From: Gammaproteobacteria bacterium
GTDB lineage: Bacteria; Pseudomonadota; Gammaproteobacteria; Pseudomonadales; Halieaceae
NCBI GenBank assembly: GCA_003646405.1
Contig: QNFR01000005.1
Coordinates: forward strand, 1-50,544
Length of the DNA stretch: 50,544 nucleotides
Direction of reading: 5' to 3'
Shown: piece by piece, positions 1-50,544 of the stretch
Layout of the letters: each line of letters begins with the position of its first letter
Numbering within the stretch: the first letter of the stretch is position 1
The notes under the pieces: generated by a model
Database searches by the model: none
Seen by the model: only the letters and a program-made list of their open reading frames with translations
Told to the model about the DNA's origin: nothing
Program-made: the position numbers and the translations under genes

Positions 1-1
1 C

Positions 2-69
2 AAGTATAGGACAAATAAACTGGGTGTCGAGAGCAAAATTTCGCCTGGAATCTTTTGTTGAACCTGAAT
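2..69 (+). repeat. Partial copy of the dispersed AAGTATAGG repeat
   Basis: The first 68 bases match the left half of the repeat seen in full at 1321 and 4182: an AAGTATAGG start, then an AAATAAAC-like block, and the shared AACCTGAA block at about the right distance. The hairpin half of the repeat is not recognisable here, so this is a truncated or diverged copy in the same orientation as the others. Confidence 0.5.
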
Positions 70-170
70 TATCCCAGGAGTCTGTCTGCACAGGACAACC
101 CGTGCTGTTCGCACCGAATACATCGATTTGTCCACCCCTTTGCAGGAACTCTTCCACCTGCGCATGCGCT

Positions 171-196
171 AAAAGGGCGGTTGGGCCGCCCTTTTT
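171..196. terminator. Bidirectional intrinsic terminator
   Basis: A perfect 10-bp stem (AAAAGGGCGG paired with CCGCCCTTTT) closes a 5-base loop and is followed by a further T. Read on the minus strand it also ends in a T-run, just 11 bases past the stop codon of the LLM oxidoreductase gene, so it most likely terminates that gene and could also stop transcription entering from the left. Confidence 0.85.
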
Positions 197-206
197 CATG
201 ATCCGC

Positions 207-1277
207 CTATTTAAATCGAGGCATGATCTCGCTGGCGACCTGATCGACTACCGAACGGGTCTCCAGGATCGGCTGGATCGCCACTTGATCGACCCCGGCG
301 TCGCGTATTTCCTCAATCATGCCGATAACCTCGTTCCTGGTCCCGGTCAAGGTCGTCGCCTGGATGATTTTTTTCGTCATCAGGGCCTCATGCTCGTCTT
401 TCAGGTACTGTAGATAGCCGCTATACAGCTTCAAATGGCGGGTTTCGACGGGTGCGTCCGGTTCCCGGTAAACGTCCGCAAAGGCCATCAGTTCATCGCG
501 TAAATCACCCGGTAACACCGAAGGATCCTTGCGACATGACAAGGCGAAGATGTTACTGGCCGAAGCGACCATCGGACCAACCGCCTCGCGCACCGCACGG
601 GTTGCTATTTCCTCGTCGTTTTCGGTCAGATAGAACGCGGTCATCGATAGTATGTAGATATCGTCCGGGTTACGGCCGGCCTCTTCCGCACCCTGGCGTA
701 CATGGCCGACTAGCCATTTGATGATCGACGGGCTCACGGCACCGAACAGGATCACCCCGTCGGCGATACGGCCGGCGAGTTGTGCGACCCGAGGGCCGCT
801 GGCGGCAATATAGATCGGGATCCGGTCCTCGATGTTGATGAAGCCGAGATCAGGATTCAAAAACTTGATCTTGCGATGACGATCGCCCTCACTATAGTCG
901 GTGATTTCGCCATCGAACAGACTGCGGCAAACCCTGACGTGGTCCTCAAGTTCGGCCACGCGCGCCGCCGGCATGCCCATCGTGCGGCGTGTCGTATTGC
1001 CGGTACCGATACCCATGATCGCCCGGCCCGGCGCCAGGGAGTTGATCGTCGCTATCCCGCACGCGCTCAGCGGTGCGATGCGTGAAGCGGGGTTTGTCAC
1101 CCCCGTACCCAGCTTGATCGAGTCGGTGCGGTCCGCGCACAGTGCGAGGGCGGCATAGACCTCGCTGCCCAGCATTTGCGAGTCGTAGAGCCATGCGTGG
1201 GAAAAACCGTGATCCTCCGCGTACTTTACTTCTGGGTGAATATGGCAGTCGCCCATAAATACAAATCCAAAATCCAT
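207..1277 (-). CDS. LLM-class flavin-dependent oxidoreductase
   Basis: This 356-residue protein belongs to the bacterial luciferase-like (LLM) superfamily of FMN- or F420-dependent TIM-barrel oxidoreductases. Family-typical segments are visible: GTGVTNP at 57-63, LAPGRAIMGIGTGN at 81-94, and an IPIYIAASGPR strand at about 153-163 followed by AGRIADGVILFG. The length is normal. The start is supported by a GGAGGA Shine-Dalgarno sequence about 7 bases upstream. It stands alone, with a terminator after its stop and a repeat copy upstream. The substrate cannot be read from sequence; members include monooxygenases and methylene-tetrahydromethanopterin-reductase-like enzymes. A second, different LLM protein lies near 11 kb, so a monooxygenase role in breaking down a cyclic or aliphatic compound is plausible but is inference. 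Confidence 0.9.
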   Translation of the reverse strand: MDFGFVFMGDCHIHPEVKYAEDHGFSHAWLYDSQMLGSEVYAALALCADRTDSIKLGTGVTNPASRIAPLSACGIATINSLAPGRAIMGIGTGNTTRRTMGMPAARVAELEDHVRVCRSLFDGEITDYSEGDRHRKIKFLNPDLGFINIEDRIPIYIAASGPRVAQLAGRIADGVILFGAVSPSIIKWLVGHVRQGAEEAGRNPDDIYILSMTAFYLTENDEEIATRAVREAVGPMVASASNIFALSCRKDPSVLPGDLRDELMAFADVYREPDAPVETRHLKLYSGYLQYLKDEHEALMTKKIIQATTLTGTRNEVIGMIEEIRDAGVDQVAIQPILETRSVVDQVASEIMPRFK

Positions 1278-1320
1278 CGCTTATTCCTCCGCCCCGATAA
1301 TGAAAGACCCCGCTAACTGG

Positions 1321-1448
1321 AAGTATAGGAAAAATTAACGAGGTATGGCCAGTGAATTTATGTCCAGAATCGAGTCGCTGAACCTGAAAAGGTGTTGAAG
1401 TAGTCGCAGCACCACCTCAAACCTTGCATGCACCAGTGCCATGGAGAT
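1321..1448 (+). repeat. Dispersed repeat, full-length copy 1
   Basis: About 128 bp align along their whole length with 4182-4309. The stretch from GAGTCGCTGAACCTGAAAAG through CACCAGTGCC is nearly identical. It contains an imperfect inverted repeat (AGGTGTTGA at 1390-1398 and GCACCACCT at 1409-1417) around a conserved 10-base loop. It sits between the LLM gene start and the GST stop codon and occupies half of that gap. It has no coding capacity, so it resembles a REP/MITE-type non-autonomous element. Confidence 0.8.
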
Positions 1449-1517
1449 CTTTTCAGCGCTACCTGAACCAGAGTGCACGGGTATCTATCCTGACACAGGG
1501 GGACCGATCGCAAAGTA

Positions 1518-2153
1518 TTATGCATCTACACTTGGACGGGCCGATATTTTTTCGTACCAGGCTTTGGTATGCGTATTAGTTTCCGGGATTAGAATGTCGG
1601 ACCAGCCCGCAAAGTCGATGGCGCAAATTGCCGTGATATCAACCATACTGAATTGATCGCCAGCGGTATAAGGGGTTTCGGAGAGATAGAGCTCTAGCCT
1701 CTGAAAGAAACGATCCAGTGTTTGTTGTCCACGGGTAACCAGCGCAGGTATCGCCGGAATAACGTCCTCGCCGCCGCCAGGGATGCTGCGCTGTGTAAAA
1801 TTCTCATGTTGATTACGAAACACCTCGGATGACGAAATCATACCGTCGAACTCCATTTTACGTTGGCGACTGATAATGATCGCTTTTTCACGTGGATCAC
1901 GTCCTAGTAATGGAGGATCGGGTTGCAGTTCTTCAAAGTAGTGGCAAATGGCCATTGTCTCGTCGATGCGTGTGCCGTCGTCAAGTTCCAGTACAGGTAG
2001 CAAACCACTCGAATTAATGGCGAGAAAATCGACCTTCAGGTTTTCTCCTGCGAGTATATCGATTTCGATGGTTTCTAACTCGATCCCTTTTTCAGCTAAA
2101 AACATACGTGCGCGGCGTGGGTTGGGGGCAATATGACAGTCATAGAGTTTCAT
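1518..2153 (-). CDS. Glutathione S-transferase family protein
   Basis: This 211-residue protein has the cytosolic GST architecture. An N-terminal thioredoxin-like domain (about 1-80) carries the cis-proline segment LLPVL (P53) and the glutathione-binding turn DET at 64-66, where many relatives have ES. An all-helical C-terminal domain follows, including the N-capping region around the DQFSMVDITAICAIDF segment. The likely catalytic region is CHIAPNPRR near residue 6. GSTs conjugate glutathione to electrophiles or act as isomerases and dehalogenases; which applies here cannot be told. A GGAAG motif precedes the ATG start. It is transcribed toward the repeat copy and the LLM gene, possibly with the latter. 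Confidence 0.9.
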   Translation of the reverse strand: MKLYDCHIAPNPRRARMFLAEKGIELETIEIDILAGENLKVDFLAINSSGLLPVLELDDGTRIDETMAICHYFEELQPDPPLLGRDPREKAIIISRQRKMEFDGMISSSEVFRNQHENFTQRSIPGGGEDVIPAIPALVTRGQQTLDRFFQRLELYLSETPYTAGDQFSMVDITAICAIDFAGWSDILIPETNTHTKAWYEKISARPSVDA

Positions 2154-2338
2154 AAAAATCTTCCATAAATAGGTTTAAGGATTTTCATCTTTCTTTAGGA
2201 TCAGTGATGTTTTCACTATACGCACTTTTGTAGCCGCGTATTTTATTAAAGTGAGAAGGGGCAGGAGAGCAGGAGCTAGCTAACTACCATCAATGCCAGT
2301 ATTGTGGTTACCTAAACCCTCGCCAGCGCGGACTCACC

Positions 2339-4123
2339 ATGGCCAAACCCGCCGGGAAAAACTGGGCTATCCTGCTGTTTTCACTCCCCTTTGCCGGTAT
2401 CGGTATTGGCTTTTTGGTGCTCAGCATTATTCCCACAATCTATGAATGGCATCAGATGAGTAGCTGGCAAGAGGCACAGGCGACCGTCGTCAGCGCCGAG
2501 TTGCAAATCTTTCAAGGCGATGATTCAACTACCTTTGAAGCCACCGGCCACTATCAGTATCAGGTAGGGGGTAATAGCTATACCGGCTTTAGACTCGGCA
2601 TTGGTGGCGGGGCGGATAACATCGGTGAGTGGCATCAGGAGATGGGTGGAAAATTGCGTTATGCCCTGGATCATAAATCTCCAATAGGCATTTACTACAA
2701 CCCGGACAATCCGGCCGAAGCTATTGTCGATCGCAAGCCACGCTGGGGCCTGCTGGGTTTTAAAATGATCTTTGTGCTGGTATTTGGTGGCTCTGGCGCC
2801 GGCCTGTTGTGGTGGTCAATCAAGGATCACAACAAGGTCATCGATACACCAGAAGCACGTGACAAACCCTGGCTGGGTCATAAAGACTGGGCCAGCGCGA
2901 CCATTTTGTCCGATGCAAAAGCTAAGCACTATGTGGTTTGGGGCGTTACGCTGTTGTGGAACCTGATCTCATCACCATTGTTGTTTGCTATCCCGGCAGA
3001 GCTGGATAAAGGCAATAACGCTATCTATATTGCCGCCGTGTTTCCCCTGATAGGAGCGGGTCTTTTTATGTGGGCCATAAAAAACACCCGCCGCTGGCTC
3101 AGTATTGGTAGCACGCCGCTGACGCTCGACCCATATCCTGGCTCGATAGGCGGACAAGTAGGCGGTTCGATAGAGACTAACATTCACTACAGTGCAGTAC
3201 ATGAGTTCCCCATCGCACTCAGTTGTCTTTATAGCTATGTATCCGGTTCGGGCAAGAATCGCTCACGTAAAGAGAGCGTAAAATGGCACACTGAGGGTTT
3301 TGCCCAGGCCGCACCAACTGGTCGCGGCAGCCGGCTAAAATTTTGCTTTGATCTACCTGCAGGACTGCCAGAATCGGAAAGCAAGGACCAGCGTTACCAC
3401 TTGTGGCGATTGAATCTGAAAAGTGACGGCGTGGCCGTCAATATCAACCGCAACTTCGAATTGCCGGTGTTTAGTACCACCACAAGCTCCCGTGATATCC
3501 ACGTCAATTCCATCAGCCACCCGCTGGCGCAGGAAAGACGCGATGAGCAAATCACGTCAGTGATGGATATGCAACAGATTCCCGGCGGCCTTGAGCTTTA
3601 CTTCCCCGCAGGGCGCAATGCGGGCAGCAAGCTTGGCTTTATTGTTTTTGGTCTGGTTTTCTTTGGCGCCGGTATGGGTGCCGGTGCCTTCGGTGCGCCG
3701 ATTATTTTCCCGATGATTTTTGGTCTGGTTGGGGGAGGGATGGCCCTGGGCGGCCTCTACAGTTTGTTCAACAGCCTGTCGGTTCGCATCGGCCGCGACG
3801 GTATTTATAGTCAACGTAAACTGATTGGCTTGACCATTGGCAGGCAAGCAGCCCGCGCGGCCGATGTCCTCGAGCTGCGCATTCATAAAGGTGGAAGCAT
3901 GAGCTCTGGTACCGAGCATAAAACCTTTTACTCGATTAGGGCACACCTCATCAATGGCAGGAAAATTACCGTCGCCGAAAGCCTGATCGGCCGACAGGCA
4001 GCGCAACAGGCCGCTGAAGCCATCGCCGCCTTTAGCGGCTTTGATTGCAATACCGATATTGTCATCCGGGGCCAGGTGTTTGCGGACCGCAAGAAGGCTT
4101 ACCGGGCCAGGAACAAGCAATAG
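2339..4123 (+). CDS. DUF3592 domain-containing multi-pass membrane protein
   Basis: A 594-residue predicted inner-membrane protein. A first hydrophobic segment (about 9-32) is followed by a DUF3592-type extracytoplasmic domain (about 40-125), with its characteristic VSAE, YQYQVGG, YYNPDNP and AIVDR strands. Further membrane segments lie near 138-160, 200-247 and 430-475. The middle region (about 265-425) is soluble and beta-rich. The C-terminal part after the last membrane pair is another soluble domain with the RIGRDGIYSQRK segment. The function of DUF3592 is unknown, although the domain often occurs in membrane proteins of environmental bacteria. No strong Shine-Dalgarno precedes the ATG. 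A small gene with an excellent ribosome site starts 28 bases downstream and appears to have been broken. Confidence 0.8.
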   Translation: MAKPAGKNWAILLFSLPFAGIGIGFLVLSIIPTIYEWHQMSSWQEAQATVVSAELQIFQGDDSTTFEATGHYQYQVGGNSYTGFRLGIGGGADNIGEWHQEMGGKLRYALDHKSPIGIYYNPDNPAEAIVDRKPRWGLLGFKMIFVLVFGGSGAGLLWWSIKDHNKVIDTPEARDKPWLGHKDWASATILSDAKAKHYVVWGVTLLWNLISSPLLFAIPAELDKGNNAIYIAAVFPLIGAGLFMWAIKNTRRWLSIGSTPLTLDPYPGSIGGQVGGSIETNIHYSAVHEFPIALSCLYSYVSGSGKNRSRKESVKWHTEGFAQAAPTGRGSRLKFCFDLPAGLPESESKDQRYHLWRLNLKSDGVAVNINRNFELPVFSTTTSSRDIHVNSISHPLAQERRDEQITSVMDMQQIPGGLELYFPAGRNAGSKLGFIVFGLVFFGAGMGAGAFGAPIIFPMIFGLVGGGMALGGLYSLFNSLSVRIGRDGIYSQRKLIGLTIGRQAARAADVLELRIHKGGSMSSGTEHKTFYSIRAHLINGRKITVAESLIGRQAAQQAAEAIAAFSGFDCNTDIVIRGQVFADRKKAYRARNKQ

Positions 4124-4151
4124 TAATATACATACTAATGAGGAGGTTCAC

Positions 4152-4504
4152 ATGAAGATATCAATGGCCGAAATCAACAAGAAATATAGGGAAAAATAAA
4201 CGGGATATGGCCAGAAATTGTTTCTGGAGTTGAGTCGCTGAACCTGAAAAGGTGGTGAAGTAGTCGCATCACCACCTCAAACATTGCTTGCACCAGTGCC
4301 TTGGAAATTGATACGGTTGGTTCCATCGCTATATTGGTTGTGCTGGTTTTGCTGGTTGTCGCCGCAATACTGTATTACAGTTATACGCCTACCTGGCGCA
4401 TCGAGATGAAACTGGTGGTGTGTATGGATGGTGATCTTGAGGAGGTCAGAGAGCGCCTGACCGTGGCGGAAGTACACCAAATCGGCAGGGTCACAGAGGA
4501 ATGA
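4152..4504 (+). pseudogene. Small membrane-protein gene apparently interrupted by the dispersed repeat
   Basis: A perfect Shine-Dalgarno (AGGAGG, 5 bases before ATG) starts a reading frame, MKISMAEINK, that runs into the repeat and stops after 15 codons at 4199. On the far side of the repeat, from about 4301, an open frame encodes a strong membrane helix (SIAILVVLVLLVVAAILYY) and a short charged tail ending at a stop at 4504. The two halves are in different frames. Removing a 128- or 131-bp unit, which matches the repeat length, would rejoin them into one protein of about 73-74 residues with an N-terminal segment, one helix and an acidic tail. Alternatively the downstream half is translated alone from a TTG at 4301, but no ribosome site supports that. 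The function is unknown. Confidence 0.45.
4182..4309 (+). repeat. Dispersed repeat, full-length copy 2
   Basis: The second full copy, in the same orientation as copy 1. Here the hairpin is perfect: AGGTGGTGA (4250-4258) pairs with TCACCACCT (4269-4277) around the loop AGTAGTCGCA. A second perfect small hairpin, CCAGAAA/TTTCTGG with a 3-base loop, lies at 4211-4227. The right border is uncertain by a few bases because similarity to copy 1 fades between 4301 and 4310. Confidence 0.8.
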
Positions 4505-4535
4505 CCACTGGAATTCGACCTCACAACAAGATGTA

Positions 4536-5873
4536 TTAACTAACCAGCACTAAAAATGGGTTTTCACAAAGCTCGGCGATGGTGTCTACAAACCTCGCCC
4601 CATCAGCACCGTTAATGACTCGATGATCGAAAGCGAGGGTGAGGGACATCATCAAGCGCGGTTCTGGTGCCGCACTAATATCACCACCGATATAGGTGGG
4701 TTGCCATTCACCAGCACCGATGCCGAGTATGGCCACCTCTGGCCAGTTAACTATTGGAAATAGCCCCGATACGCCGATACCGCCGAGGTTCGACAAGGTA
4801 ATACTGCCGCCCTTCATTTCGGCGGGTTGTAGCTTTCCAGTGCGGGCTTTTTCGCTGAGCTTGCTGATGAGTCGGGCAATGTCTTTAACCGATTTGCTGC
4901 TGATATCGTCAATCACTGGCACCAGCAGGCCGCGGGGTGTATCCACCGCAATACCCACATTAATGTGTTCGCGAAAAAGTATTTTGTCGTTTTGCTCATC
5001 CATGCAGCTATTGATGATGGGGTGTTGAGCACAGGCCAGGCCGATAATTTTTGCCAGCAGGGCGCTCAGAGTCAGTGTGCAGTCTTCGCTTTTTAATCGC
5101 GTCTTGTGTTGCCGGCGGCCTCGCTCCAGCTCGGTAATATCGATGCGCCGCTGCAGCCAGGCATGGGGTATGCGCGTCGCCGCGTGGTTCACATTGCGGC
5201 AAGTGGCTTTTTGAATGGCCGACATCGGCTGGTGTGTGATCGGGCCAAAGGCGCTGAGGTCGGGCAGGGGTGGCAGGGTTAACGCTTGTGTTGACGAGAT
5301 GCCGCTCCGTACCTGTTTTTGACTTAGGGCTTTTTTAGCAAAGGCTTTAACAGCCGTTTTATCGATGCGCCCGTGATAACCGCTACTGCAGAGTTCTGAC
5401 AGGTCGACACCCAACTCTCTGGCCAGGCGGCGGGTGGCGGGGCCGGCGGCCAGGCATTGCTTGCTACTCTCTGGTGGCGTGGTGTTGTGGCTTTGCCTGT
5501 CACCGGTGTCGCCAGCGAGGGGCTGATTATCAGTAATCGTCGAGTTATCTTCACGGACTTCACTCGGTGCTGTGCTTTCTTCCTGCTTTGGCTCAGAATC
5601 ATCAGTTCTTGCCGGTTCTGCCGCTACGGTCGCGGCCAGTGGCTTGATGCTGATAAAGTCTTCACCCTCTTTAATTTCCTGGTCGAGGCTGACCAGAAAG
5701 GCGTCGATCACGCCGTCAATTTCGGCAGGCACTTCGAGTATGGCTTTTTCCGTTTCCACTTCTATCAGGGTGTCACCACAGCTGACGGTGTCGCCGATAT
5801 TGGCGACCATCGCTACCACAATGCCGATTATATCGCCGTCGCCAAGCTCGGGAATTTTAAAAATATTCGCCAT
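4536..5873 (-). CDS. aceF: Pyruvate dehydrogenase E2, dihydrolipoamide acetyltransferase
   Basis: This is the core subunit of the pyruvate dehydrogenase complex. It transfers the acetyl group from E1-bound hydroxyethyl-TPP to CoA. It has a single N-terminal lipoyl domain (residues 1-78, lipoylated lysine K43 in ETEKA), a charged linker, a peripheral-subunit-binding domain (about 142-177, with GPATRRLARELGVDL), a second linker and the catalytic domain (about 205-445). The active-site motif HRVINGADG starts at H417, with Asn rather than the commoner Asp after the isoleucine. At 445 residues with one lipoyl domain it is shorter than the three-lipoyl E. coli enzyme. A GGGAGAGGAGA ribosome site precedes the start, which lies 12 bases after aceE, so the two are one operon. 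No E3 (lpd) gene is nearby. Confidence 0.96.
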   Translation of the reverse strand: MANIFKIPELGDGDIIGIVVAMVANIGDTVSCGDTLIEVETEKAILEVPAEIDGVIDAFLVSLDQEIKEGEDFISIKPLAATVAAEPARTDDSEPKQEESTAPSEVREDNSTITDNQPLAGDTGDRQSHNTTPPESSKQCLAAGPATRRLARELGVDLSELCSSGYHGRIDKTAVKAFAKKALSQKQVRSGISSTQALTLPPLPDLSAFGPITHQPMSAIQKATCRNVNHAATRIPHAWLQRRIDITELERGRRQHKTRLKSEDCTLTLSALLAKIIGLACAQHPIINSCMDEQNDKILFREHINVGIAVDTPRGLLVPVIDDISSKSVKDIARLISKLSEKARTGKLQPAEMKGGSITLSNLGGIGVSGLFPIVNWPEVAILGIGAGEWQPTYIGGDISAAPEPRLMMSLTLAFDHRVINGADGARFVDTIAELCENPFLVLVS

Positions 5874-5885
5874 TGTCTCCTCTCC

Positions 5886-8573
5886 CTAGCGCTCGGCCGC
5901 ATAGTATTTATCGGCATCAATAGCCAGTGGTTCAAGCTGTTGGTGCAGCGTGTTTTGATCAATGGCGGCACTGGTGTAGAGCTGATGGAGCGCAGCCTGT
6001 ACTATGAATTTATCGCTGACCTCGAAGTAGTCGCGCAGGGCCTCGCGGGATTCACTCAAACCGTAGCCATCGGTGCCCAGTGCGGTGAAATGCCCGGGCA
6101 TCCACGGTGCGATGCTGTTGGTCAGCGAGGTCATATAGTCACTGACCGCGATAAAGACACCGCCCTGTTCGGCAAATAATTGCTTTATATAACTCTGTCG
6201 GGGCTCTGCTTCGGGGTGCAGACGGTTCCAGCGATCGCAGGCCACAGCCTCGCGGTATAGCTCGTTGTAACTGGTTACGCTCCAAATATTCACCCGGTAG
6301 CCGAGTGCTTCAAGCTGTGTGGCTGCGCTCAGGGCTTGTTGCATAATTGAGCCACTGGCCAGTAGATTAACTTCTGCACCTGCACCCTCGTCGGTATGTT
6401 TGAAACAATAAGCGCCCTGCAAAATACCTTCTACAGTCGCCGCTGTATCGCCGTCAACTTCAGGCATAGCGGGCATATTATGATTTTCATTATACAGGGT
6501 TAAGTAATAAAAAATGTTTTCCTGCTGCTGGTACATGCGCTTAATGCCCTCGCGCACGATCACCGCCACTTCGTAGGCAAAGGCGGGGTCATAACTTTTC
6601 AGGTTGGGTACGGTGCTGGCGATGATCTGGCTGTGGCCGTCCTGATGTTGCAGGCCTTCGCCATTTAAGGTGGTACGCCCGGCGGTGCCGCCCAGCAAAA
6701 AGCCACGGCAAAGCATGTCGCCACAGCTCCAGATCATGTCGCCGACGCGCTGGAAACCAAACATCGAATAAAAGATATAAAAGGGAATGGTCGGCACACC
6801 GTGGACTGCGTAGGCGGTGCCGGCCGATAAAAATGAGGCCATAGCACCGGTTTCGCAAATGCCTTCCTGCAGAATTTGCCCGTCGACGGCTTCTTTGTAA
6901 GGCACCAGGGTGTGGGCATCAACCGGGGTGTAATTCTGCCCTTCGGGTGAATAGATGCCCGCTACCTTGAACAGGCCGTCCATGCCAAAGGTGCGCGCCT
7001 CGTCGGGTACAATGGGTACGATGTAGCGGCCAATATCTTCGTCTTTCATCAGGGTAGCGAGAATGCGCACCATGGCGGTGGTGGAAGATTGTTGTCTATC
7101 GCCGGTGCCGTCGATAAATTGCTGAAAGCGCGACAGGGGCGGTGCTTTGATGGAGGGGCAGTCGATGCGTCGCTCCGGTAGATAGCCACCGAGTGCTTCG
7201 CGGTGCTCGCGCAGGTATTGTATTTCAGGGCTGTTTTCATCGGGGCGATAGAAGGCGGCGGCTTCTATCTCTGCGTCGCTGAGAGGGATGCCAAACTCTT
7301 CGGCGCAAAATGCGCGCTCCTGGGCGCTCATGGTTTTTTTCTGGTGGGAGGTATTGCGCCCCTGGCCGGCCTCGCCCATGCCTTCACCCTTGACGGTTTT
7401 TACCAATATGACGCTGGGCTTGCCCTCGGCGGTGACGGCACGCTGGAAGGCGGCAAATACTTTCTTTGGGTCCTGACCCCCGCGTTTGATTTCGCGGATC
7501 TCATCATCGGTCAGGGAATTCATCATCTGTTCGAGCTCGGGGCTGTTTTCAACCCAGTGCTCGCGCTGAATGTCGCCCTTGGAGACGGAGTAATACTGGT
7601 AGTCGCCGTCGACAGCCTCCTCCATGCGCTGGCGCAGAATGCCTTTGCTATCCTGAGCGAGCAAGCCGTCCCAGCCGGAGCCCCAAATCACTTTCAGTAC
7701 ATTCCAGTCGGCACCGCGAAAGCTGCGCTCCAGTTCTTGAATGATCTTGCCATTGCCTCTAACCGGGCCGTCGAGGCGCTGTAAGTTACAGTTGATGACC
7801 AGTACCAGATTGTCGAGTTTTTCACGGGCAGCAATATTAATGGTGCCCAGTACTTCCGGCTCGTCGGCCTCGCCATCGCCGATAAAGCACCAGATCTTGC
7901 CACCGTTTTTGGCCTTTAGACCCCGGTTCTCGAGGTATTTGGCAAAGCGGGCCTGATAGATGGCAGTCGGTGTGGATAACCCCATCGAGGCGTTGGGCAC
8001 CTGCCAGAAGTCGGGCATCAAACGGGGGTGGGGGTAGGAACTCAGCCCTCCACTGGGGTGGAGCTGGCGGCGGAAGTTGCGCAGTTGTTCTTCGCTTAAG
8101 CGCCCGGCGAGGAAGGCGCGGGCGTAAACACCCGGTGCGGCGTGAGGCTGAAGCATGACCAGGTCACCACCATAACTGTCACTGCGTTTGCGGAAGAAAT
8201 GATTACAGCCCACTTCCATCATCGTCGCCGCCGAGGCATAAGTGGCGATATGGCCGCCTACACCCATCCCACTGTCCGCCCCCTGCAGCACCATGGCCAT
8301 GGCATTCCAGCGGTTAATGTTCTCGATTTTTTTCTCCAGAGCGATATCGCCCGGGTAGGCAGGCTGCTCACTGGGGGGGATGGTGTTGATGTAGGGCGTA
8401 TTCAGGGTCGCCTCATTGAGATTAATGCCCGCGCTGATAACGCGATCCTGAACCGCGCGAAGAATTTCTCGAACCCCGCTTTCACCGTATTCGTGGTGAA
8501 TATAATCGATGGATTCTTGCCACTCCCGCTTATCAACGGCTATCGCTTCGGAATTGGGTGGAGTCTTCGACAT
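5886..8573 (-). CDS. aceE: Pyruvate dehydrogenase E1 component, homodimeric type
   Basis: This TPP-dependent E1 decarboxylates pyruvate and reductively acetylates the lipoyl group of E2, linking glycolysis to the citric-acid cycle in the cytoplasm. The 895-residue length fits the homodimeric gammaproteobacterial family. The TPP/Mg-binding motif is visible as GDGEADEP at 232-239, ending in NCNLQ at 261-265. Other family blocks are MGVGGHIATYASAATMMEVGCNHFFR near 103-128 and the C-terminal transketolase-like domain with GTDGYGLSESREALRDYFEV. It is the first gene of the aceE-aceF operon and is divergent from an Lrp-type regulator 141 bases away, which is a natural candidate to control it. Confidence 0.97.
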   Translation of the reverse strand: MSKTPPNSEAIAVDKREWQESIDYIHHEYGESGVREILRAVQDRVISAGINLNEATLNTPYINTIPPSEQPAYPGDIALEKKIENINRWNAMAMVLQGADSGMGVGGHIATYASAATMMEVGCNHFFRKRSDSYGGDLVMLQPHAAPGVYARAFLAGRLSEEQLRNFRRQLHPSGGLSSYPHPRLMPDFWQVPNASMGLSTPTAIYQARFAKYLENRGLKAKNGGKIWCFIGDGEADEPEVLGTINIAAREKLDNLVLVINCNLQRLDGPVRGNGKIIQELERSFRGADWNVLKVIWGSGWDGLLAQDSKGILRQRMEEAVDGDYQYYSVSKGDIQREHWVENSPELEQMMNSLTDDEIREIKRGGQDPKKVFAAFQRAVTAEGKPSVILVKTVKGEGMGEAGQGRNTSHQKKTMSAQERAFCAEEFGIPLSDAEIEAAAFYRPDENSPEIQYLREHREALGGYLPERRIDCPSIKAPPLSRFQQFIDGTGDRQQSSTTAMVRILATLMKDEDIGRYIVPIVPDEARTFGMDGLFKVAGIYSPEGQNYTPVDAHTLVPYKEAVDGQILQEGICETGAMASFLSAGTAYAVHGVPTIPFYIFYSMFGFQRVGDMIWSCGDMLCRGFLLGGTAGRTTLNGEGLQHQDGHSQIIASTVPNLKSYDPAFAYEVAVIVREGIKRMYQQQENIFYYLTLYNENHNMPAMPEVDGDTAATVEGILQGAYCFKHTDEGAGAEVNLLASGSIMQQALSAATQLEALGYRVNIWSVTSYNELYREAVACDRWNRLHPEAEPRQSYIKQLFAEQGGVFIAVSDYMTSLTNSIAPWMPGHFTALGTDGYGLSESREALRDYFEVSDKFIVQAALHQLYTSAAIDQNTLHQQLEPLAIDADKYYAAER

Positions 8574-8714
8574 GGGGCTACCTGGCTGTTCTTATGGATT
8601 GCTGTTTAGAGGCAAAGAATAGCAAGGTCAGCTATTAATAACATTGCGAATATAGCTGTAAATGCCTATAGTTGAGCAATATTAGTTTAAAAGTTTCCAA
8701 TTGTTGAGAGAAAT

Positions 8715-9194
8715 ATGCCAAAATTAGGGCTTGATGAGATCGACTGTAAAATACTCCACTATTTGCAAAACGATGGTCGTATGAGCAATGCCGAGTTGGC
8801 TGATAAGGTGGCTCTGTCCCCATCACCGTGTTTACGGCGGGTCAAAGCGCTGGAAGAAAAAGGCGTGATCGACCGCTATGTGGCCATTGTTAACCCCAAG
8901 GAAGTTGGCCTGCCTGTCAATGTGGTGATTAATGTTTCCTTGCACAGTCAGGAGCTTAGCCTGCTGCAAACCTTCCAGCAGCGCATAGCTGTGTGTGAGG
9001 AGGTGATGGAGTGCTATTTAATGACCGGCGGTTCGGATTACATGCTGCGGGTGGTGGTGCCTGATCTGGAGCACTACCAGCACTTTCTGGTCGAAAAGCT
9101 GACGCGCATTCCGGGTATATCCAATATCCAGTCCAGTTTTGCCCTGCAGCAGCTGATTTATAAAACTGAGTTACCGATCGATTACCAGGTATAA
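8715..9194 (+). CDS. Lrp/AsnC family transcriptional regulator
   Basis: A 159-residue DNA-binding regulator. The N-terminal winged helix-turn-helix (about 8-57, with ILHYLQNDGRMSNAELADKVALSPSPCLRRVKALEEKGVI) and the C-terminal RAM/AsnC ligand-binding domain (about 65-150, with ECYLMTGGSDYMLRVVVPDL) are both intact and of family-typical length. Such proteins form octamers and sense amino acids or small carbon metabolites. It is divergent from aceE, so control of pyruvate dehydrogenase, autoregulation, or both is the simplest reading; that is inference from position. Its stop codon lies inside a perfect 26-base palindrome. Confidence 0.93.
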   Translation: MPKLGLDEIDCKILHYLQNDGRMSNAELADKVALSPSPCLRRVKALEEKGVIDRYVAIVNPKEVGLPVNVVINVSLHSQELSLLQTFQQRIAVCEEVMECYLMTGGSDYMLRVVVPDLEHYQHFLVEKLTRIPGISNIQSSFALQQLIYKTELPIDYQV

Positions 9195-9211
9195 GAAATT
9201 TCTTATACCTG
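9186..9211. repeat. Perfect 26-base palindrome over the lrp-like stop codon
   Basis: The half-site CAGGTATAAGAAA is followed directly by its exact reverse complement with no spacer, and the TAA stop of the regulator gene lies inside the left arm. It sits in the 66-base gap between two convergent genes. It could work as a bidirectional transcription barrier or as a protein-binding site. There is no T-run, so it is not a standard intrinsic terminator. Confidence 0.75.
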
Positions 9212-9260
9212 CGGGCGCCTGCCCCTGATTTTATTGCGGTGCGATTGCGTATTTTCTCAA

Positions 9261-10106
9261 CTAAGAGGCCAAAATCTTTTCCAGGACCGGCATTAGGTAA
9301 TTGTTAAATACCTCAGGGTTTTCGCTCATCGGAAAATGCCCGATCTCTTCCATAATAATGCATTCAGAGTTTTTGGTTTTTCTGGCGACTTCTTCGGTCA
9401 TTTCGGGCGTACACGCAAAATCGTAAACGCCGGTCATATAGTACATTGGAACCTTGCCGGAGAGTTTTTCGGTTTTGCCGCGGAAGTCGTGGTCGACACT
9501 ATAAAAATATAAATCGCCCTTAAATATGCCTGGACCGCCCTGTGAGTAATACCACCATGTTTCCCAACGATACTTATCCGGGCTCTGTGGCGCCATGAGT
9601 CCAAAAACCGAAGTGGCGCAAGTTTCGCCACCGTGAATGTGTGAATGGTGAAGCCAGTCAAGGTGCCATCCAGGTGAATGTTCGCAAGCTTCAATCGCGA
9701 TCAACGCGCGCACATCATTCTCGTGCTGTTCAGCCAGGTGCAGGCAGATGTTTCCACCCATCGAGCTACCCATAATGACCGGCCTGTCGAGTTCTAATTC
9801 TCGGCAAAAAGCCATTAAAATTCCCGCGTAGAACTCTGCCGTCAGCCGGTATTCTTCAGTCTCCTTGTACCAATCGTACGGGGGGATTGATTTGCCGTGA
9901 CGCGGCAGATCCAGAGCAATCACGCGGAAGTTGCTGTTAATGTTCGGGTCACATAACTGGTGACGCCATTCGCGCCCGTCGGTGCCCGCGGTATGCAGAC
10001 ATACCATTGGAATGCCGTCACCCGCCTCTTCGAAGTAAATGCGGTATTCCTCACCCTCGTAAGGGACCCAAATGTATCGCCCGGTTATCGGCTCAATATT
10101 GGCCAC
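9261..10106 (-). CDS. Alpha/beta-fold hydrolase
   Basis: This 281-residue soluble hydrolase has the classic triad layout: nucleophile S115 in GSSMG, probable acid D229 in GVYDFAC, and histidine H257 in EEIGHFPM. An oxyanion-type CLHTAGTDG loop lies at about 36-44 and ALDLPRHGKS at 64-73. The start codon is GTG, supported by a GGGAG Shine-Dalgarno 8 bases upstream. It lies 44 bases downstream of the SCP2-like gene and on the same strand, so the two are probably co-transcribed. Related enzymes cleave C-C bonds in ring-cleavage products or hydrolyse esters and lactones; the substrate is not evident. It may act after the luciferase-like oxygenase encoded upstream. Confidence 0.88.
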   Translation of the reverse strand: MANIEPITGRYIWVPYEGEEYRIYFEEAGDGIPMVCLHTAGTDGREWRHQLCDPNINSNFRVIALDLPRHGKSIPPYDWYKETEEYRLTAEFYAGILMAFCRELELDRPVIMGSSMGGNICLHLAEQHENDVRALIAIEACEHSPGWHLDWLHHSHIHGGETCATSVFGLMAPQSPDKYRWETWWYYSQGGPGIFKGDLYFYSVDHDFRGKTEKLSGKVPMYYMTGVYDFACTPEMTEEVARKTKNSECIIMEEIGHFPMSENPEVFNNYLMPVLEKILAS

Positions 10107-10150
10107 TGAAATTCTCCCAAGTATTTTGTCTTTTTGCAGTCGTGATACGT

Positions 10151-10528
10151 TTAGATCTCGCGCATACGGTCAAGAGCCCATGTAAATGCGCGCATATTTT
10201 GCCACATCACCATCTGGTCACCTTCGAGTGTTACTTTGCCGTGTAAAGGATGTCCCATTGCCCAGATGTCGTTATACATCGGTGGTGGTACTGGTTGGCA
10301 AAACTTCTCCCAACTCGTCGTTGGTCCCTTGACTGCAAGCTGATAGCAGGTTTCCGGGCCAATTTCGTCTGAAAAATTAGCGATCTTGCCTTCCACAAAA
10401 GACACGACGAAATGTGAGTCGCCAAACCCGAGAAGCAGGTCAGCGGTGAAATGTTTGCCGATCCAACTCATCGGCCCATCATTATTTACGGCTTTTTGCC
10501 AGCGTTTCATCCAGGACGTGTCGAACAT
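10151..10528 (-). CDS. SCP2 sterol-binding-like domain protein
   Basis: A 125-residue protein starting at MFDTSWMKRW, chosen because GGAGGAG stands 6 bases before that ATG; the frame is open for 19 more codons upstream without a ribosome site. The pattern is that of a single SCP2-like hydrophobic-ligand fold: a lipid-domain-like beginning, then HFVVSFVEGKIANF and CYQLAVKGPTTSWEKF strands, and the closing GKVTLEGDQMVMWQNMRAFTWALDRM segment. Such proteins bind sterols, fatty acyl-CoAs or other nonpolar ligands. It is coupled to the alpha/beta hydrolase gene, suggesting it presents or buffers a hydrophobic substrate. The family call rests on motif resemblance only and could be wrong. Confidence 0.6.
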   Translation of the reverse strand: MFDTSWMKRWQKAVNNDGPMSWIGKHFTADLLLGFGDSHFVVSFVEGKIANFSDEIGPETCYQLAVKGPTTSWEKFCQPVPPPMYNDIWAMGHPLHGKVTLEGDQMVMWQNMRAFTWALDRMREI

Positions 10529-10770
10529 CGATATGGCTCCTCCACTATTTTGCGTAAGCGACCAGCGCGACGCCAAGCAGAGCACGGAGTATCAATTGCT
10601 GTCAATACTTATTTGGTATATTGAGGCGTCTAATAACCGGGTGTGTCGCAGGTCTATCCAAATATCTAATAACGTGACATTGGGCTTGCCGCAAATAACA
10701 CGCCGTAACCGATCACGCGCCACTCGAGCACCATCAGGACAGGCAGGTAATCGTAGGGGGGGGGTTAAAG

Positions 10771-10799
10771 ATCGCGATCTGTCTGGGACAGATAGCGAT
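10771..10799. repeat. Hairpin-forming inverted repeat
   Basis: The arms ATCTGTC and GACAGAT enclose the 3-base loop TGG, and a further ATCGC/GCGAT pair extends the stem after one unpaired position on each side. There is no T-run. It lies about 240 bases upstream of the SCP2-like gene, so it could be an operator-like or transcript-ending element. Confidence 0.5.
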
Positions 10800-10994
10800 T
10801 TGCCTGCATGATGCTTACGCTCATCCAGGCATTCGATCAGGATGAGGCAACAAACTCGTCCGCAGTTATCAACGTGGCGTAAAGCGGCAGAATTTCAACC
10901 ATCGCCTCGCCTCGATGGGGCGATTATTCTGTCTGAATATCAAGTGTTACGCAGGGCCGCCGAAACGAAGGGGTTTATCGCGGCCCTTCGGTGG

Positions 10995-11010
10995 CGGCGG
11001 TGCACCGCCG
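10995..11010. repeat. GC-rich 16-base palindrome downstream of the LLM gene
   Basis: A perfect palindrome with half-site CGGCGGTG lies 18 bases past the stop codon of the minus-strand LLM gene. Its position suggests a transcript-end hairpin, but a poly-T tract is missing. Confidence 0.45.
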
Positions 11011-11027
11011 ACCTGTTCGAGAGACGA

Positions 11028-12017
11028 CTAGGCGAGGACTTTCGGCATGATATCGTTTTTTAACCGCCGCATGTCGTCGATGGTTTTTGACGTCGGCGTA
11101 CCACTAAATGGCGGCCACAGTATTGGCATTGTCAGGCCGGCATCCCGGTACCGTTTGAGGTTGTCAGTGATCTGATCCACAGTCCCGACGAGTGTAGGCG
11201 TGAGTCTGCCCCGATCCGTCTGGTCCGTTTTTTCAGCTGTAATCTCGAAGGTATTCATGCTCGATATCGTCAAATCATCCAGTAAGTGAAGGTTACCAGT
11301 CTTTTCCAGCTCTGCCGCGATGGTGGCCCGCCAGGTCGCAATGGCCTTGGGAGTGTCCATCGCGCCAATCCAGCCATCGAGACCGTATTTGACGATACGC
11401 TTTGCCGTTGTCTCGGGCTTTAACAGCCCACCGAAAAAGATCGGTGGGTGCGGTTTCTGCACGGGTTTGGCGCCAAAGCCGCATTTCTGGAACGAGGAAA
11501 ACTCGCCCTCGTATTCGAACAGGTCATTGCTCCAAATGCCCTGCATGACCTCGATAGTCTCGCGCACATGTTTGTTCTTTTTGGCGAAGATGTGCGCGGC
11601 GTTAGCGGCCTGGAACTCCTCCTTCATCCAACCCGTGCCGACGCCGACATTGAGACGGCCGCCGGAGAGCTGATCCACGGTGGCGAGCTCGGCCGCCAGA
11701 ACCGCCGGCGCCCGGTACGGTGTGACAATGATGCTCGTTCCGAGTCGCACTTTCTTCGTGATCGCGGCCAGATAAGGGATCAGTGGCAGACCCGCGAGCC
11801 ATTCGCCTGTTGATTCGACCGGCAGCGACTTGGGGAACTCCGGCAGGCCACCAAATGACATTATCAGTTCTTCCCGATCCGATGCCTCCGGGACGACAAT
11901 ACGGTCGAGCGACCAAACGGAGTCGAAATCGAGTTCTTCCGCGGCTTTGGTTATATCAACGATTTCCTTGACGGTAATATTGGTGCGGAAGTTGGGCAGG
12001 TAAAGTGAAAGTTTCAT
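11028..12017 (-). CDS. LLM-class flavin-dependent oxidoreductase, second copy
   Basis: A 329-residue luciferase-like protein, taking MKLSLYLPNF as the start because AAAGGA lies about 10 bases upstream and this is where the family fold begins; the frame extends 21 codons further up without support. Family features include the WSLDRIVVPEASDRE loop, VRLGTSIIVTPYRAPAVLA, and QLSGGRLNVGVGTGWMKEEF. It resembles the F420/FMN-dependent TIGR03619-like group. It shares little with the LLM protein at the left end of the window, so it is probably not a local duplication. It lies upstream of the SCP2-like and hydrolase genes on the same strand, and an oxygenase-then-hydrolase sequence is conceivable. Confidence 0.9.
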   Translation of the reverse strand: MKLSLYLPNFRTNITVKEIVDITKAAEELDFDSVWSLDRIVVPEASDREELIMSFGGLPEFPKSLPVESTGEWLAGLPLIPYLAAITKKVRLGTSIIVTPYRAPAVLAAELATVDQLSGGRLNVGVGTGWMKEEFQAANAAHIFAKKNKHVRETIEVMQGIWSNDLFEYEGEFSSFQKCGFGAKPVQKPHPPIFFGGLLKPETTAKRIVKYGLDGWIGAMDTPKAIATWRATIAAELEKTGNLHLLDDLTISSMNTFEITAEKTDQTDRGRLTPTLVGTVDQITDNLKRYRDAGLTMPILWPPFSGTPTSKTIDDMRRLKNDIMPKVLA

Positions 12018-12427
12018 GTAAAGACATCCTTTGTTGCTGGTTTCGTTGTATCGCGCGATCCTTTTTGCTATCGGAAGCAAGGCCGCCGCATTGCCAGAAA
12101 CACATGCCAGCTCACGCCCATAGGTTTTCCTCGTCCTGTATCGTTTCCGGATCTAGAAAGGTGAGCTATCCTGGGGGCTCTTTTCAGGCCCGATTGCATT
12201 GAGCGGTGCAGAGGTAGGGTGTGGTGCGATTGACGCTTACATCTGTCCAGTGCACGCCGCCGCGCAGGATAGATAGATGACCCGGTGCGCACAGCGCATC
12301 ACCTCATAGGGTTCTCACCCGTCCAGTCCCCTCACATGGCGACAGGTAACAAATACCACCTTTGTGCATAACCAAGTGATACCAGACCTGCCGGTTATCG
12401 AACTCCTGTATCGGGGAGGACTCCCAA
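12018..12427. other. Gene-free gap
   Basis: A 410-base interval upstream of the second LLM gene and downstream of the cytochrome gene. I find no supported reading frame, terminator or repeat in it. It should contain the LLM promoter, but I cannot point to convincing -35 and -10 boxes. Confidence 0.5.
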
Positions 12428-12868
12428 TTACTGCTGTATCGATTTCAGATAAATGAGCATCTCCAGGACGCGCCCACGCAGGCCGGCGTCTGAAGCGACA
12501 CCAGTGCCCTTCCACGCGCTGCCCCACACTGGCATGTCTTCGCTGCCGTGTGCGCCGCCGATCATATCACGGCCATCGATAGTCTCGAAAACGCGCTCGA
12601 AAGGAAATGCGCCGCCGTTATTCTTGCTCAGCAAGGTCAAATCGGAGGGCTTTTTCGTCAGCATCGTCGCATACGGCCCGGCCCCTTTCGCGTCGGCACC
12701 GTGACACGTTGCACAATAGTCCATGTAGCGTCTCTCGCCTGCGGCCTCGATCTCTTCGCCCGCCATGGCGGGGGTTCCAACGATCAACGCAGCGGCTGTC
12801 ATCGCCACACCCAATGTCATGGAAATTCTCAGTCTACCCGCCGATAGTATGCTATTTACGTTTTTCAT
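12428..12868 (-). CDS. Periplasmic monohaem cytochrome c
   Basis: A 146-residue class I c-type cytochrome. A signal peptide (about 1-36, cleaved after PAMA) directs it to the periplasm. The haem-attachment motif CATCH is at residues 52-56 and the likely axial methionine is M112 in EDMPVWG. A single domain of this size serves as a soluble electron carrier, often for a periplasmic dehydrogenase or a terminal oxidase. No partner dehydrogenase with a quinoprotein signature is beside it. A short A/G-rich stretch precedes the start. It is transcribed away from the acyl-CoA dehydrogenase gene's upstream neighbours, and its physiological partner cannot be assigned. Confidence 0.92.
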   Translation of the reverse strand: MKNVNSILSAGRLRISMTLGVAMTAAALIVGTPAMAGEEIEAAGERRYMDYCATCHGADAKGAGPYATMLTKKPSDLTLLSKNNGGAFPFERVFETIDGRDMIGGAHGSEDMPVWGSAWKGTGVASDAGLRGRVLEMLIYLKSIQQ

Positions 12869-13164
12869 AATTATTCCTCTAGCAGTTGTGGTTAAACCAT
12901 CACCCCGGACGCATTGAAACTACGACCTCTCCGGGCAGCATACATAAATGCTGGTCGGAAAATGCTGACGCAGGTCAAGTATAGATAAATAAACAGGGTA
13001 TAGGAAATAATTTTCTTCAAGAGAACCGAAGCGGCACTTGAATCTATCGAACAACGGGCGCCGAGCCTGCTGTAACCGTGTCGATGCGGTTAGGCTTTGT
13101 TTACGGGCGCTGTAGGCGATATGAATCCACTATCGCAAACTATTTGGCACACATGTACGGTTAA
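12869..13164. other. Gap with a partial repeat copy
   Basis: About 296 bases between the cytochrome c start and the acyl-CoA dehydrogenase stop. The only recognisable content is the truncated dispersed-repeat copy near 12977; the rest shows no gene or clear signal. Confidence 0.5.
12977..13030 (+). repeat. Partial copy of the dispersed repeat
   Basis: The left end of the repeat is recognisable (AAGTATAG, then AAATAAACAGGGTATAGG and an A/T-rich AGGAAAT-like block), but the hairpin half is absent. It has the same orientation as the copies at 2, 1321 and 4182. Confidence 0.5.
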
Positions 13165-14310
13165 TTAGCGGTACTGACTGACCTTTTGCCGACTGATAAT
13201 CATTTTCATTATCTGTGCGGTACCATCGCCGATCTGCAGGCCCAGTACGTCCCGCAGCCGCTGCTCAAAGGGAAAGTCGCGGCTGTAGCCACTGTGTCCG
13301 TGCGTCAGAAGGCACTGATAGATTGCTTCATAAGCTACTTTGGGCGCCCACCATTTACACATGGCGGCCTCGGAGGTGTGCGCCCTGCCATTATCTTTGA
13401 GCCAGAGCGTTTTGTAACACAGGTCTCGCGCCGCAGTAAGGTATGTTTCCATTTCCGCGAGCGGGAAACTCACTCCCTGGAATGCAGCGATGGCCTGCCC
13501 GAAAGCTTGTCGCTCGTTAACGAATTGCCAGGTTTCCTTCATTGACTGTTGGGCGCTAGCGATGCACTGCAAACCGATCAATGCGCGACTGAAGTCGAAC
13601 CCTTGCATCACCTGGGCAAAGCCCATGCCTTCATCGCCAATCATATACTCGGACGGCACTTTCACAGAATCAAAAAATATTGAGCCTCTGCCCACAGCAT
13701 GTTCGCCAAGATCATTGAAGCGGGTGCTGCTGATGCCGGGGACGTCCATGGGCACCAAAAAGGCGCTAATGCCCCTGGATTTTTCTTCAGCCTTGCCGGT
13801 GCGCGCGAAAACGATGGCAATATCGGCCTGGTCGGCCATGGAAATAGAGGTTTTTTCACCGTTCAAGATATAGGCGCCATTGACCTTCTGAGCTGAAAGT
13901 CGCAGGTTCGCCGCATCGGAACCGGCACCCGGTTCGGTGAGCGCAATTGCAGCTAGTACCTCACCGCGACAAATTCCCGGAAGCCAGTCACCGGCAATTT
14001 CCGGCGCCATATGATCAGCAATAATCTGGCCATTCAGTGCACCCAGAAGAATAACGTAGGCTACATTGAAATCGCCCTCGGCCAATGCTTCGATGATCAG
14101 GCCCGTGGTGAGCGCATCGAGGCCCAGGCCACCGTAGTGTTCCGGCAATTCAACACCAATTAACCCCAGTTCACCGATCTGCTTTCTCACGGAAAGGTCC
14201 ACACATGCCGCCCTCTCCCGTGCCTGGTATTCCGGCAGCAGGCGCTCGCGGGCAAAGCGGCGGGCAACGGCCTGGATTGCGTGTTGATCTTCAGAAAGGG
14301 AAAAATCCAT
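13165..14310 (-). CDS. Acyl-CoA dehydrogenase, cyclohexanecarboxyl-CoA dehydrogenase-like
   Basis: A 381-residue flavoprotein of the acyl-CoA dehydrogenase family, which introduces an alpha-beta double bond into an acyl-CoA and passes electrons to ETF. It shows the FAD/substrate-binding AIALTEPGAGSDAANLR block and an ILNGEKTSISMADQAD segment. At the usual catalytic-base site the sequence reads IGDGTAQIM, with D362 where medium-chain enzymes have Glu in YEGT. It precedes no hydratase, but the gene 32 bases upstream encodes a BadH-like dehydrogenase and a MarR regulator is divergent. Together these suggest a BadJ/AliB-type role on cyclohexane- or cyclohexenecarboxyl-CoA. The substrate is inferred from context and motif. 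Confidence 0.85.
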   Translation of the reverse strand: MDFSLSEDQHAIQAVARRFARERLLPEYQARERAACVDLSVRKQIGELGLIGVELPEHYGGLGLDALTTGLIIEALAEGDFNVAYVILLGALNGQIIADHMAPEIAGDWLPGICRGEVLAAIALTEPGAGSDAANLRLSAQKVNGAYILNGEKTSISMADQADIAIVFARTGKAEEKSRGISAFLVPMDVPGISSTRFNDLGEHAVGRGSIFFDSVKVPSEYMIGDEGMGFAQVMQGFDFSRALIGLQCIASAQQSMKETWQFVNERQAFGQAIAAFQGVSFPLAEMETYLTAARDLCYKTLWLKDNGRAHTSEAAMCKWWAPKVAYEAIYQCLLTHGHSGYSRDFPFEQRLRDVLGLQIGDGTAQIMKMIISRQKVSQYR

Positions 14311-14342
14311 AATTGTCTCCCTTGTAGTCCTTTATAAAGTGT

Positions 14343-15110
14343 TTAACCGTGCATGGTCAGGCCACCAGATACACTGATGGTCTGCCCGGTAATGTAATTG
14401 GCGTCCTCGCTGGCGAGAAAAGCCACCACACCGGCAATATCTTCCGGCTGGCCGAGGCGGCGCATCGGAATAGCGCGCTCCAGGCCGGCACGCACTTTGG
14501 CGCCAAACTCGCCTTCACCGGCGAAATCCCTGAACAGATTGGTATCGGTAGGCCCGGGGCAGACGGTGTTGATGCTGATGCCGGATTTCGCCAGTTCACG
14601 GGCCACACTTTTTCCAAAGGCGATGACGGCGGCTTTACAGCCGGCGTACACCGATTCGCCGGAGGAACCCACACGACCAGCGTCCGAGGAGATATTGATG
14701 ACTTTTCCGGCTCCCTGCCCCAACATGACGGGCAGCACGTGGTGGTGCAGATTCAAGGGCCCCACGTAGTTGATAGCTATGATTTTCTGCCATAGTTCCG
14801 GTGTGGTCTTGACGAATTCCTCAGCCAGATCCCAGCCCGCGTTGTTGATCAATATATCAATGCTACCAAATTGTGACCGCGCGGCCCGCACGGCATCGCC
14901 CACCACATCGTGATCCACGATATCTACTGGATAAACACTGCACCTGACACCTAACTCAGTCACGTGTTCAGCTACTGCTCGTGCATTTTCAGCATCGATG
15001 TCAAACAGCGCGATTTGTGCTCCGGCCTGCGCCAGTCGCAAGCAAATCTGGCGCCCTATACCGCCTCCGGCACCCGTTACGATGGCAACTTTGTCTTGCA
15101 AACCCTTCAT
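14343..15110 (-). CDS. SDR oxidoreductase, BadH-like 2-hydroxycyclohexanecarboxyl-CoA dehydrogenase
   Basis: A 255-residue short-chain dehydrogenase with a complete set of motifs: TGAGGGIG cofactor site at 12-19, NNAG at 89-92, and the catalytic pair Y155 and K159 in YAGCK, preceded by SSDAGRVGSSGE. The length, the NNAGWD and VCPGPTDT segments, and the SGGLTMHG C-terminus are strikingly like BadH of Rhodopseudomonas palustris as I remember it. That enzyme oxidises 2-hydroxycyclohexanecarboxyl-CoA to the 2-keto form before ring opening. It is the promoter-proximal gene, followed by the acyl-CoA dehydrogenase, and faces a MarR regulator. A beta-ketoacyl (FabG-like) role is the alternative. Confidence 0.82.
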   Translation of the reverse strand: MKGLQDKVAIVTGAGGGIGRQICLRLAQAGAQIALFDIDAENARAVAEHVTELGVRCSVYPVDIVDHDVVGDAVRAARSQFGSIDILINNAGWDLAEEFVKTTPELWQKIIAINYVGPLNLHHHVLPVMLGQGAGKVINISSDAGRVGSSGESVYAGCKAAVIAFGKSVARELAKSGISINTVCPGPTDTNLFRDFAGEGEFGAKVRAGLERAIPMRRLGQPEDIAGVVAFLASEDANYITGQTISVSGGLTMHG

Positions 15111-15170
15111 CCTGTGACTGCCCTCACCCTGTGATCCTGATAACTGATCGCCAGTCTATCTATTCATACG

Positions 15171-15188
15171 AATATATGCCAATATATT
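15171..15188. promoter_or_regulatory. Probable MarR operator in the divergent promoter
   Basis: A perfect inverted repeat, AATATAT then GCCA then ATATATT, lies in the 131-base gap between the SDR and the MarR gene. A second, shorter one (TATTC/GAATA around a 4-base centre) begins 10 bases to the left at 15161. AT-rich 16-20-base palindromes are typical MarR-family sites, and their position allows repression of both divergent genes. Confidence 0.6.
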
Positions 15189-15241
15189 TACATATTTTTA
15201 AATGCTGTGGAGTATCCTCATTCACCAGGTAAGCGACTAGA

Positions 15242-15712
15242 ATGGCTTCCAATCCCCCGGTTCCGGTTGAGCTCGATAACAGAATTTTCTTCCGGTTGTT
15301 CCAGGCCGCGAACCTGATGCACAAACATGGGGCCAGGGCACTCGCTGACCTGGGTGTAACGACTCAGCAGTGGTCGGTGCTGGGAGCCCTGTCTCGAAAC
15401 CAGATTACTCAAGAAGAAGGAATGAGCGTGGGGGGGTTGTCGGAATACCTCATGGTCAGCCGGCAAAGCCTGAACGGTACCCTGAATCGTATTGAAGCCG
15501 CCGGCCTGATTGATCGGGTAGTGGACAAAAATGATGCACGCGCCAGGAAAATTCGCCTGAGCAGCGAGGGAATAAAACGTTGGGAATTGTTACAACCGCT
15601 CATCAAACGATTCTACAGTGACGCCTTGATGGGTATATCGACACAAGAGCGGGAAAGCATATTGCATTGCCTGAATTTGCTGCGCGATAATATGTCTTCG
15701 TTGGAGCACTAG
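15242..15712 (+). CDS. MarR family transcriptional regulator, BadR-like by context
   Basis: A 156-residue winged-helix repressor of the MarR family. The dimer helices flank a central helix-turn-helix and wing (about 38-105), with WSVLGALSR, GGLSEYLMVSRQSLNGTLNRIEAAGLIDR and the wing DKNDARARKIRLSSEG. Family members release DNA when bound by aromatic or acyl-CoA ligands. It is divergent from the BadH/BadJ-like pair, the same arrangement of regulator type and targets as BadR of alicyclic-acid degradation, and palindromes lie between them. The ligand is not known. Downstream it converges on an unrelated RNA-binding-protein gene. Confidence 0.9.
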   Translation: MASNPPVPVELDNRIFFRLFQAANLMHKHGARALADLGVTTQQWSVLGALSRNQITQEEGMSVGGLSEYLMVSRQSLNGTLNRIEAAGLIDRVVDKNDARARKIRLSSEGIKRWELLQPLIKRFYSDALMGISTQERESILHCLNLLRDNMSSLEH

Positions 15713-15788
15713 TTCCCGCCCATCGTGCATCACAGTTTCCCGGAACATAGACAGCGGCGGCATGGAATTTTTATCTGACGGTGAGTAA

Positions 15789-16625
15789 CTATTTGATCAG
15801 GCTGATGCTGTCGCCATCGAGGCTGATACGCCGTTTTTTGTACAGCGCACCAACGGCCTGTTTGAAAACTTTCTTGCTGACCCCGAATGTCGCGTAGATG
15901 TCTTTGGGTGGGCTTTTGTCCGTCAGTGGTAAGCGCCCGTCCTGCGTTCGTAGTTCCCGCAGGATGTGCTCGGCAACGGCATCAATTTTGTTTTTGCTGA
16001 AGCCCGGTTTATTGAGTGTTAAATCAATTTTGTTGTCCGCGCGAAGTTGTTTGATATAGCCATCGATGACCTGTCCTTTGCGTATGGTCTGAAACAGTTC
16101 GTTGCTATATAGCAGCCCCCAGGAACGATGATTGATCACCGCTTTGAAGCCCATTTCTGTCCTGTCGGCGATAATCAGTGAGACCTGCTCTCCCACGGTA
16201 AAACCACTGGAGTCGTCTTTTATCCAGTGGTCAATGCGCGTGGAACCGGCGATGCGGTTCTGGTTATCCAGATAGATTTTAACCAGTGTGTGTTGGCCCC
16301 TGCGCAGCGCATGCTGTTGCTCGGCATAGGGGATAAAGATATCTTTGGGCAGCCCCCAGTCTGCAAAGGCGCCGGTCTGGTTGACATCGACCACCTCCAG
16401 CCAGGCTACCACACCCATTTCGGCCAGGGGTTTTTCGGTGGTGGCGGCCAGATTGCCGACAGAATCGAGGTAGATAAAGACCTCTACCTGGTCACCCGGC
16501 TGATATGTCACCTGATCTTGCGCCGTGGGCAGAAATACCTGGTGGCACTGGCCGCCGTCGAGTACCACACCGTTAGCGCGTGTGTCGATTACAGCAAGCA
16601 GGTTGAACTGGCCTATCCGAAGCAT
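15789..16625 (-). CDS. S1-like RNA-binding protein, CvfB/YitL family
   Basis: A 278-residue protein matching the CvfB architecture: three consecutive S1-type OB domains (about 1-60, 65-135 and 140-215) followed by a C-terminal winged-helix domain. Visible hallmarks are VVAWLEVVDVNQTGAFADWGLPKDIFIPYAEQ in the second S1 unit, GLLYSNE in the third, and the C-terminal FGVSKKVFKQAVGALYKKRRISL segment. CvfB proteins bind RNA and influence gene expression; the precise target is unknown. The length is normal and the start is the first methionine of the fold. It stands between the MarR gene (convergent) and the DUF4124 gene (30 bases upstream, same strand). Confidence 0.88.
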   Translation of the reverse strand: MLRIGQFNLLAVIDTRANGVVLDGGQCHQVFLPTAQDQVTYQPGDQVEVFIYLDSVGNLAATTEKPLAEMGVVAWLEVVDVNQTGAFADWGLPKDIFIPYAEQQHALRRGQHTLVKIYLDNQNRIAGSTRIDHWIKDDSSGFTVGEQVSLIIADRTEMGFKAVINHRSWGLLYSNELFQTIRKGQVIDGYIKQLRADNKIDLTLNKPGFSKNKIDAVAEHILRELRTQDGRLPLTDKSPPKDIYATFGVSKKVFKQAVGALYKKRRISLDGDSISLIK

Positions 16626-16655
16626 ATTGGGTCCGTCTGGTGAGAAGGGGGAGTG

Positions 16656-17261
16656 TTAATTGCGTAGTGCGGCCCTGACCTTGGGGTCGTAACTCCTGCG
16701 TATCAGCGATGCGGGGTAATTGTTGCCCGGCAGCGAGGCGCGGATATCTGAGTTGTGACCCTGGACGGGCAGGCGCAGCGGTGGTCGTGCAATGGGGCGT
16801 CCGGCAATGGGGTGCTCTGGCCGGGGTTTGTGCTGGCGTTTCCATGGCCGTCGCGCCGGATAGTTGTAATAGCCCGAGTATCCCGATGAATAGCCGATGT
16901 GCCGGGAATTGTCGTCCACAGGGTACTGTGGCTGGTACTTCGCTTGTGTCTGGGCCTGGAACTGGCGCAGCTCCGCGCGATGTTTCTCGCGTGCCATGCG
17001 GTCGGAGGCCATGCGGTCGGTTGTTGCGCGCATGTCCTGCAGGCGTTGTCGCTCGGATTCGCTGACTTGCGGCGTCCGGGCGTCGATCACCAGGGTCTCC
17101 ACCGGAACTTCGCCAGTGGGCCTGATGTCGGTAAAGCTGACCGCGCCGTCTTCATCCACTGTGCGGTAAACGGTGGCGGCGAGGCCGGGCAGGCAGCACA
17201 AGTTGCACAACAACACCACGGCCGACAGCCATCTATGATTGGTCGAACAGATTCGGCTCAT
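16656..17261 (-). CDS. DUF4124 domain-containing exported protein
   Basis: A 201-residue protein starting at MSRICSTNHRW, chosen because a signal peptide begins there (hydrophobic stretch AVVLLCNLCCLPGLAA); the frame continues 41 codons upstream without signal-like sequence. The mature N-terminus carries the DUF4124 signature, VYRTVDEDGAVSFTD, a short beta motif common in proteobacterial periplasmic proteins. A coiled, Arg/Gln-rich stretch (QRLQDMRATTDRMASDRMAREKHRAELRQFQAQ) follows, and then a low-complexity Pro/Arg/Tyr-rich tail. The function is unknown. It ends 30 bases before the CvfB-like gene and may be co-transcribed with it. Confidence 0.78.
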   Translation of the reverse strand: MSRICSTNHRWLSAVVLLCNLCCLPGLAATVYRTVDEDGAVSFTDIRPTGEVPVETLVIDARTPQVSESERQRLQDMRATTDRMASDRMAREKHRAELRQFQAQTQAKYQPQYPVDDNSRHIGYSSGYSGYYNYPARRPWKRQHKPRPEHPIAGRPIARPPLRLPVQGHNSDIRASLPGNNYPASLIRRSYDPKVRAALRN

Positions 17262-17459
17262 AGCTTTGATTATAGGCCATATAGACCAAGTGCGCAGCGG
17301 CGAGGCCCTGGAACTGTTTACCACCTTTAGGCCTGGCCCGAGGTGTAATCCGATAGTAAGTCGAACCATGGATACTTGTTCCAAAAAAACAGATAAGTTA
17401 ATCTATTTCCTTGTTTTTGTGAGCAATGGAATGTGAATGTTCCCGTCAATATGTGTACA

Positions 17460-17486
17460 TTGGGCGATATGACACCCCGCTATAAT
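17460..17486 (+). promoter_or_regulatory. Candidate sigma-70 promoter of the carbamoyltransferase gene
   Basis: A consensus TATAAT at 17481-17486 stands about 70 bases before the GTG start. The best -35 candidate is TTGGGC at 17460, with a short 15-base spacer, so only the -10 box is convincing. Confidence 0.35.
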
Positions 17487-17557
17487 AGGCCGCACCCTGT
17501 GGTGGCAGTCGCGTATTCCCCCCCCGCTTTATTTCCTCCCTTGAGTGGCATGAAACC

Positions 17558-19294
17558 GTGCCGTTGACCGTTCTGGGCTTATCCGGTGCGCTGGGTCACG
17601 ACCCGTCAGCGGCGCTCTATGTCGACGGCAAGCTTGTCGCTGCCGCCGAAGAAGAACGTTTTATCCGTGAAAAACATGCCAGGAACAAGATGCCTGTTGA
17701 GGCAACGAAATTCTGTTTACAGCAAGCAGCCATCCAACCATCTGATATTGATATCGTCGCCGCACCCTTCGCCCCCATTGGACTTGCATCGCCGGCCAGG
17801 TGGCATTATGCGAAGCGCTACTGGTACGCACCGGATCGCTCCCTTGACGCGCTGTTCAACGGCAACCGCCGTTATCGTCGTTATGTTGGCAGAGTTCGCC
17901 AGATGCTGGAAGGGCTGGGCTTTGTGTGGGACAGTCTGGAATTCGAGCCAGTAGAGCATCACCTGGCCCATGCCTCCAGTTGCTATCACCTGAGCGGTTT
18001 CAAGGAGAAAACCGCGATTATGGGTATCGATGGCAAAGGGGAATACGCCACGACTTTTTTCGGATATGGCGAAAACGGCAGGATTCACAAGATCAAGGAA
18101 TTCTACGACCCGGACTCACTGGGCGGCCTGTACGGCGCGATCACCGAGTACCTGGGCTTTGACATGCTGGACGGGGAATACAAAGTCATGGGTATGGCGC
18201 CCTATGGTGATCCCGATAAGTACGACCTTTCGCGGCTGGCAAAATTTGGCGGCGGCGATTTTGAGGTCAATACCCGTCTGGCTAATGTAATCGGCTTGCG
18301 TCGCCACAAGGAAAAAGGCAAGGGTTTCTATTTTTCATCAAAACTAATCGAGTGGCTGGGGCCCCGCCGTGAGGGCGATGTGGCGGATGAGCCCTATATC
18401 CACTATGCGGCGGCGATACAGAAGTTGTACGAAGAAATCAGTTTGCAGCTGATGGATTATTACCTGGGCGATATTATTCGCCAGACAGGCCTGCTGGCGT
18501 TCTCCGGGGGTGGTGCGCTCAATGTAAAATTGAACCAGAGAATCATCGCGCGGCCCGAGGTCAGGGAGTTATTTGTACAGCCCGCATCGGGTGATTCAGG
18601 CACCGCTGTGGGCGCCGCTTCCTATGTCTCTGAAATGCGCGGTGTCCCGGTTGAAAAAATGCAGCATGTTTACCTGGGTCCCGCCTTCAGCAATGAACAG
18701 GTGATAGCCGCTTGCGAGGCGCATCCGGGGCGGCCCGAATTCAAGGTCATCGATGACGCGCCAAAAAGGATTGCCGCTATACTGGCCGATGGCGACCCGG
18801 TCGCCTGGTTCCAGGGGCGCATGGAATTCGGGCCGCGGGCATTGGGCGGGCGCAGTATACTGGGTTGCCCCAGTGTTAAAGGCGTGGCCGATCGCATCAA
18901 TGAGCAAATAAAGTTCCGCGAGAGGTGGCGCCCGTTTTGCCCGAGCATGCTGGATCGCGTCGGCAGGGAAATGTTCAAAGTGGATCATCCGGCGCCGTTT
19001 ATGACTTTTACCTTCGAGGTCAACGAATCGTGGAAAACCCGTGTACCGGAAGTGGTGCATGAGGACGGTACGGCGCGTGGGCAGACCCTGCAAAGGAAAT
19101 TTAATCCACGCTACTACGAGCTGATGGAAGAGCTGGAAAAGTTGACAGGAAATGCTGTGGTGTTGAACACCTCGCTTAATCGCCGCGGTGAACCGGTAGT
19201 CTGCACGCCCACGGATGCGCTCGATATGTTCTTCGAATCAGATTTACGGTACCTGATTATGGAGGATGTTCTGGTTGTCAAGGCGGGTGATTGA
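17558..19294 (+). CDS. Carbamoyltransferase, NodU/CmcH family
   Basis: A 578-residue enzyme that transfers a carbamoyl group from carbamoyl phosphate, through a carbamoyl-adenylate, to a hydroxyl of a sugar or small molecule. The N-terminal Kae1-like domain shows GHDPSAAL at 13-20, the metal-binding HHLAH at 134-138 and a GIDGKGEYATTFFGYG segment. The C-terminal YrdC-related domain has the strongly conserved WFQGRMEFGPRALGGRSIL and FRERWRPFCPSML blocks. The start is GTG; a nearby ATG is out of frame. No sugar or secondary-metabolite operon surrounds it, so the acceptor is unknown, possibly an envelope glycan. It converges with the next gene, one base apart. Confidence 0.92.
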   Translation: MPLTVLGLSGALGHDPSAALYVDGKLVAAAEEERFIREKHARNKMPVEATKFCLQQAAIQPSDIDIVAAPFAPIGLASPARWHYAKRYWYAPDRSLDALFNGNRRYRRYVGRVRQMLEGLGFVWDSLEFEPVEHHLAHASSCYHLSGFKEKTAIMGIDGKGEYATTFFGYGENGRIHKIKEFYDPDSLGGLYGAITEYLGFDMLDGEYKVMGMAPYGDPDKYDLSRLAKFGGGDFEVNTRLANVIGLRRHKEKGKGFYFSSKLIEWLGPRREGDVADEPYIHYAAAIQKLYEEISLQLMDYYLGDIIRQTGLLAFSGGGALNVKLNQRIIARPEVRELFVQPASGDSGTAVGAASYVSEMRGVPVEKMQHVYLGPAFSNEQVIAACEAHPGRPEFKVIDDAPKRIAAILADGDPVAWFQGRMEFGPRALGGRSILGCPSVKGVADRINEQIKFRERWRPFCPSMLDRVGREMFKVDHPAPFMTFTFEVNESWKTRVPEVVHEDGTARGQTLQRKFNPRYYELMEELEKLTGNAVVLNTSLNRRGEPVVCTPTDALDMFFESDLRYLIMEDVLVVKAGD

Positions 19295-19295
19295 T

Positions 19296-19892
19296 TTACG
19301 CTTTGGCGCGTAACAACAGTTCCAGCCGGCTATCGGGTAACAGCACGCTGCGCTCGAAGGTGAAACCGCTGAGTAAGGTTTTCAGCCGCCCCTGGTTGTG
19401 CGGGGCGTAAGCCGGAAGTGCCGCCGGCCTGGCTCTGAGGCGCAGCGTGTCTATTTCTCTGATGCCGTAGAGTTGATCGCTCTGCGTAGATTTGAGGTTG
19501 TGTACGGAAAAACCATGGGCGAGGCAGCCGGTGTGCAAATAGGGGCGCAATTCCTTGAGAAAAGCGGTTATGGCATCGCTGTCCAGGAAGTTGAACAAAT
19601 CCCAAAACAGGCAGATATCGAAGCGCGTGCCGGGCGAGAATCGCAGCAGGTCACCAAACTGCTGCCCTAACGAAGGATTGTTTTCTTCATTGGAGACTAT
19701 GGGCAGTTCCGCAAACAGGTCAACAAAATGCAGCTTGCAGCGATAGCGCGAAAAAAAATCCACGGTTTCCGGTAGCGCCAGCCCGACGTGAAAGACTGTC
19801 AGGCGCTGGTCTTCATCAATATGTTCAAACAGGGACGGCAGCAACTTGGACTGTTGCGTAATCGGCTCGCTGGATGGCCGTTTCGATAGCAT
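19296..19892 (-). CDS. Putative class I SAM methyltransferase-like protein
   Basis: A 198-residue protein with a Rossmann-like methyltransferase layout. TVFHVGLALPETVDFFSRYRCKLHFVDLF would be the first beta strand, glycine loop and acidic end of strand 2. FDICLFWDLFNFLDSDAITAFLKELRPYLHTGCLAHGF fits strand 4, the post-motif helix and strand 5 of the fold. The canonical GxGxG is reduced to VGLALPE, so SAM binding is uncertain and it may be catalytically degenerate. No clear Shine-Dalgarno precedes the ATG. It is convergent with the carbamoyltransferase gene and upstream of nothing on its own strand except that overlap zone; functional linkage is unproven. Confidence 0.6.
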   Translation of the reverse strand: MLSKRPSSEPITQQSKLLPSLFEHIDEDQRLTVFHVGLALPETVDFFSRYRCKLHFVDLFAELPIVSNEENNPSLGQQFGDLLRFSPGTRFDICLFWDLFNFLDSDAITAFLKELRPYLHTGCLAHGFSVHNLKSTQSDQLYGIREIDTLRLRARPAALPAYAPHNQGRLKTLLSGFTFERSVLLPDSRLELLLRAKA

Positions 19893-19942
19893 GACAGACC
19901 GGTCGGCTCAAGTGGCGGTCAGCGAGTACAACGGCAATGGCA

Positions 19943-20470
19943 TCAGCCGCTTTTCAGGTCCAGGCCTGGGGATTTGATATCGGGCGTAGGAGAGTTGGCA
20001 GGTTGCTGTGAGGTCAAGGAAAGCTTACCGGATGAGTTGTCACCCGGATCCATATCAATGCTACCTTTGAAGATGGCGCCGTCTTCCAGGGTAACGCGCG
20101 GCGCCACTATGTTGCCGCGGACATTTCCGGACTTGGAGATAACCACCTTCTCATTCCCGGCGATATCACCGGTGACCTCACCGTCGATCTTGATGACTTT
20201 CGCCTTGATGTCGGCAAACACCTGGCCCGATTGACCCACAGATACCTCGTGGTCGCTCAGTTCAATGGTGCCTTCTACCTTGCCCTGGATAACCAGGTCT
20301 TCATCGCCGGTCACTTCACCTTTAATTTTTATGCTGGGTCCAATCATTGCGACACTCCTCGCGGTTGCAGGGGTAACGGATGCCGAGGTGGGCTGTGCTA
20401 TAACAGGGTCTGTGGCCGGTGGGGCCGCCTGTTTGTTTTTGTTTCGCTCAAACATGGTCATCGCCGCCAT
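19943..20470 (-). CDS. Bactofilin family cytoskeletal protein
   Basis: A 175-residue polymer-forming protein. A proline/alanine-rich N-terminal tail (about 1-45) leads into the bactofilin core, a right-handed beta-helix built of short repeats: IGPSIKIKGEVTGDEDLVIQGKVEGTIEL, then the SVGQSGQVFADIKAKVIKIDGEVTGDI and KVVISKSGNVRGNIVAPRVTLEDGAIFKGSIDM turns. A disordered C-terminal tail follows. Bactofilins form filaments at the membrane and recruit cell-wall or polarity factors. Three in-frame ATGs crowd the start (20470, 20461, 20455) with no clear ribosome site, so the exact N-terminus is uncertain by five residues. No peptidase partner lies beside it. Confidence 0.92.
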   Translation of the reverse strand: MAAMTMFERNKNKQAAPPATDPVIAQPTSASVTPATARSVAMIGPSIKIKGEVTGDEDLVIQGKVEGTIELSDHEVSVGQSGQVFADIKAKVIKIDGEVTGDIAGNEKVVISKSGNVRGNIVAPRVTLEDGAIFKGSIDMDPGDNSSGKLSLTSQQPANSPTPDIKSPGLDLKSG

Positions 20471-20578
20471 ATCAAGACGTGGCCGGATATGCTATCAGCC
20501 CGGGGCGGCTTTAACTAGAAAAAGTCCCACATTTTGCAAGTTCCGTATTTTGGGTGCGCTTTATTTACCTGGCCCGGG

Positions 20579-21058
20579 TTACTCGCCGTCGGCCTTTGAG
20601 GTATGCCTGATCTCGTACACGGCATCCGTTTCATCTACCGGGTGGAAATTGATGATGTACTGGCCTGTAAAGGTACCGAGGCTCATTTTGGCGGTGTCGA
20701 ACTCTACACGAAATCGCATAAAGTAACTATTCCCGGCCTTTGCCTCCAGTGTATATTTACGATCCCGGGGTTCCCATTTGGCACCCCGGGTGAGGCCGGT
20801 GACCACGAACTCATGTTTCCCCGGTTCTACTTCCAGCGCGAGGTGTTTGTTGTACTTCAGGAAGCCAATACTGGTGCCATCCATCAGCACCTCCGGATAG
20901 CTCAGGCGCAGGGGCTTCTTGCCGGGGTTGGTCGCTTCGGGCCGGTAGATATAGACCATGGCTTTGCCGGACTGGGCGATCGGTGTGGGTTCGAAATAGG
21001 CGGTATTCGGGCATCCGCTCAGGGTAAGCAGGGCCAGTATGGCAAAAAGTGTCTTCAT
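20579..21058 (-). CDS. DUF2846 domain lipoprotein
   Basis: A 159-residue predicted lipoprotein beginning at MKTLFAILALLTLSGC. The lipobox LSGC with its cysteine at residue 16 fixes this start rather than one of the upstream in-frame codons. The mature part is a DUF2846-type beta domain with KAMVYIYRPEA, PEVLMDGTSIGFLKYNKHLALEVEPGKHEF and YFMRFRVEFDTAKMSLGTF segments. The domain is a small PEGA-like fold found in many envelope lipoproteins of unknown function. It is probably in the inner or outer membrane, facing the periplasm. The bactofilin gene follows about 110 bases downstream. Confidence 0.85.
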   Translation of the reverse strand: MKTLFAILALLTLSGCPNTAYFEPTPIAQSGKAMVYIYRPEATNPGKKPLRLSYPEVLMDGTSIGFLKYNKHLALEVEPGKHEFVVTGLTRGAKWEPRDRKYTLEAKAGNSYFMRFRVEFDTAKMSLGTFTGQYIINFHPVDETDAVYEIRHTSKADGE

Positions 21059-21550
21059 AACAGTCGTTGTCCGGGATGGGATCGGGGATGCCGGAAATAC
21101 CGTCCGCGGTATCGGCGTCATTGCCTATCTGTATGAAGGTGGTCGAGAATTAGCTCTGGCCTGCATATCTGTTCCTCTCCTATCGTGTTGACAACGTTAT
21201 ATAATCTGATGAGCGCGATTGTAGCATTGCAGTGGCCCAGGGGACACCAGGTTCACGGGACATACCTGATTGCTTCCCCCTTGCTTGCGTCTGCCCGTAA
21301 TGCCTTGCTGGAGTGGGGCCGCCGTTGAAGGATTCCATGCCGTCCATCAGGGTCATCCCACTGCCTGATGCGCTCGCGGCAAGGCGCGGTTCACAGGGAA
21401 TGGCCGATCCTTTCCAGGAATACACCAGACATAGCATTTCCATACGCAAGATTGAATTTCGAACACTGGTCGCCCCCGGTAATCATTGACTGACGAATAA
21501 AAATATTGTAAAAAGAGTCACCCAGTGGCCGTCCGGAAACTCCGATATTT

Positions 21551-21622
21551 GTCATCCCTGCGCAAGCCTGGCGCCGGTCAAGTGCTTGAATTCACTGAAT
21601 TTCTGCTTTCACGGGAGTGACG
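21551..21622. repeat. Degenerate copy of a widespread palindromic MITE-like repeat
   Basis: GTCATCCCTGCGCAAGC at the left and GCTTTCACGGGAGTGACG at the right form imperfect inverted ends like the common bacterial element that begins GTCATTCCCGCG and ends CGCGGGAATGAC. The middle is unpaired. It ends 59 bases before the sigma-54 promoter, within the region where an enhancer site would be expected. Confidence 0.5.
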
Positions 21623-21680
21623 TCGAGCGAGTGTCCGGGCAGACGCTGGTTAGGAATGGACATGGATGCCTGCGGCATAT

Positions 21681-21696
21681 TGGCACGACGTTTGCA
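21681..21696 (+). promoter_or_regulatory. Sigma-54 (-24/-12) promoter of the carboxylase operon
   Basis: TGGCACG, four bases, then TTGCA matches the RpoN consensus exactly, with the invariant GG and GC separated by exactly 10 bases. It stands about 100 bases before the first carboxylase gene. A sigma-54-dependent activator is encoded just after the operon, which supports the assignment. Confidence 0.88.
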
Positions 21697-21797
21697 CAGA
21701 GTGCTCAACCCGACCGTTGGTTTGTCCGACATGGATGGTTGTGCGGGAAGATTTTTAACCCTGATTAGTCACTGCTAACAATTTAAGGTAACTCAGT

Positions 21798-23735
21798 ATG
21801 GGAATGCTAGTGAATATCGACAATGGAGGTACGTTGACAGATATCTGCGTACTAAAAGACAACAACTTCTATAAAACGAAAACAATCACAACACCATACG
21901 ACTTAAGTAAGTGTTTTTTTGATGGTTTGCGGTCTGTGTCAGAGGCGGTCTATGGCGAGGAAGATGTCGCCAGGCTGCTCGTTGAAGTCGACCATATTCG
22001 CTACTCTACAACTCAGGGCACCAACGCTATATGTGAGCGCAAGGGGCCAAAACTGGGATTAGTTACGAATAAAGGCAGCGCGGACCTGGTCAAGCGTATG
22101 CGGGCCCACGATGAAGATCTATACGATTTCCTGGTGGCTGATCGGGTCGTTGAAGTTGATCTTGACAACCTGCAAGACAGTGATAAAGCGGCTGATACCG
22201 CAACGGTAATCACTCGCCTTACTTCAGCTGGTGCTAACCGCGTAGTGGTCTGCTTTGATGTCGAACAGGCTGCGATGTATGAAAGGCTGTATAAGAGAGT
22301 GGCGTTTGATAACTATCCTCGCCACCTTTTAGGTGCTGTCCCAATGTTGTTTGCCAGTGAGTTGGCAGCTGATATTTCGGCTGATCGCCGCGCCTGGACG
22401 GCGATGATCAATTCGTTCCTGCATCCTGCGATGGAAACTTTCCTTTACAACGCAGAAAATCGATTGCGTGAATACCGCACTAAAAACCCACTGCTGATTT
22501 TCCGTAACGACGGTGATGCATCCCGGGTCGCCAAAACGATTGCGGCTAAAACCTACAGCTCTGGTCCTAGAGGGGGTATGGAAGGGGTCAAGGCTTTCAG
22601 TAAACGATACAACCTGACTAATGTGCTTTCAATGGATGTCGGTGGGACTACCACGGATATAGGCCAGGTGGTTAGGCATAAGGTACATGAGCAGCGGCGA
22701 GGAAAAGTTGAAGGCGTGCCCATCTCCTTTGCATTGTGTGAAATTGCCAGCCCGGGAGCTGGTGGAAGTTCTATCCTGACCGTGAATGACGGAGCCATTC
22801 AAGTGGGCCCCGAAAGCGTGGGTGCGGTGCCGGGACCTGCCTGTTTCGGCCGTGGCGGAAAGAGCGCCACTATGACAGACGTCAATTTGTTGATGGGTCT
22901 ACTTGATCCTTCCACCTACTTTGGTGGTGGTCTGGCACTTGATGTGGAAAGAGCTCGCGCCGCGATTGCCGACAATATCGCCACACCCCTGGATATTTCC
23001 GTTGAGGAGGCGCTGCTACAACTGCGCACGGCCTACGAGGAAAAAATCGGTGACGAGGTGAAAACTTTTGGTGATATCGATGACAAAACAGTATTGATGG
23101 CTTTTGGGGGCGCCGGTCCGATGAACGCCTGTGGCGTTGCTGAAATTGCGGGTATAGACACCGTATATGTGCCCAAGACTGCAGCTGTATTCAGCGCTTT
23201 TGGCATAGGATCATGTGATATCGGTCAGAGTTATGCAATGGTGCTCACGGACAGCAAGCAGCCCACTCTGGCCCAGGCGTATGAGGAGCTTCTGGAGCGG
23301 GCCGAGCGAGATATGTTCGCGGAAGGCTTTTCCCCTGAAGACTATGAGACAGCAGCTCAACTCGTGGGTGAAAAGAACTCTGAAGAATTGGTTCACCAGC
23401 TTGGCACAAACATAGCAATACCTCAGGAGCTTACCAATGCCGATGCCATCACGCTCGAAGTTTCAGCGAGGAAACGCCTGAAGACCGAAGATGATAAACA
23501 CGCCGACGTTGAAAAGGTCAGCGCTGCGCGTTCGTCGAAGCAACGTTCTATATTGGGTAAAAATCAGGGTTGGCAAGACGTACCCGTCTACGAGATTAAC
23601 TACATGAATCCGGGAGACTATGGCGTAGGTCCAGCTGTGATCGAAGAGGAATACTTTACCTGCCTGGTAGAGGATGGCTGGGAGTTTATTGTGACCGAGT
23701 TGGGTGACATCTGTTTGAGTAAGGGGGCTAAATAA
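21798..23735 (+). CDS. Acetophenone carboxylase-like alpha-prime subunit (HyuA family)
   Basis: A 645-residue (about 70 kDa) member of the hydantoinase A/oxoprolinase family. It retains the two phosphate-binding motifs of the ASKHA-type fold: DNGGTLTD at 8-15 and DVGGTTTD at 280-287, with TTQGTNA at 71-77. It also has the family GAGGSS and PGPACFGRGG segments. It is about 70 residues shorter than the other HyuA-like protein of this operon. In acetophenone carboxylase two such subunits build the ATP-using core that activates CO2 and the enolised ketone without biotin. It is the first gene after the sigma-54 promoter, and its stop overlaps the next start by one base. It is not a plain 5-oxoprolinase, as judged by its partners. 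Confidence 0.88.
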   Translation: MGMLVNIDNGGTLTDICVLKDNNFYKTKTITTPYDLSKCFFDGLRSVSEAVYGEEDVARLLVEVDHIRYSTTQGTNAICERKGPKLGLVTNKGSADLVKRMRAHDEDLYDFLVADRVVEVDLDNLQDSDKAADTATVITRLTSAGANRVVVCFDVEQAAMYERLYKRVAFDNYPRHLLGAVPMLFASELAADISADRRAWTAMINSFLHPAMETFLYNAENRLREYRTKNPLLIFRNDGDASRVAKTIAAKTYSSGPRGGMEGVKAFSKRYNLTNVLSMDVGGTTTDIGQVVRHKVHEQRRGKVEGVPISFALCEIASPGAGGSSILTVNDGAIQVGPESVGAVPGPACFGRGGKSATMTDVNLLMGLLDPSTYFGGGLALDVERARAAIADNIATPLDISVEEALLQLRTAYEEKIGDEVKTFGDIDDKTVLMAFGGAGPMNACGVAEIAGIDTVYVPKTAAVFSAFGIGSCDIGQSYAMVLTDSKQPTLAQAYEELLERAERDMFAEGFSPEDYETAAQLVGEKNSEELVHQLGTNIAIPQELTNADAITLEVSARKRLKTEDDKHADVEKVSAARSSKQRSILGKNQGWQDVPVYEINYMNPGDYGVGPAVIEEEYFTCLVEDGWEFIVTELGDICLSKGAK

Positions 23736-24136
23736 TGAAAGTCTTGATGACCGAGTATCTTCGAATAGATTTGGATGATGAAAACTGGGAATGTCGTGTT
23801 TGTGACCACGTGGTTGGCCCGGCGCGAGGTAACTATAAAGAAGGTTTGCTGGTGCATCATCGTGATCCTGCGGATATTCATCCGCCTGTTATCGATCGGG
23901 ATAAGTACCGTTTTACCTTCTGCCCGGACGGCGATTGGGTCAACATTCTTGAGTTCTATTGTCCAAATTGCGGCACCCAAATGGAGGTTGAGTACGCACT
24001 GCCAGGGCATGCGCCACTCTATGACATGGAGGTTGACCTGGATGCGCTGAAAGAACAATGGAGTCACAGAGAAGAGATGCTTGAGCCGAGTACTGGACCT
24101 GATGTGTCAGTAGATCGGCATCAGCACAATCATTAA
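23735..24136 (+). CDS. Acetophenone/acetone carboxylase-like gamma subunit
   Basis: A 133-residue (about 15 kDa) cysteine-rich protein. Cysteine pairs C20/C23 (CRVC) and C76/C79 (CPNC), with an extra C63, form a likely zinc-binding site, as in the small gamma subunits of acetone and acetophenone carboxylases. The CDHVVGPARGNYKEGLLVH segment after the first pair is typical of that family. The C-terminus ends in a histidine-rich DRHQHNH tail. Translation is coupled to the upstream subunit by a TAATG overlap. This subunit is what separates the operon from ordinary hydantoinase or oxoprolinase loci, which lack it. Confidence 0.85.
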   Translation: MKVLMTEYLRIDLDDENWECRVCDHVVGPARGNYKEGLLVHHRDPADIHPPVIDRDKYRFTFCPDGDWVNILEFYCPNCGTQMEVEYALPGHAPLYDMEVDLDALKEQWSHREEMLEPSTGPDVSVDRHQHNH

Positions 24137-24197
24137 TAGAGGTTGTTTGCCTTTGTGCAAATAGAACAGCAGCTCTGGATTTTTAGGAAATAAAATT

Positions 24198-26345
24198 ATG
24201 AAGCGTATATCAGTAGATATCGGGGGTACTTTCACCGATTGTTTTGTGGTTTGGGACAAAAAGTACATCGAAACAAAGGCGTTGACGACGCATCAAAACC
24301 TGGCTTTGGGCTTCAATGAAGCACTGGAGAAGGCCTATAACGAACTGAATATTACGGCGGAAGAAATACTCTCTGAAGTCGATTCAGTGCGCTATGCCAC
24401 AACTCTGGGCACCAATGCCTTGATTGAACATAAAGGCCCGCGTATCGGCATGCTGGTGACTGCAGGCTTTGAAGCTACAGTGCCGCTGAGTCGTGCACGC
24501 GGCTACGGTGAAGGACTGGATGATCTGGGCAAGCAAAATTTGCCTGATGCGCATCGCCCGGATCCTCTGGTGTTGCCCCATATGATCGAGGGTGTGCGCG
24601 AGCGTTTAGGCTTTGAAGGCGAGCTCGTAATGCCGCTGGACGAAGCGGATGTCAGGATCAAGATCAGAAAGCTGGTCGATAGGGGTGCGCAGATCATCGT
24701 GATTTGTCTGGTGAATTCCGTGGTCAATCCTGAACACGAAAAACGGGTTGAAGAGATTTTGTTGGATGAATATCCCACGCATTTGCTGGGCTCCATTCCG
24801 GTAATCCTGTCCCACCGGGTGGCGGGTCGTAAGGGTGAGTATGTACGGGCCACCTCGGCAATTGTTGACGGCTATCTGCATTCCACCATGTACCATGCGA
24901 TGAGCCAGTTGGAGCAGAACCTGCGCTCGCATTCCTATTCAAAACCCATGTTGGTTATCCATAATTCAGGTGGAATGGCTCAGCTGAATTCAACGGACGC
25001 ACTGCAAACTATCCACTCCGGACCCGTTTCGGGTATCAGTGCCGCGGAGCACCTGGCCAAAGAAGCGGATCTCGGTAGTGTTGTGGCCACCGATATGGGC
25101 GGCACCAGTTACGACATAGGCATCGTGGTCGAAGGCGGCATCAAGCACTACGACTTTAACCCCGTTATTGATCGTTGGTTAGTCTCTGTCCCCATGGTTC
25201 ACCTGGTAACATTGGGCGCCGGAGGCGGTTCCATCGCATCCTTTGATCGTATGTACAATACTGTTGCGGTGGGGCCAAAGAGTGCGGGATCGGATCCTGG
25301 TCCGGCCTGTTACGATCGGGGAGGTATGAGCCCGACGGTCACCGATGCTGACCTGGTGCTGGGTTATCTGGATCCGGAAAACTATGCCGGTGGGAGCATT
25401 CCGCTGAATTCCAAGCGTTCGACCTTTGCCATCGAAGAACATCTCTGTGACGACCTGGATGTCGAGCCTGTAGCAGCAGCCCTGATGATCAAGGAAAAAG
25501 TAGATAGCAATATGGCCAACGGTCTGCACACCGAATTGAGGGTGCGCGGTTACGATCCCGAGGACTTTACCATGTTGGCTTATGGCGGTAATGGGCCTCT
25601 GCACTGTTGTGGCATCGCCAGCAATCTGAAGATCGACAAGATTCTGGCAACACCAATGAGTTCGGTGTTCTCGGCCGTGGGCGCCGGAAATATGCACCAG
25701 ATGCATATACACGAATCGTCCTTGTTCATGGTTCTGTATGATTCAAATTCCCGCAAGGTATTTGATGACTACCATCGTTTCAGCAATATTGTTGCCGAGT
25801 TGAGTGCGCGTGGTGAAAGCGACCTGTTAAGACAGGGTATTGCAGAGAAAGACATTCAACACTCGCTGGAACTGGATATGCGCTACGGTAACCAGTTGGT
25901 GCAAACCACTGTAGTGGTGCCAAAGCATAGCCTCGAGTCAGCTATTGATGTATTGAACATTCTGGACCAGTTTTCCACAGACTACGGTAAACGTTTCGGT
26001 GAGGGCAGTCAGGCGCCGGAAGCCGGTATTCGTATCAATACCATCCGTGTTGCTTCTTATGTTGAGCACGATACGGTTCACTTCAAGCACATCAAGCCGG
26101 TGGCCGAAAGTAAGCGTAAAGCGCCACCTGAGCCGTCCCAGATCCGCAGCTGTTATTTCCCAGGCGACGGTAAGCCTGTGGATACACCTGTGTGGCAGAA
26201 AACAGACATCCCCCCGGGAACGGAAATTGTTGGACCGGGTATTGTTGCTTCCGACGTAACCACTTACTTGATTGAGCCAGGCTGGAAATATGTGTCTGCG
26301 GAGCAAGGTGCGGTTTGGTTCCTTCGCGTGGAAGCGAAACACTAA
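24198..26345 (+). CDS. Acetophenone carboxylase-like alpha subunit (HyuA family)
   Basis: A 715-residue (about 78 kDa) HyuA-type subunit. It has DIGGTFTD at 7-14, ATTLGTNA at 67-74, and a second phosphate motif DMGGTSYD at 299-306, followed by GAGGGSIASFD and PGPACYDRGG. These residues would bind and hydrolyse ATP to activate bicarbonate or the ketone enolate. It has full family length, unlike the shorter alpha-prime protein. The start is supported by AGGAAA 9 bases upstream, after a 61-base gap from the gamma gene. The next gene begins 24 bases downstream. Two non-identical HyuA proteins in one operon match the alpha/alpha-prime composition known for acetophenone carboxylase. Confidence 0.9.
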   Translation: MKRISVDIGGTFTDCFVVWDKKYIETKALTTHQNLALGFNEALEKAYNELNITAEEILSEVDSVRYATTLGTNALIEHKGPRIGMLVTAGFEATVPLSRARGYGEGLDDLGKQNLPDAHRPDPLVLPHMIEGVRERLGFEGELVMPLDEADVRIKIRKLVDRGAQIIVICLVNSVVNPEHEKRVEEILLDEYPTHLLGSIPVILSHRVAGRKGEYVRATSAIVDGYLHSTMYHAMSQLEQNLRSHSYSKPMLVIHNSGGMAQLNSTDALQTIHSGPVSGISAAEHLAKEADLGSVVATDMGGTSYDIGIVVEGGIKHYDFNPVIDRWLVSVPMVHLVTLGAGGGSIASFDRMYNTVAVGPKSAGSDPGPACYDRGGMSPTVTDADLVLGYLDPENYAGGSIPLNSKRSTFAIEEHLCDDLDVEPVAAALMIKEKVDSNMANGLHTELRVRGYDPEDFTMLAYGGNGPLHCCGIASNLKIDKILATPMSSVFSAVGAGNMHQMHIHESSLFMVLYDSNSRKVFDDYHRFSNIVAELSARGESDLLRQGIAEKDIQHSLELDMRYGNQLVQTTVVVPKHSLESAIDVLNILDQFSTDYGKRFGEGSQAPEAGIRINTIRVASYVEHDTVHFKHIKPVAESKRKAPPEPSQIRSCYFPGDGKPVDTPVWQKTDIPPGTEIVGPGIVASDVTTYLIEPGWKYVSAEQGAVWFLRVEAKH

Positions 26346-26369
26346 TATAGAAATAGGGGTAGCCTTATC

Positions 26370-28655
26370 ATGAACAAAAAATCTACAGATATAGAAGTTG
26401 ATACTCAAGATCAGAAACTGGTTGCAAAATTCCTGAAGGAAACAACTTTATTTCTTGGGCCTGACCCCGAGATTATGCGCGATCATACTATTTTGCCTTG
26501 CACTGAGCACGAAGCTGAGTGTTTGGAAAAATATGCCGATGATGCCTACCTGATGTCTTCCATCCGTGATCGGCTGAGTGCAGCGGCGGATGAAGGTTAT
26601 GAGATGGTTGAGCAAATGGGTGCGGCGCCCGGTGCAAAATGGGGAGATGTGATCACTGGTATCTATTCGAAATCTGGTGACTTGACCATTGGCAGTGCCG
26701 GTGGGGTACTGATTTTCTCCGCCCTGGTTCACCATCCCATCAAATTCATAATCAAAAACTGGGTGGATGAACCCACCGTTGGCGTAAGTGAAGGCGATGG
26801 GTTTATTCATAACGACTCCCGTTACGGCAATGTTCACAACACCGACCAGAGTATGATTCTGCCGGTTTTTCACGAAGGAGAGTTGGTGTGTTGGGTGGCC
26901 TCTACCGTTCACGAGGGTGAAAACGGTGCGATCGAGCCGGGTGGTATGCCGTCAATGGCAGAGACTCCTTTTGACGAAGGGCTGAAAATGTCGCCGTTCA
27001 AAGTGGTTGAAAAGTACCAGATCAAAAGGGATATACTCACTTTTCTGCAAAACTCGGTGCGCGAACCAAAATTGCAGTATGAGGATATGAAAGTAAAACT
27101 TTTTGCCTGTATGCGCCTGGAAAAACGTATTAAGGAAGTGCTGTCCTCTGACGGCCCTGAAGCGTTGACTGCCTGTCTGCGTTATACCAACGAGAGTGTG
27201 ATGACCGAGGTTCGTCGTCGCATTACTGAGTGGCCGGACATGACTGTTCGTACCTATGTCACGATGGACAGTACTCTGCGTGAAAATGCCTTGATCAAGG
27301 TCAATGTGGCGGTTATCAAAAAAGGAGATCGGTTGATTTTTGACTTCACCGGCTCGAGCCCCGAAATTACCAACCGGGCTATCAATACAGCCCTGCCGGG
27401 GGCGAAAGGAATGATTGCTCAGGCTTTTTTGAACCACATATGGCCGGATCTGCCTCGTGGCCAGGCGGCTTTTTCCCCGATTGAAGTGATTACGCCAAAT
27501 TGCTCGATTGTAGACGCCAGCGTCAACGCACCGAATTCACAGAGTCTCATGTCCATCTTTTGCTGCTTTACCGTCGCCCAGCACGCGGCGGCCAAGTTCC
27601 TCTACAGCGTCCCGCAGAAATACACTCGGGTTCTCTCGCCATGGTTTAATATGATTAACACGTTTATTTGGGGCGGTGTAAACCAGCATGGTGAAACGTT
27701 GGGTAACCTGTGTGCCGACCTGAACGGTATGGGTGGTGGCGCCAGGATGAACCTGGATGGTGAACATGCTTTGGCGCCAATTTTCGCGTCTATGGCAGAC
27801 ATCGGGGAGCAGGAAATGAACGAGGAAGAAGTCCCCTTCCTGCAACTGGTCTCCAAGAAAATGACTACCAATACACAGGCACCGGGCAAGTATCGGGGCG
27901 GCATGGGATACACCATGATTGTCTCCACCAAAGACAGCGACCAGTGGGGTTTTATGACAACTGCCGTGGGTTCTAAAACGCCTGCGATACAAGGTCTGTT
28001 TGGCGGTTATGCCTGCGGTTCCTATCCTCTGTGTAAGGTAGAGGACGTCGATGTTTATGATGTGCTGCTCAACAACCCGGGACAATTCAAGCACTCAATT
28101 CCGGAAATCATGAACGAGGAGCCCTTCGACAACGCCAAGTACAGCACCCATCACATGGGTCTGGGTTTTGACCTGTCCAAGCGCGGTGAGTTGTACATGA
28201 TTTCCCAGGGTTCGGGCGGCGGTTACGGTGACCCCTACGAGCGGGACCCTGCCCTGGTCATCCAGGATATCGAAGAGTCCTTGATTACTCCGGAATGGGC
28301 CATGAAGATTTACAAAGTGGTCTTGGATGAGGACACATTAATTGTTGACCAAGAGGAAACCAAAAAGCTGCGTAATAAGGAAAGGGAAATACGCAAGAAG
28401 CAAGGAGTGCCGTACGCGAAATTTGTCAAGCAGCATGTTCAGCAAGAACCGCCCGCTGACATTCCTTTTTATGGATCATGGAACAGCGATTACGATGTAG
28501 TCTACGCGGGCAGCAGAGATGACAAACGTGATCCCAAAAATCCTGGTCCAATTTATATCACCAATCCGAGAGACGTAAGAATCGCCGAGTTGGAATCTGA
28601 GCTTGATGCGGTAAGAGCCCAGTCGGGTATTCAGGCGACGGATACAAGGAAGTAG
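26370..28655 (+). CDS. Acetophenone carboxylase-like beta subunit (HyuB family)
   Basis: A 761-residue (about 84 kDa) hydantoinase B-type protein. Typical HyuB segments are present: DFTGSSPEITNRAINTALPGAKGMI (about 326-350), the GQAAFSPIEVITPNCSIVDA block, GGGARMNLDGEHALAPIFAS, PGKYRGGMGYTMIV and the C-terminal SQGSGGGYGDPYERDP. A long charged C-terminal extension (after about 660) ends in a coiled-coil-like ELESELDAVRAQ. In acetophenone carboxylase this subunit forms the body of the active site and pairs with the alpha subunits. It is followed two bases later by the epsilon-like gene, showing tight co-translation. Confidence 0.9.
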   Translation: MNKKSTDIEVDTQDQKLVAKFLKETTLFLGPDPEIMRDHTILPCTEHEAECLEKYADDAYLMSSIRDRLSAAADEGYEMVEQMGAAPGAKWGDVITGIYSKSGDLTIGSAGGVLIFSALVHHPIKFIIKNWVDEPTVGVSEGDGFIHNDSRYGNVHNTDQSMILPVFHEGELVCWVASTVHEGENGAIEPGGMPSMAETPFDEGLKMSPFKVVEKYQIKRDILTFLQNSVREPKLQYEDMKVKLFACMRLEKRIKEVLSSDGPEALTACLRYTNESVMTEVRRRITEWPDMTVRTYVTMDSTLRENALIKVNVAVIKKGDRLIFDFTGSSPEITNRAINTALPGAKGMIAQAFLNHIWPDLPRGQAAFSPIEVITPNCSIVDASVNAPNSQSLMSIFCCFTVAQHAAAKFLYSVPQKYTRVLSPWFNMINTFIWGGVNQHGETLGNLCADLNGMGGGARMNLDGEHALAPIFASMADIGEQEMNEEEVPFLQLVSKKMTTNTQAPGKYRGGMGYTMIVSTKDSDQWGFMTTAVGSKTPAIQGLFGGYACGSYPLCKVEDVDVYDVLLNNPGQFKHSIPEIMNEEPFDNAKYSTHHMGLGFDLSKRGELYMISQGSGGGYGDPYERDPALVIQDIEESLITPEWAMKIYKVVLDEDTLIVDQEETKKLRNKEREIRKKQGVPYAKFVKQHVQQEPPADIPFYGSWNSDYDVVYAGSRDDKRDPKNPGPIYITNPRDVRIAELESELDAVRAQSGIQATDTRK

Positions 28656-28657
28656 TT

Positions 28658-29521
28658 ATGGCGATTGATCTGGTGAGCTATCTGTCTGGCGAGGGAGAAT
28701 CTCCCAGGCTTTGGATAGACTTTGATGCCTACACCAAAAAGCTACTTCTGGGGGAGGGTGACAGTCCATGGACTACCCCTGCCACATACATGTCCTACTA
28801 TAGTCAAGCGCATGGTTTGGTCAAAGCCGATGTCGTTGTGCTGAATGTGTGGGACATGTTTCAGCACTGGATGCGAGAGGACGAAGAGGCTATACCGGCA
28901 ATGGCTGGCAAACGGCGGGTGACCGTAGCATTAAAGACTATGTTGGGAGCCTACCAACCGCGCGAATTGCTGGCCGAGGTCATCACCGCATTGGGTAACA
29001 ACTATGGTCAATCGGTGCCGATGGTGCTGGTAATGCCTTCGCCACGATCATTGCTGGTCAAAGCGCATAAAGCGGCGAATGAGATCGAGGTAGAGCCTGA
29101 CGAAATGAGTGTGGACACGGCTTCCATGTACGTGGCTGACTATTTGAGGTATTTCAGTGAAGCGGATCTATCTGGCATATTATTACTGGAAGATCCTGAG
29201 CTGATGCCGGCGACCGGCGAAGAGCTCAGTTGGTATCAACCGGTGTACAACGTCGCCAAGCACTACCGTTGGTCTGTGGGTGTGCACCTGCCAGTCGTCG
29301 ATGATAGTTTCAACGTGCCGGATGATATCGCCTTCGTGGTCGTGCCGGCGCAGTCGGCATCGATGGATAATGCCTTGGGGGTGGATATAACACAGCCGCT
29401 GTGGGAAGCGGCCGGTGTCGATGGGCTACCCATACGGGAGGCTGGTTTTTACTATTTATCTATTCCAGCCGATGCCAAGCCCGAAACAGTACTGGAGACA
29501 CTTGCAGACCTGAAAGCTTAA
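28658..29521 (+). CDS. Acetophenone carboxylase epsilon-like protein
   Basis: A 287-residue (about 32 kDa) soluble protein with no domain I can name with certainty. Its N-terminal part (WIDFDAYTKKLLLGEGDSPWTTPATYMSYYSQAHGLVKADVVVLNVWDMFQHW) and the YLRYFSEADLSGILLLEDPE segment look like a globular alpha/beta fold without membrane helices or cofactor motifs. A strong GGAAG ribosome site stands 7 bases before the ATG, two bases after the HyuB stop. Size and position fit the fifth, loosely bound 34-kDa epsilon subunit that acetophenone carboxylase needs for activity. That assignment rests on gene order and size, not on recognised sequence identity. Confidence 0.65.
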   Translation: MAIDLVSYLSGEGESPRLWIDFDAYTKKLLLGEGDSPWTTPATYMSYYSQAHGLVKADVVVLNVWDMFQHWMREDEEAIPAMAGKRRVTVALKTMLGAYQPRELLAEVITALGNNYGQSVPMVLVMPSPRSLLVKAHKAANEIEVEPDEMSVDTASMYVADYLRYFSEADLSGILLLEDPELMPATGEELSWYQPVYNVAKHYRWSVGVHLPVVDDSFNVPDDIAFVVVPAQSASMDNALGVDITQPLWEAAGVDGLPIREAGFYYLSIPADAKPETVLETLADLKA

Positions 29522-29658
29522 CCTGAGGAATCCGGCTCAGTCGCTGCAGTACTGACCACAGGCAACGCTCAAATTTGGTTTGATCCCCCGCAGTTAATAG
29601 CGACCGGGGTGTGACAATCGACGGTAGGCAATCTAAGCTCGTTTAGAATGAGGCTACA

Positions 29659-31665
29659 CTAGCCCGTCTTTTCCAGGCCGTATTTTTTTATCTTTTGATA
29701 GAGTGTGCTCTTGGCGATACCGAGGTGCTTGGCAGCCCGGGTCATATTTCCGCCGGACTGCATAATGGCTGACTCGATTACGTGCTGTTCGGCAGAATCC
29801 AGACTGCCGGGCTCCCAACTGGTTTGACCGGGGTCTGGTATAAAACAGCTGCCAGCCTCACCGAGTTTGTAGCCGTCTGGTAAATCATCCACCGTCAGCG
29901 TTTCATTCTGTGACATGAAGGACATGCATTCGATCACATTAATCAGTTCCCGGATGTTGCCGGGCCACTCTATGGCGCGCAAAGCTTTTATGAGTGGTGG
30001 GGAAAAGGATCTGGGTACAATAGCATGGGATTTCTGGATTTTCTCTAGCGTTACTTGTGCAATACCTTCGATATCTTCCGGGCGCGCCGAGAGTGGATCG
30101 AGGTTGATGGTGATTGTGGCCAGGCGATAGTACAGGTCTTTTCTGAACCGGCCCTCGGCAACATCCCTTTTAAGATCTCTGTTGGTTGCGGCAATGAGTC
30201 TGAAATCAACGAAAATTGGTTTAATGTCCCCCACGCGATAGATTTTACGTTCCTGCAAGACCCGCAGGAATATGGGTTGAATGTCCAGGGGCATTTCACC
30301 AATCTCATCCAGGAAAAGCGTACCACCGTTCGCGGCCTCGATCTTCCCCTTCATGCCGCCTTTCTTGGCACCTGTGAACGCGCCTTCGACATGGCCAAAC
30401 AATTCGCTCGTTAAAATTTCGCTGGCGAATCCGGCACAGTTCAAATCGATACAAGGGCCGTCGGCATAATCACTGGATTCATGGATAGCCTTGGCAAACA
30501 GTTCCTTGCCAACCCCGGTGTCTCCCAGGAGAAGCACCGGGAGAGGGGTGGTGGCGGCTTTGCGTGCCAGGTCAGTGCTGGTTTTAATTGATGCGCTTAC
30601 TCCAACAATATTGTTGAATGGATCAAGCCTGGACTCGGTGTCCAGGCGTGATTTACCGCCTTTTTTGATTCGCCGAGATGCAAGTTTGTTGGAAGGCAGG
30701 TGCAACTGGAAGCCCAGTAGTTCATTCTTACATACAATCGGTTCCACCCAATCTTCGGGTAACCACTGACCATCATTGTGTGGATAGAGGATTTCCTCAC
30801 CGCCAAAGCGTTCAAAAGATAAGCGGCATTTCGACTCGGGATCATAGTCCATACCCAGTAAATCAAGCGCCGATTTGGAATTTTTTGTGCTGTTGATCAA
30901 CCGGCCCTGGAGGTCAAATAATAATTTTTCGGATCTTCTGAAATCACCAACATTACCATTGCTGTATTGTTGGATAATGTACCACTGTTCCAATGTTTTC
31001 TTGGCCAACGCGTTTTGAATTTCGCCAGCCCACGCCATGACCAACGGGATATGAAACCTGTCAAACACGCTGCGTAACCCCGATACATCAATCGAGCCGA
31101 TCATCTGGTTATCATAGGGGTCTGCGATGACCGCGGCGGTGCAGGTCCAGGGTTTGAAACCCTGGCAAAAATGCTCTTCGCCGTGGACTTGTGTTGGTTT
31201 GCGTGTCGCCATAGCGGTACCTACGGCATTAGAGCCAGACGCCGCTTCTTTCCAATCCGCGCCTGGCACCAGGCCTATGCCGCGCGCAGCCTCGATTGTC
31301 TGGGGAGCCCCAACGACCTCCAAATTTATGCCCCGGTAATCAGTCATAAATAGCAGGGTCTCAAGATCGCGTAGAAATACTCGCGCCTGCTGAAGGATCG
31401 GTTGTGCGCATTCCAGGAGGTCATTGCTCTTCGCTTTTACTGTGTACAGAGCATCTTCGTTTGGCGCTAAAATGGGGGCGGTATGTAGTTGCGGATCTAC
31501 GCCTTGGGATAAACATCGCTCCCAGGAAAGGGCAATTAAATTACGTACAGATAGGTCTCTTACACCGCCACCGGCGCTCAAGAAGCTATCCCACGCACTG
31601 TCAATTTCCCTTTGCGAATGGACGCCAACGCCGGACTGGTCTGTTCTGGTGCCTAACCTGGTCAT
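29659..31665 (-). CDS. Sigma-54-dependent transcriptional activator, AcoR/AcxR type
   Basis: A 668-residue enhancer-binding protein. The N-terminal half (about 40-330) is the GAF/PAS-like sensory region of AcoR relatives, with AASGSNAVGTAMA and QGFKPWTCTAAVIADPYD. The AAA+ domain (about 350-590) has Walker A GDTGVGKE at 381-388, the sigma-54-contacting GAFTGA at 428-433 and Walker B GGTLFLDE at 447-454. A C-terminal Fis-type helix-turn-helix (NMTRAAKHLGIAKSTLYQKIKKYG) binds DNA. It lacks a receiver domain, so it should sense its inducer directly. It lies between two units that each carry a sigma-54 promoter and converges on the carboxylase operon. Acetone-carboxylase and acetoin operons use relatives of this protein. 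Confidence 0.93.
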   Translation of the reverse strand: MTRLGTRTDQSGVGVHSQREIDSAWDSFLSAGGGVRDLSVRNLIALSWERCLSQGVDPQLHTAPILAPNEDALYTVKAKSNDLLECAQPILQQARVFLRDLETLLFMTDYRGINLEVVGAPQTIEAARGIGLVPGADWKEAASGSNAVGTAMATRKPTQVHGEEHFCQGFKPWTCTAAVIADPYDNQMIGSIDVSGLRSVFDRFHIPLVMAWAGEIQNALAKKTLEQWYIIQQYSNGNVGDFRRSEKLLFDLQGRLINSTKNSKSALDLLGMDYDPESKCRLSFERFGGEEILYPHNDGQWLPEDWVEPIVCKNELLGFQLHLPSNKLASRRIKKGGKSRLDTESRLDPFNNIVGVSASIKTSTDLARKAATTPLPVLLLGDTGVGKELFAKAIHESSDYADGPCIDLNCAGFASEILTSELFGHVEGAFTGAKKGGMKGKIEAANGGTLFLDEIGEMPLDIQPIFLRVLQERKIYRVGDIKPIFVDFRLIAATNRDLKRDVAEGRFRKDLYYRLATITINLDPLSARPEDIEGIAQVTLEKIQKSHAIVPRSFSPPLIKALRAIEWPGNIRELINVIECMSFMSQNETLTVDDLPDGYKLGEAGSCFIPDPGQTSWEPGSLDSAEQHVIESAIMQSGGNMTRAAKHLGIAKSTLYQKIKKYGLEKTG

Positions 31666-32189
31666 TTCGAGCCGCCTTATTAAGCTGGGTGTAGAACGCC
31701 ATCTTATAATTATTTACAACGCATTTGATCGATACAATAACGCAACGATATCGACGAGCTGCGAATCTGAGGTTAACACACAAAGAATCGATTGTGCCAG
31801 TTCACTGCTTGCGTACCAGAGCGAGCTCGCAGTCCTGTATATTCGCGAGGTTGTGGCATATAGAATATTTAATAAAAACAATGGGCTAGAGTTATCACAG
31901 CTTCGCCTTGGCCTGTTTGTACGTTGCTCCTACTGTTCGATGTTGATTCGAGAGCGTTCGATTATTGGACGCCTGGGTGGCGCTTCCGAGGTTGCCCCTC
32001 TAAACCAATAAATCCTTTTAGTACAGTGAGTTACCAGCGTTAATTTGCCCTGGAAATATACTGGCATGAGTATTGCATTTCATGTGTTCGTGATATATAA
32101 GAAGTAGCGCACATCGTACAATCTGTTAACCAGGATTGGGTAGATGCGTTAATACGAGTCATATTTCTCATGGAGAACGGGGGTTTTAT
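31666..32189. other. Divergent regulatory region between activator and transport genes
   Basis: About 520 bases between the activator start and the DUF1302 gene. It carries the second sigma-54 promoter at 32062. Around 31935-31965 three TTCGA-type motifs cluster within 30 bases, a possible enhancer site for the activator, but they do not form a clean palindrome. The open frames in this interval have no ribosome site or recognisable product. Confidence 0.5.
32062..32077 (+). promoter_or_regulatory. Sigma-54 (-24/-12) promoter of the transport operon
   Basis: TGGCATG, then four bases, then TTGCA keeps the invariant GG and GC exactly 10 bases apart. It stands about 115 bases before the DUF1302 start and so closely parallels the promoter of the carboxylase operon, in element and leader length. 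Confidence 0.85.
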
Positions 32190-33833
32190 ATGAATAAAAA
32201 GTTAAACAAAAGCATAGCCAAAGCTGTAGGTATATTAATGTGCTCAAGTTGCGGTATCGCTGCTGGCACGGCGCAAGCGCAAGATCATGATGAATATAGT
32301 GCAAGCCTGAGCGGCTACGTGCGCACTACTGTCGGCGTCAGCTTAAATGATCACGATGAAACTAAACGCGATGACAAGTGGGAAGCAACCATGGCGCGCG
32401 GTACCCTGTTACTGGACCTGGATGTCTACACAGGCCCATTGATATGGAAAGCTGTCGGTCGTCTTGATAAGGAATATAAGACCAACTACCTCAAGGATTT
32501 GCAAAAACGAGCGGATTCAACCGGACTCCCAGGGGATTATTCCGGGCCGGGCGGCGACGATTGGATGGAGCAATACGACACCCATGAGTTCCAGGACTGG
32601 CTGCGCGAGATATACGTCGACTTCACCTTGTTCGATAAGGTGGATGTACGCTTAGGCCGGCAACAGTTGGTGTGGGGTGAAAGTGATTTCTTCCAGGCGA
32701 TGGACCTGGTGCACGGATTTGATTGGCGCTGGCGCCTGTTCTTTGAAAACAATGAGGAGTGGCGTAAACCGCTGTATTTGGCCAATTTCAATATTGAATT
32801 TTATGACCTTGATGGCGCCCTGAATTTCTTTGTCCGTCCCGGCCTGGATCGCGATGAGGACATGGGTAGCAGTTTCAATATCGAGGGTGGTCGGTGGATT
32901 CCGCATCCTTATCGGGGCGTGGACTTTACTCAATTCACGACTGCCTATGAAACCGACCATAATAAAGGTGATTGGTCCGATTGGACCTACGGCATCCGCT
33001 GGGGTGGAACACTGGGTTCGATTGGTTATTCCTTCGCCTACCTCAAGACGTTTATGCCCAGACCCACTATGAACCCGAACCCGGCACTGAACGGTGCCTT
33101 TGGCATTAATTCCGACCCCATTCCATACGGGGATACGGCGGACAATGGGGCGATTCTGGGTGACTGGATTTATCCTGAGATCGATGTGTATGGCTTTACC
33201 GTCAATGGTTATTCATCGACGCTGGACTCCACCCTGAGTGCGGAAGTCGCTTATGTACCTAACACGCCCTTTAACTACGGCCAGTTGCAGTCTGACCTGC
33301 CGGGTTGGCAGGGTGTGAAGGAAAAAGATGTGATCAATGCGATGCTCCGTATCGATAAGGAGTTTAAGTTGATGAATTTACTGGGCACCAACCGGCCATC
33401 TCTGTCGAGTGTTCAGTTATTTGATACCTGGATAACCTCCTATGACGACGATGACGAAATCGTGGAGTTCGCTTCATTCGGTCACGAAAAGGACGAGCAC
33501 ACCGTATACCTCACTTTCTTCACACTGATGAACTTTAGGCGTGACACGATCAATCCTTCCTTTGTCATCGGTACCGACGTGGGTAACGGCGGCGGTTTTG
33601 CTATTCCGGCCGTTGAGTTTGTGATTGGTGACAACTGGCGTTTAAAAGTCGAAGCGGATCTTTTTTGGAGCGACTCCAAAAAGAAAGTCTGTGGCACCGC
33701 CAAGAAGGACTTCAGCGATTGTGATCCAGAGAAGGGCAACCCCTTGCTGGGCATGAGAGAGAATAAAGCGGCACTCTTTGACTGGTTTGCTGATGACAAT
33801 CAGCTTGTATTCAAGCTGACAAGACAGTTTTAA
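32190..33833 (+). CDS. DUF1302 family outer-membrane beta-barrel protein
   Basis: A 547-residue exported protein beginning at MNKKLNKSIAK, chosen because a signal peptide (about 1-34, ending AQAQ) starts there; the frame extends 18 codons further. The mature chain has the alternating pattern and aromatic girdles of a beta-barrel and ends LVFKLTRQF with a terminal phenylalanine, the signal for outer-membrane insertion. The DUF1302 block includes the LRGRQQLVWGESDFF-like segment VRLGRQQLVWGESDFF. Family members lie in clusters for hydrophobic compounds, with DUF1329 proteins and RND transporters. It probably forms the outer-membrane passage of this four-gene set, driven by its own sigma-54 promoter. 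Confidence 0.88.
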   Translation: MNKKLNKSIAKAVGILMCSSCGIAAGTAQAQDHDEYSASLSGYVRTTVGVSLNDHDETKRDDKWEATMARGTLLLDLDVYTGPLIWKAVGRLDKEYKTNYLKDLQKRADSTGLPGDYSGPGGDDWMEQYDTHEFQDWLREIYVDFTLFDKVDVRLGRQQLVWGESDFFQAMDLVHGFDWRWRLFFENNEEWRKPLYLANFNIEFYDLDGALNFFVRPGLDRDEDMGSSFNIEGGRWIPHPYRGVDFTQFTTAYETDHNKGDWSDWTYGIRWGGTLGSIGYSFAYLKTFMPRPTMNPNPALNGAFGINSDPIPYGDTADNGAILGDWIYPEIDVYGFTVNGYSSTLDSTLSAEVAYVPNTPFNYGQLQSDLPGWQGVKEKDVINAMLRIDKEFKLMNLLGTNRPSLSSVQLFDTWITSYDDDDEIVEFASFGHEKDEHTVYLTFFTLMNFRRDTINPSFVIGTDVGNGGGFAIPAVEFVIGDNWRLKVEADLFWSDSKKKVCGTAKKDFSDCDPEKGNPLLGMRENKAALFDWFADDNQLVFKLTRQF

Positions 33834-33848
33834 AACGGGAGTATAAAA

Positions 33849-35126
33849 ATGCTTAATAAATTGATTGCTACATCATTGGCTTTGGGGCTCGCAGCTGGCC
33901 TATCGCTACATACATTCGCTGAGGAGGAGCTGCCAGCCGGCACTGTGATTTCGGCAGACAACTATGATGACGTAAAAGACCGTATGTTCGAAGGTAAAAC
34001 TGTCGGATCTATGATTCCCGAGCGCCTGGAGTGGATGATCAGAGAGCGCAACCTGACCATGAAAATTCGTCATTCCGAGCCAATCGAAATGGACGAAAAA
34101 TATATGGCTGCGACTCAGGCCAATAAAGGTAAGGTTAAATTTGACCCCGTGACCCGTCAGGCGACCGGGTGGACAGCCGGTATGTTTTTCGATCCGCAGG
34201 ACATTGATATCAATGATCCTCACGCGGGTGATAAAATCATCTGGAACCTGCGTGGACCCACCTACGGTGCCACAATGGATTTGCGCCATATTTCCTTCGT
34301 GTTTATTGACGGTGAGAAGGGCGTGGAGCGGATTCAGCGTTGGTGGTCTCGTCGCTACTACATGGAAGGCCGCCTGGATGGTGGCCCTGTTTCCGAAGGT
34401 GACGGCACCATCATGCAAAAAACAATTCTGGTGGCCACCAGTCCGCAGGATATTAAAGGTCTGGGTACCTTTTCTATCCGCTATAACGATCCCAGTGCGT
34501 CTAAACCGGATGATACCTGGGCGTACCTGAAGTCTGTACGCCGCGCCCGTCGTTTGACCGGTAGTGCCTGGATGGACCCCATTGGCGGTACGGTGCAGCT
34601 CTACGATGATTGGGATATCTGGGATGCGGTGCCCACCAAGTACAAGTCCAACACACTGCTGGAAAGACGTTGGGTGTTTGCGGTCGCGCACAGCCCTTTG
34701 CTGAGCGTTGACCTGACTCACAAAAACACCATTAAAGAATTTCCAAGTGTCGCAATGGATACACCACCCCATTTCTATCCAGCCAGCCACATTGAATGGG
34801 AGCCGCGCGAGGTGTTTGTTGTGGAGGGAGTGCCTCCCGAAGGTCATCCATACAGCAAAAAGATCGTTTACATGGAAGTGGATTGGCCACGTCCCTATCT
34901 GGGCGAAGCTTATGACCAGAACGGTAAGTTCTGGAAGTTCTTTATCTTCCAAAATCGTCCGGACATTGGAGATGATGGCTATAAAGCGATAATGCCCGTG
35001 GTTGGACACGTCATTGACTACAAAGCTAACTTTTCCACCACCTGGTCTTCAAATATGAAGGCCAATCCCGCCGGTGTGGAAGAGGATGATGTGACACTCA
35101 AACAACTAATAAAAATAGCGCGCTAG
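33849..35126 (+). CDS. DUF1329 family periplasmic protein
   Basis: A 425-residue exported protein with a clear signal peptide (about 1-25, ending TFAEE). The mature part is one large DUF1329 domain, a LolA/LolB-like half-barrel fold according to family knowledge. Visible segments are LPAGTVISADNYDDVKDRM, a twice-occurring MERW-like RIQRWWSRRYYMEGRL, and WDIWDAVPTKYKSNTLLERRWVFAVAHSP. Such proteins are thought to carry hydrophobic ligands through the periplasm. It follows the DUF1302 gene by 15 bases with a GGGAG ribosome site, so the two are co-expressed. A pair of hairpins lies just after its stop codon, which may lower expression of the next genes. Confidence 0.88.
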   Translation: MLNKLIATSLALGLAAGLSLHTFAEEELPAGTVISADNYDDVKDRMFEGKTVGSMIPERLEWMIRERNLTMKIRHSEPIEMDEKYMAATQANKGKVKFDPVTRQATGWTAGMFFDPQDIDINDPHAGDKIIWNLRGPTYGATMDLRHISFVFIDGEKGVERIQRWWSRRYYMEGRLDGGPVSEGDGTIMQKTILVATSPQDIKGLGTFSIRYNDPSASKPDDTWAYLKSVRRARRLTGSAWMDPIGGTVQLYDDWDIWDAVPTKYKSNTLLERRWVFAVAHSPLLSVDLTHKNTIKEFPSVAMDTPPHFYPASHIEWEPREVFVVEGVPPEGHPYSKKIVYMEVDWPRPYLGEAYDQNGKFWKFFIFQNRPDIGDDGYKAIMPVVGHVIDYKANFSTTWSSNMKANPAGVEEDDVTLKQLIKIAR

Positions 35127-35140
35127 TAATAATAGCGCGC
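35118..35140 (+). terminator. Hairpin over the DUF1329 stop codon
   Basis: GCGCGCTA pairs with TAGCGCGC around a 7-base loop, and the TAG stop lies at the start of the loop. There is no T-tract. It may stabilise or process the mRNA rather than end it. Confidence 0.45.
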
Positions 35141-35165
35141 GACACCAAGTTCTCTTAATCTAAAA

Positions 35166-35198
35166 CTGCCGGACAAGCGCTAGTCCGCCGTCCGGCAG
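35166..35198 (+). terminator. Second hairpin between DUF1329 and YCF48 genes
   Basis: A perfect 9-bp stem (CTGCCGGAC with GTCCGGCAG) encloses a 15-base loop, followed by CTATTT. It lies 40 bases after the DUF1329 stop. With the first hairpin it could cause partial termination or protect the upstream message. Confidence 0.45.
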
Positions 35199-35311
35199 CT
35201 ATTTCCCCGATCGAAACCGTTGGAATTAGCGGCCTGGATTGCAGGCTGAGCTCGCTGCTGCCCCACATTTGGTGGTTTAGTGCGCGGTGCACGAGAGTCT
35301 TGAGGAGATAT

Positions 35312-36385
35312 ATGGACACCACAGATACCAAATCCGGAGAAATGCAAATGTCTACGGCGCAGGGACCAAAGAAAAGTCTGGGCTCCAAGTTACTATCTTT
35401 CTTCTTGTCATGTATGCCGTGGGCTATTGTGGCGACCCTGTTGTGGGCCGGGATCTTCGTGAAACCCACGCCCGATGTGCAAGTGGTTATTCCCCCGGCT
35501 ATCGAAGATCGCGATAAAATATATGGAATTGCGGCGCTGACTTCTGAAACACTGTGGATCGTGGGTAACTATGGCAAGATACTCCGCTCAGAAGACGCCG
35601 GCCAAACCTGGTCCGGGCAAGACAGCACTACTGAAAAACACCTGCAGGATATTTCTGCCTGGGATTCGGACCACGCAGTCGCTGTTGGTAATGGCGGTAT
35701 TGTGTTGGTCACCGAGAACGGTGGCAAGACATGGGATGAGATTGATGTACCCAGATCGGAAATCGCGAATAAATTAATCAGAGTGCATACCTATGCGGAC
35801 GGTGAGGCCTGGGCCGTCGGCGAGTTGGGTATGATTCTCCACTCCGTTGATTATGGTCGAACGTGGACGCGTATGCGTGAAGAAGAAGACGTCATCATGA
35901 ACGACCTGATCAAACTCGACGACGGCAAGATCTTCGTGGTGGGTGAATATGGCCGTATATTCAGGAGCGAGGATAACGGACAGACGTGGCAGGATGACTA
36001 CACAGATAGCCCGAGCAGTCTCACAGCCATCGATTTTCGCAGTCCACAACACGGTGTTATTGTTGGCCTGGATGGCGTCATCCTGGCGACAGAGGACTCC
36101 GGTGAGACCTGGACAATGATTAGTAGCGATATTTCCGGTAACACGGAACACCTGATGGATGTGCAGTGGTCGGAACAAATTAACAAATGGGTGACAGTTG
36201 GAAATAAGAGCAGATGGGTCAGGTTCAGCGGCGATTTAACAGAGTTCTCTGCGAGCAATCTTTCTCCAATCGATCTTTCGTCGCACACCGAGCTAGCCGT
36301 TCTTGACAACGGAGTGATTGCGGTCGGCGCGAATGTTTGTACTGTGGATTACGAAGGTAATAAATATACCACTTTGGGCAATTAA
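35312..36385 (+). CDS. YCF48-like beta-propeller protein with N-terminal membrane anchor
   Basis: A protein of about 357 residues. One membrane helix (LLSFFLSCMPWAIVATLLWAGIFV, near 30-50) anchors it, and a seven-bladed-type YCF48/BNR repeat domain follows, with recurring units such as GNYGKILRSEDAGQTW, GNGGIVLVTENGGKTW, GELGMILHSVDYGRTW, GEYGRIFRSEDNGQTW and GLDGVILATEDSGETW. YCF48 is an assembly factor of photosystem II; bacterial relatives often sit beside RND transporters, where their role is unclear. The start is ambiguous: ATG at 35312 has GAGGAGA very close upstream, and ATG at 35348 has GGAG 8 bases upstream. It sits between the DUF1329 and RND genes and likely assists transporter assembly or ligand hand-over. 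Confidence 0.85.
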   Translation: MDTTDTKSGEMQMSTAQGPKKSLGSKLLSFFLSCMPWAIVATLLWAGIFVKPTPDVQVVIPPAIEDRDKIYGIAALTSETLWIVGNYGKILRSEDAGQTWSGQDSTTEKHLQDISAWDSDHAVAVGNGGIVLVTENGGKTWDEIDVPRSEIANKLIRVHTYADGEAWAVGELGMILHSVDYGRTWTRMREEEDVIMNDLIKLDDGKIFVVGEYGRIFRSEDNGQTWQDDYTDSPSSLTAIDFRSPQHGVIVGLDGVILATEDSGETWTMISSDISGNTEHLMDVQWSEQINKWVTVGNKSRWVRFSGDLTEFSASNLSPIDLSSHTELAVLDNGVIAVGANVCTVDYEGNKYTTLGN

Positions 36386-36470
36386 TGCCCAATTATAGGT
36401 ATAACTACATAATTAGATGGCTATGGTGAATCCGCATCACTCTGATGTGGAGTGGGTCTTGGAGGGTAAG

Positions 36471-38870
36471 ATGTTAGAGAAATTTGCTCGTTTTTGCATA
36501 GACTACAGAAAGATGGTTGTGACGCTGGTCTTCATTGTGACCGCAATACTGGCCGTGTTTGCGTACCGTATAGAGGTCAAGACGGTATTTAACGATTTGC
36601 AACCGGGTTCCCACCCCTATATCCAGGTTCACGAGCGATTCAAGCAAACCTTTGGGGGCACCAATATCATCAGCTTCATGATTCAAAGCAAGCAAGGTGA
36701 TATTTTTCAGATGCCGGTGCTGGAAAAAATTCAACAGCTTACCCAAGGCCTTTACAAAATAGATGCAATCAATGAATTCCAGATTTTTTCCCTGGCGGGC
36801 AAGAAGCTCAAAGAGGTCCGTGCTTCCACCGAAGGTATCGAGAGCCGGCCTTACATGTGGCCGAATTTGCCGGAGTCCGACGCGGAAATCGAGGAGCTCA
36901 AACAAGCTGTCCTGCGTAATCCGATAGTCTATGGGCCTTATGTTTCAGGTGATCTGACAGCGACATTGGTCACGGTTGATTTTTTCGACAACCTTTTGGA
37001 CTACAACCTCGCCTACCAACAGGCCTACGAACTCGTCGAGCGGCTCGAAGATGACGCTGTTGAGATTAGCCTGGTCGGGAATCCCATTTTGTATGGTTGG
37101 GTAAATTACTTCCTTCCGGAAACCTCTATGCTGGTTTTGGTTGCGCTGGCAATCTTTGTTGTGCTGTTGTTTTTGTTGAATCGAACCTGGCGAGGGACCC
37201 TCTTGCCGCTTCTGTCGGGTGTGATCAGCGCGATCTGGGCCCTGGGTGTGGCCCGTCTGTGCGGCATTCATTTCGACCCGTTGGTAGTGGTGATCGCGAT
37301 GTTAATTACCGCGCGCGCGGTTTCTCACTCGGTGCAGATGGTTACCCGCTTTCATGAAGAGATTGACAATGTGCCAGAGGGGGAGAAACTGTGCTCGTCC
37401 GATGCTGCAGTAAAGACACTCAAGGATCTTTTTAGACCCGGCCTGTTGGGTATTGGAACGGATGCCGGCTGTGTCGCCGTGGTCGCAATCAGTCCCATTC
37501 CATTACTACAGAAACTGGCGCTATTGGCTGTTGTCTGGATCGCCACGGTGGCGGTGAGTTCGGTGATTCTCACACCCGTGTTGTTGTCCTGGGTCAAAAA
37601 ACCGAAATCCTATGCCCACGGCCTGAATCTGGACCTAATGGTTATTCGTCCTTTCTTGAATTATTGTGTCCGTATTGTGGAGACCAGGGCCAGATATTTG
37701 GTCGTCGCCGTGGCGGCGACGGTGTTTCTGGTCTGTGGTTTTGGTGCATTACAGTTGAAAGTGGGTGACGCCAACCCCGGTTCACCGATTCTCTGGCCGG
37801 AGGCGCGCTACAATCAGGACTCTGCTGACATCAACAAGCAGTTCAGTGGTGCCGATCGTATGTTTGTGGTGGTAGGTGGTGACCACAAAAATCAGGCGAA
37901 GGATGTTGAAGTGCTGGACACCATGCTGCAATTCCAGCGTTACATGGAAGCCCAGAAAGAGATCGGTGAGACCTTGTCGATTGCCGATATCCTGCCCGCG
38001 GTGAACATGACGCTACGTGAAGGTAATTTTCGCTATTCCGAATTGGGCGGAGACAGTCTGATAAATGGTGAGTTGATGTTCATGTTCGAGAACGCCGCCG
38101 AACCCGGCGACCTCGATCGCTTCGTGGATATCGAGCGCAGTAACGCGGCTGTAACACTGTTATTCAGTGATCGCCAGGGAAGTACTATCCGTACCGCCAT
38201 TGCCCGAATTGATCAATTTAGAAAAGAAAACCCCAAGGTGGAAATGGCCGAGATTCATTTGGCGGGCGGAGTGATTGGTGTGATTGCCGCGGTGAACGAA
38301 GTCATTCTATCCGGTCAGATTCAATCGATCGCGCTGGCGCTCTTCATTCTGGTTATGATGTGTATTGTGGTCTACAGATCCAGTATCGCGGGTATGTTCT
38401 TTATGGTGCCGGTTGTACTGTCCAACCTCGTGACTTTTGCTTTTATGGCCTGGCAAAATATCGGTATGAATATTAACACTGTGCCGGTGGCGGCCCTAGG
38501 TATCGGGCTGGGTGTGGATTATGCCCTGTACATCAGCGACCGGATTATGAGCGAAATTAAACTAGGCAAAGATCCTCTGGAGGCAATATCCATTTCCTTG
38601 CATTGCGCCGGTCGAGGCGTATTCGTCACAGCGTTGGTATTAATCGCCAGTGTTTGTGTTTGGTTGTACTCCTCTTTGCGGTTTCAGGCTGAAATGGGCA
38701 TGTTGATTGCGCTTTGGCTCTCCGTTTCTGCATTCTGTGCGCTGTTCCTGATGCCGGCACTGGCTTACATCTTCAGACCAAAATTCATGTTTGGTGACGC
38801 ACCCAACCAGACCAAAGGCGTGGAAGAGGGTGGTACGGCCCAGCAAATCGCCACTGCTAGCGAGACATAG
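36471..38870 (+). CDS. RND/MMPL-family inner-membrane transporter
   Basis: A 799-residue transporter beginning at MLEKFARFC, chosen because GGAGGG stands 5 bases upstream; the frame is open for 18 more codons. It has the two-fold MMPL layout: TM1 (about 14-35), a large periplasmic loop, five membrane segments in the sterol-sensing-like region (about 215-385), then TM7 near 405, a second loop and the last five segments (about 620-770). Motifs include FNDLQPGSHPYIQVHERFKQTFGG and the GLGVDYALYISDRI block near 685. Such pumps move lipids, hopanoids or hydrophobic compounds using the proton gradient. With the DUF1302, DUF1329 and YCF48 genes it forms an envelope-spanning set; the direction of transport is unknown. 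Confidence 0.9.
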   Translation: MLEKFARFCIDYRKMVVTLVFIVTAILAVFAYRIEVKTVFNDLQPGSHPYIQVHERFKQTFGGTNIISFMIQSKQGDIFQMPVLEKIQQLTQGLYKIDAINEFQIFSLAGKKLKEVRASTEGIESRPYMWPNLPESDAEIEELKQAVLRNPIVYGPYVSGDLTATLVTVDFFDNLLDYNLAYQQAYELVERLEDDAVEISLVGNPILYGWVNYFLPETSMLVLVALAIFVVLLFLLNRTWRGTLLPLLSGVISAIWALGVARLCGIHFDPLVVVIAMLITARAVSHSVQMVTRFHEEIDNVPEGEKLCSSDAAVKTLKDLFRPGLLGIGTDAGCVAVVAISPIPLLQKLALLAVVWIATVAVSSVILTPVLLSWVKKPKSYAHGLNLDLMVIRPFLNYCVRIVETRARYLVVAVAATVFLVCGFGALQLKVGDANPGSPILWPEARYNQDSADINKQFSGADRMFVVVGGDHKNQAKDVEVLDTMLQFQRYMEAQKEIGETLSIADILPAVNMTLREGNFRYSELGGDSLINGELMFMFENAAEPGDLDRFVDIERSNAAVTLLFSDRQGSTIRTAIARIDQFRKENPKVEMAEIHLAGGVIGVIAAVNEVILSGQIQSIALALFILVMMCIVVYRSSIAGMFFMVPVVLSNLVTFAFMAWQNIGMNINTVPVAALGIGLGVDYALYISDRIMSEIKLGKDPLEAISISLHCAGRGVFVTALVLIASVCVWLYSSLRFQAEMGMLIALWLSVSAFCALFLMPALAYIFRPKFMFGDAPNQTKGVEEGGTAQQIATASET

Positions 38871-39270
38871 TTCGAAAAAGCTATCGTCGGTCACCCCCGG
38901 TACACGCTGCCGTTTGAAAGTACCCGATGCCGCAGCTCACAGCGTGGTAGGCGCGTGAGGTTCCCGCGGTGGCATCGGGCATTGGGGGGCGCAATATCCC
39001 GGGGCAGGTGCATTAATTTCTGAACTGCCTTGACGTCCCGATGTTTATGCCACAATGCCATCACGTTGCATCAGATGACTATGATGGAGTTGAGCTGAGC
39101 TTTTTGCATTGCAACCGAAAGTGAGCCAAATACGATTAAGTATTCCCACTGGCCACCGTCGATTCGCAAGCCATAGACTACCAGCATAAATTGAGCGTCA
39201 CTTGCCTCCGCCACGCCTGCCCGCATTCTCCTCTGAAGAAAAACACAACACCAGTCAACCAGGTTGATAT
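38871..39270. other. Gap between the transporter and acyl-CoA carboxylase genes
   Basis: A 400-base interval with no supported gene. It holds an inverted repeat, CCCGATGCC at 38923-38931 and GGCATCGGG at 38971-38979 around a 39-base loop, which might be a weak transcript-end structure. It also probably holds the promoter of the acyl-CoA carboxylase genes, but I find no sigma-54 site there and no convincing -35/-10 pair. Confidence 0.5.
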
Positions 39271-40869
39271 ATGAGTAAATTCGTCTCGAAAATCAATACC
39301 AATACTGACGTCTATGCCGAGAATTATAAATACCACAGCGCTTTGGCCGAGACACTACGCCGGCGTATTGCGGAGGCAATTGATGGTGGCAGAGACAAAG
39401 TAATGAAGCGACAAAGGGAGCGAAAGAAATTACTCCCGAGAGAGCGGATTGACTTGCTGGTGGACCCCTGCACACCTTTTTTAGAGTTTTCAACTTTGGC
39501 CGCTTACGATCAATATGGCGGTGGTGTTCACAGCGCGGGGGTAGTGACCGGTATTGGCGTTGTTCACGATACTCAGGTGGTCATTGTCGCGAACGACTCC
39601 ACCATAAAAGGCGGGGCATATTATCCTGAAACAGTAAAGAAACACGTGCGCGCACAGGAAATTGCCGAGAACCTGATGTTACCCTGCCTCTATTTAGTGG
39701 ATTGTGGTGGTGCCTACCTACCTGAATGGGATCGGGTTTTTCCGGATCGTGATCATTTTGGCAATATCTTCTTTCGGCAATGTAATATGTCCTCCAGGGG
39801 GTTACCACAGCTGGCTGCAGTATTCGGCGTGAGTACCGCGGGCGCAGCTTATATTCCAGCACTGTCCGATGAGGTGGTGATGGTGCGAGATAATGCCACG
39901 ATTCACCTGGGTGGACCCTCAATAGTAAAAGTTGCGATTAATGAGGAGGCCACGGCGCAAGAGCTGGGTGGGGCAGAGATGCATACCACAATTTCCGGTG
40001 TATCGGACTACATCGCCGAGACTGAGCAAGAAGCTATCGCTCGCCTTAGAAGTATCACTGCCGGACTGAATCGATCTCCAACCAATTATCAACGCGTCCA
40101 GGCACCAACGGCCCCGCTTTATTCCATTGACGAGATCGGAGGTATTATCAGCAAAGATCCTGCTCACCCCTATGATGTGCGGGAAATCATGGCACGTTTG
40201 GTTGATAGCAGTGATCTAAAGGAGTTTAAACCCCAATGGGGTCTCAGCATCGTTTGTGCAACCGCATATTTATACGGCTATCCCGTTGGTATTATCGGCA
40301 ATAATGGCCCGTTATATTCCGATGCCTCCGTAAAGGCGGCGCACTTTATTGAGCTGTGTGAACAGCGCAATATCCCCCTGTTGTTTCTCCATAATGTGCC
40401 CGGATTCATGGTGGGTAAAGACGCGGAACGCGGTGGTATCGCCAAGCACAGCGCAAAACTGGTTTATGCCATGTCCTGTGCGAAAGTACCGCGCCTCTCC
40501 GTGGTGATTGGTGGATCTTACGGCGCTGGCAACTATGGTATGTGTGGGCGCGGTTTTCACCCTGACTTTTTATTTGCCTGGCCAAATTCGCTTGTCGCCA
40601 CGATGAGTGCGGATATTGCTTGTAACGTGGTGACCGAACTGGCACGAAGCAGCGTCAACCGTAAAGCCACTCCAGAGTCTCTGGCTATCCTGGAGAAGGA
40701 GACGAGGGAAATCTATGAAAGAGCGAGTGGCGCTTATTACGCTACCTCCCGACTATGGGATGACGGCCTTATTGAACCTGGACAGACACGGGATATTATC
40801 GGTTTATGCCTGGCTATTGTGGCGACTAAACCGCCGGTGGAAGGCCGCTCTTACGTCTATCGGATGTAA
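39271..40869 (+). CDS. Acyl-CoA carboxylase, carboxyltransferase (beta) subunit
   Basis: A 532-residue subunit that moves carboxyl from carboxybiotin to an acyl-CoA. The family is that of methylcrotonyl-CoA (LiuB/MccB) and geranyl-CoA (AtuC) carboxylases, as judged by DPCTPFLEFS, CLYLVDCGGAYLP, VFPDRDHFG, TAGAAYIPALSDEVVMV and LGGPSIVK in the N-terminal half. The C-terminal crotonase half has FLHNVPGFMVGKDAERGGIAKHSAKL and GGSYGAGNYGMCGRGF. Leucine-pathway and terpene-pathway enzymes differ in details I cannot resolve by eye, so the substrate is open. The biotin-carrying subunit follows 122 bases downstream. It is preceded by an AGG ribosome site at a good distance. Confidence 0.92.
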   Translation: MSKFVSKINTNTDVYAENYKYHSALAETLRRRIAEAIDGGRDKVMKRQRERKKLLPRERIDLLVDPCTPFLEFSTLAAYDQYGGGVHSAGVVTGIGVVHDTQVVIVANDSTIKGGAYYPETVKKHVRAQEIAENLMLPCLYLVDCGGAYLPEWDRVFPDRDHFGNIFFRQCNMSSRGLPQLAAVFGVSTAGAAYIPALSDEVVMVRDNATIHLGGPSIVKVAINEEATAQELGGAEMHTTISGVSDYIAETEQEAIARLRSITAGLNRSPTNYQRVQAPTAPLYSIDEIGGIISKDPAHPYDVREIMARLVDSSDLKEFKPQWGLSIVCATAYLYGYPVGIIGNNGPLYSDASVKAAHFIELCEQRNIPLLFLHNVPGFMVGKDAERGGIAKHSAKLVYAMSCAKVPRLSVVIGGSYGAGNYGMCGRGFHPDFLFAWPNSLVATMSADIACNVVTELARSSVNRKATPESLAILEKETREIYERASGAYYATSRLWDDGLIEPGQTRDIIGLCLAIVATKPPVEGRSYVYRM

Positions 40870-40991
40870 GATATCTATTACTCCGAATTTTGTGCAACTA
40901 TCGAAATTGGCAATTGTAATAAGCTGCATTCGACTATCGAACCAAATCCGAGTAACAACAGTGAATAACCACGCCAGCTGGAAAATGAAAA

Positions 40992-43010
40992 ATGAAACCC
41001 ATTAAACGATTGCTGATTGCTAACCGGGGAGAGATAGCCTGCCGAATTATTCGTAGCTGCCAACTTCTGGGTATAGAATCTGTCGCGGTATTTTCCGATG
41101 CTGATCGCGACGAAAAACATGTGCGTGAAGCTGATCGGGCGGTATATATCGGGACCTCTGCCGCTGCTGAAAGTTATTTGAATGCTGAAGTGCTTATTGG
41201 CGTCGCGTTGAAAACAAAGGTCGATGCCATCCACCCCGGTTATGGTTTCTTGTCAGAAAGTACCGAATTAATTCGTCGTTGCCAGGAGCGCAACATTACC
41301 TTTATTGGCCCGTCGATAGAATCTATCGCGCAGATGGGCTCAAAAATAAACGCAAAACACATTGCTCATGGCTTACATATCGCCACGGTCCCGGGTTATA
41401 ACGGTGAGTCTCAAGGTGTTAAAGAGCTACTCGCGCAAGCACGTAGAATTGGATTTCCCTTATTGATTAAAGCGAGTGCTGGTGGTGGTGGCAAGGGGAT
41501 GCGCATTGTACACATCGAAGATGAATTTGAGGGAGCTTTGGCGCAGGCAAAACAGGAAGCACTTAACGCTTTTGGTGACGACAGTGTTTTGTTAGAGAAA
41601 TATATCGTTCGGTCGCGCCATATTGAAGTGCAAGTTGTCGGTGACAGTCAGGGTAATGTTTGTCACCTGTTCGATCGTGAATGTTCTATCCAGCGTAATT
41701 ATCAGAAACTGATCGAAGAGGCGCCTGCTGGCAATTTGAGTGCTGATACCCGACAGGCACTATTTGATTGTGCCGTTAAGCTTGCGCAATATTTGAATTA
41801 CCAAGGCGTAGGGACTGTTGAGTTTATTGTGGACGCCGATACCGGAGATTTCTATTTCCTGGAGATGAATACCCGGCTTCAGGTGGAACATCCTACTACC
41901 GAATTGGTGACTGGCGTCGATCTGGTCGCTTTACAAATTCAAATAGCACAAGGCGGCGCGCTGCCTTTTATCCAAGATGATTTGAGCGTCAAAGGCCACG
42001 CTATAGAAGCCCGGATTAACGCGGAAGATCCCGGTAATAGTTACCTGCCGGAAATAGGCAAATTGGACCTCTATAGAGAACCCATAGCTGCGGGGCTCAG
42101 GGTAGATTCTGGCGTGACGCAGGGTTCGAGTATCAGCCCTTTTTACGATTCAATGGTAGCGAAAGTGATCGCTTGGGGAGAAACGCGGGGTTTGGCGGGG
42201 CAGAGGCTCTTACAGGGCCTGGGAGATTTCGCTATTGCCGGTGTTAAAACCAACCGCGAATTTTTAATGGCTTTACTGGCGTGCCCCACATTTCATCAGG
42301 TGTTGACCACACAATATATCGACGAGGTATTTCCCGATGGCTGGCAGCCTTGGGGTGAAGAAGTGCATTTGGCGATTGCTGCCGTTGCGTTGGCCACAGA
42401 ACAAGAAACAAAGGTAACGGGCGCCTTTAGTGGAACACCCTGGCAAAGGTTAAGTAATTGGCGATTAACCACTGGAGCGGGTATTCCTGCTGTCACCAGG
42501 CTTTATTTACGGCAGGGCGATTCCACTTCAACGATTCAATTGGTGGGTGGCTCTGGTCAATATGTTGTTACGTTAGTAAAGGAGGAACAGATAAGTGAAT
42601 TTAATATACTGTTAAATCTAAACAAGACACGCAGTCAGGTAGAAGTAAGCGGCAGCCGCAGTATGCTTGATATTGCTATTAATGGTTCACAAGTGCATCT
42701 AAGCTCGTCGAAGCTGAACAGAAGCTACCAGTTCCTCAGTTTAGAAGAACACTTATTAAAGGAGGCCTCCGCACATACAGACAGTTCCAGTGTTATCAGG
42801 GCACAAATGCCAGGCTTGATTACCGATGTTTTGGTGTGCGAAGGAGATGCTGTTCAACAAGGCGACATTGCTCTGGCCATTGAGTCAATGAAACTTGTTA
42901 ATAATATAGTTGCCCCGTGTTCAGGCACCGTGTCTAAAGTATTTTGTGTGGCGGGCGACAATGTGGAAGGTGGTACGCTGCTCGTGGAAATTGAATCATT
43001 AACAGATTGA
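40992..43010 (+). CDS. Acyl-CoA carboxylase, biotin carboxylase/biotin carrier (alpha) subunit
   Basis: A 672-residue subunit that carboxylates its own biotin using ATP and bicarbonate. The N-terminal domain has IANRGEIACRIIRS (about 9-22). The ATP-grasp glycine loop KASAGGGGKGMRIVH and the FLEMNTRLQVEHPTTE active-site block are complete. A middle linker domain (about 460-590) is AT-rich and less conserved. The C-terminal biotinyl domain has ESMKL with the biotinylated lysine K634, instead of the usual AMKM. This fits the alpha subunit of methylcrotonyl- or geranyl-CoA carboxylase. It pairs with the beta subunit upstream, and the acyl-CoA dehydrogenase starts 10 bases after its stop. Confidence 0.94.
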   Translation: MKPIKRLLIANRGEIACRIIRSCQLLGIESVAVFSDADRDEKHVREADRAVYIGTSAAAESYLNAEVLIGVALKTKVDAIHPGYGFLSESTELIRRCQERNITFIGPSIESIAQMGSKINAKHIAHGLHIATVPGYNGESQGVKELLAQARRIGFPLLIKASAGGGGKGMRIVHIEDEFEGALAQAKQEALNAFGDDSVLLEKYIVRSRHIEVQVVGDSQGNVCHLFDRECSIQRNYQKLIEEAPAGNLSADTRQALFDCAVKLAQYLNYQGVGTVEFIVDADTGDFYFLEMNTRLQVEHPTTELVTGVDLVALQIQIAQGGALPFIQDDLSVKGHAIEARINAEDPGNSYLPEIGKLDLYREPIAAGLRVDSGVTQGSSISPFYDSMVAKVIAWGETRGLAGQRLLQGLGDFAIAGVKTNREFLMALLACPTFHQVLTTQYIDEVFPDGWQPWGEEVHLAIAAVALATEQETKVTGAFSGTPWQRLSNWRLTTGAGIPAVTRLYLRQGDSTSTIQLVGGSGQYVVTLVKEEQISEFNILLNLNKTRSQVEVSGSRSMLDIAINGSQVHLSSSKLNRSYQFLSLEEHLLKEASAHTDSSSVIRAQMPGLITDVLVCEGDAVQQGDIALAIESMKLVNNIVAPCSGTVSKVFCVAGDNVEGGTLLVEIESLTD

Positions 43011-43019
43011 GGAAAAACA

Positions 43020-44162
43020 ATGAGTGATCCCTATTTCGAGGAAGAGCATAATATTTTACGTGACCAGATCAAAAGGTTTGTAGCAAGGGAAATCGTCCCA
43101 TACGGGGAAGCTTGGGAGGAACAAGGTTACGTCCCCAGAGAGTTATTGAAAAAAATGGGGGAGATGGGTTTGTTTGGTTTAATGCATGAAGAGAAGTATG
43201 GTGGCAGCGGGATGGATATCAGGGCGGCTACCGTACTGGCAGAAGAGTTGGCTCAGTCCACTTTTGGCGGTGTAACAGTGACAGCACTGGTACATACGAA
43301 TATGGCGTCGCCCCATTTAGCCTTGGCAGGTTCAGCAACTCAAAAAGAAAAATATCTCCCCGGTATTGTGGAAGGAAGCAAGATAACGGCGGTTTGTGTC
43401 ACCGAGCCCGGTGCGGGTTCCGATGTGGCCGGGATCAGAACCCGTGCAGTTCTGGATGGTAATGAATGGGTTATTAATGGCAGTAAAATATTTATCACAA
43501 ATGGCGTTTATGGCGATATTTATTTCGTCGCTGCAAAGACAGACCCCGACGCGAAGGGCTCTCGCGGCATCTCCATATTTATAGTCGAAAAGGGAACGCC
43601 CGGTTTCACAGTAGGTCGCTCCCTAAAGAAGCACGGTTGGAAAAGCTCAGATACGGCTGAATTGTTTTTTGAGAACGTCAGGATTCCTGCTGAAAACCTG
43701 TTAGGTGAAGTCAATAAAGGCTTTTATTCCATAATGAAAAACTTCCAGCATGAGCGAATCGTGTTGTCAGCGATGGCTGTGAGCGAGGCGCAAAAGGCCA
43801 TTGATATCACTGTGGAGAACGTTAAGAATCGAAAAGCTTTTGACGGAACACTGTGGGATAAAGGCGTTATCCGCGAAAAAATGGCCCGAGCCCAATCGAA
43901 AGTAAGCATCGCACGCAATTTTGTACATTATGTCTCCTGGTTAGATACTCAGGGAGGCGATTGTATTAAAGAGGTCTCTATGTTGAAAGCGTACGCCTGC
44001 GACATCGCCAATGAGGTGATGTACGACTGTATGCAGTTTCATGGCGGTATGGGTTTTATGTCTGAAAGCCCCATTGAAAGATTGTATCGAGATTCACGAG
44101 TATTGCCCGTAGGTGGCGGAGCGACGGAAGTTATGTATGAAGAAGTGGCCAAACGTATGTGA
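43020..44162 (+). CDS. Acyl-CoA dehydrogenase, isovaleryl/long-chain type
   Basis: A 380-residue flavoenzyme with complete family signatures (CVTEPGAGSDVAGIRTRA near 126-143 and the WVINGSKIFITNG block). At the C-terminal site where medium-chain enzymes carry Glu there is G366 (VGGGATEV). The alternative helix-G position has E245 in HERIVLS. That arrangement is the one used by isovaleryl-CoA and long-chain acyl-CoA dehydrogenases, so it probably acts on a branched or bulky acyl-CoA. It follows the biotin carboxylase gene with a GAGGAAA ribosome site, so the three genes form one operon. Isovaleryl-CoA dehydrogenase of the leucine pathway or a citronellyl-CoA-like enzyme are the leading options. 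Confidence 0.9.
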   Translation: MSDPYFEEEHNILRDQIKRFVAREIVPYGEAWEEQGYVPRELLKKMGEMGLFGLMHEEKYGGSGMDIRAATVLAEELAQSTFGGVTVTALVHTNMASPHLALAGSATQKEKYLPGIVEGSKITAVCVTEPGAGSDVAGIRTRAVLDGNEWVINGSKIFITNGVYGDIYFVAAKTDPDAKGSRGISIFIVEKGTPGFTVGRSLKKHGWKSSDTAELFFENVRIPAENLLGEVNKGFYSIMKNFQHERIVLSAMAVSEAQKAIDITVENVKNRKAFDGTLWDKGVIREKMARAQSKVSIARNFVHYVSWLDTQGGDCIKEVSMLKAYACDIANEVMYDCMQFHGGMGFMSESPIERLYRDSRVLPVGGGATEVMYEEVAKRM

Positions 44163-44277
44163 GATAAATGCCGGCACTGGGTATGGCTGCACCGGCCCCG
44201 TCTGCCCTGGCGGGTTTGCCCCCGGTTACTTTATCGGATCGACAATTGCGCATACTACTTCCCTGACACATGTTTTA

Positions 44278-47200
44278 TCAGGCAGCGAACGCCGCCAGTA
44301 ATTCGGTTTTTCTGGCGTTGACTTCAACCAGTGACTCATCTTTTACGTGGGCATAGCCACGGATGCCATCGGGCAGCCGGGCCAGTTCGACGGCGGTGTC
44401 CAGTTTGGCGGCGGACAGTCCGGCCAGGATTTGCTCCAGCAATGCCTCATACTCACAAATCAGGCCGCGCTCCATCTTGCGCTCCGCGGTGTAGCCGAAG
44501 ATATCCAGGGGTGTGCCGCGCAGCCGCTTCAATTTGGCCAGTACCTGGAAGCCCAACAACATCCAGTCGCCGAACTCGCGCTTCATCGGCAAACCGGTAG
44601 ACGGGTTGGTGCGGCTGATCATGGGCGGCGCCAGGTTGTATTTCAGGGTGTAGCCGGGCTCGAATTGCTCATCCAGTTTTTGCTTGAAGGCCGGGTCCGT
44701 ATAGAGCCGTGCGACTTCGTACTCGTCCTTGTAGGACATGAGCTTGGACAGGTTGGCTGCCACGGCCCGGGTCAGGTCCGAGGAGCCAGCGCTGGCCGCT
44801 TCTTCGGCGACCCGGACCTTTTCCACCAGGGCCGTATAGCGCTCCGCCCAGGCCTGGTTCTGGTAATCGCGCAGGTGGTTGGCGCGGGCACTGATCAGTT
44901 CGTGCAGGGTCTGCTGCGGTGCGGCCGCTGCGGATTTCGGCAGCAGTGCGGTAACGGTATCGGGCGAGTGGGCAAACAGGCGGCCCAGGGCGAACGCCGT
45001 CAGGTTGAATTTGACGGCGACGCCGTTCAACTCGATGGCTTTTTTCAGCGCCGCCACTGACACCGGCAACAGTCCCAGTTGCGCCGCGTAGCCCACTACG
45101 AACATATTGGCGGCAATGGTGTCGCCACACAGTTTCATAGCCAGATTGGTGGCGTCGACAAAATAAGCGTTGTCCGCACCGGTTCTGGCGACGACGATCG
45201 CTTCTATCTGGTGTTCGTCGATCACAAGGTCGCGGTCGAACTGGAAGTCCACCGTGGGCCACACGTCAGAATTACCGATGATACGGGTGCGGCCCTTGCT
45301 GTAGGTGTGGGCGGCGTCCCCGGCCAATGCGGCCACCAGGTCGAAGCCCAGCACCAGATCGGCCTCGCCGGCGCCAATGCGCTGGGTGTCCAGGTCTTCC
45401 TGCTTTTGTGCGATACGCAAGTGCGAGTAAACCGCGCCGTTCTTCTGGCTCAGACCCGTCATATCGAAGATAGAGCAGGCCTTGCCCTCCATATGCGCCG
45501 CCATGCCTATCACCGCGCCCACCGTAATCACACCGGTGCCACCGATGCCGGCGATCATCATGCCCATATTGCCGTGACTGATATCGGCGATGGTCGGTGT
45601 CGGCAGTTTCTCGAACAGCGCACCATCCAGAGCCACCCCGCTGGGTTTCTTCAGTTCCGCATCCAGCACTGTCACAAAAGACGGACAGAAGCCCTTGGCG
45701 CAGCTGTAGTCTTTGTTGCAACCGGACTGGTCGATCTGACGCTTGGTGCCGAATTCGGTTTCTTTGGGCTGGATGGAGACGCAGGTGGATTGCACCGAAC
45801 AGTCGCCGCAGCCTTCACATACGGCGTCATTGATGAACAGGCGCTTGGGCGAGTCGGGGTAGGTACCCCGCTTGCGGCGGCGGCGTTTCTCCGCGGCGCA
45901 GGTCTGCTCGTAAATCAGCACCGTGGTGCCGGACACTTCCCGCAGTTGTTTTTGTACGGTGTCGAGTTCTTCCCGAGGGTGGATCGATACAGCGGCCGGC
46001 AGTGCGCCCCTGAACTTGTCGGGCTCGGCCGAGACCACTACCACCTGCCTGACACCTTCGGCCGCGACCTGGTGCACCATTTCACGCACGGAGATGGAGC
46101 CGTCGATGGGTTGGCCACCGGTCATGGCCACGGCGTCATTGTAGAGAATCTTGTAGGTGATATTCACGCCGGAGGCGACGGCGGCGCGAATGGCCAGCAG
46201 CCCGGAGTGGAAGTAAGTGCCATCACCCAGGTTCTGGAACATATGATCGGTGCCGCTGAAAGCGGAGGCACCGGCCCAGTTCATGCCCTCACCTCCCATA
46301 TGTACGGGTAGCAGGGTATCCGTGCGTTTCAGAATGGCCATGGTGTGGCAGCCAATGCCCGCCATGGCCATGCTGCCCTCGGGTACACGGGTGGAGGTAT
46401 TGTGCGGGCAGCCGGAGCAGAAATAGGGGATGCGCATGATCGTGAGCGGAGCGGCATTGGTAAACTGCACATTTTCGGCCAGGCTTTGTCGCAGGGCACG
46501 GTGACGCTCGCACAGGCCGGGCTGTGACGCGCCCAGCGCGGTGAGTCGCGCCACGATGACATCCGCGATCGCAGCGGGCTCCAGCTGTATATCGCTGGGC
46601 AGCAGGGTATTGCCCAGTTCGTCCTGTTTACCCACCATCCGTGGCCGCTCGGGCTCATTGATAAACAATTGCGCCGCCTGAGGCTCCAGCATGGACGATT
46701 TTTCTTCGAGGAACAGCAGTTCCGGTCGGCCCCGGGCGAATTCCTTCAGACCCTCGGGTTCCAGCGGCCACACGCAACCGACCTTGTAGATGGCTATGCC
46801 CAGTTCCTTCGCCGCAGCGGTATTCAGCCCCAGCAGGTTCAAGGCATGGATCACGTCGGAGTAGCTCTTGCCGGAGGTCACGATACCGAGACCTCCGCTG
46901 CCGCCGATACGCAGCTTGTCGATGTTGTTGCTACGCACAAATTTGTGTACCTGGGGTAGACGCACGCGCTTGACCGTGACGTTCATCGCCAGGGGATTGA
47001 AGTCCAGGCGCTTGATATTCACATTGTCCGCATCCAGCCCCCGGTCCGGCAGTTCAACAGAAAAATCATCGGTGTGAAGGGTAACCGTCTGGGTTTGTTC
47101 CAACGTCTCGTTGACGGTTTTCAGGCCCACCCACAGCCCGCAGTAGCGGGACAATTCCCAACCCAGCAGGCCGAATTCGATGATTTCCTGTACGTTAGAA

Positions 47201-47730
47201 GGGTACAGAACGGGTATGTCCAGAGCGGCCAGTAGAGGTTCGCTCTGGTTGACCACGGTGGAGGATTTAGCCGGGTGATCGTCACCTACGGCAACCAGTA
47301 CGCCGCCGTGCTTGTGGGTGCCGAAGTTGTTGCCGTGGCGCATCACATCCGCCGAGCGGTCCACGCCGGGGCCCTTGCCGTACCACATGGCGTACACGCC
47401 ATCGACCAGGGGGTCGGGGAAGAAATCCAGTTGTTGGGTGCCCCAGATGGCGGTTGCCGCCAGGTCTTCATTGACGCCGGGCTGGAACACCACGCCGGCC
47501 TCTTCCATGCGCGTCTTTTCACGCCACAGTGTACTGTCCAGCATGCCCATGGGGGAGCCCCGGTAGCCGCTGATGAAACCGCGGGTATTGAGCCCGCGCT
47601 TCTTATCCAGTTGTCGCTGGATCAGGGCCAGGCGCGCCAGCGCCTGGGTGCCACTGATGAAAATACGGCCATCATCCTTGTCGAACTTGTCAGACAGTTC
47701 AACATCCATCAGAGCCTGGCTGTCGGACAT
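44278..47730 (-). CDS. Indolepyruvate ferredoxin oxidoreductase family protein, fused
   Basis: A 1150-residue fusion of the two IorA-like and one IorB-like parts of 2-oxoacid:ferredoxin oxidoreductases. The N-terminal region carries a pyruvate-ferredoxin-type fold (ISGYRGSPMGMLDSTLW near 55-71). A TPP-binding domain follows, with CSGCPHNTSTRVPEGSMAMAGIGCHTM. An iron-sulfur segment (CEGCGDCSVQSTCVSIQPK, then CNKDYSCAKGFCPS) and a C-terminal gamma-type domain (GMMIAGIGGTGVITVGAVIGM) come next. It oxidatively decarboxylates aryl- or branched-chain 2-oxoacids to acyl-CoA. A branched-chain aminotransferase is divergent from it, which suits transamination products as substrates. A GAGGAAAT motif precedes the ATG. 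Confidence 0.93.
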   Translation of the reverse strand: MSDSQALMDVELSDKFDKDDGRIFISGTQALARLALIQRQLDKKRGLNTRGFISGYRGSPMGMLDSTLWREKTRMEEAGVVFQPGVNEDLAATAIWGTQQLDFFPDPLVDGVYAMWYGKGPGVDRSADVMRHGNNFGTHKHGGVLVAVGDDHPAKSSTVVNQSEPLLAALDIPVLYPSNVQEIIEFGLLGWELSRYCGLWVGLKTVNETLEQTQTVTLHTDDFSVELPDRGLDADNVNIKRLDFNPLAMNVTVKRVRLPQVHKFVRSNNIDKLRIGGSGGLGIVTSGKSYSDVIHALNLLGLNTAAAKELGIAIYKVGCVWPLEPEGLKEFARGRPELLFLEEKSSMLEPQAAQLFINEPERPRMVGKQDELGNTLLPSDIQLEPAAIADVIVARLTALGASQPGLCERHRALRQSLAENVQFTNAAPLTIMRIPYFCSGCPHNTSTRVPEGSMAMAGIGCHTMAILKRTDTLLPVHMGGEGMNWAGASAFSGTDHMFQNLGDGTYFHSGLLAIRAAVASGVNITYKILYNDAVAMTGGQPIDGSISVREMVHQVAAEGVRQVVVVSAEPDKFRGALPAAVSIHPREELDTVQKQLREVSGTTVLIYEQTCAAEKRRRRKRGTYPDSPKRLFINDAVCEGCGDCSVQSTCVSIQPKETEFGTKRQIDQSGCNKDYSCAKGFCPSFVTVLDAELKKPSGVALDGALFEKLPTPTIADISHGNMGMMIAGIGGTGVITVGAVIGMAAHMEGKACSIFDMTGLSQKNGAVYSHLRIAQKQEDLDTQRIGAGEADLVLGFDLVAALAGDAAHTYSKGRTRIIGNSDVWPTVDFQFDRDLVIDEHQIEAIVVARTGADNAYFVDATNLAMKLCGDTIAANMFVVGYAAQLGLLPVSVAALKKAIELNGVAVKFNLTAFALGRLFAHSPDTVTALLPKSAAAAPQQTLHELISARANHLRDYQNQAWAERYTALVEKVRVAEEAASAGSSDLTRAVAANLSKLMSYKDEYEVARLYTDPAFKQKLDEQFEPGYTLKYNLAPPMISRTNPSTGLPMKREFGDWMLLGFQVLAKLKRLRGTPLDIFGYTAERKMERGLICEYEALLEQILAGLSAAKLDTAVELARLPDGIRGYAHVKDESLVEVNARKTELLAAFAA

Positions 47731-48178
47731 TATATTTCCTCATTCCTGCTGTGGGGGGCAAAGGCGCAGCTCGCGGTCAGCACAGTGCCGCGGCCTGCAG
47801 CAAGCGCGCATATCGTAGACTGCCGCCTCCGGCAAGCCGCTTATAAAGTTATGAAAATTGGATACTGCTTCTACAAATGTTCCGTCTCTTCAAGAGATTT
47901 CTATCCTCGTCCAGAGTATAGACTATCGTCAAGGTATTTCGGGGAACCGACCTGCAGAAGGCCTGTCCTGTGTATTTGATTTGCACATCGAGCGAGATGA
48001 TAAAGTCGCCAGAGTATGGCTGGAACCTGTGTGGATTTCTGATAATTGGCCTCCACAATGAAAAAAAAATTAACAGAAAGCCCTCTTTGGCCCCGGAGTG
48101 TGGATTGTGCCAGTAAGTAAGATAGACAAATGACCCAAAGGCCTTGAAAATACGGGTGTTGAAAAATTTGGTGAATCT
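47731..48178. other. Gap with a decayed fragment between divergent genes
   Basis: About 450 bases between the indolepyruvate oxidoreductase and the aminotransferase. It holds the DUF4160-like remnant at 47858 and must contain the promoters of both flanking genes. A poly-A tract follows the remnant's stop codon. No clear operator was found. Confidence 0.5.
47858..48061 (+). pseudogene. Remnant resembling a DUF4160-domain protein
   Basis: A 67-codon frame without an ATG start (first codon TTG) ends shortly after the segment HIERDDKVARVWLEPV. That segment strongly resembles the core of DUF4160 proteins, small toxin-antitoxin-associated or phage-linked proteins with a similar HIERDDKVAKFWLEPV-type motif. 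The normal C-terminal helices are missing and the N-terminal part is not recognisable, so the gene is probably broken. No DUF2442 partner is seen nearby. The identification is by one short motif only. Confidence 0.38.
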
Positions 48179-49246
48179 ATGTCTATAAATGTTGATCTGT
48201 TGCCCCCCGACAACCGCGGTGTATGCCCTCAGGAATTGAGCTTTGGCAATACTTTTTCCGATCATATGTTTACGCAACAATATGATGTCGATACCGGCTG
48301 GCACCATGCCGCCGTACAGCCCTTTCACGATTTCACGTTGCACCCCGCGGCGTCCGTGTTGCATTACGGACAGGCGGTATTCGAGGGGTTGAAGGCCTAT
48401 CGTCGGGCCGATGGCGGGATAAACCTGTTCAGGCCGGACCAGAACGTGCGGCGCTTCAATTTGTCCGCCGATAGATTGGTTATGCCCAGGGTGGATGAGC
48501 AATTTCACATCGAGGCAATCGAGACCCTGGTTCAGGCCGATCAGACCTGGGTGCCGGACCAGAGCGGCGCATCGCTGTATATCCGCCCCGCTATGTTTGC
48601 CAGCACACCACAGCTTGGCCTTGGGGCGGCCTCCTCGTATGTGCACTTCATTATTGCCGGCCCGGTGGGGCCGTACTTCAAAGAGGGCTTCAACCCGGTT
48701 TCAGTTTATGTCTCCGAAGTTTGCCGCAGAGCGGTAATAGGCGGCATCGGTGAAGCCAAGACTGGCGGCAACTATGCGGCGAGTCTGTTTGTGGGGGAGG
48801 AGGCGGCCAGGAAAGGGTATACCCAGGTTTTGTGGCTGGATGCTATCGAGGGTCGCTTCGTGGAGGAGGTGGGGGCCATGAACATTTGCTTCGTCTACAA
48901 GGACGGGACCATCGTGACACCGGCACTTTCAGGCAGTATTCTGGCGGGAATAACCCGGGACTCGGTTCTGCAACTGGCGCCGACACTGGGCTATCCTGTG
49001 AAAGAAGATCGGCTGGACATCGACACGGTGCTTGAGGAAATAGCATCCGGTGAGATTACCGAAGTATTCGGTTGTGGCACGGCGGCGGCGATTTCGCCGG
49101 TGGGCCGCCTTGCTTACAAAGGCAGGGACTATACCGTGAATGACAACAAGTCCGGACCTGTTGCCCAGCGCCTTTTCGAGGAACTTACAGCGATACAATA
49201 TGGCACTGCTGAAGACCTCTTTTCCTGGATCCATGCCATCGCGTAA
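48179..49246 (+). CDS. ilvE: Branched-chain amino acid aminotransferase
   Basis: A 355-residue fold-type IV PLP enzyme that exchanges amino groups between leucine, isoleucine or valine and 2-oxoglutarate. The PLP lysine is K194 in GEAKTGGNYA. Other hallmarks are LHYGQAVFEGLKAYR (61-75), the phosphate-binding GSILAGITRDSVLQLA, and the C-terminal GCGTAAAISPVG. Length and motifs fit the longer, eukaryote-like BCAT group (IlvE type 2) rather than the 300-residue E. coli type. It is divergent from the indolepyruvate-type oxidoreductase, so it may feed that enzyme 2-oxoacids. The hexanucleotide repeat after its stop codon is a separate feature. Confidence 0.92.
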   Translation: MSINVDLLPPDNRGVCPQELSFGNTFSDHMFTQQYDVDTGWHHAAVQPFHDFTLHPAASVLHYGQAVFEGLKAYRRADGGINLFRPDQNVRRFNLSADRLVMPRVDEQFHIEAIETLVQADQTWVPDQSGASLYIRPAMFASTPQLGLGAASSYVHFIIAGPVGPYFKEGFNPVSVYVSEVCRRAVIGGIGEAKTGGNYAASLFVGEEAARKGYTQVLWLDAIEGRFVEEVGAMNICFVYKDGTIVTPALSGSILAGITRDSVLQLAPTLGYPVKEDRLDIDTVLEEIASGEITEVFGCGTAAAISPVGRLAYKGRDYTVNDNKSGPVAQRLFEELTAIQYGTAEDLFSWIHAIA

Positions 49247-49258
49247 CGTAGAGACAGA

Positions 49259-49288
49259 AGCGGAAGCAGGAGCAGGAGCAGGAGCAGA
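49259..49288 (+). repeat. AGCAGG hexanucleotide tandem repeat
   Basis: Five tandem 6-base units of AGCRGR, the central three exactly AGCAGG, lie 13 bases after the aminotransferase stop codon. A microsatellite in non-coding DNA, likely length-variable between strains. Confidence 0.7.
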
Positions 49289-49339
49289 ACACAAGGGAGC
49301 CTGGCATGGCGTTAACCATTGCCCTGGTTAAAAGAAGCG

Positions 49340-50536
49340 CTACTTTTCCTGCAGCGCACCCTCCCAGGCTCCGGTGCGCTCAATCATGGTCTCTTTCATA
49401 CTGGCCGGCAGCAGGTCTACCGGATCGCGGTTGTCGCGAATTTGCCAGCCACCCCCCAGCGCCTTGTATACCTGCACCAGGTTGCTCGCCACTTCACCCC
49501 GGGTGGATGCCAGTACATCCTGCTGCGAAGCCAGGGCATTGAGGGTGCCGATGACCGTATTGAAATCCACCAGGCCGTCCTGGTACTGGGCGGTGGCGAC
49601 ATCCACCGCTTTCTGTGAGGCGGTCGCCGCCACCCGATAAGCCTTCACCTGCTCATGGGATTTGAGGTAGGCGACGATGGCATTTTCCACATCCACCTGG
49701 GCCTGCAGTACAGTGAATCGATAGTCGACCAGCAACTGTTGGAACACGGCGTCCTGTAGCCGGATATTGCTCTGCAGGCGCCCGTAGTTGAGCACGTTCC
49801 ATTGGAACCCACCAAAAAAACTCCAGCTTTCACCGTCGTTGTGGAACAGGTCGTCACTGTCCATGGCGCTGGTGCCGATGGAGCCGCCAATGGAAAAATG
49901 CGGGTACAACTCGGTGACCGCGAAACCGATCTGGGCGCTCTGGGCCGCCAGCTGTCTTTCCGCCGCCCGCACGTCGGGTCGCTGCCGGATCAGGTCTTGG
50001 GGCATGCCCAGCGTCACGGCGGGTGTCGTGGTCGGAATGGCGCCCACGGTTCCCGCCAGTTGATTGAATTCCTGGGGCGACTCACCCAACAACAGGGCCA
50101 GGGCATTCTTGGTTTGCTGCAGGGAAATTTCCAGGCCAGGCACAGTGGCCAGGGTGTTGTGCAGCAGGCTTGTGGCCTGGTCCACATCCAGCTCACTGAC
50201 ATCTCCCGCGTCGAGCTTGGCCTGGGCAATACGCAGGCTTTCCGTCTGTAGCTTTATGTTATTGCGCGCTATTTGCAGTCGGTCCTGAAAGGTGCGCAGC
50301 AGCAGGTAGCTCTGCGCCGCCTGTGCCACCAGGGATACCATGGCATCGTCATAATCGGCGACACTGGCGTCCAGCTCCGCCGCGGCCGACTCCACCTGCC
50401 GGCTGAAGCGGCCCCAGAAATCGACCTCCCAGGCCAGGTTGAAACCCACGTTGTAATCGTTGAAGCGGGAACCATTTTCCTGCTGCCGTTCGGCCAGTGC
50501 ACCGATTTGCTGTTGCTGGGGATACTGGTTGCCCAC
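49340..50536 (-). CDS. RND efflux outer-membrane factor, NodT family, N-terminus cut by window end
   Basis: The visible 398 residues cover the alpha-barrel repeats of a TolC/OprM-type outer-membrane factor. EVDFWGRFSRQVESAAAELDASVADYDDAMVSLVAQAAQSYLLLRTFQDRLQIARNNIKL marks the first repeat, ALALLLGESPQEFNQL a loop, and RQRPDVRAAERQLAAQSAQIGFAVTELYPHFSIGGSIG the second repeat. This protein would form the exit duct of a tripartite drug or metabolite efflux pump. The signal peptide and lipobox are beyond the window. The gene for its periplasmic adaptor and inner-membrane pump would lie upstream of it, also outside. Confidence 0.92.
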   Translation of the reverse strand: MGNQYPQQQQIGALAERQQENGSRFNDYNVGFNLAWEVDFWGRFSRQVESAAAELDASVADYDDAMVSLVAQAAQSYLLLRTFQDRLQIARNNIKLQTESLRIAQAKLDAGDVSELDVDQATSLLHNTLATVPGLEISLQQTKNALALLLGESPQEFNQLAGTVGAIPTTTPAVTLGMPQDLIRQRPDVRAAERQLAAQSAQIGFAVTELYPHFSIGGSIGTSAMDSDDLFHNDGESWSFFGGFQWNVLNYGRLQSNIRLQDAVFQQLLVDYRFTVLQAQVDVENAIVAYLKSHEQVKAYRVAATASQKAVDVATAQYQDGLVDFNTVIGTLNALASQQDVLASTRGEVASNLVQVYKALGGGWQIRDNRDPVDLLPASMKETMIERTGAWEGALQEK

Positions 50537-50544
50537 GGCGATGG

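Follow-up and report, generated by a model that had tools for sequence, protein, structure and literature searches.

An operon of the acetophenone carboxylase branch with its own pocket signature in a gammaproteobacterium

The window analysed here, a 50,544-nucleotide stretch of a Halieaceae assembly (contig QNFR01000005.1), carries five consecutive plus-strand genes at 21798-29521, arranged in the order apcA-B-C-D-E. All five open reading frames have the span and lengths given in the original prediction (645, 133, 715, 761, and 287 residues, in order), and the gaps between them are -1, 61, 24, and 2 bases. The operon and its surroundings comprise the following features:

21681..21696, + strand: sigma-54 (-24/-12) promoter TGGCACGACGTTTGCA; perfect match, 117 bp upstream of apcA
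21798..23735, + strand: ApcA-like subunit (alpha', HyuA fold, proposed bicarbonate kinase), 645 aa; 5l9w_b, E 1.7e-86
23735..24136, + strand: ApcB-like small zinc subunit, 133 aa; 5l9w_C, E 3.3e-30; Acetone_carb_G, 121.8 bits
24198..26345, + strand: ApcC-like subunit (alpha, HyuA fold, proposed ketone kinase), 715 aa; 5l9w_B, E 2e-158
26370..28655, + strand: ApcD-like subunit (beta, HyuB fold, metal site), 761 aa; 5l9w_A, E 3e-81
28658..29521, + strand: ApcE-like epsilon subunit, predicted uroporphyrinogen-decarboxylase-like fold, 287 aa; AF2 and Foldseek
29659..31665, - strand: sigma-54-dependent activator with GAF, AAA+, and Fis-type HTH domains; Pfam
32062..32077, + strand: sigma-54 promoter TGGCATGAGTATTGCA; perfect match, about 113 bp upstream of the likely ATG 32190 of the transport cassette
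32136..33833, + strand: AmeA-like outer-membrane protein (DUF1302), likely true start ATG 32190; Pfam
33849..35126, + strand: AmeB-like periplasmic protein (DUF1329, LolA-like); Pfam
35300..36385, + strand: AmeC-like YCF48/PSII-assembly-type periplasmic protein; Pfam PSII_BNR
36417..38870, + strand: AmeD-like RND (HAE3/MMPL) transporter; Pfam MMPL; NCBIfam HAE3 is the best family, below its cut-off

The first four genes match the Pfam families Hydantoinase_A (4e-63), Acetone_carb_G (2e-35), Hydantoinase_A (2e-72), and Hydantoinase_B (4e-77), and the A-B-C-D-E order is common to nearly all of about 85 relatives. Together, these E-values and the conserved order exclude a chance origin for the set. 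When each subunit was used to query all solved structures (PDB), the matching chain of 5l9w, the core of Aromatoleum Apc, ranked first for genes 1-4, with acetone carboxylase, hydantoinase, and caprolactamase far behind. For example, the ApcC-like protein matches 5l9w_B at 2e-158 versus 2e-82 for acetone carboxylase; for the ApcD-like protein, the values are 3e-81 (5l9w_A) versus 3e-36. Identities to the Aromatoleum reference are 33% (A), 51% (B), 38% (C), and 29% (D). The expectation that the subunits would have the sizes of those in Apc holds for A, B, and C; D is longer, at 761 residues versus 684.

The 287-residue protein has no sequence match in Pfam, NCBIfam, or PDB. An AF2 model, built from an alignment of 47 family members, has a mean pLDDT of 92.9 and a pTM of 0.91. 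Its top Foldseek matches are three ApcE chains of 9fou (E 1.5e-8, probability 1.00, 14-16% identity), followed in the list by uroporphyrinogen decarboxylases (UROD). On the strength of this model, the protein is predicted to have the ApcE fold. Four core matches in PDB plus the epsilon fold on 9fou thus assign all five subunits, in support of the proposal of an Apc-type, five-subunit, biotin-independent ketone carboxylase.

The expected ATP, zinc, and metal-site residues are in place. Both HyuA subunits retain the ATP (ASKHA) motifs; those of ApcA (DNGGTLTD, DVGGTTTD, and GAVPGP) are intact. ApcB residues Cys20, Cys23, Cys76, and Cys79 align with the zinc cysteines and are kept in all 84 rows, counting the reference; the protein lacks the Acx-type amino-terminal extension. 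(By gene this subunit is ApcB, or beta; "gamma" is its name in the structural paper and in acetone carboxylase.) The ApcD metal ligands D93, H156, D159, and H181 (Asp-His-Asp-His) are kept in 89 of 89, and the equivalent residues are essential in caprolactamase (PMC8453981). Other positions have changed. In alignment with Apc, two proposed bicarbonate-pocket residues of ApcA are altered (Glu248 to Ser and Lys281 to Asp), and the ApcC fingerprint R/KERiDsxG reads RERLGFEG, keeping RER and the final G, not I-D-S.

The phylogenetic tree places the 645-residue protein with the ApcA reference 5l9w_b, apart from the ApcC, Acx, and hydantoinase rows (support 100/98). The 715-residue protein belongs to a clade of 40 relatives, with good support, that is separate from the Acx, CapA, and hydantoinase rows; long branches are present, and the tree does not fix its relation to the Apc reference. 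Neither HyuA protein of the window lies inside a 5-oxoprolinase or N-methylhydantoinase clade, and the 133-residue protein is related to carboxylase gamma subunits (5l9w_C, as above), so neither outcome named beforehand as fatal to the idea occurred.

The structural study defines the Apc branch by the gene order apcA-B-C-D(-E) (PMC5214803), and the operon is a member of this branch of biotin-independent ketone carboxylases; it is not a hydantoinase, oxoprolinase, or AcxABC operon. Two HyuA subunits and the epsilon subunit rule out acetone carboxylase AcxABC, which has three genes and one HyuA. Hydantoinase and 5-oxoprolinase (hyuAB, no zinc subunit) are ruled out by the zinc subunit and by HyuA rows that fall outside the CapA/HyuA pair; the second HyuA likewise sets the locus apart from these systems, as was predicted. 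Against the NCBIfam Apc equivalog models, each of the four core subunits falls far short of the cut-off (347 bits against 1250, 126 against 250, 580 against 1500, and 308 against 1500). The operon is complete and well conserved, and belongs to a known branch, where its subfamily is uncharacterised: no characterised member of the window type was found in the literature consulted, and the 2017 structure paper counted a single characterised Apc-branch enzyme (PMC5214803).

What distinguishes the subfamily is its pocket. The Apc paper tentatively assigns the ApcC ketone pocket to L81, F281, N282, P285, I333, Q344, and T345 (PMC5214803). The corresponding predicted pocket of the window protein is T72, I272, H273, P276, I324, H335, and L336. 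This T-I-H-P-I-H-L signature, with five of the seven Apc residues replaced, is near-invariant: the same residue stands at each position in 77-80 of 80 relatives. The L-F-N-P-I-Q-T pattern of Apc is kept by a Gammaproteobacterial operon with a 78% identical ApcC, and reads M-Y-N-P-I-Q-T in an operon with a 65% identical ApcC; a third Apc-branch group has T-H-N-P-I-E-V. Because the pocket tracks the group, it argues for a substrate different from acetophenone. The source genome also encodes a second operon (C79), whose pocket reads T-I-H-P-I-Y-L; the two complexes may therefore differ in substrate. The structure paper could find no residues that predict substrate (PMC5214803), whereas three Apc-branch groups now prove to have different pocket signatures.

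Further clues come from gene neighbourhoods. Porticoccus, Cellvibrionales, Thalassotalea, and Thiotrichaceae assemblies carry related clusters, with ApcD 78-81% identical, in which apcABCDE is followed by a CoA ligase, thiolase, reductases, sigma-54 activator, DUF1302, DUF1329, YCF48-like protein, and RND transporter. The block in the window matches this arrangement minus the ligase, thiolase, and reductases. The observation that the window holds no acyl-CoA ligase or thiolase was thus correct, and both are encoded elsewhere in the genome: an 81% identical thiolase orthologue lies on another contig (C64), a CoA ligase adjoins the C79 operon, and a CoA-transferase is on C101. No orthologue of the cluster's CoA ligase was found in the 91%-complete assembly. 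Since both genes follow apcE in syntenic relatives, and the thiolase orthologue is elsewhere in the genome, their local absence reflects rearrangement. A ligase and thiolase after apcE are as expected if a 3-oxo-acid product is converted to acyl-CoA plus acetyl-CoA. A 3-oxoacid CoA-transferase accompanies the cluster in three of these relatives and adjoins the operon in others, such as that on a Neorhizobium plasmid. (A carboxylase pair at 39271-43010 of the window is of the methylcrotonyl-CoA type and not the geranyl-CoA type, at 571 versus 423 bits.)

The two perfect sigma-54 sites are the only ones in the window, where 0.19 would be expected, and they flank the sigma-54 activator gene. Similar sites lie 112-166 bp upstream of apcA in several relatives, and the TGGCATGAGTATTGCA site has close matches at the equivalent place in relatives L011, L012, and L014. 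The activator itself has a counterpart, 59-65% identical, at the equivalent place in Porticoccus-type clusters. It is the probable regulator of both the carboxylase operon and the transport cassette, and the promoter pair supports joint control. The cassette order (DUF1302, DUF1329, YCF48-like, and HAE3 RND) is the one that defines AmeABCD, in which AmeA is a DUF1302, AmeB a DUF1329, and AmeC a YCF48-like protein (PMC6394551); it too is kept after the Apc cluster in relatives.

These features suggest a model. The five genes are likely to specify a ketone carboxylase of the Apc type, ATP-dependent and biotin-independent, that would be followed in the pathway by a ligase or CoA-transferase and a thiolase, and that would share sigma-54 control with the transport cassette. 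By analogy with Apc (PMC5214803), ApcC would phosphorylate the enol form of the ketone; ApcA would phosphorylate bicarbonate to form carboxyphosphate; ApcD would bear the metal site and hold the complex together; ApcB would be the structural zinc subunit; and ApcE, presumably loosely attached to the ABCD core, would be needed for the reaction, whose product would be a 3-oxo acid. Conversion of this acid to acyl-CoA and acetyl-CoA would then fall to either a CoA ligase or a 3-oxoacid CoA-transferase together with a thiolase, whose genes lie elsewhere in the genome. The activator would turn on the carboxylase and hydrophobe-transport cassette together. Carboxylation would thereby probably make the ketone digestible for an aerobic bacterium.

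Which ketone might this be? True acetophenone carboxylase, acting on acetophenone or a close aryl ketone, is improbable even though subunits and gene order match: identity is 29-51%, every core score is sub-cut-off, and the five replaced pocket residues are kept by the operon with 78% identical ApcC. As originally proposed, the substrate is thus probably another ketone; an aliphatic or terpenoid methyl ketone would be the most likely kind, and likelier than acetophenone. Less probable still is an ATP-dependent amidohydrolase (lactamase or hydantoinase) with extra subunits. Its HyuA and HyuB folds and metal site are indeed common to hydantoinases, but those enzymes have two genes, and no zinc, alpha', or epsilon subunits (PMC5214803), and the neighbouring ligase and thiolase genes are in keeping with a 3-oxo acid.

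Two substrate classes stand about equal, each a serious candidate somewhat short of an even chance. One is acetone or butanone, which would make this a five-subunit acetone/butanone carboxylase arisen apart from AcxABC. Sister operons (67-71% ApcD identity), whose pocket signature is identical to that of the window, have an scoAB/pcaIJ-type 3-oxoacid CoA-transferase nearby in 12 of 40 long loci, and this is the usual step after acetoacetate; moreover, several Porticoccus-type clusters have a PhaB-like reductase gene after the thiolase. However, the window's own clade has a general acyl-CoA ligase and SCP2-type thiolase after apcE, not an acetoacetyl-CoA synthetase, and a hydrophobe-transport cassette would be odd for acetone. 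Those same ligase and thiolase types point instead to a hydrophobic methyl ketone (a long-chain or isoprenoid one) that the AmeABCD-like cassette would take up or handle. In the window clade this cassette lies beside the operon, and the pairing recurs in Zoogloea-type operons; ameB is required for normal monoterpene growth in Castellaniella (PMC6394551). Yet Ame-like cassettes are not limited to terpenes. The thiolase orthologue on C64 adjoins a geranyl-CoA carboxylase/AtuA cluster, but of nine other genomes with a window-type operon, eight lack AtuA and the ninth has a weak match, and geranyl-CoA carboxylase-like genes often occur in family members that do not carry the operon. Because Atu genes do not accompany the operon elsewhere, the link is specific to the source genome; this acyclic-terpene connection was set aside, and counts as weak evidence only. 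For isoprenoid ketone carboxylation, the literature consulted yielded nothing beyond a mention of Marinobacter degrading 6,10,14-trimethylpentadecan-2-one. A more ambitious version, that signature T-I-H-P-I-H/Y-L marks a distinct Apc-branch subfamily with which aerobic marine bacteria carboxylate hydrophobic methyl ketones, aliphatic or isoprenoid, as a CO2-fixing alternative to Baeyer-Villiger oxidation, is speculative and on balance unlikely.

The window group is widespread, occurring in Azotobacter, Xanthobacter, Zoogloea, Rhodococcus, and marine Gammaproteobacteria, where the usual annotation is only hydantoinase. If it does carboxylate common ketones, it would represent a wide and overlooked carboxylation route. 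An aerobic setting, which had been thought special, is not remarkable in itself, because Aromatoleum degrades acetophenone via Apc with or without oxygen (PMC4729919); close relatives of the operon also occur in aerobes, Azotobacter and Xanthobacter among them.

Among known systems, 5-oxoprolinase, N-methylhydantoinase, and caprolactamase (7hk5, 6yra) share the HyuA and HyuB folds and the ATP and metal sites; unlike the window complex, they are hydrolases without a zinc, alpha', or epsilon subunit. Biotin-dependent acetovanillone carboxylase is a different kind of enzyme. AcxABC (5svb, 5m45) has in common with the window the HyuA and HyuB folds, zinc subunit, metal site, and, likely, ketone carboxylation, but it has one HyuA, no ApcA-type or epsilon subunit, and a longer zinc subunit, and scores much more weakly against the window proteins. 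A sigma-54 regulator has been reported next to acetone carboxylase genes in one genome (PMC6987047).

The AmeABCD proteins of Castellaniella defragrans are of the same four kinds in identical order; they belong to monoterpene metabolism, whereas position and promoter type alone link the window cassette to a ketone carboxylase. Aromatoleum aromaticum EbN1 ApcABCDE shares with the window all five subunits, gene order, ASKHA motifs, zinc Cys4, Asp-His-Asp-His ligands, and the predicted epsilon fold. The window operon differs in core sequence and pocket, as described above; in an ApcD about 77 residues longer; in the lack of an adjacent ligase; and in its probable sigma-54 control, in place of the two-component systems of Apc.

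At window positions 21798-44162, the Apc, transport and carboxylase genes have a GC content of 0.48-0.51, as against 0.54 before this stretch and 0.59 after it. An operon of the window's own clade was found in none of the 57 relatives searched. Together, the lower GC and this absence fit acquisition of these genes from another lineage. The operon is present, with 80-81% ApcD identity, on short contigs of two assemblies named Emcibacter and Kordiimonadaceae (Alphaproteobacteria; loci L004 and L005), reflecting either transfer or a binning error.

The following features lie near the Apc cluster or on other contigs of the same genome (G000):

Window 17558-19294: carbamoyltransferase, near the Apc cluster
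Window 39271-44162: methylcrotonyl-CoA-carboxylase-type subunits and acyl-CoA dehydrogenase, after the transporter
Window 44278-47730: indolepyruvate-oxidoreductase-like protein of 1150 residues (POR, DUF6537), near the Apc cluster
Contig C64, 3387-14394 (L113): orthologue (81%) of the Apc-linked thiolase, which follows apcE in syntenic relatives, with divergently oriented neighbours
Contig C79, 4371-11912, minus strand (L003): second complete apcABCDE operon

No connection to the neighbouring Apc cluster was seen for the indolepyruvate-oxidoreductase-like protein or the carbamoyltransferase. The C64 thiolase gene is oriented divergently from genes for an acyl-CoA dehydrogenase, geranyl-CoA carboxylase-like subunits, an enoyl-CoA hydratase and AtuA; this neighbouring group is an acyclic-terpene cluster. 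Further carboxyltransferase genes of the genome lie on C21 and C64.

The sister clade comprises operons related to that of the window (67-71% ApcD identity). A CobW/COG0523 GTPase is encoded near the operon in 33 of its 40 long loci (L017-L069 and others); this GTPase may serve the ApcD site as a metal chaperone. Several of these loci also carry their own rpoN. After the C79 operon come an acyl-CoA ligase gene and a gene for a CobW-type GTPase. Compared with the window operon, the C79 operon shows 40-56% identity in ApcA, ApcC and ApcD, and Tyr replaces His at one position of its ApcC pocket.
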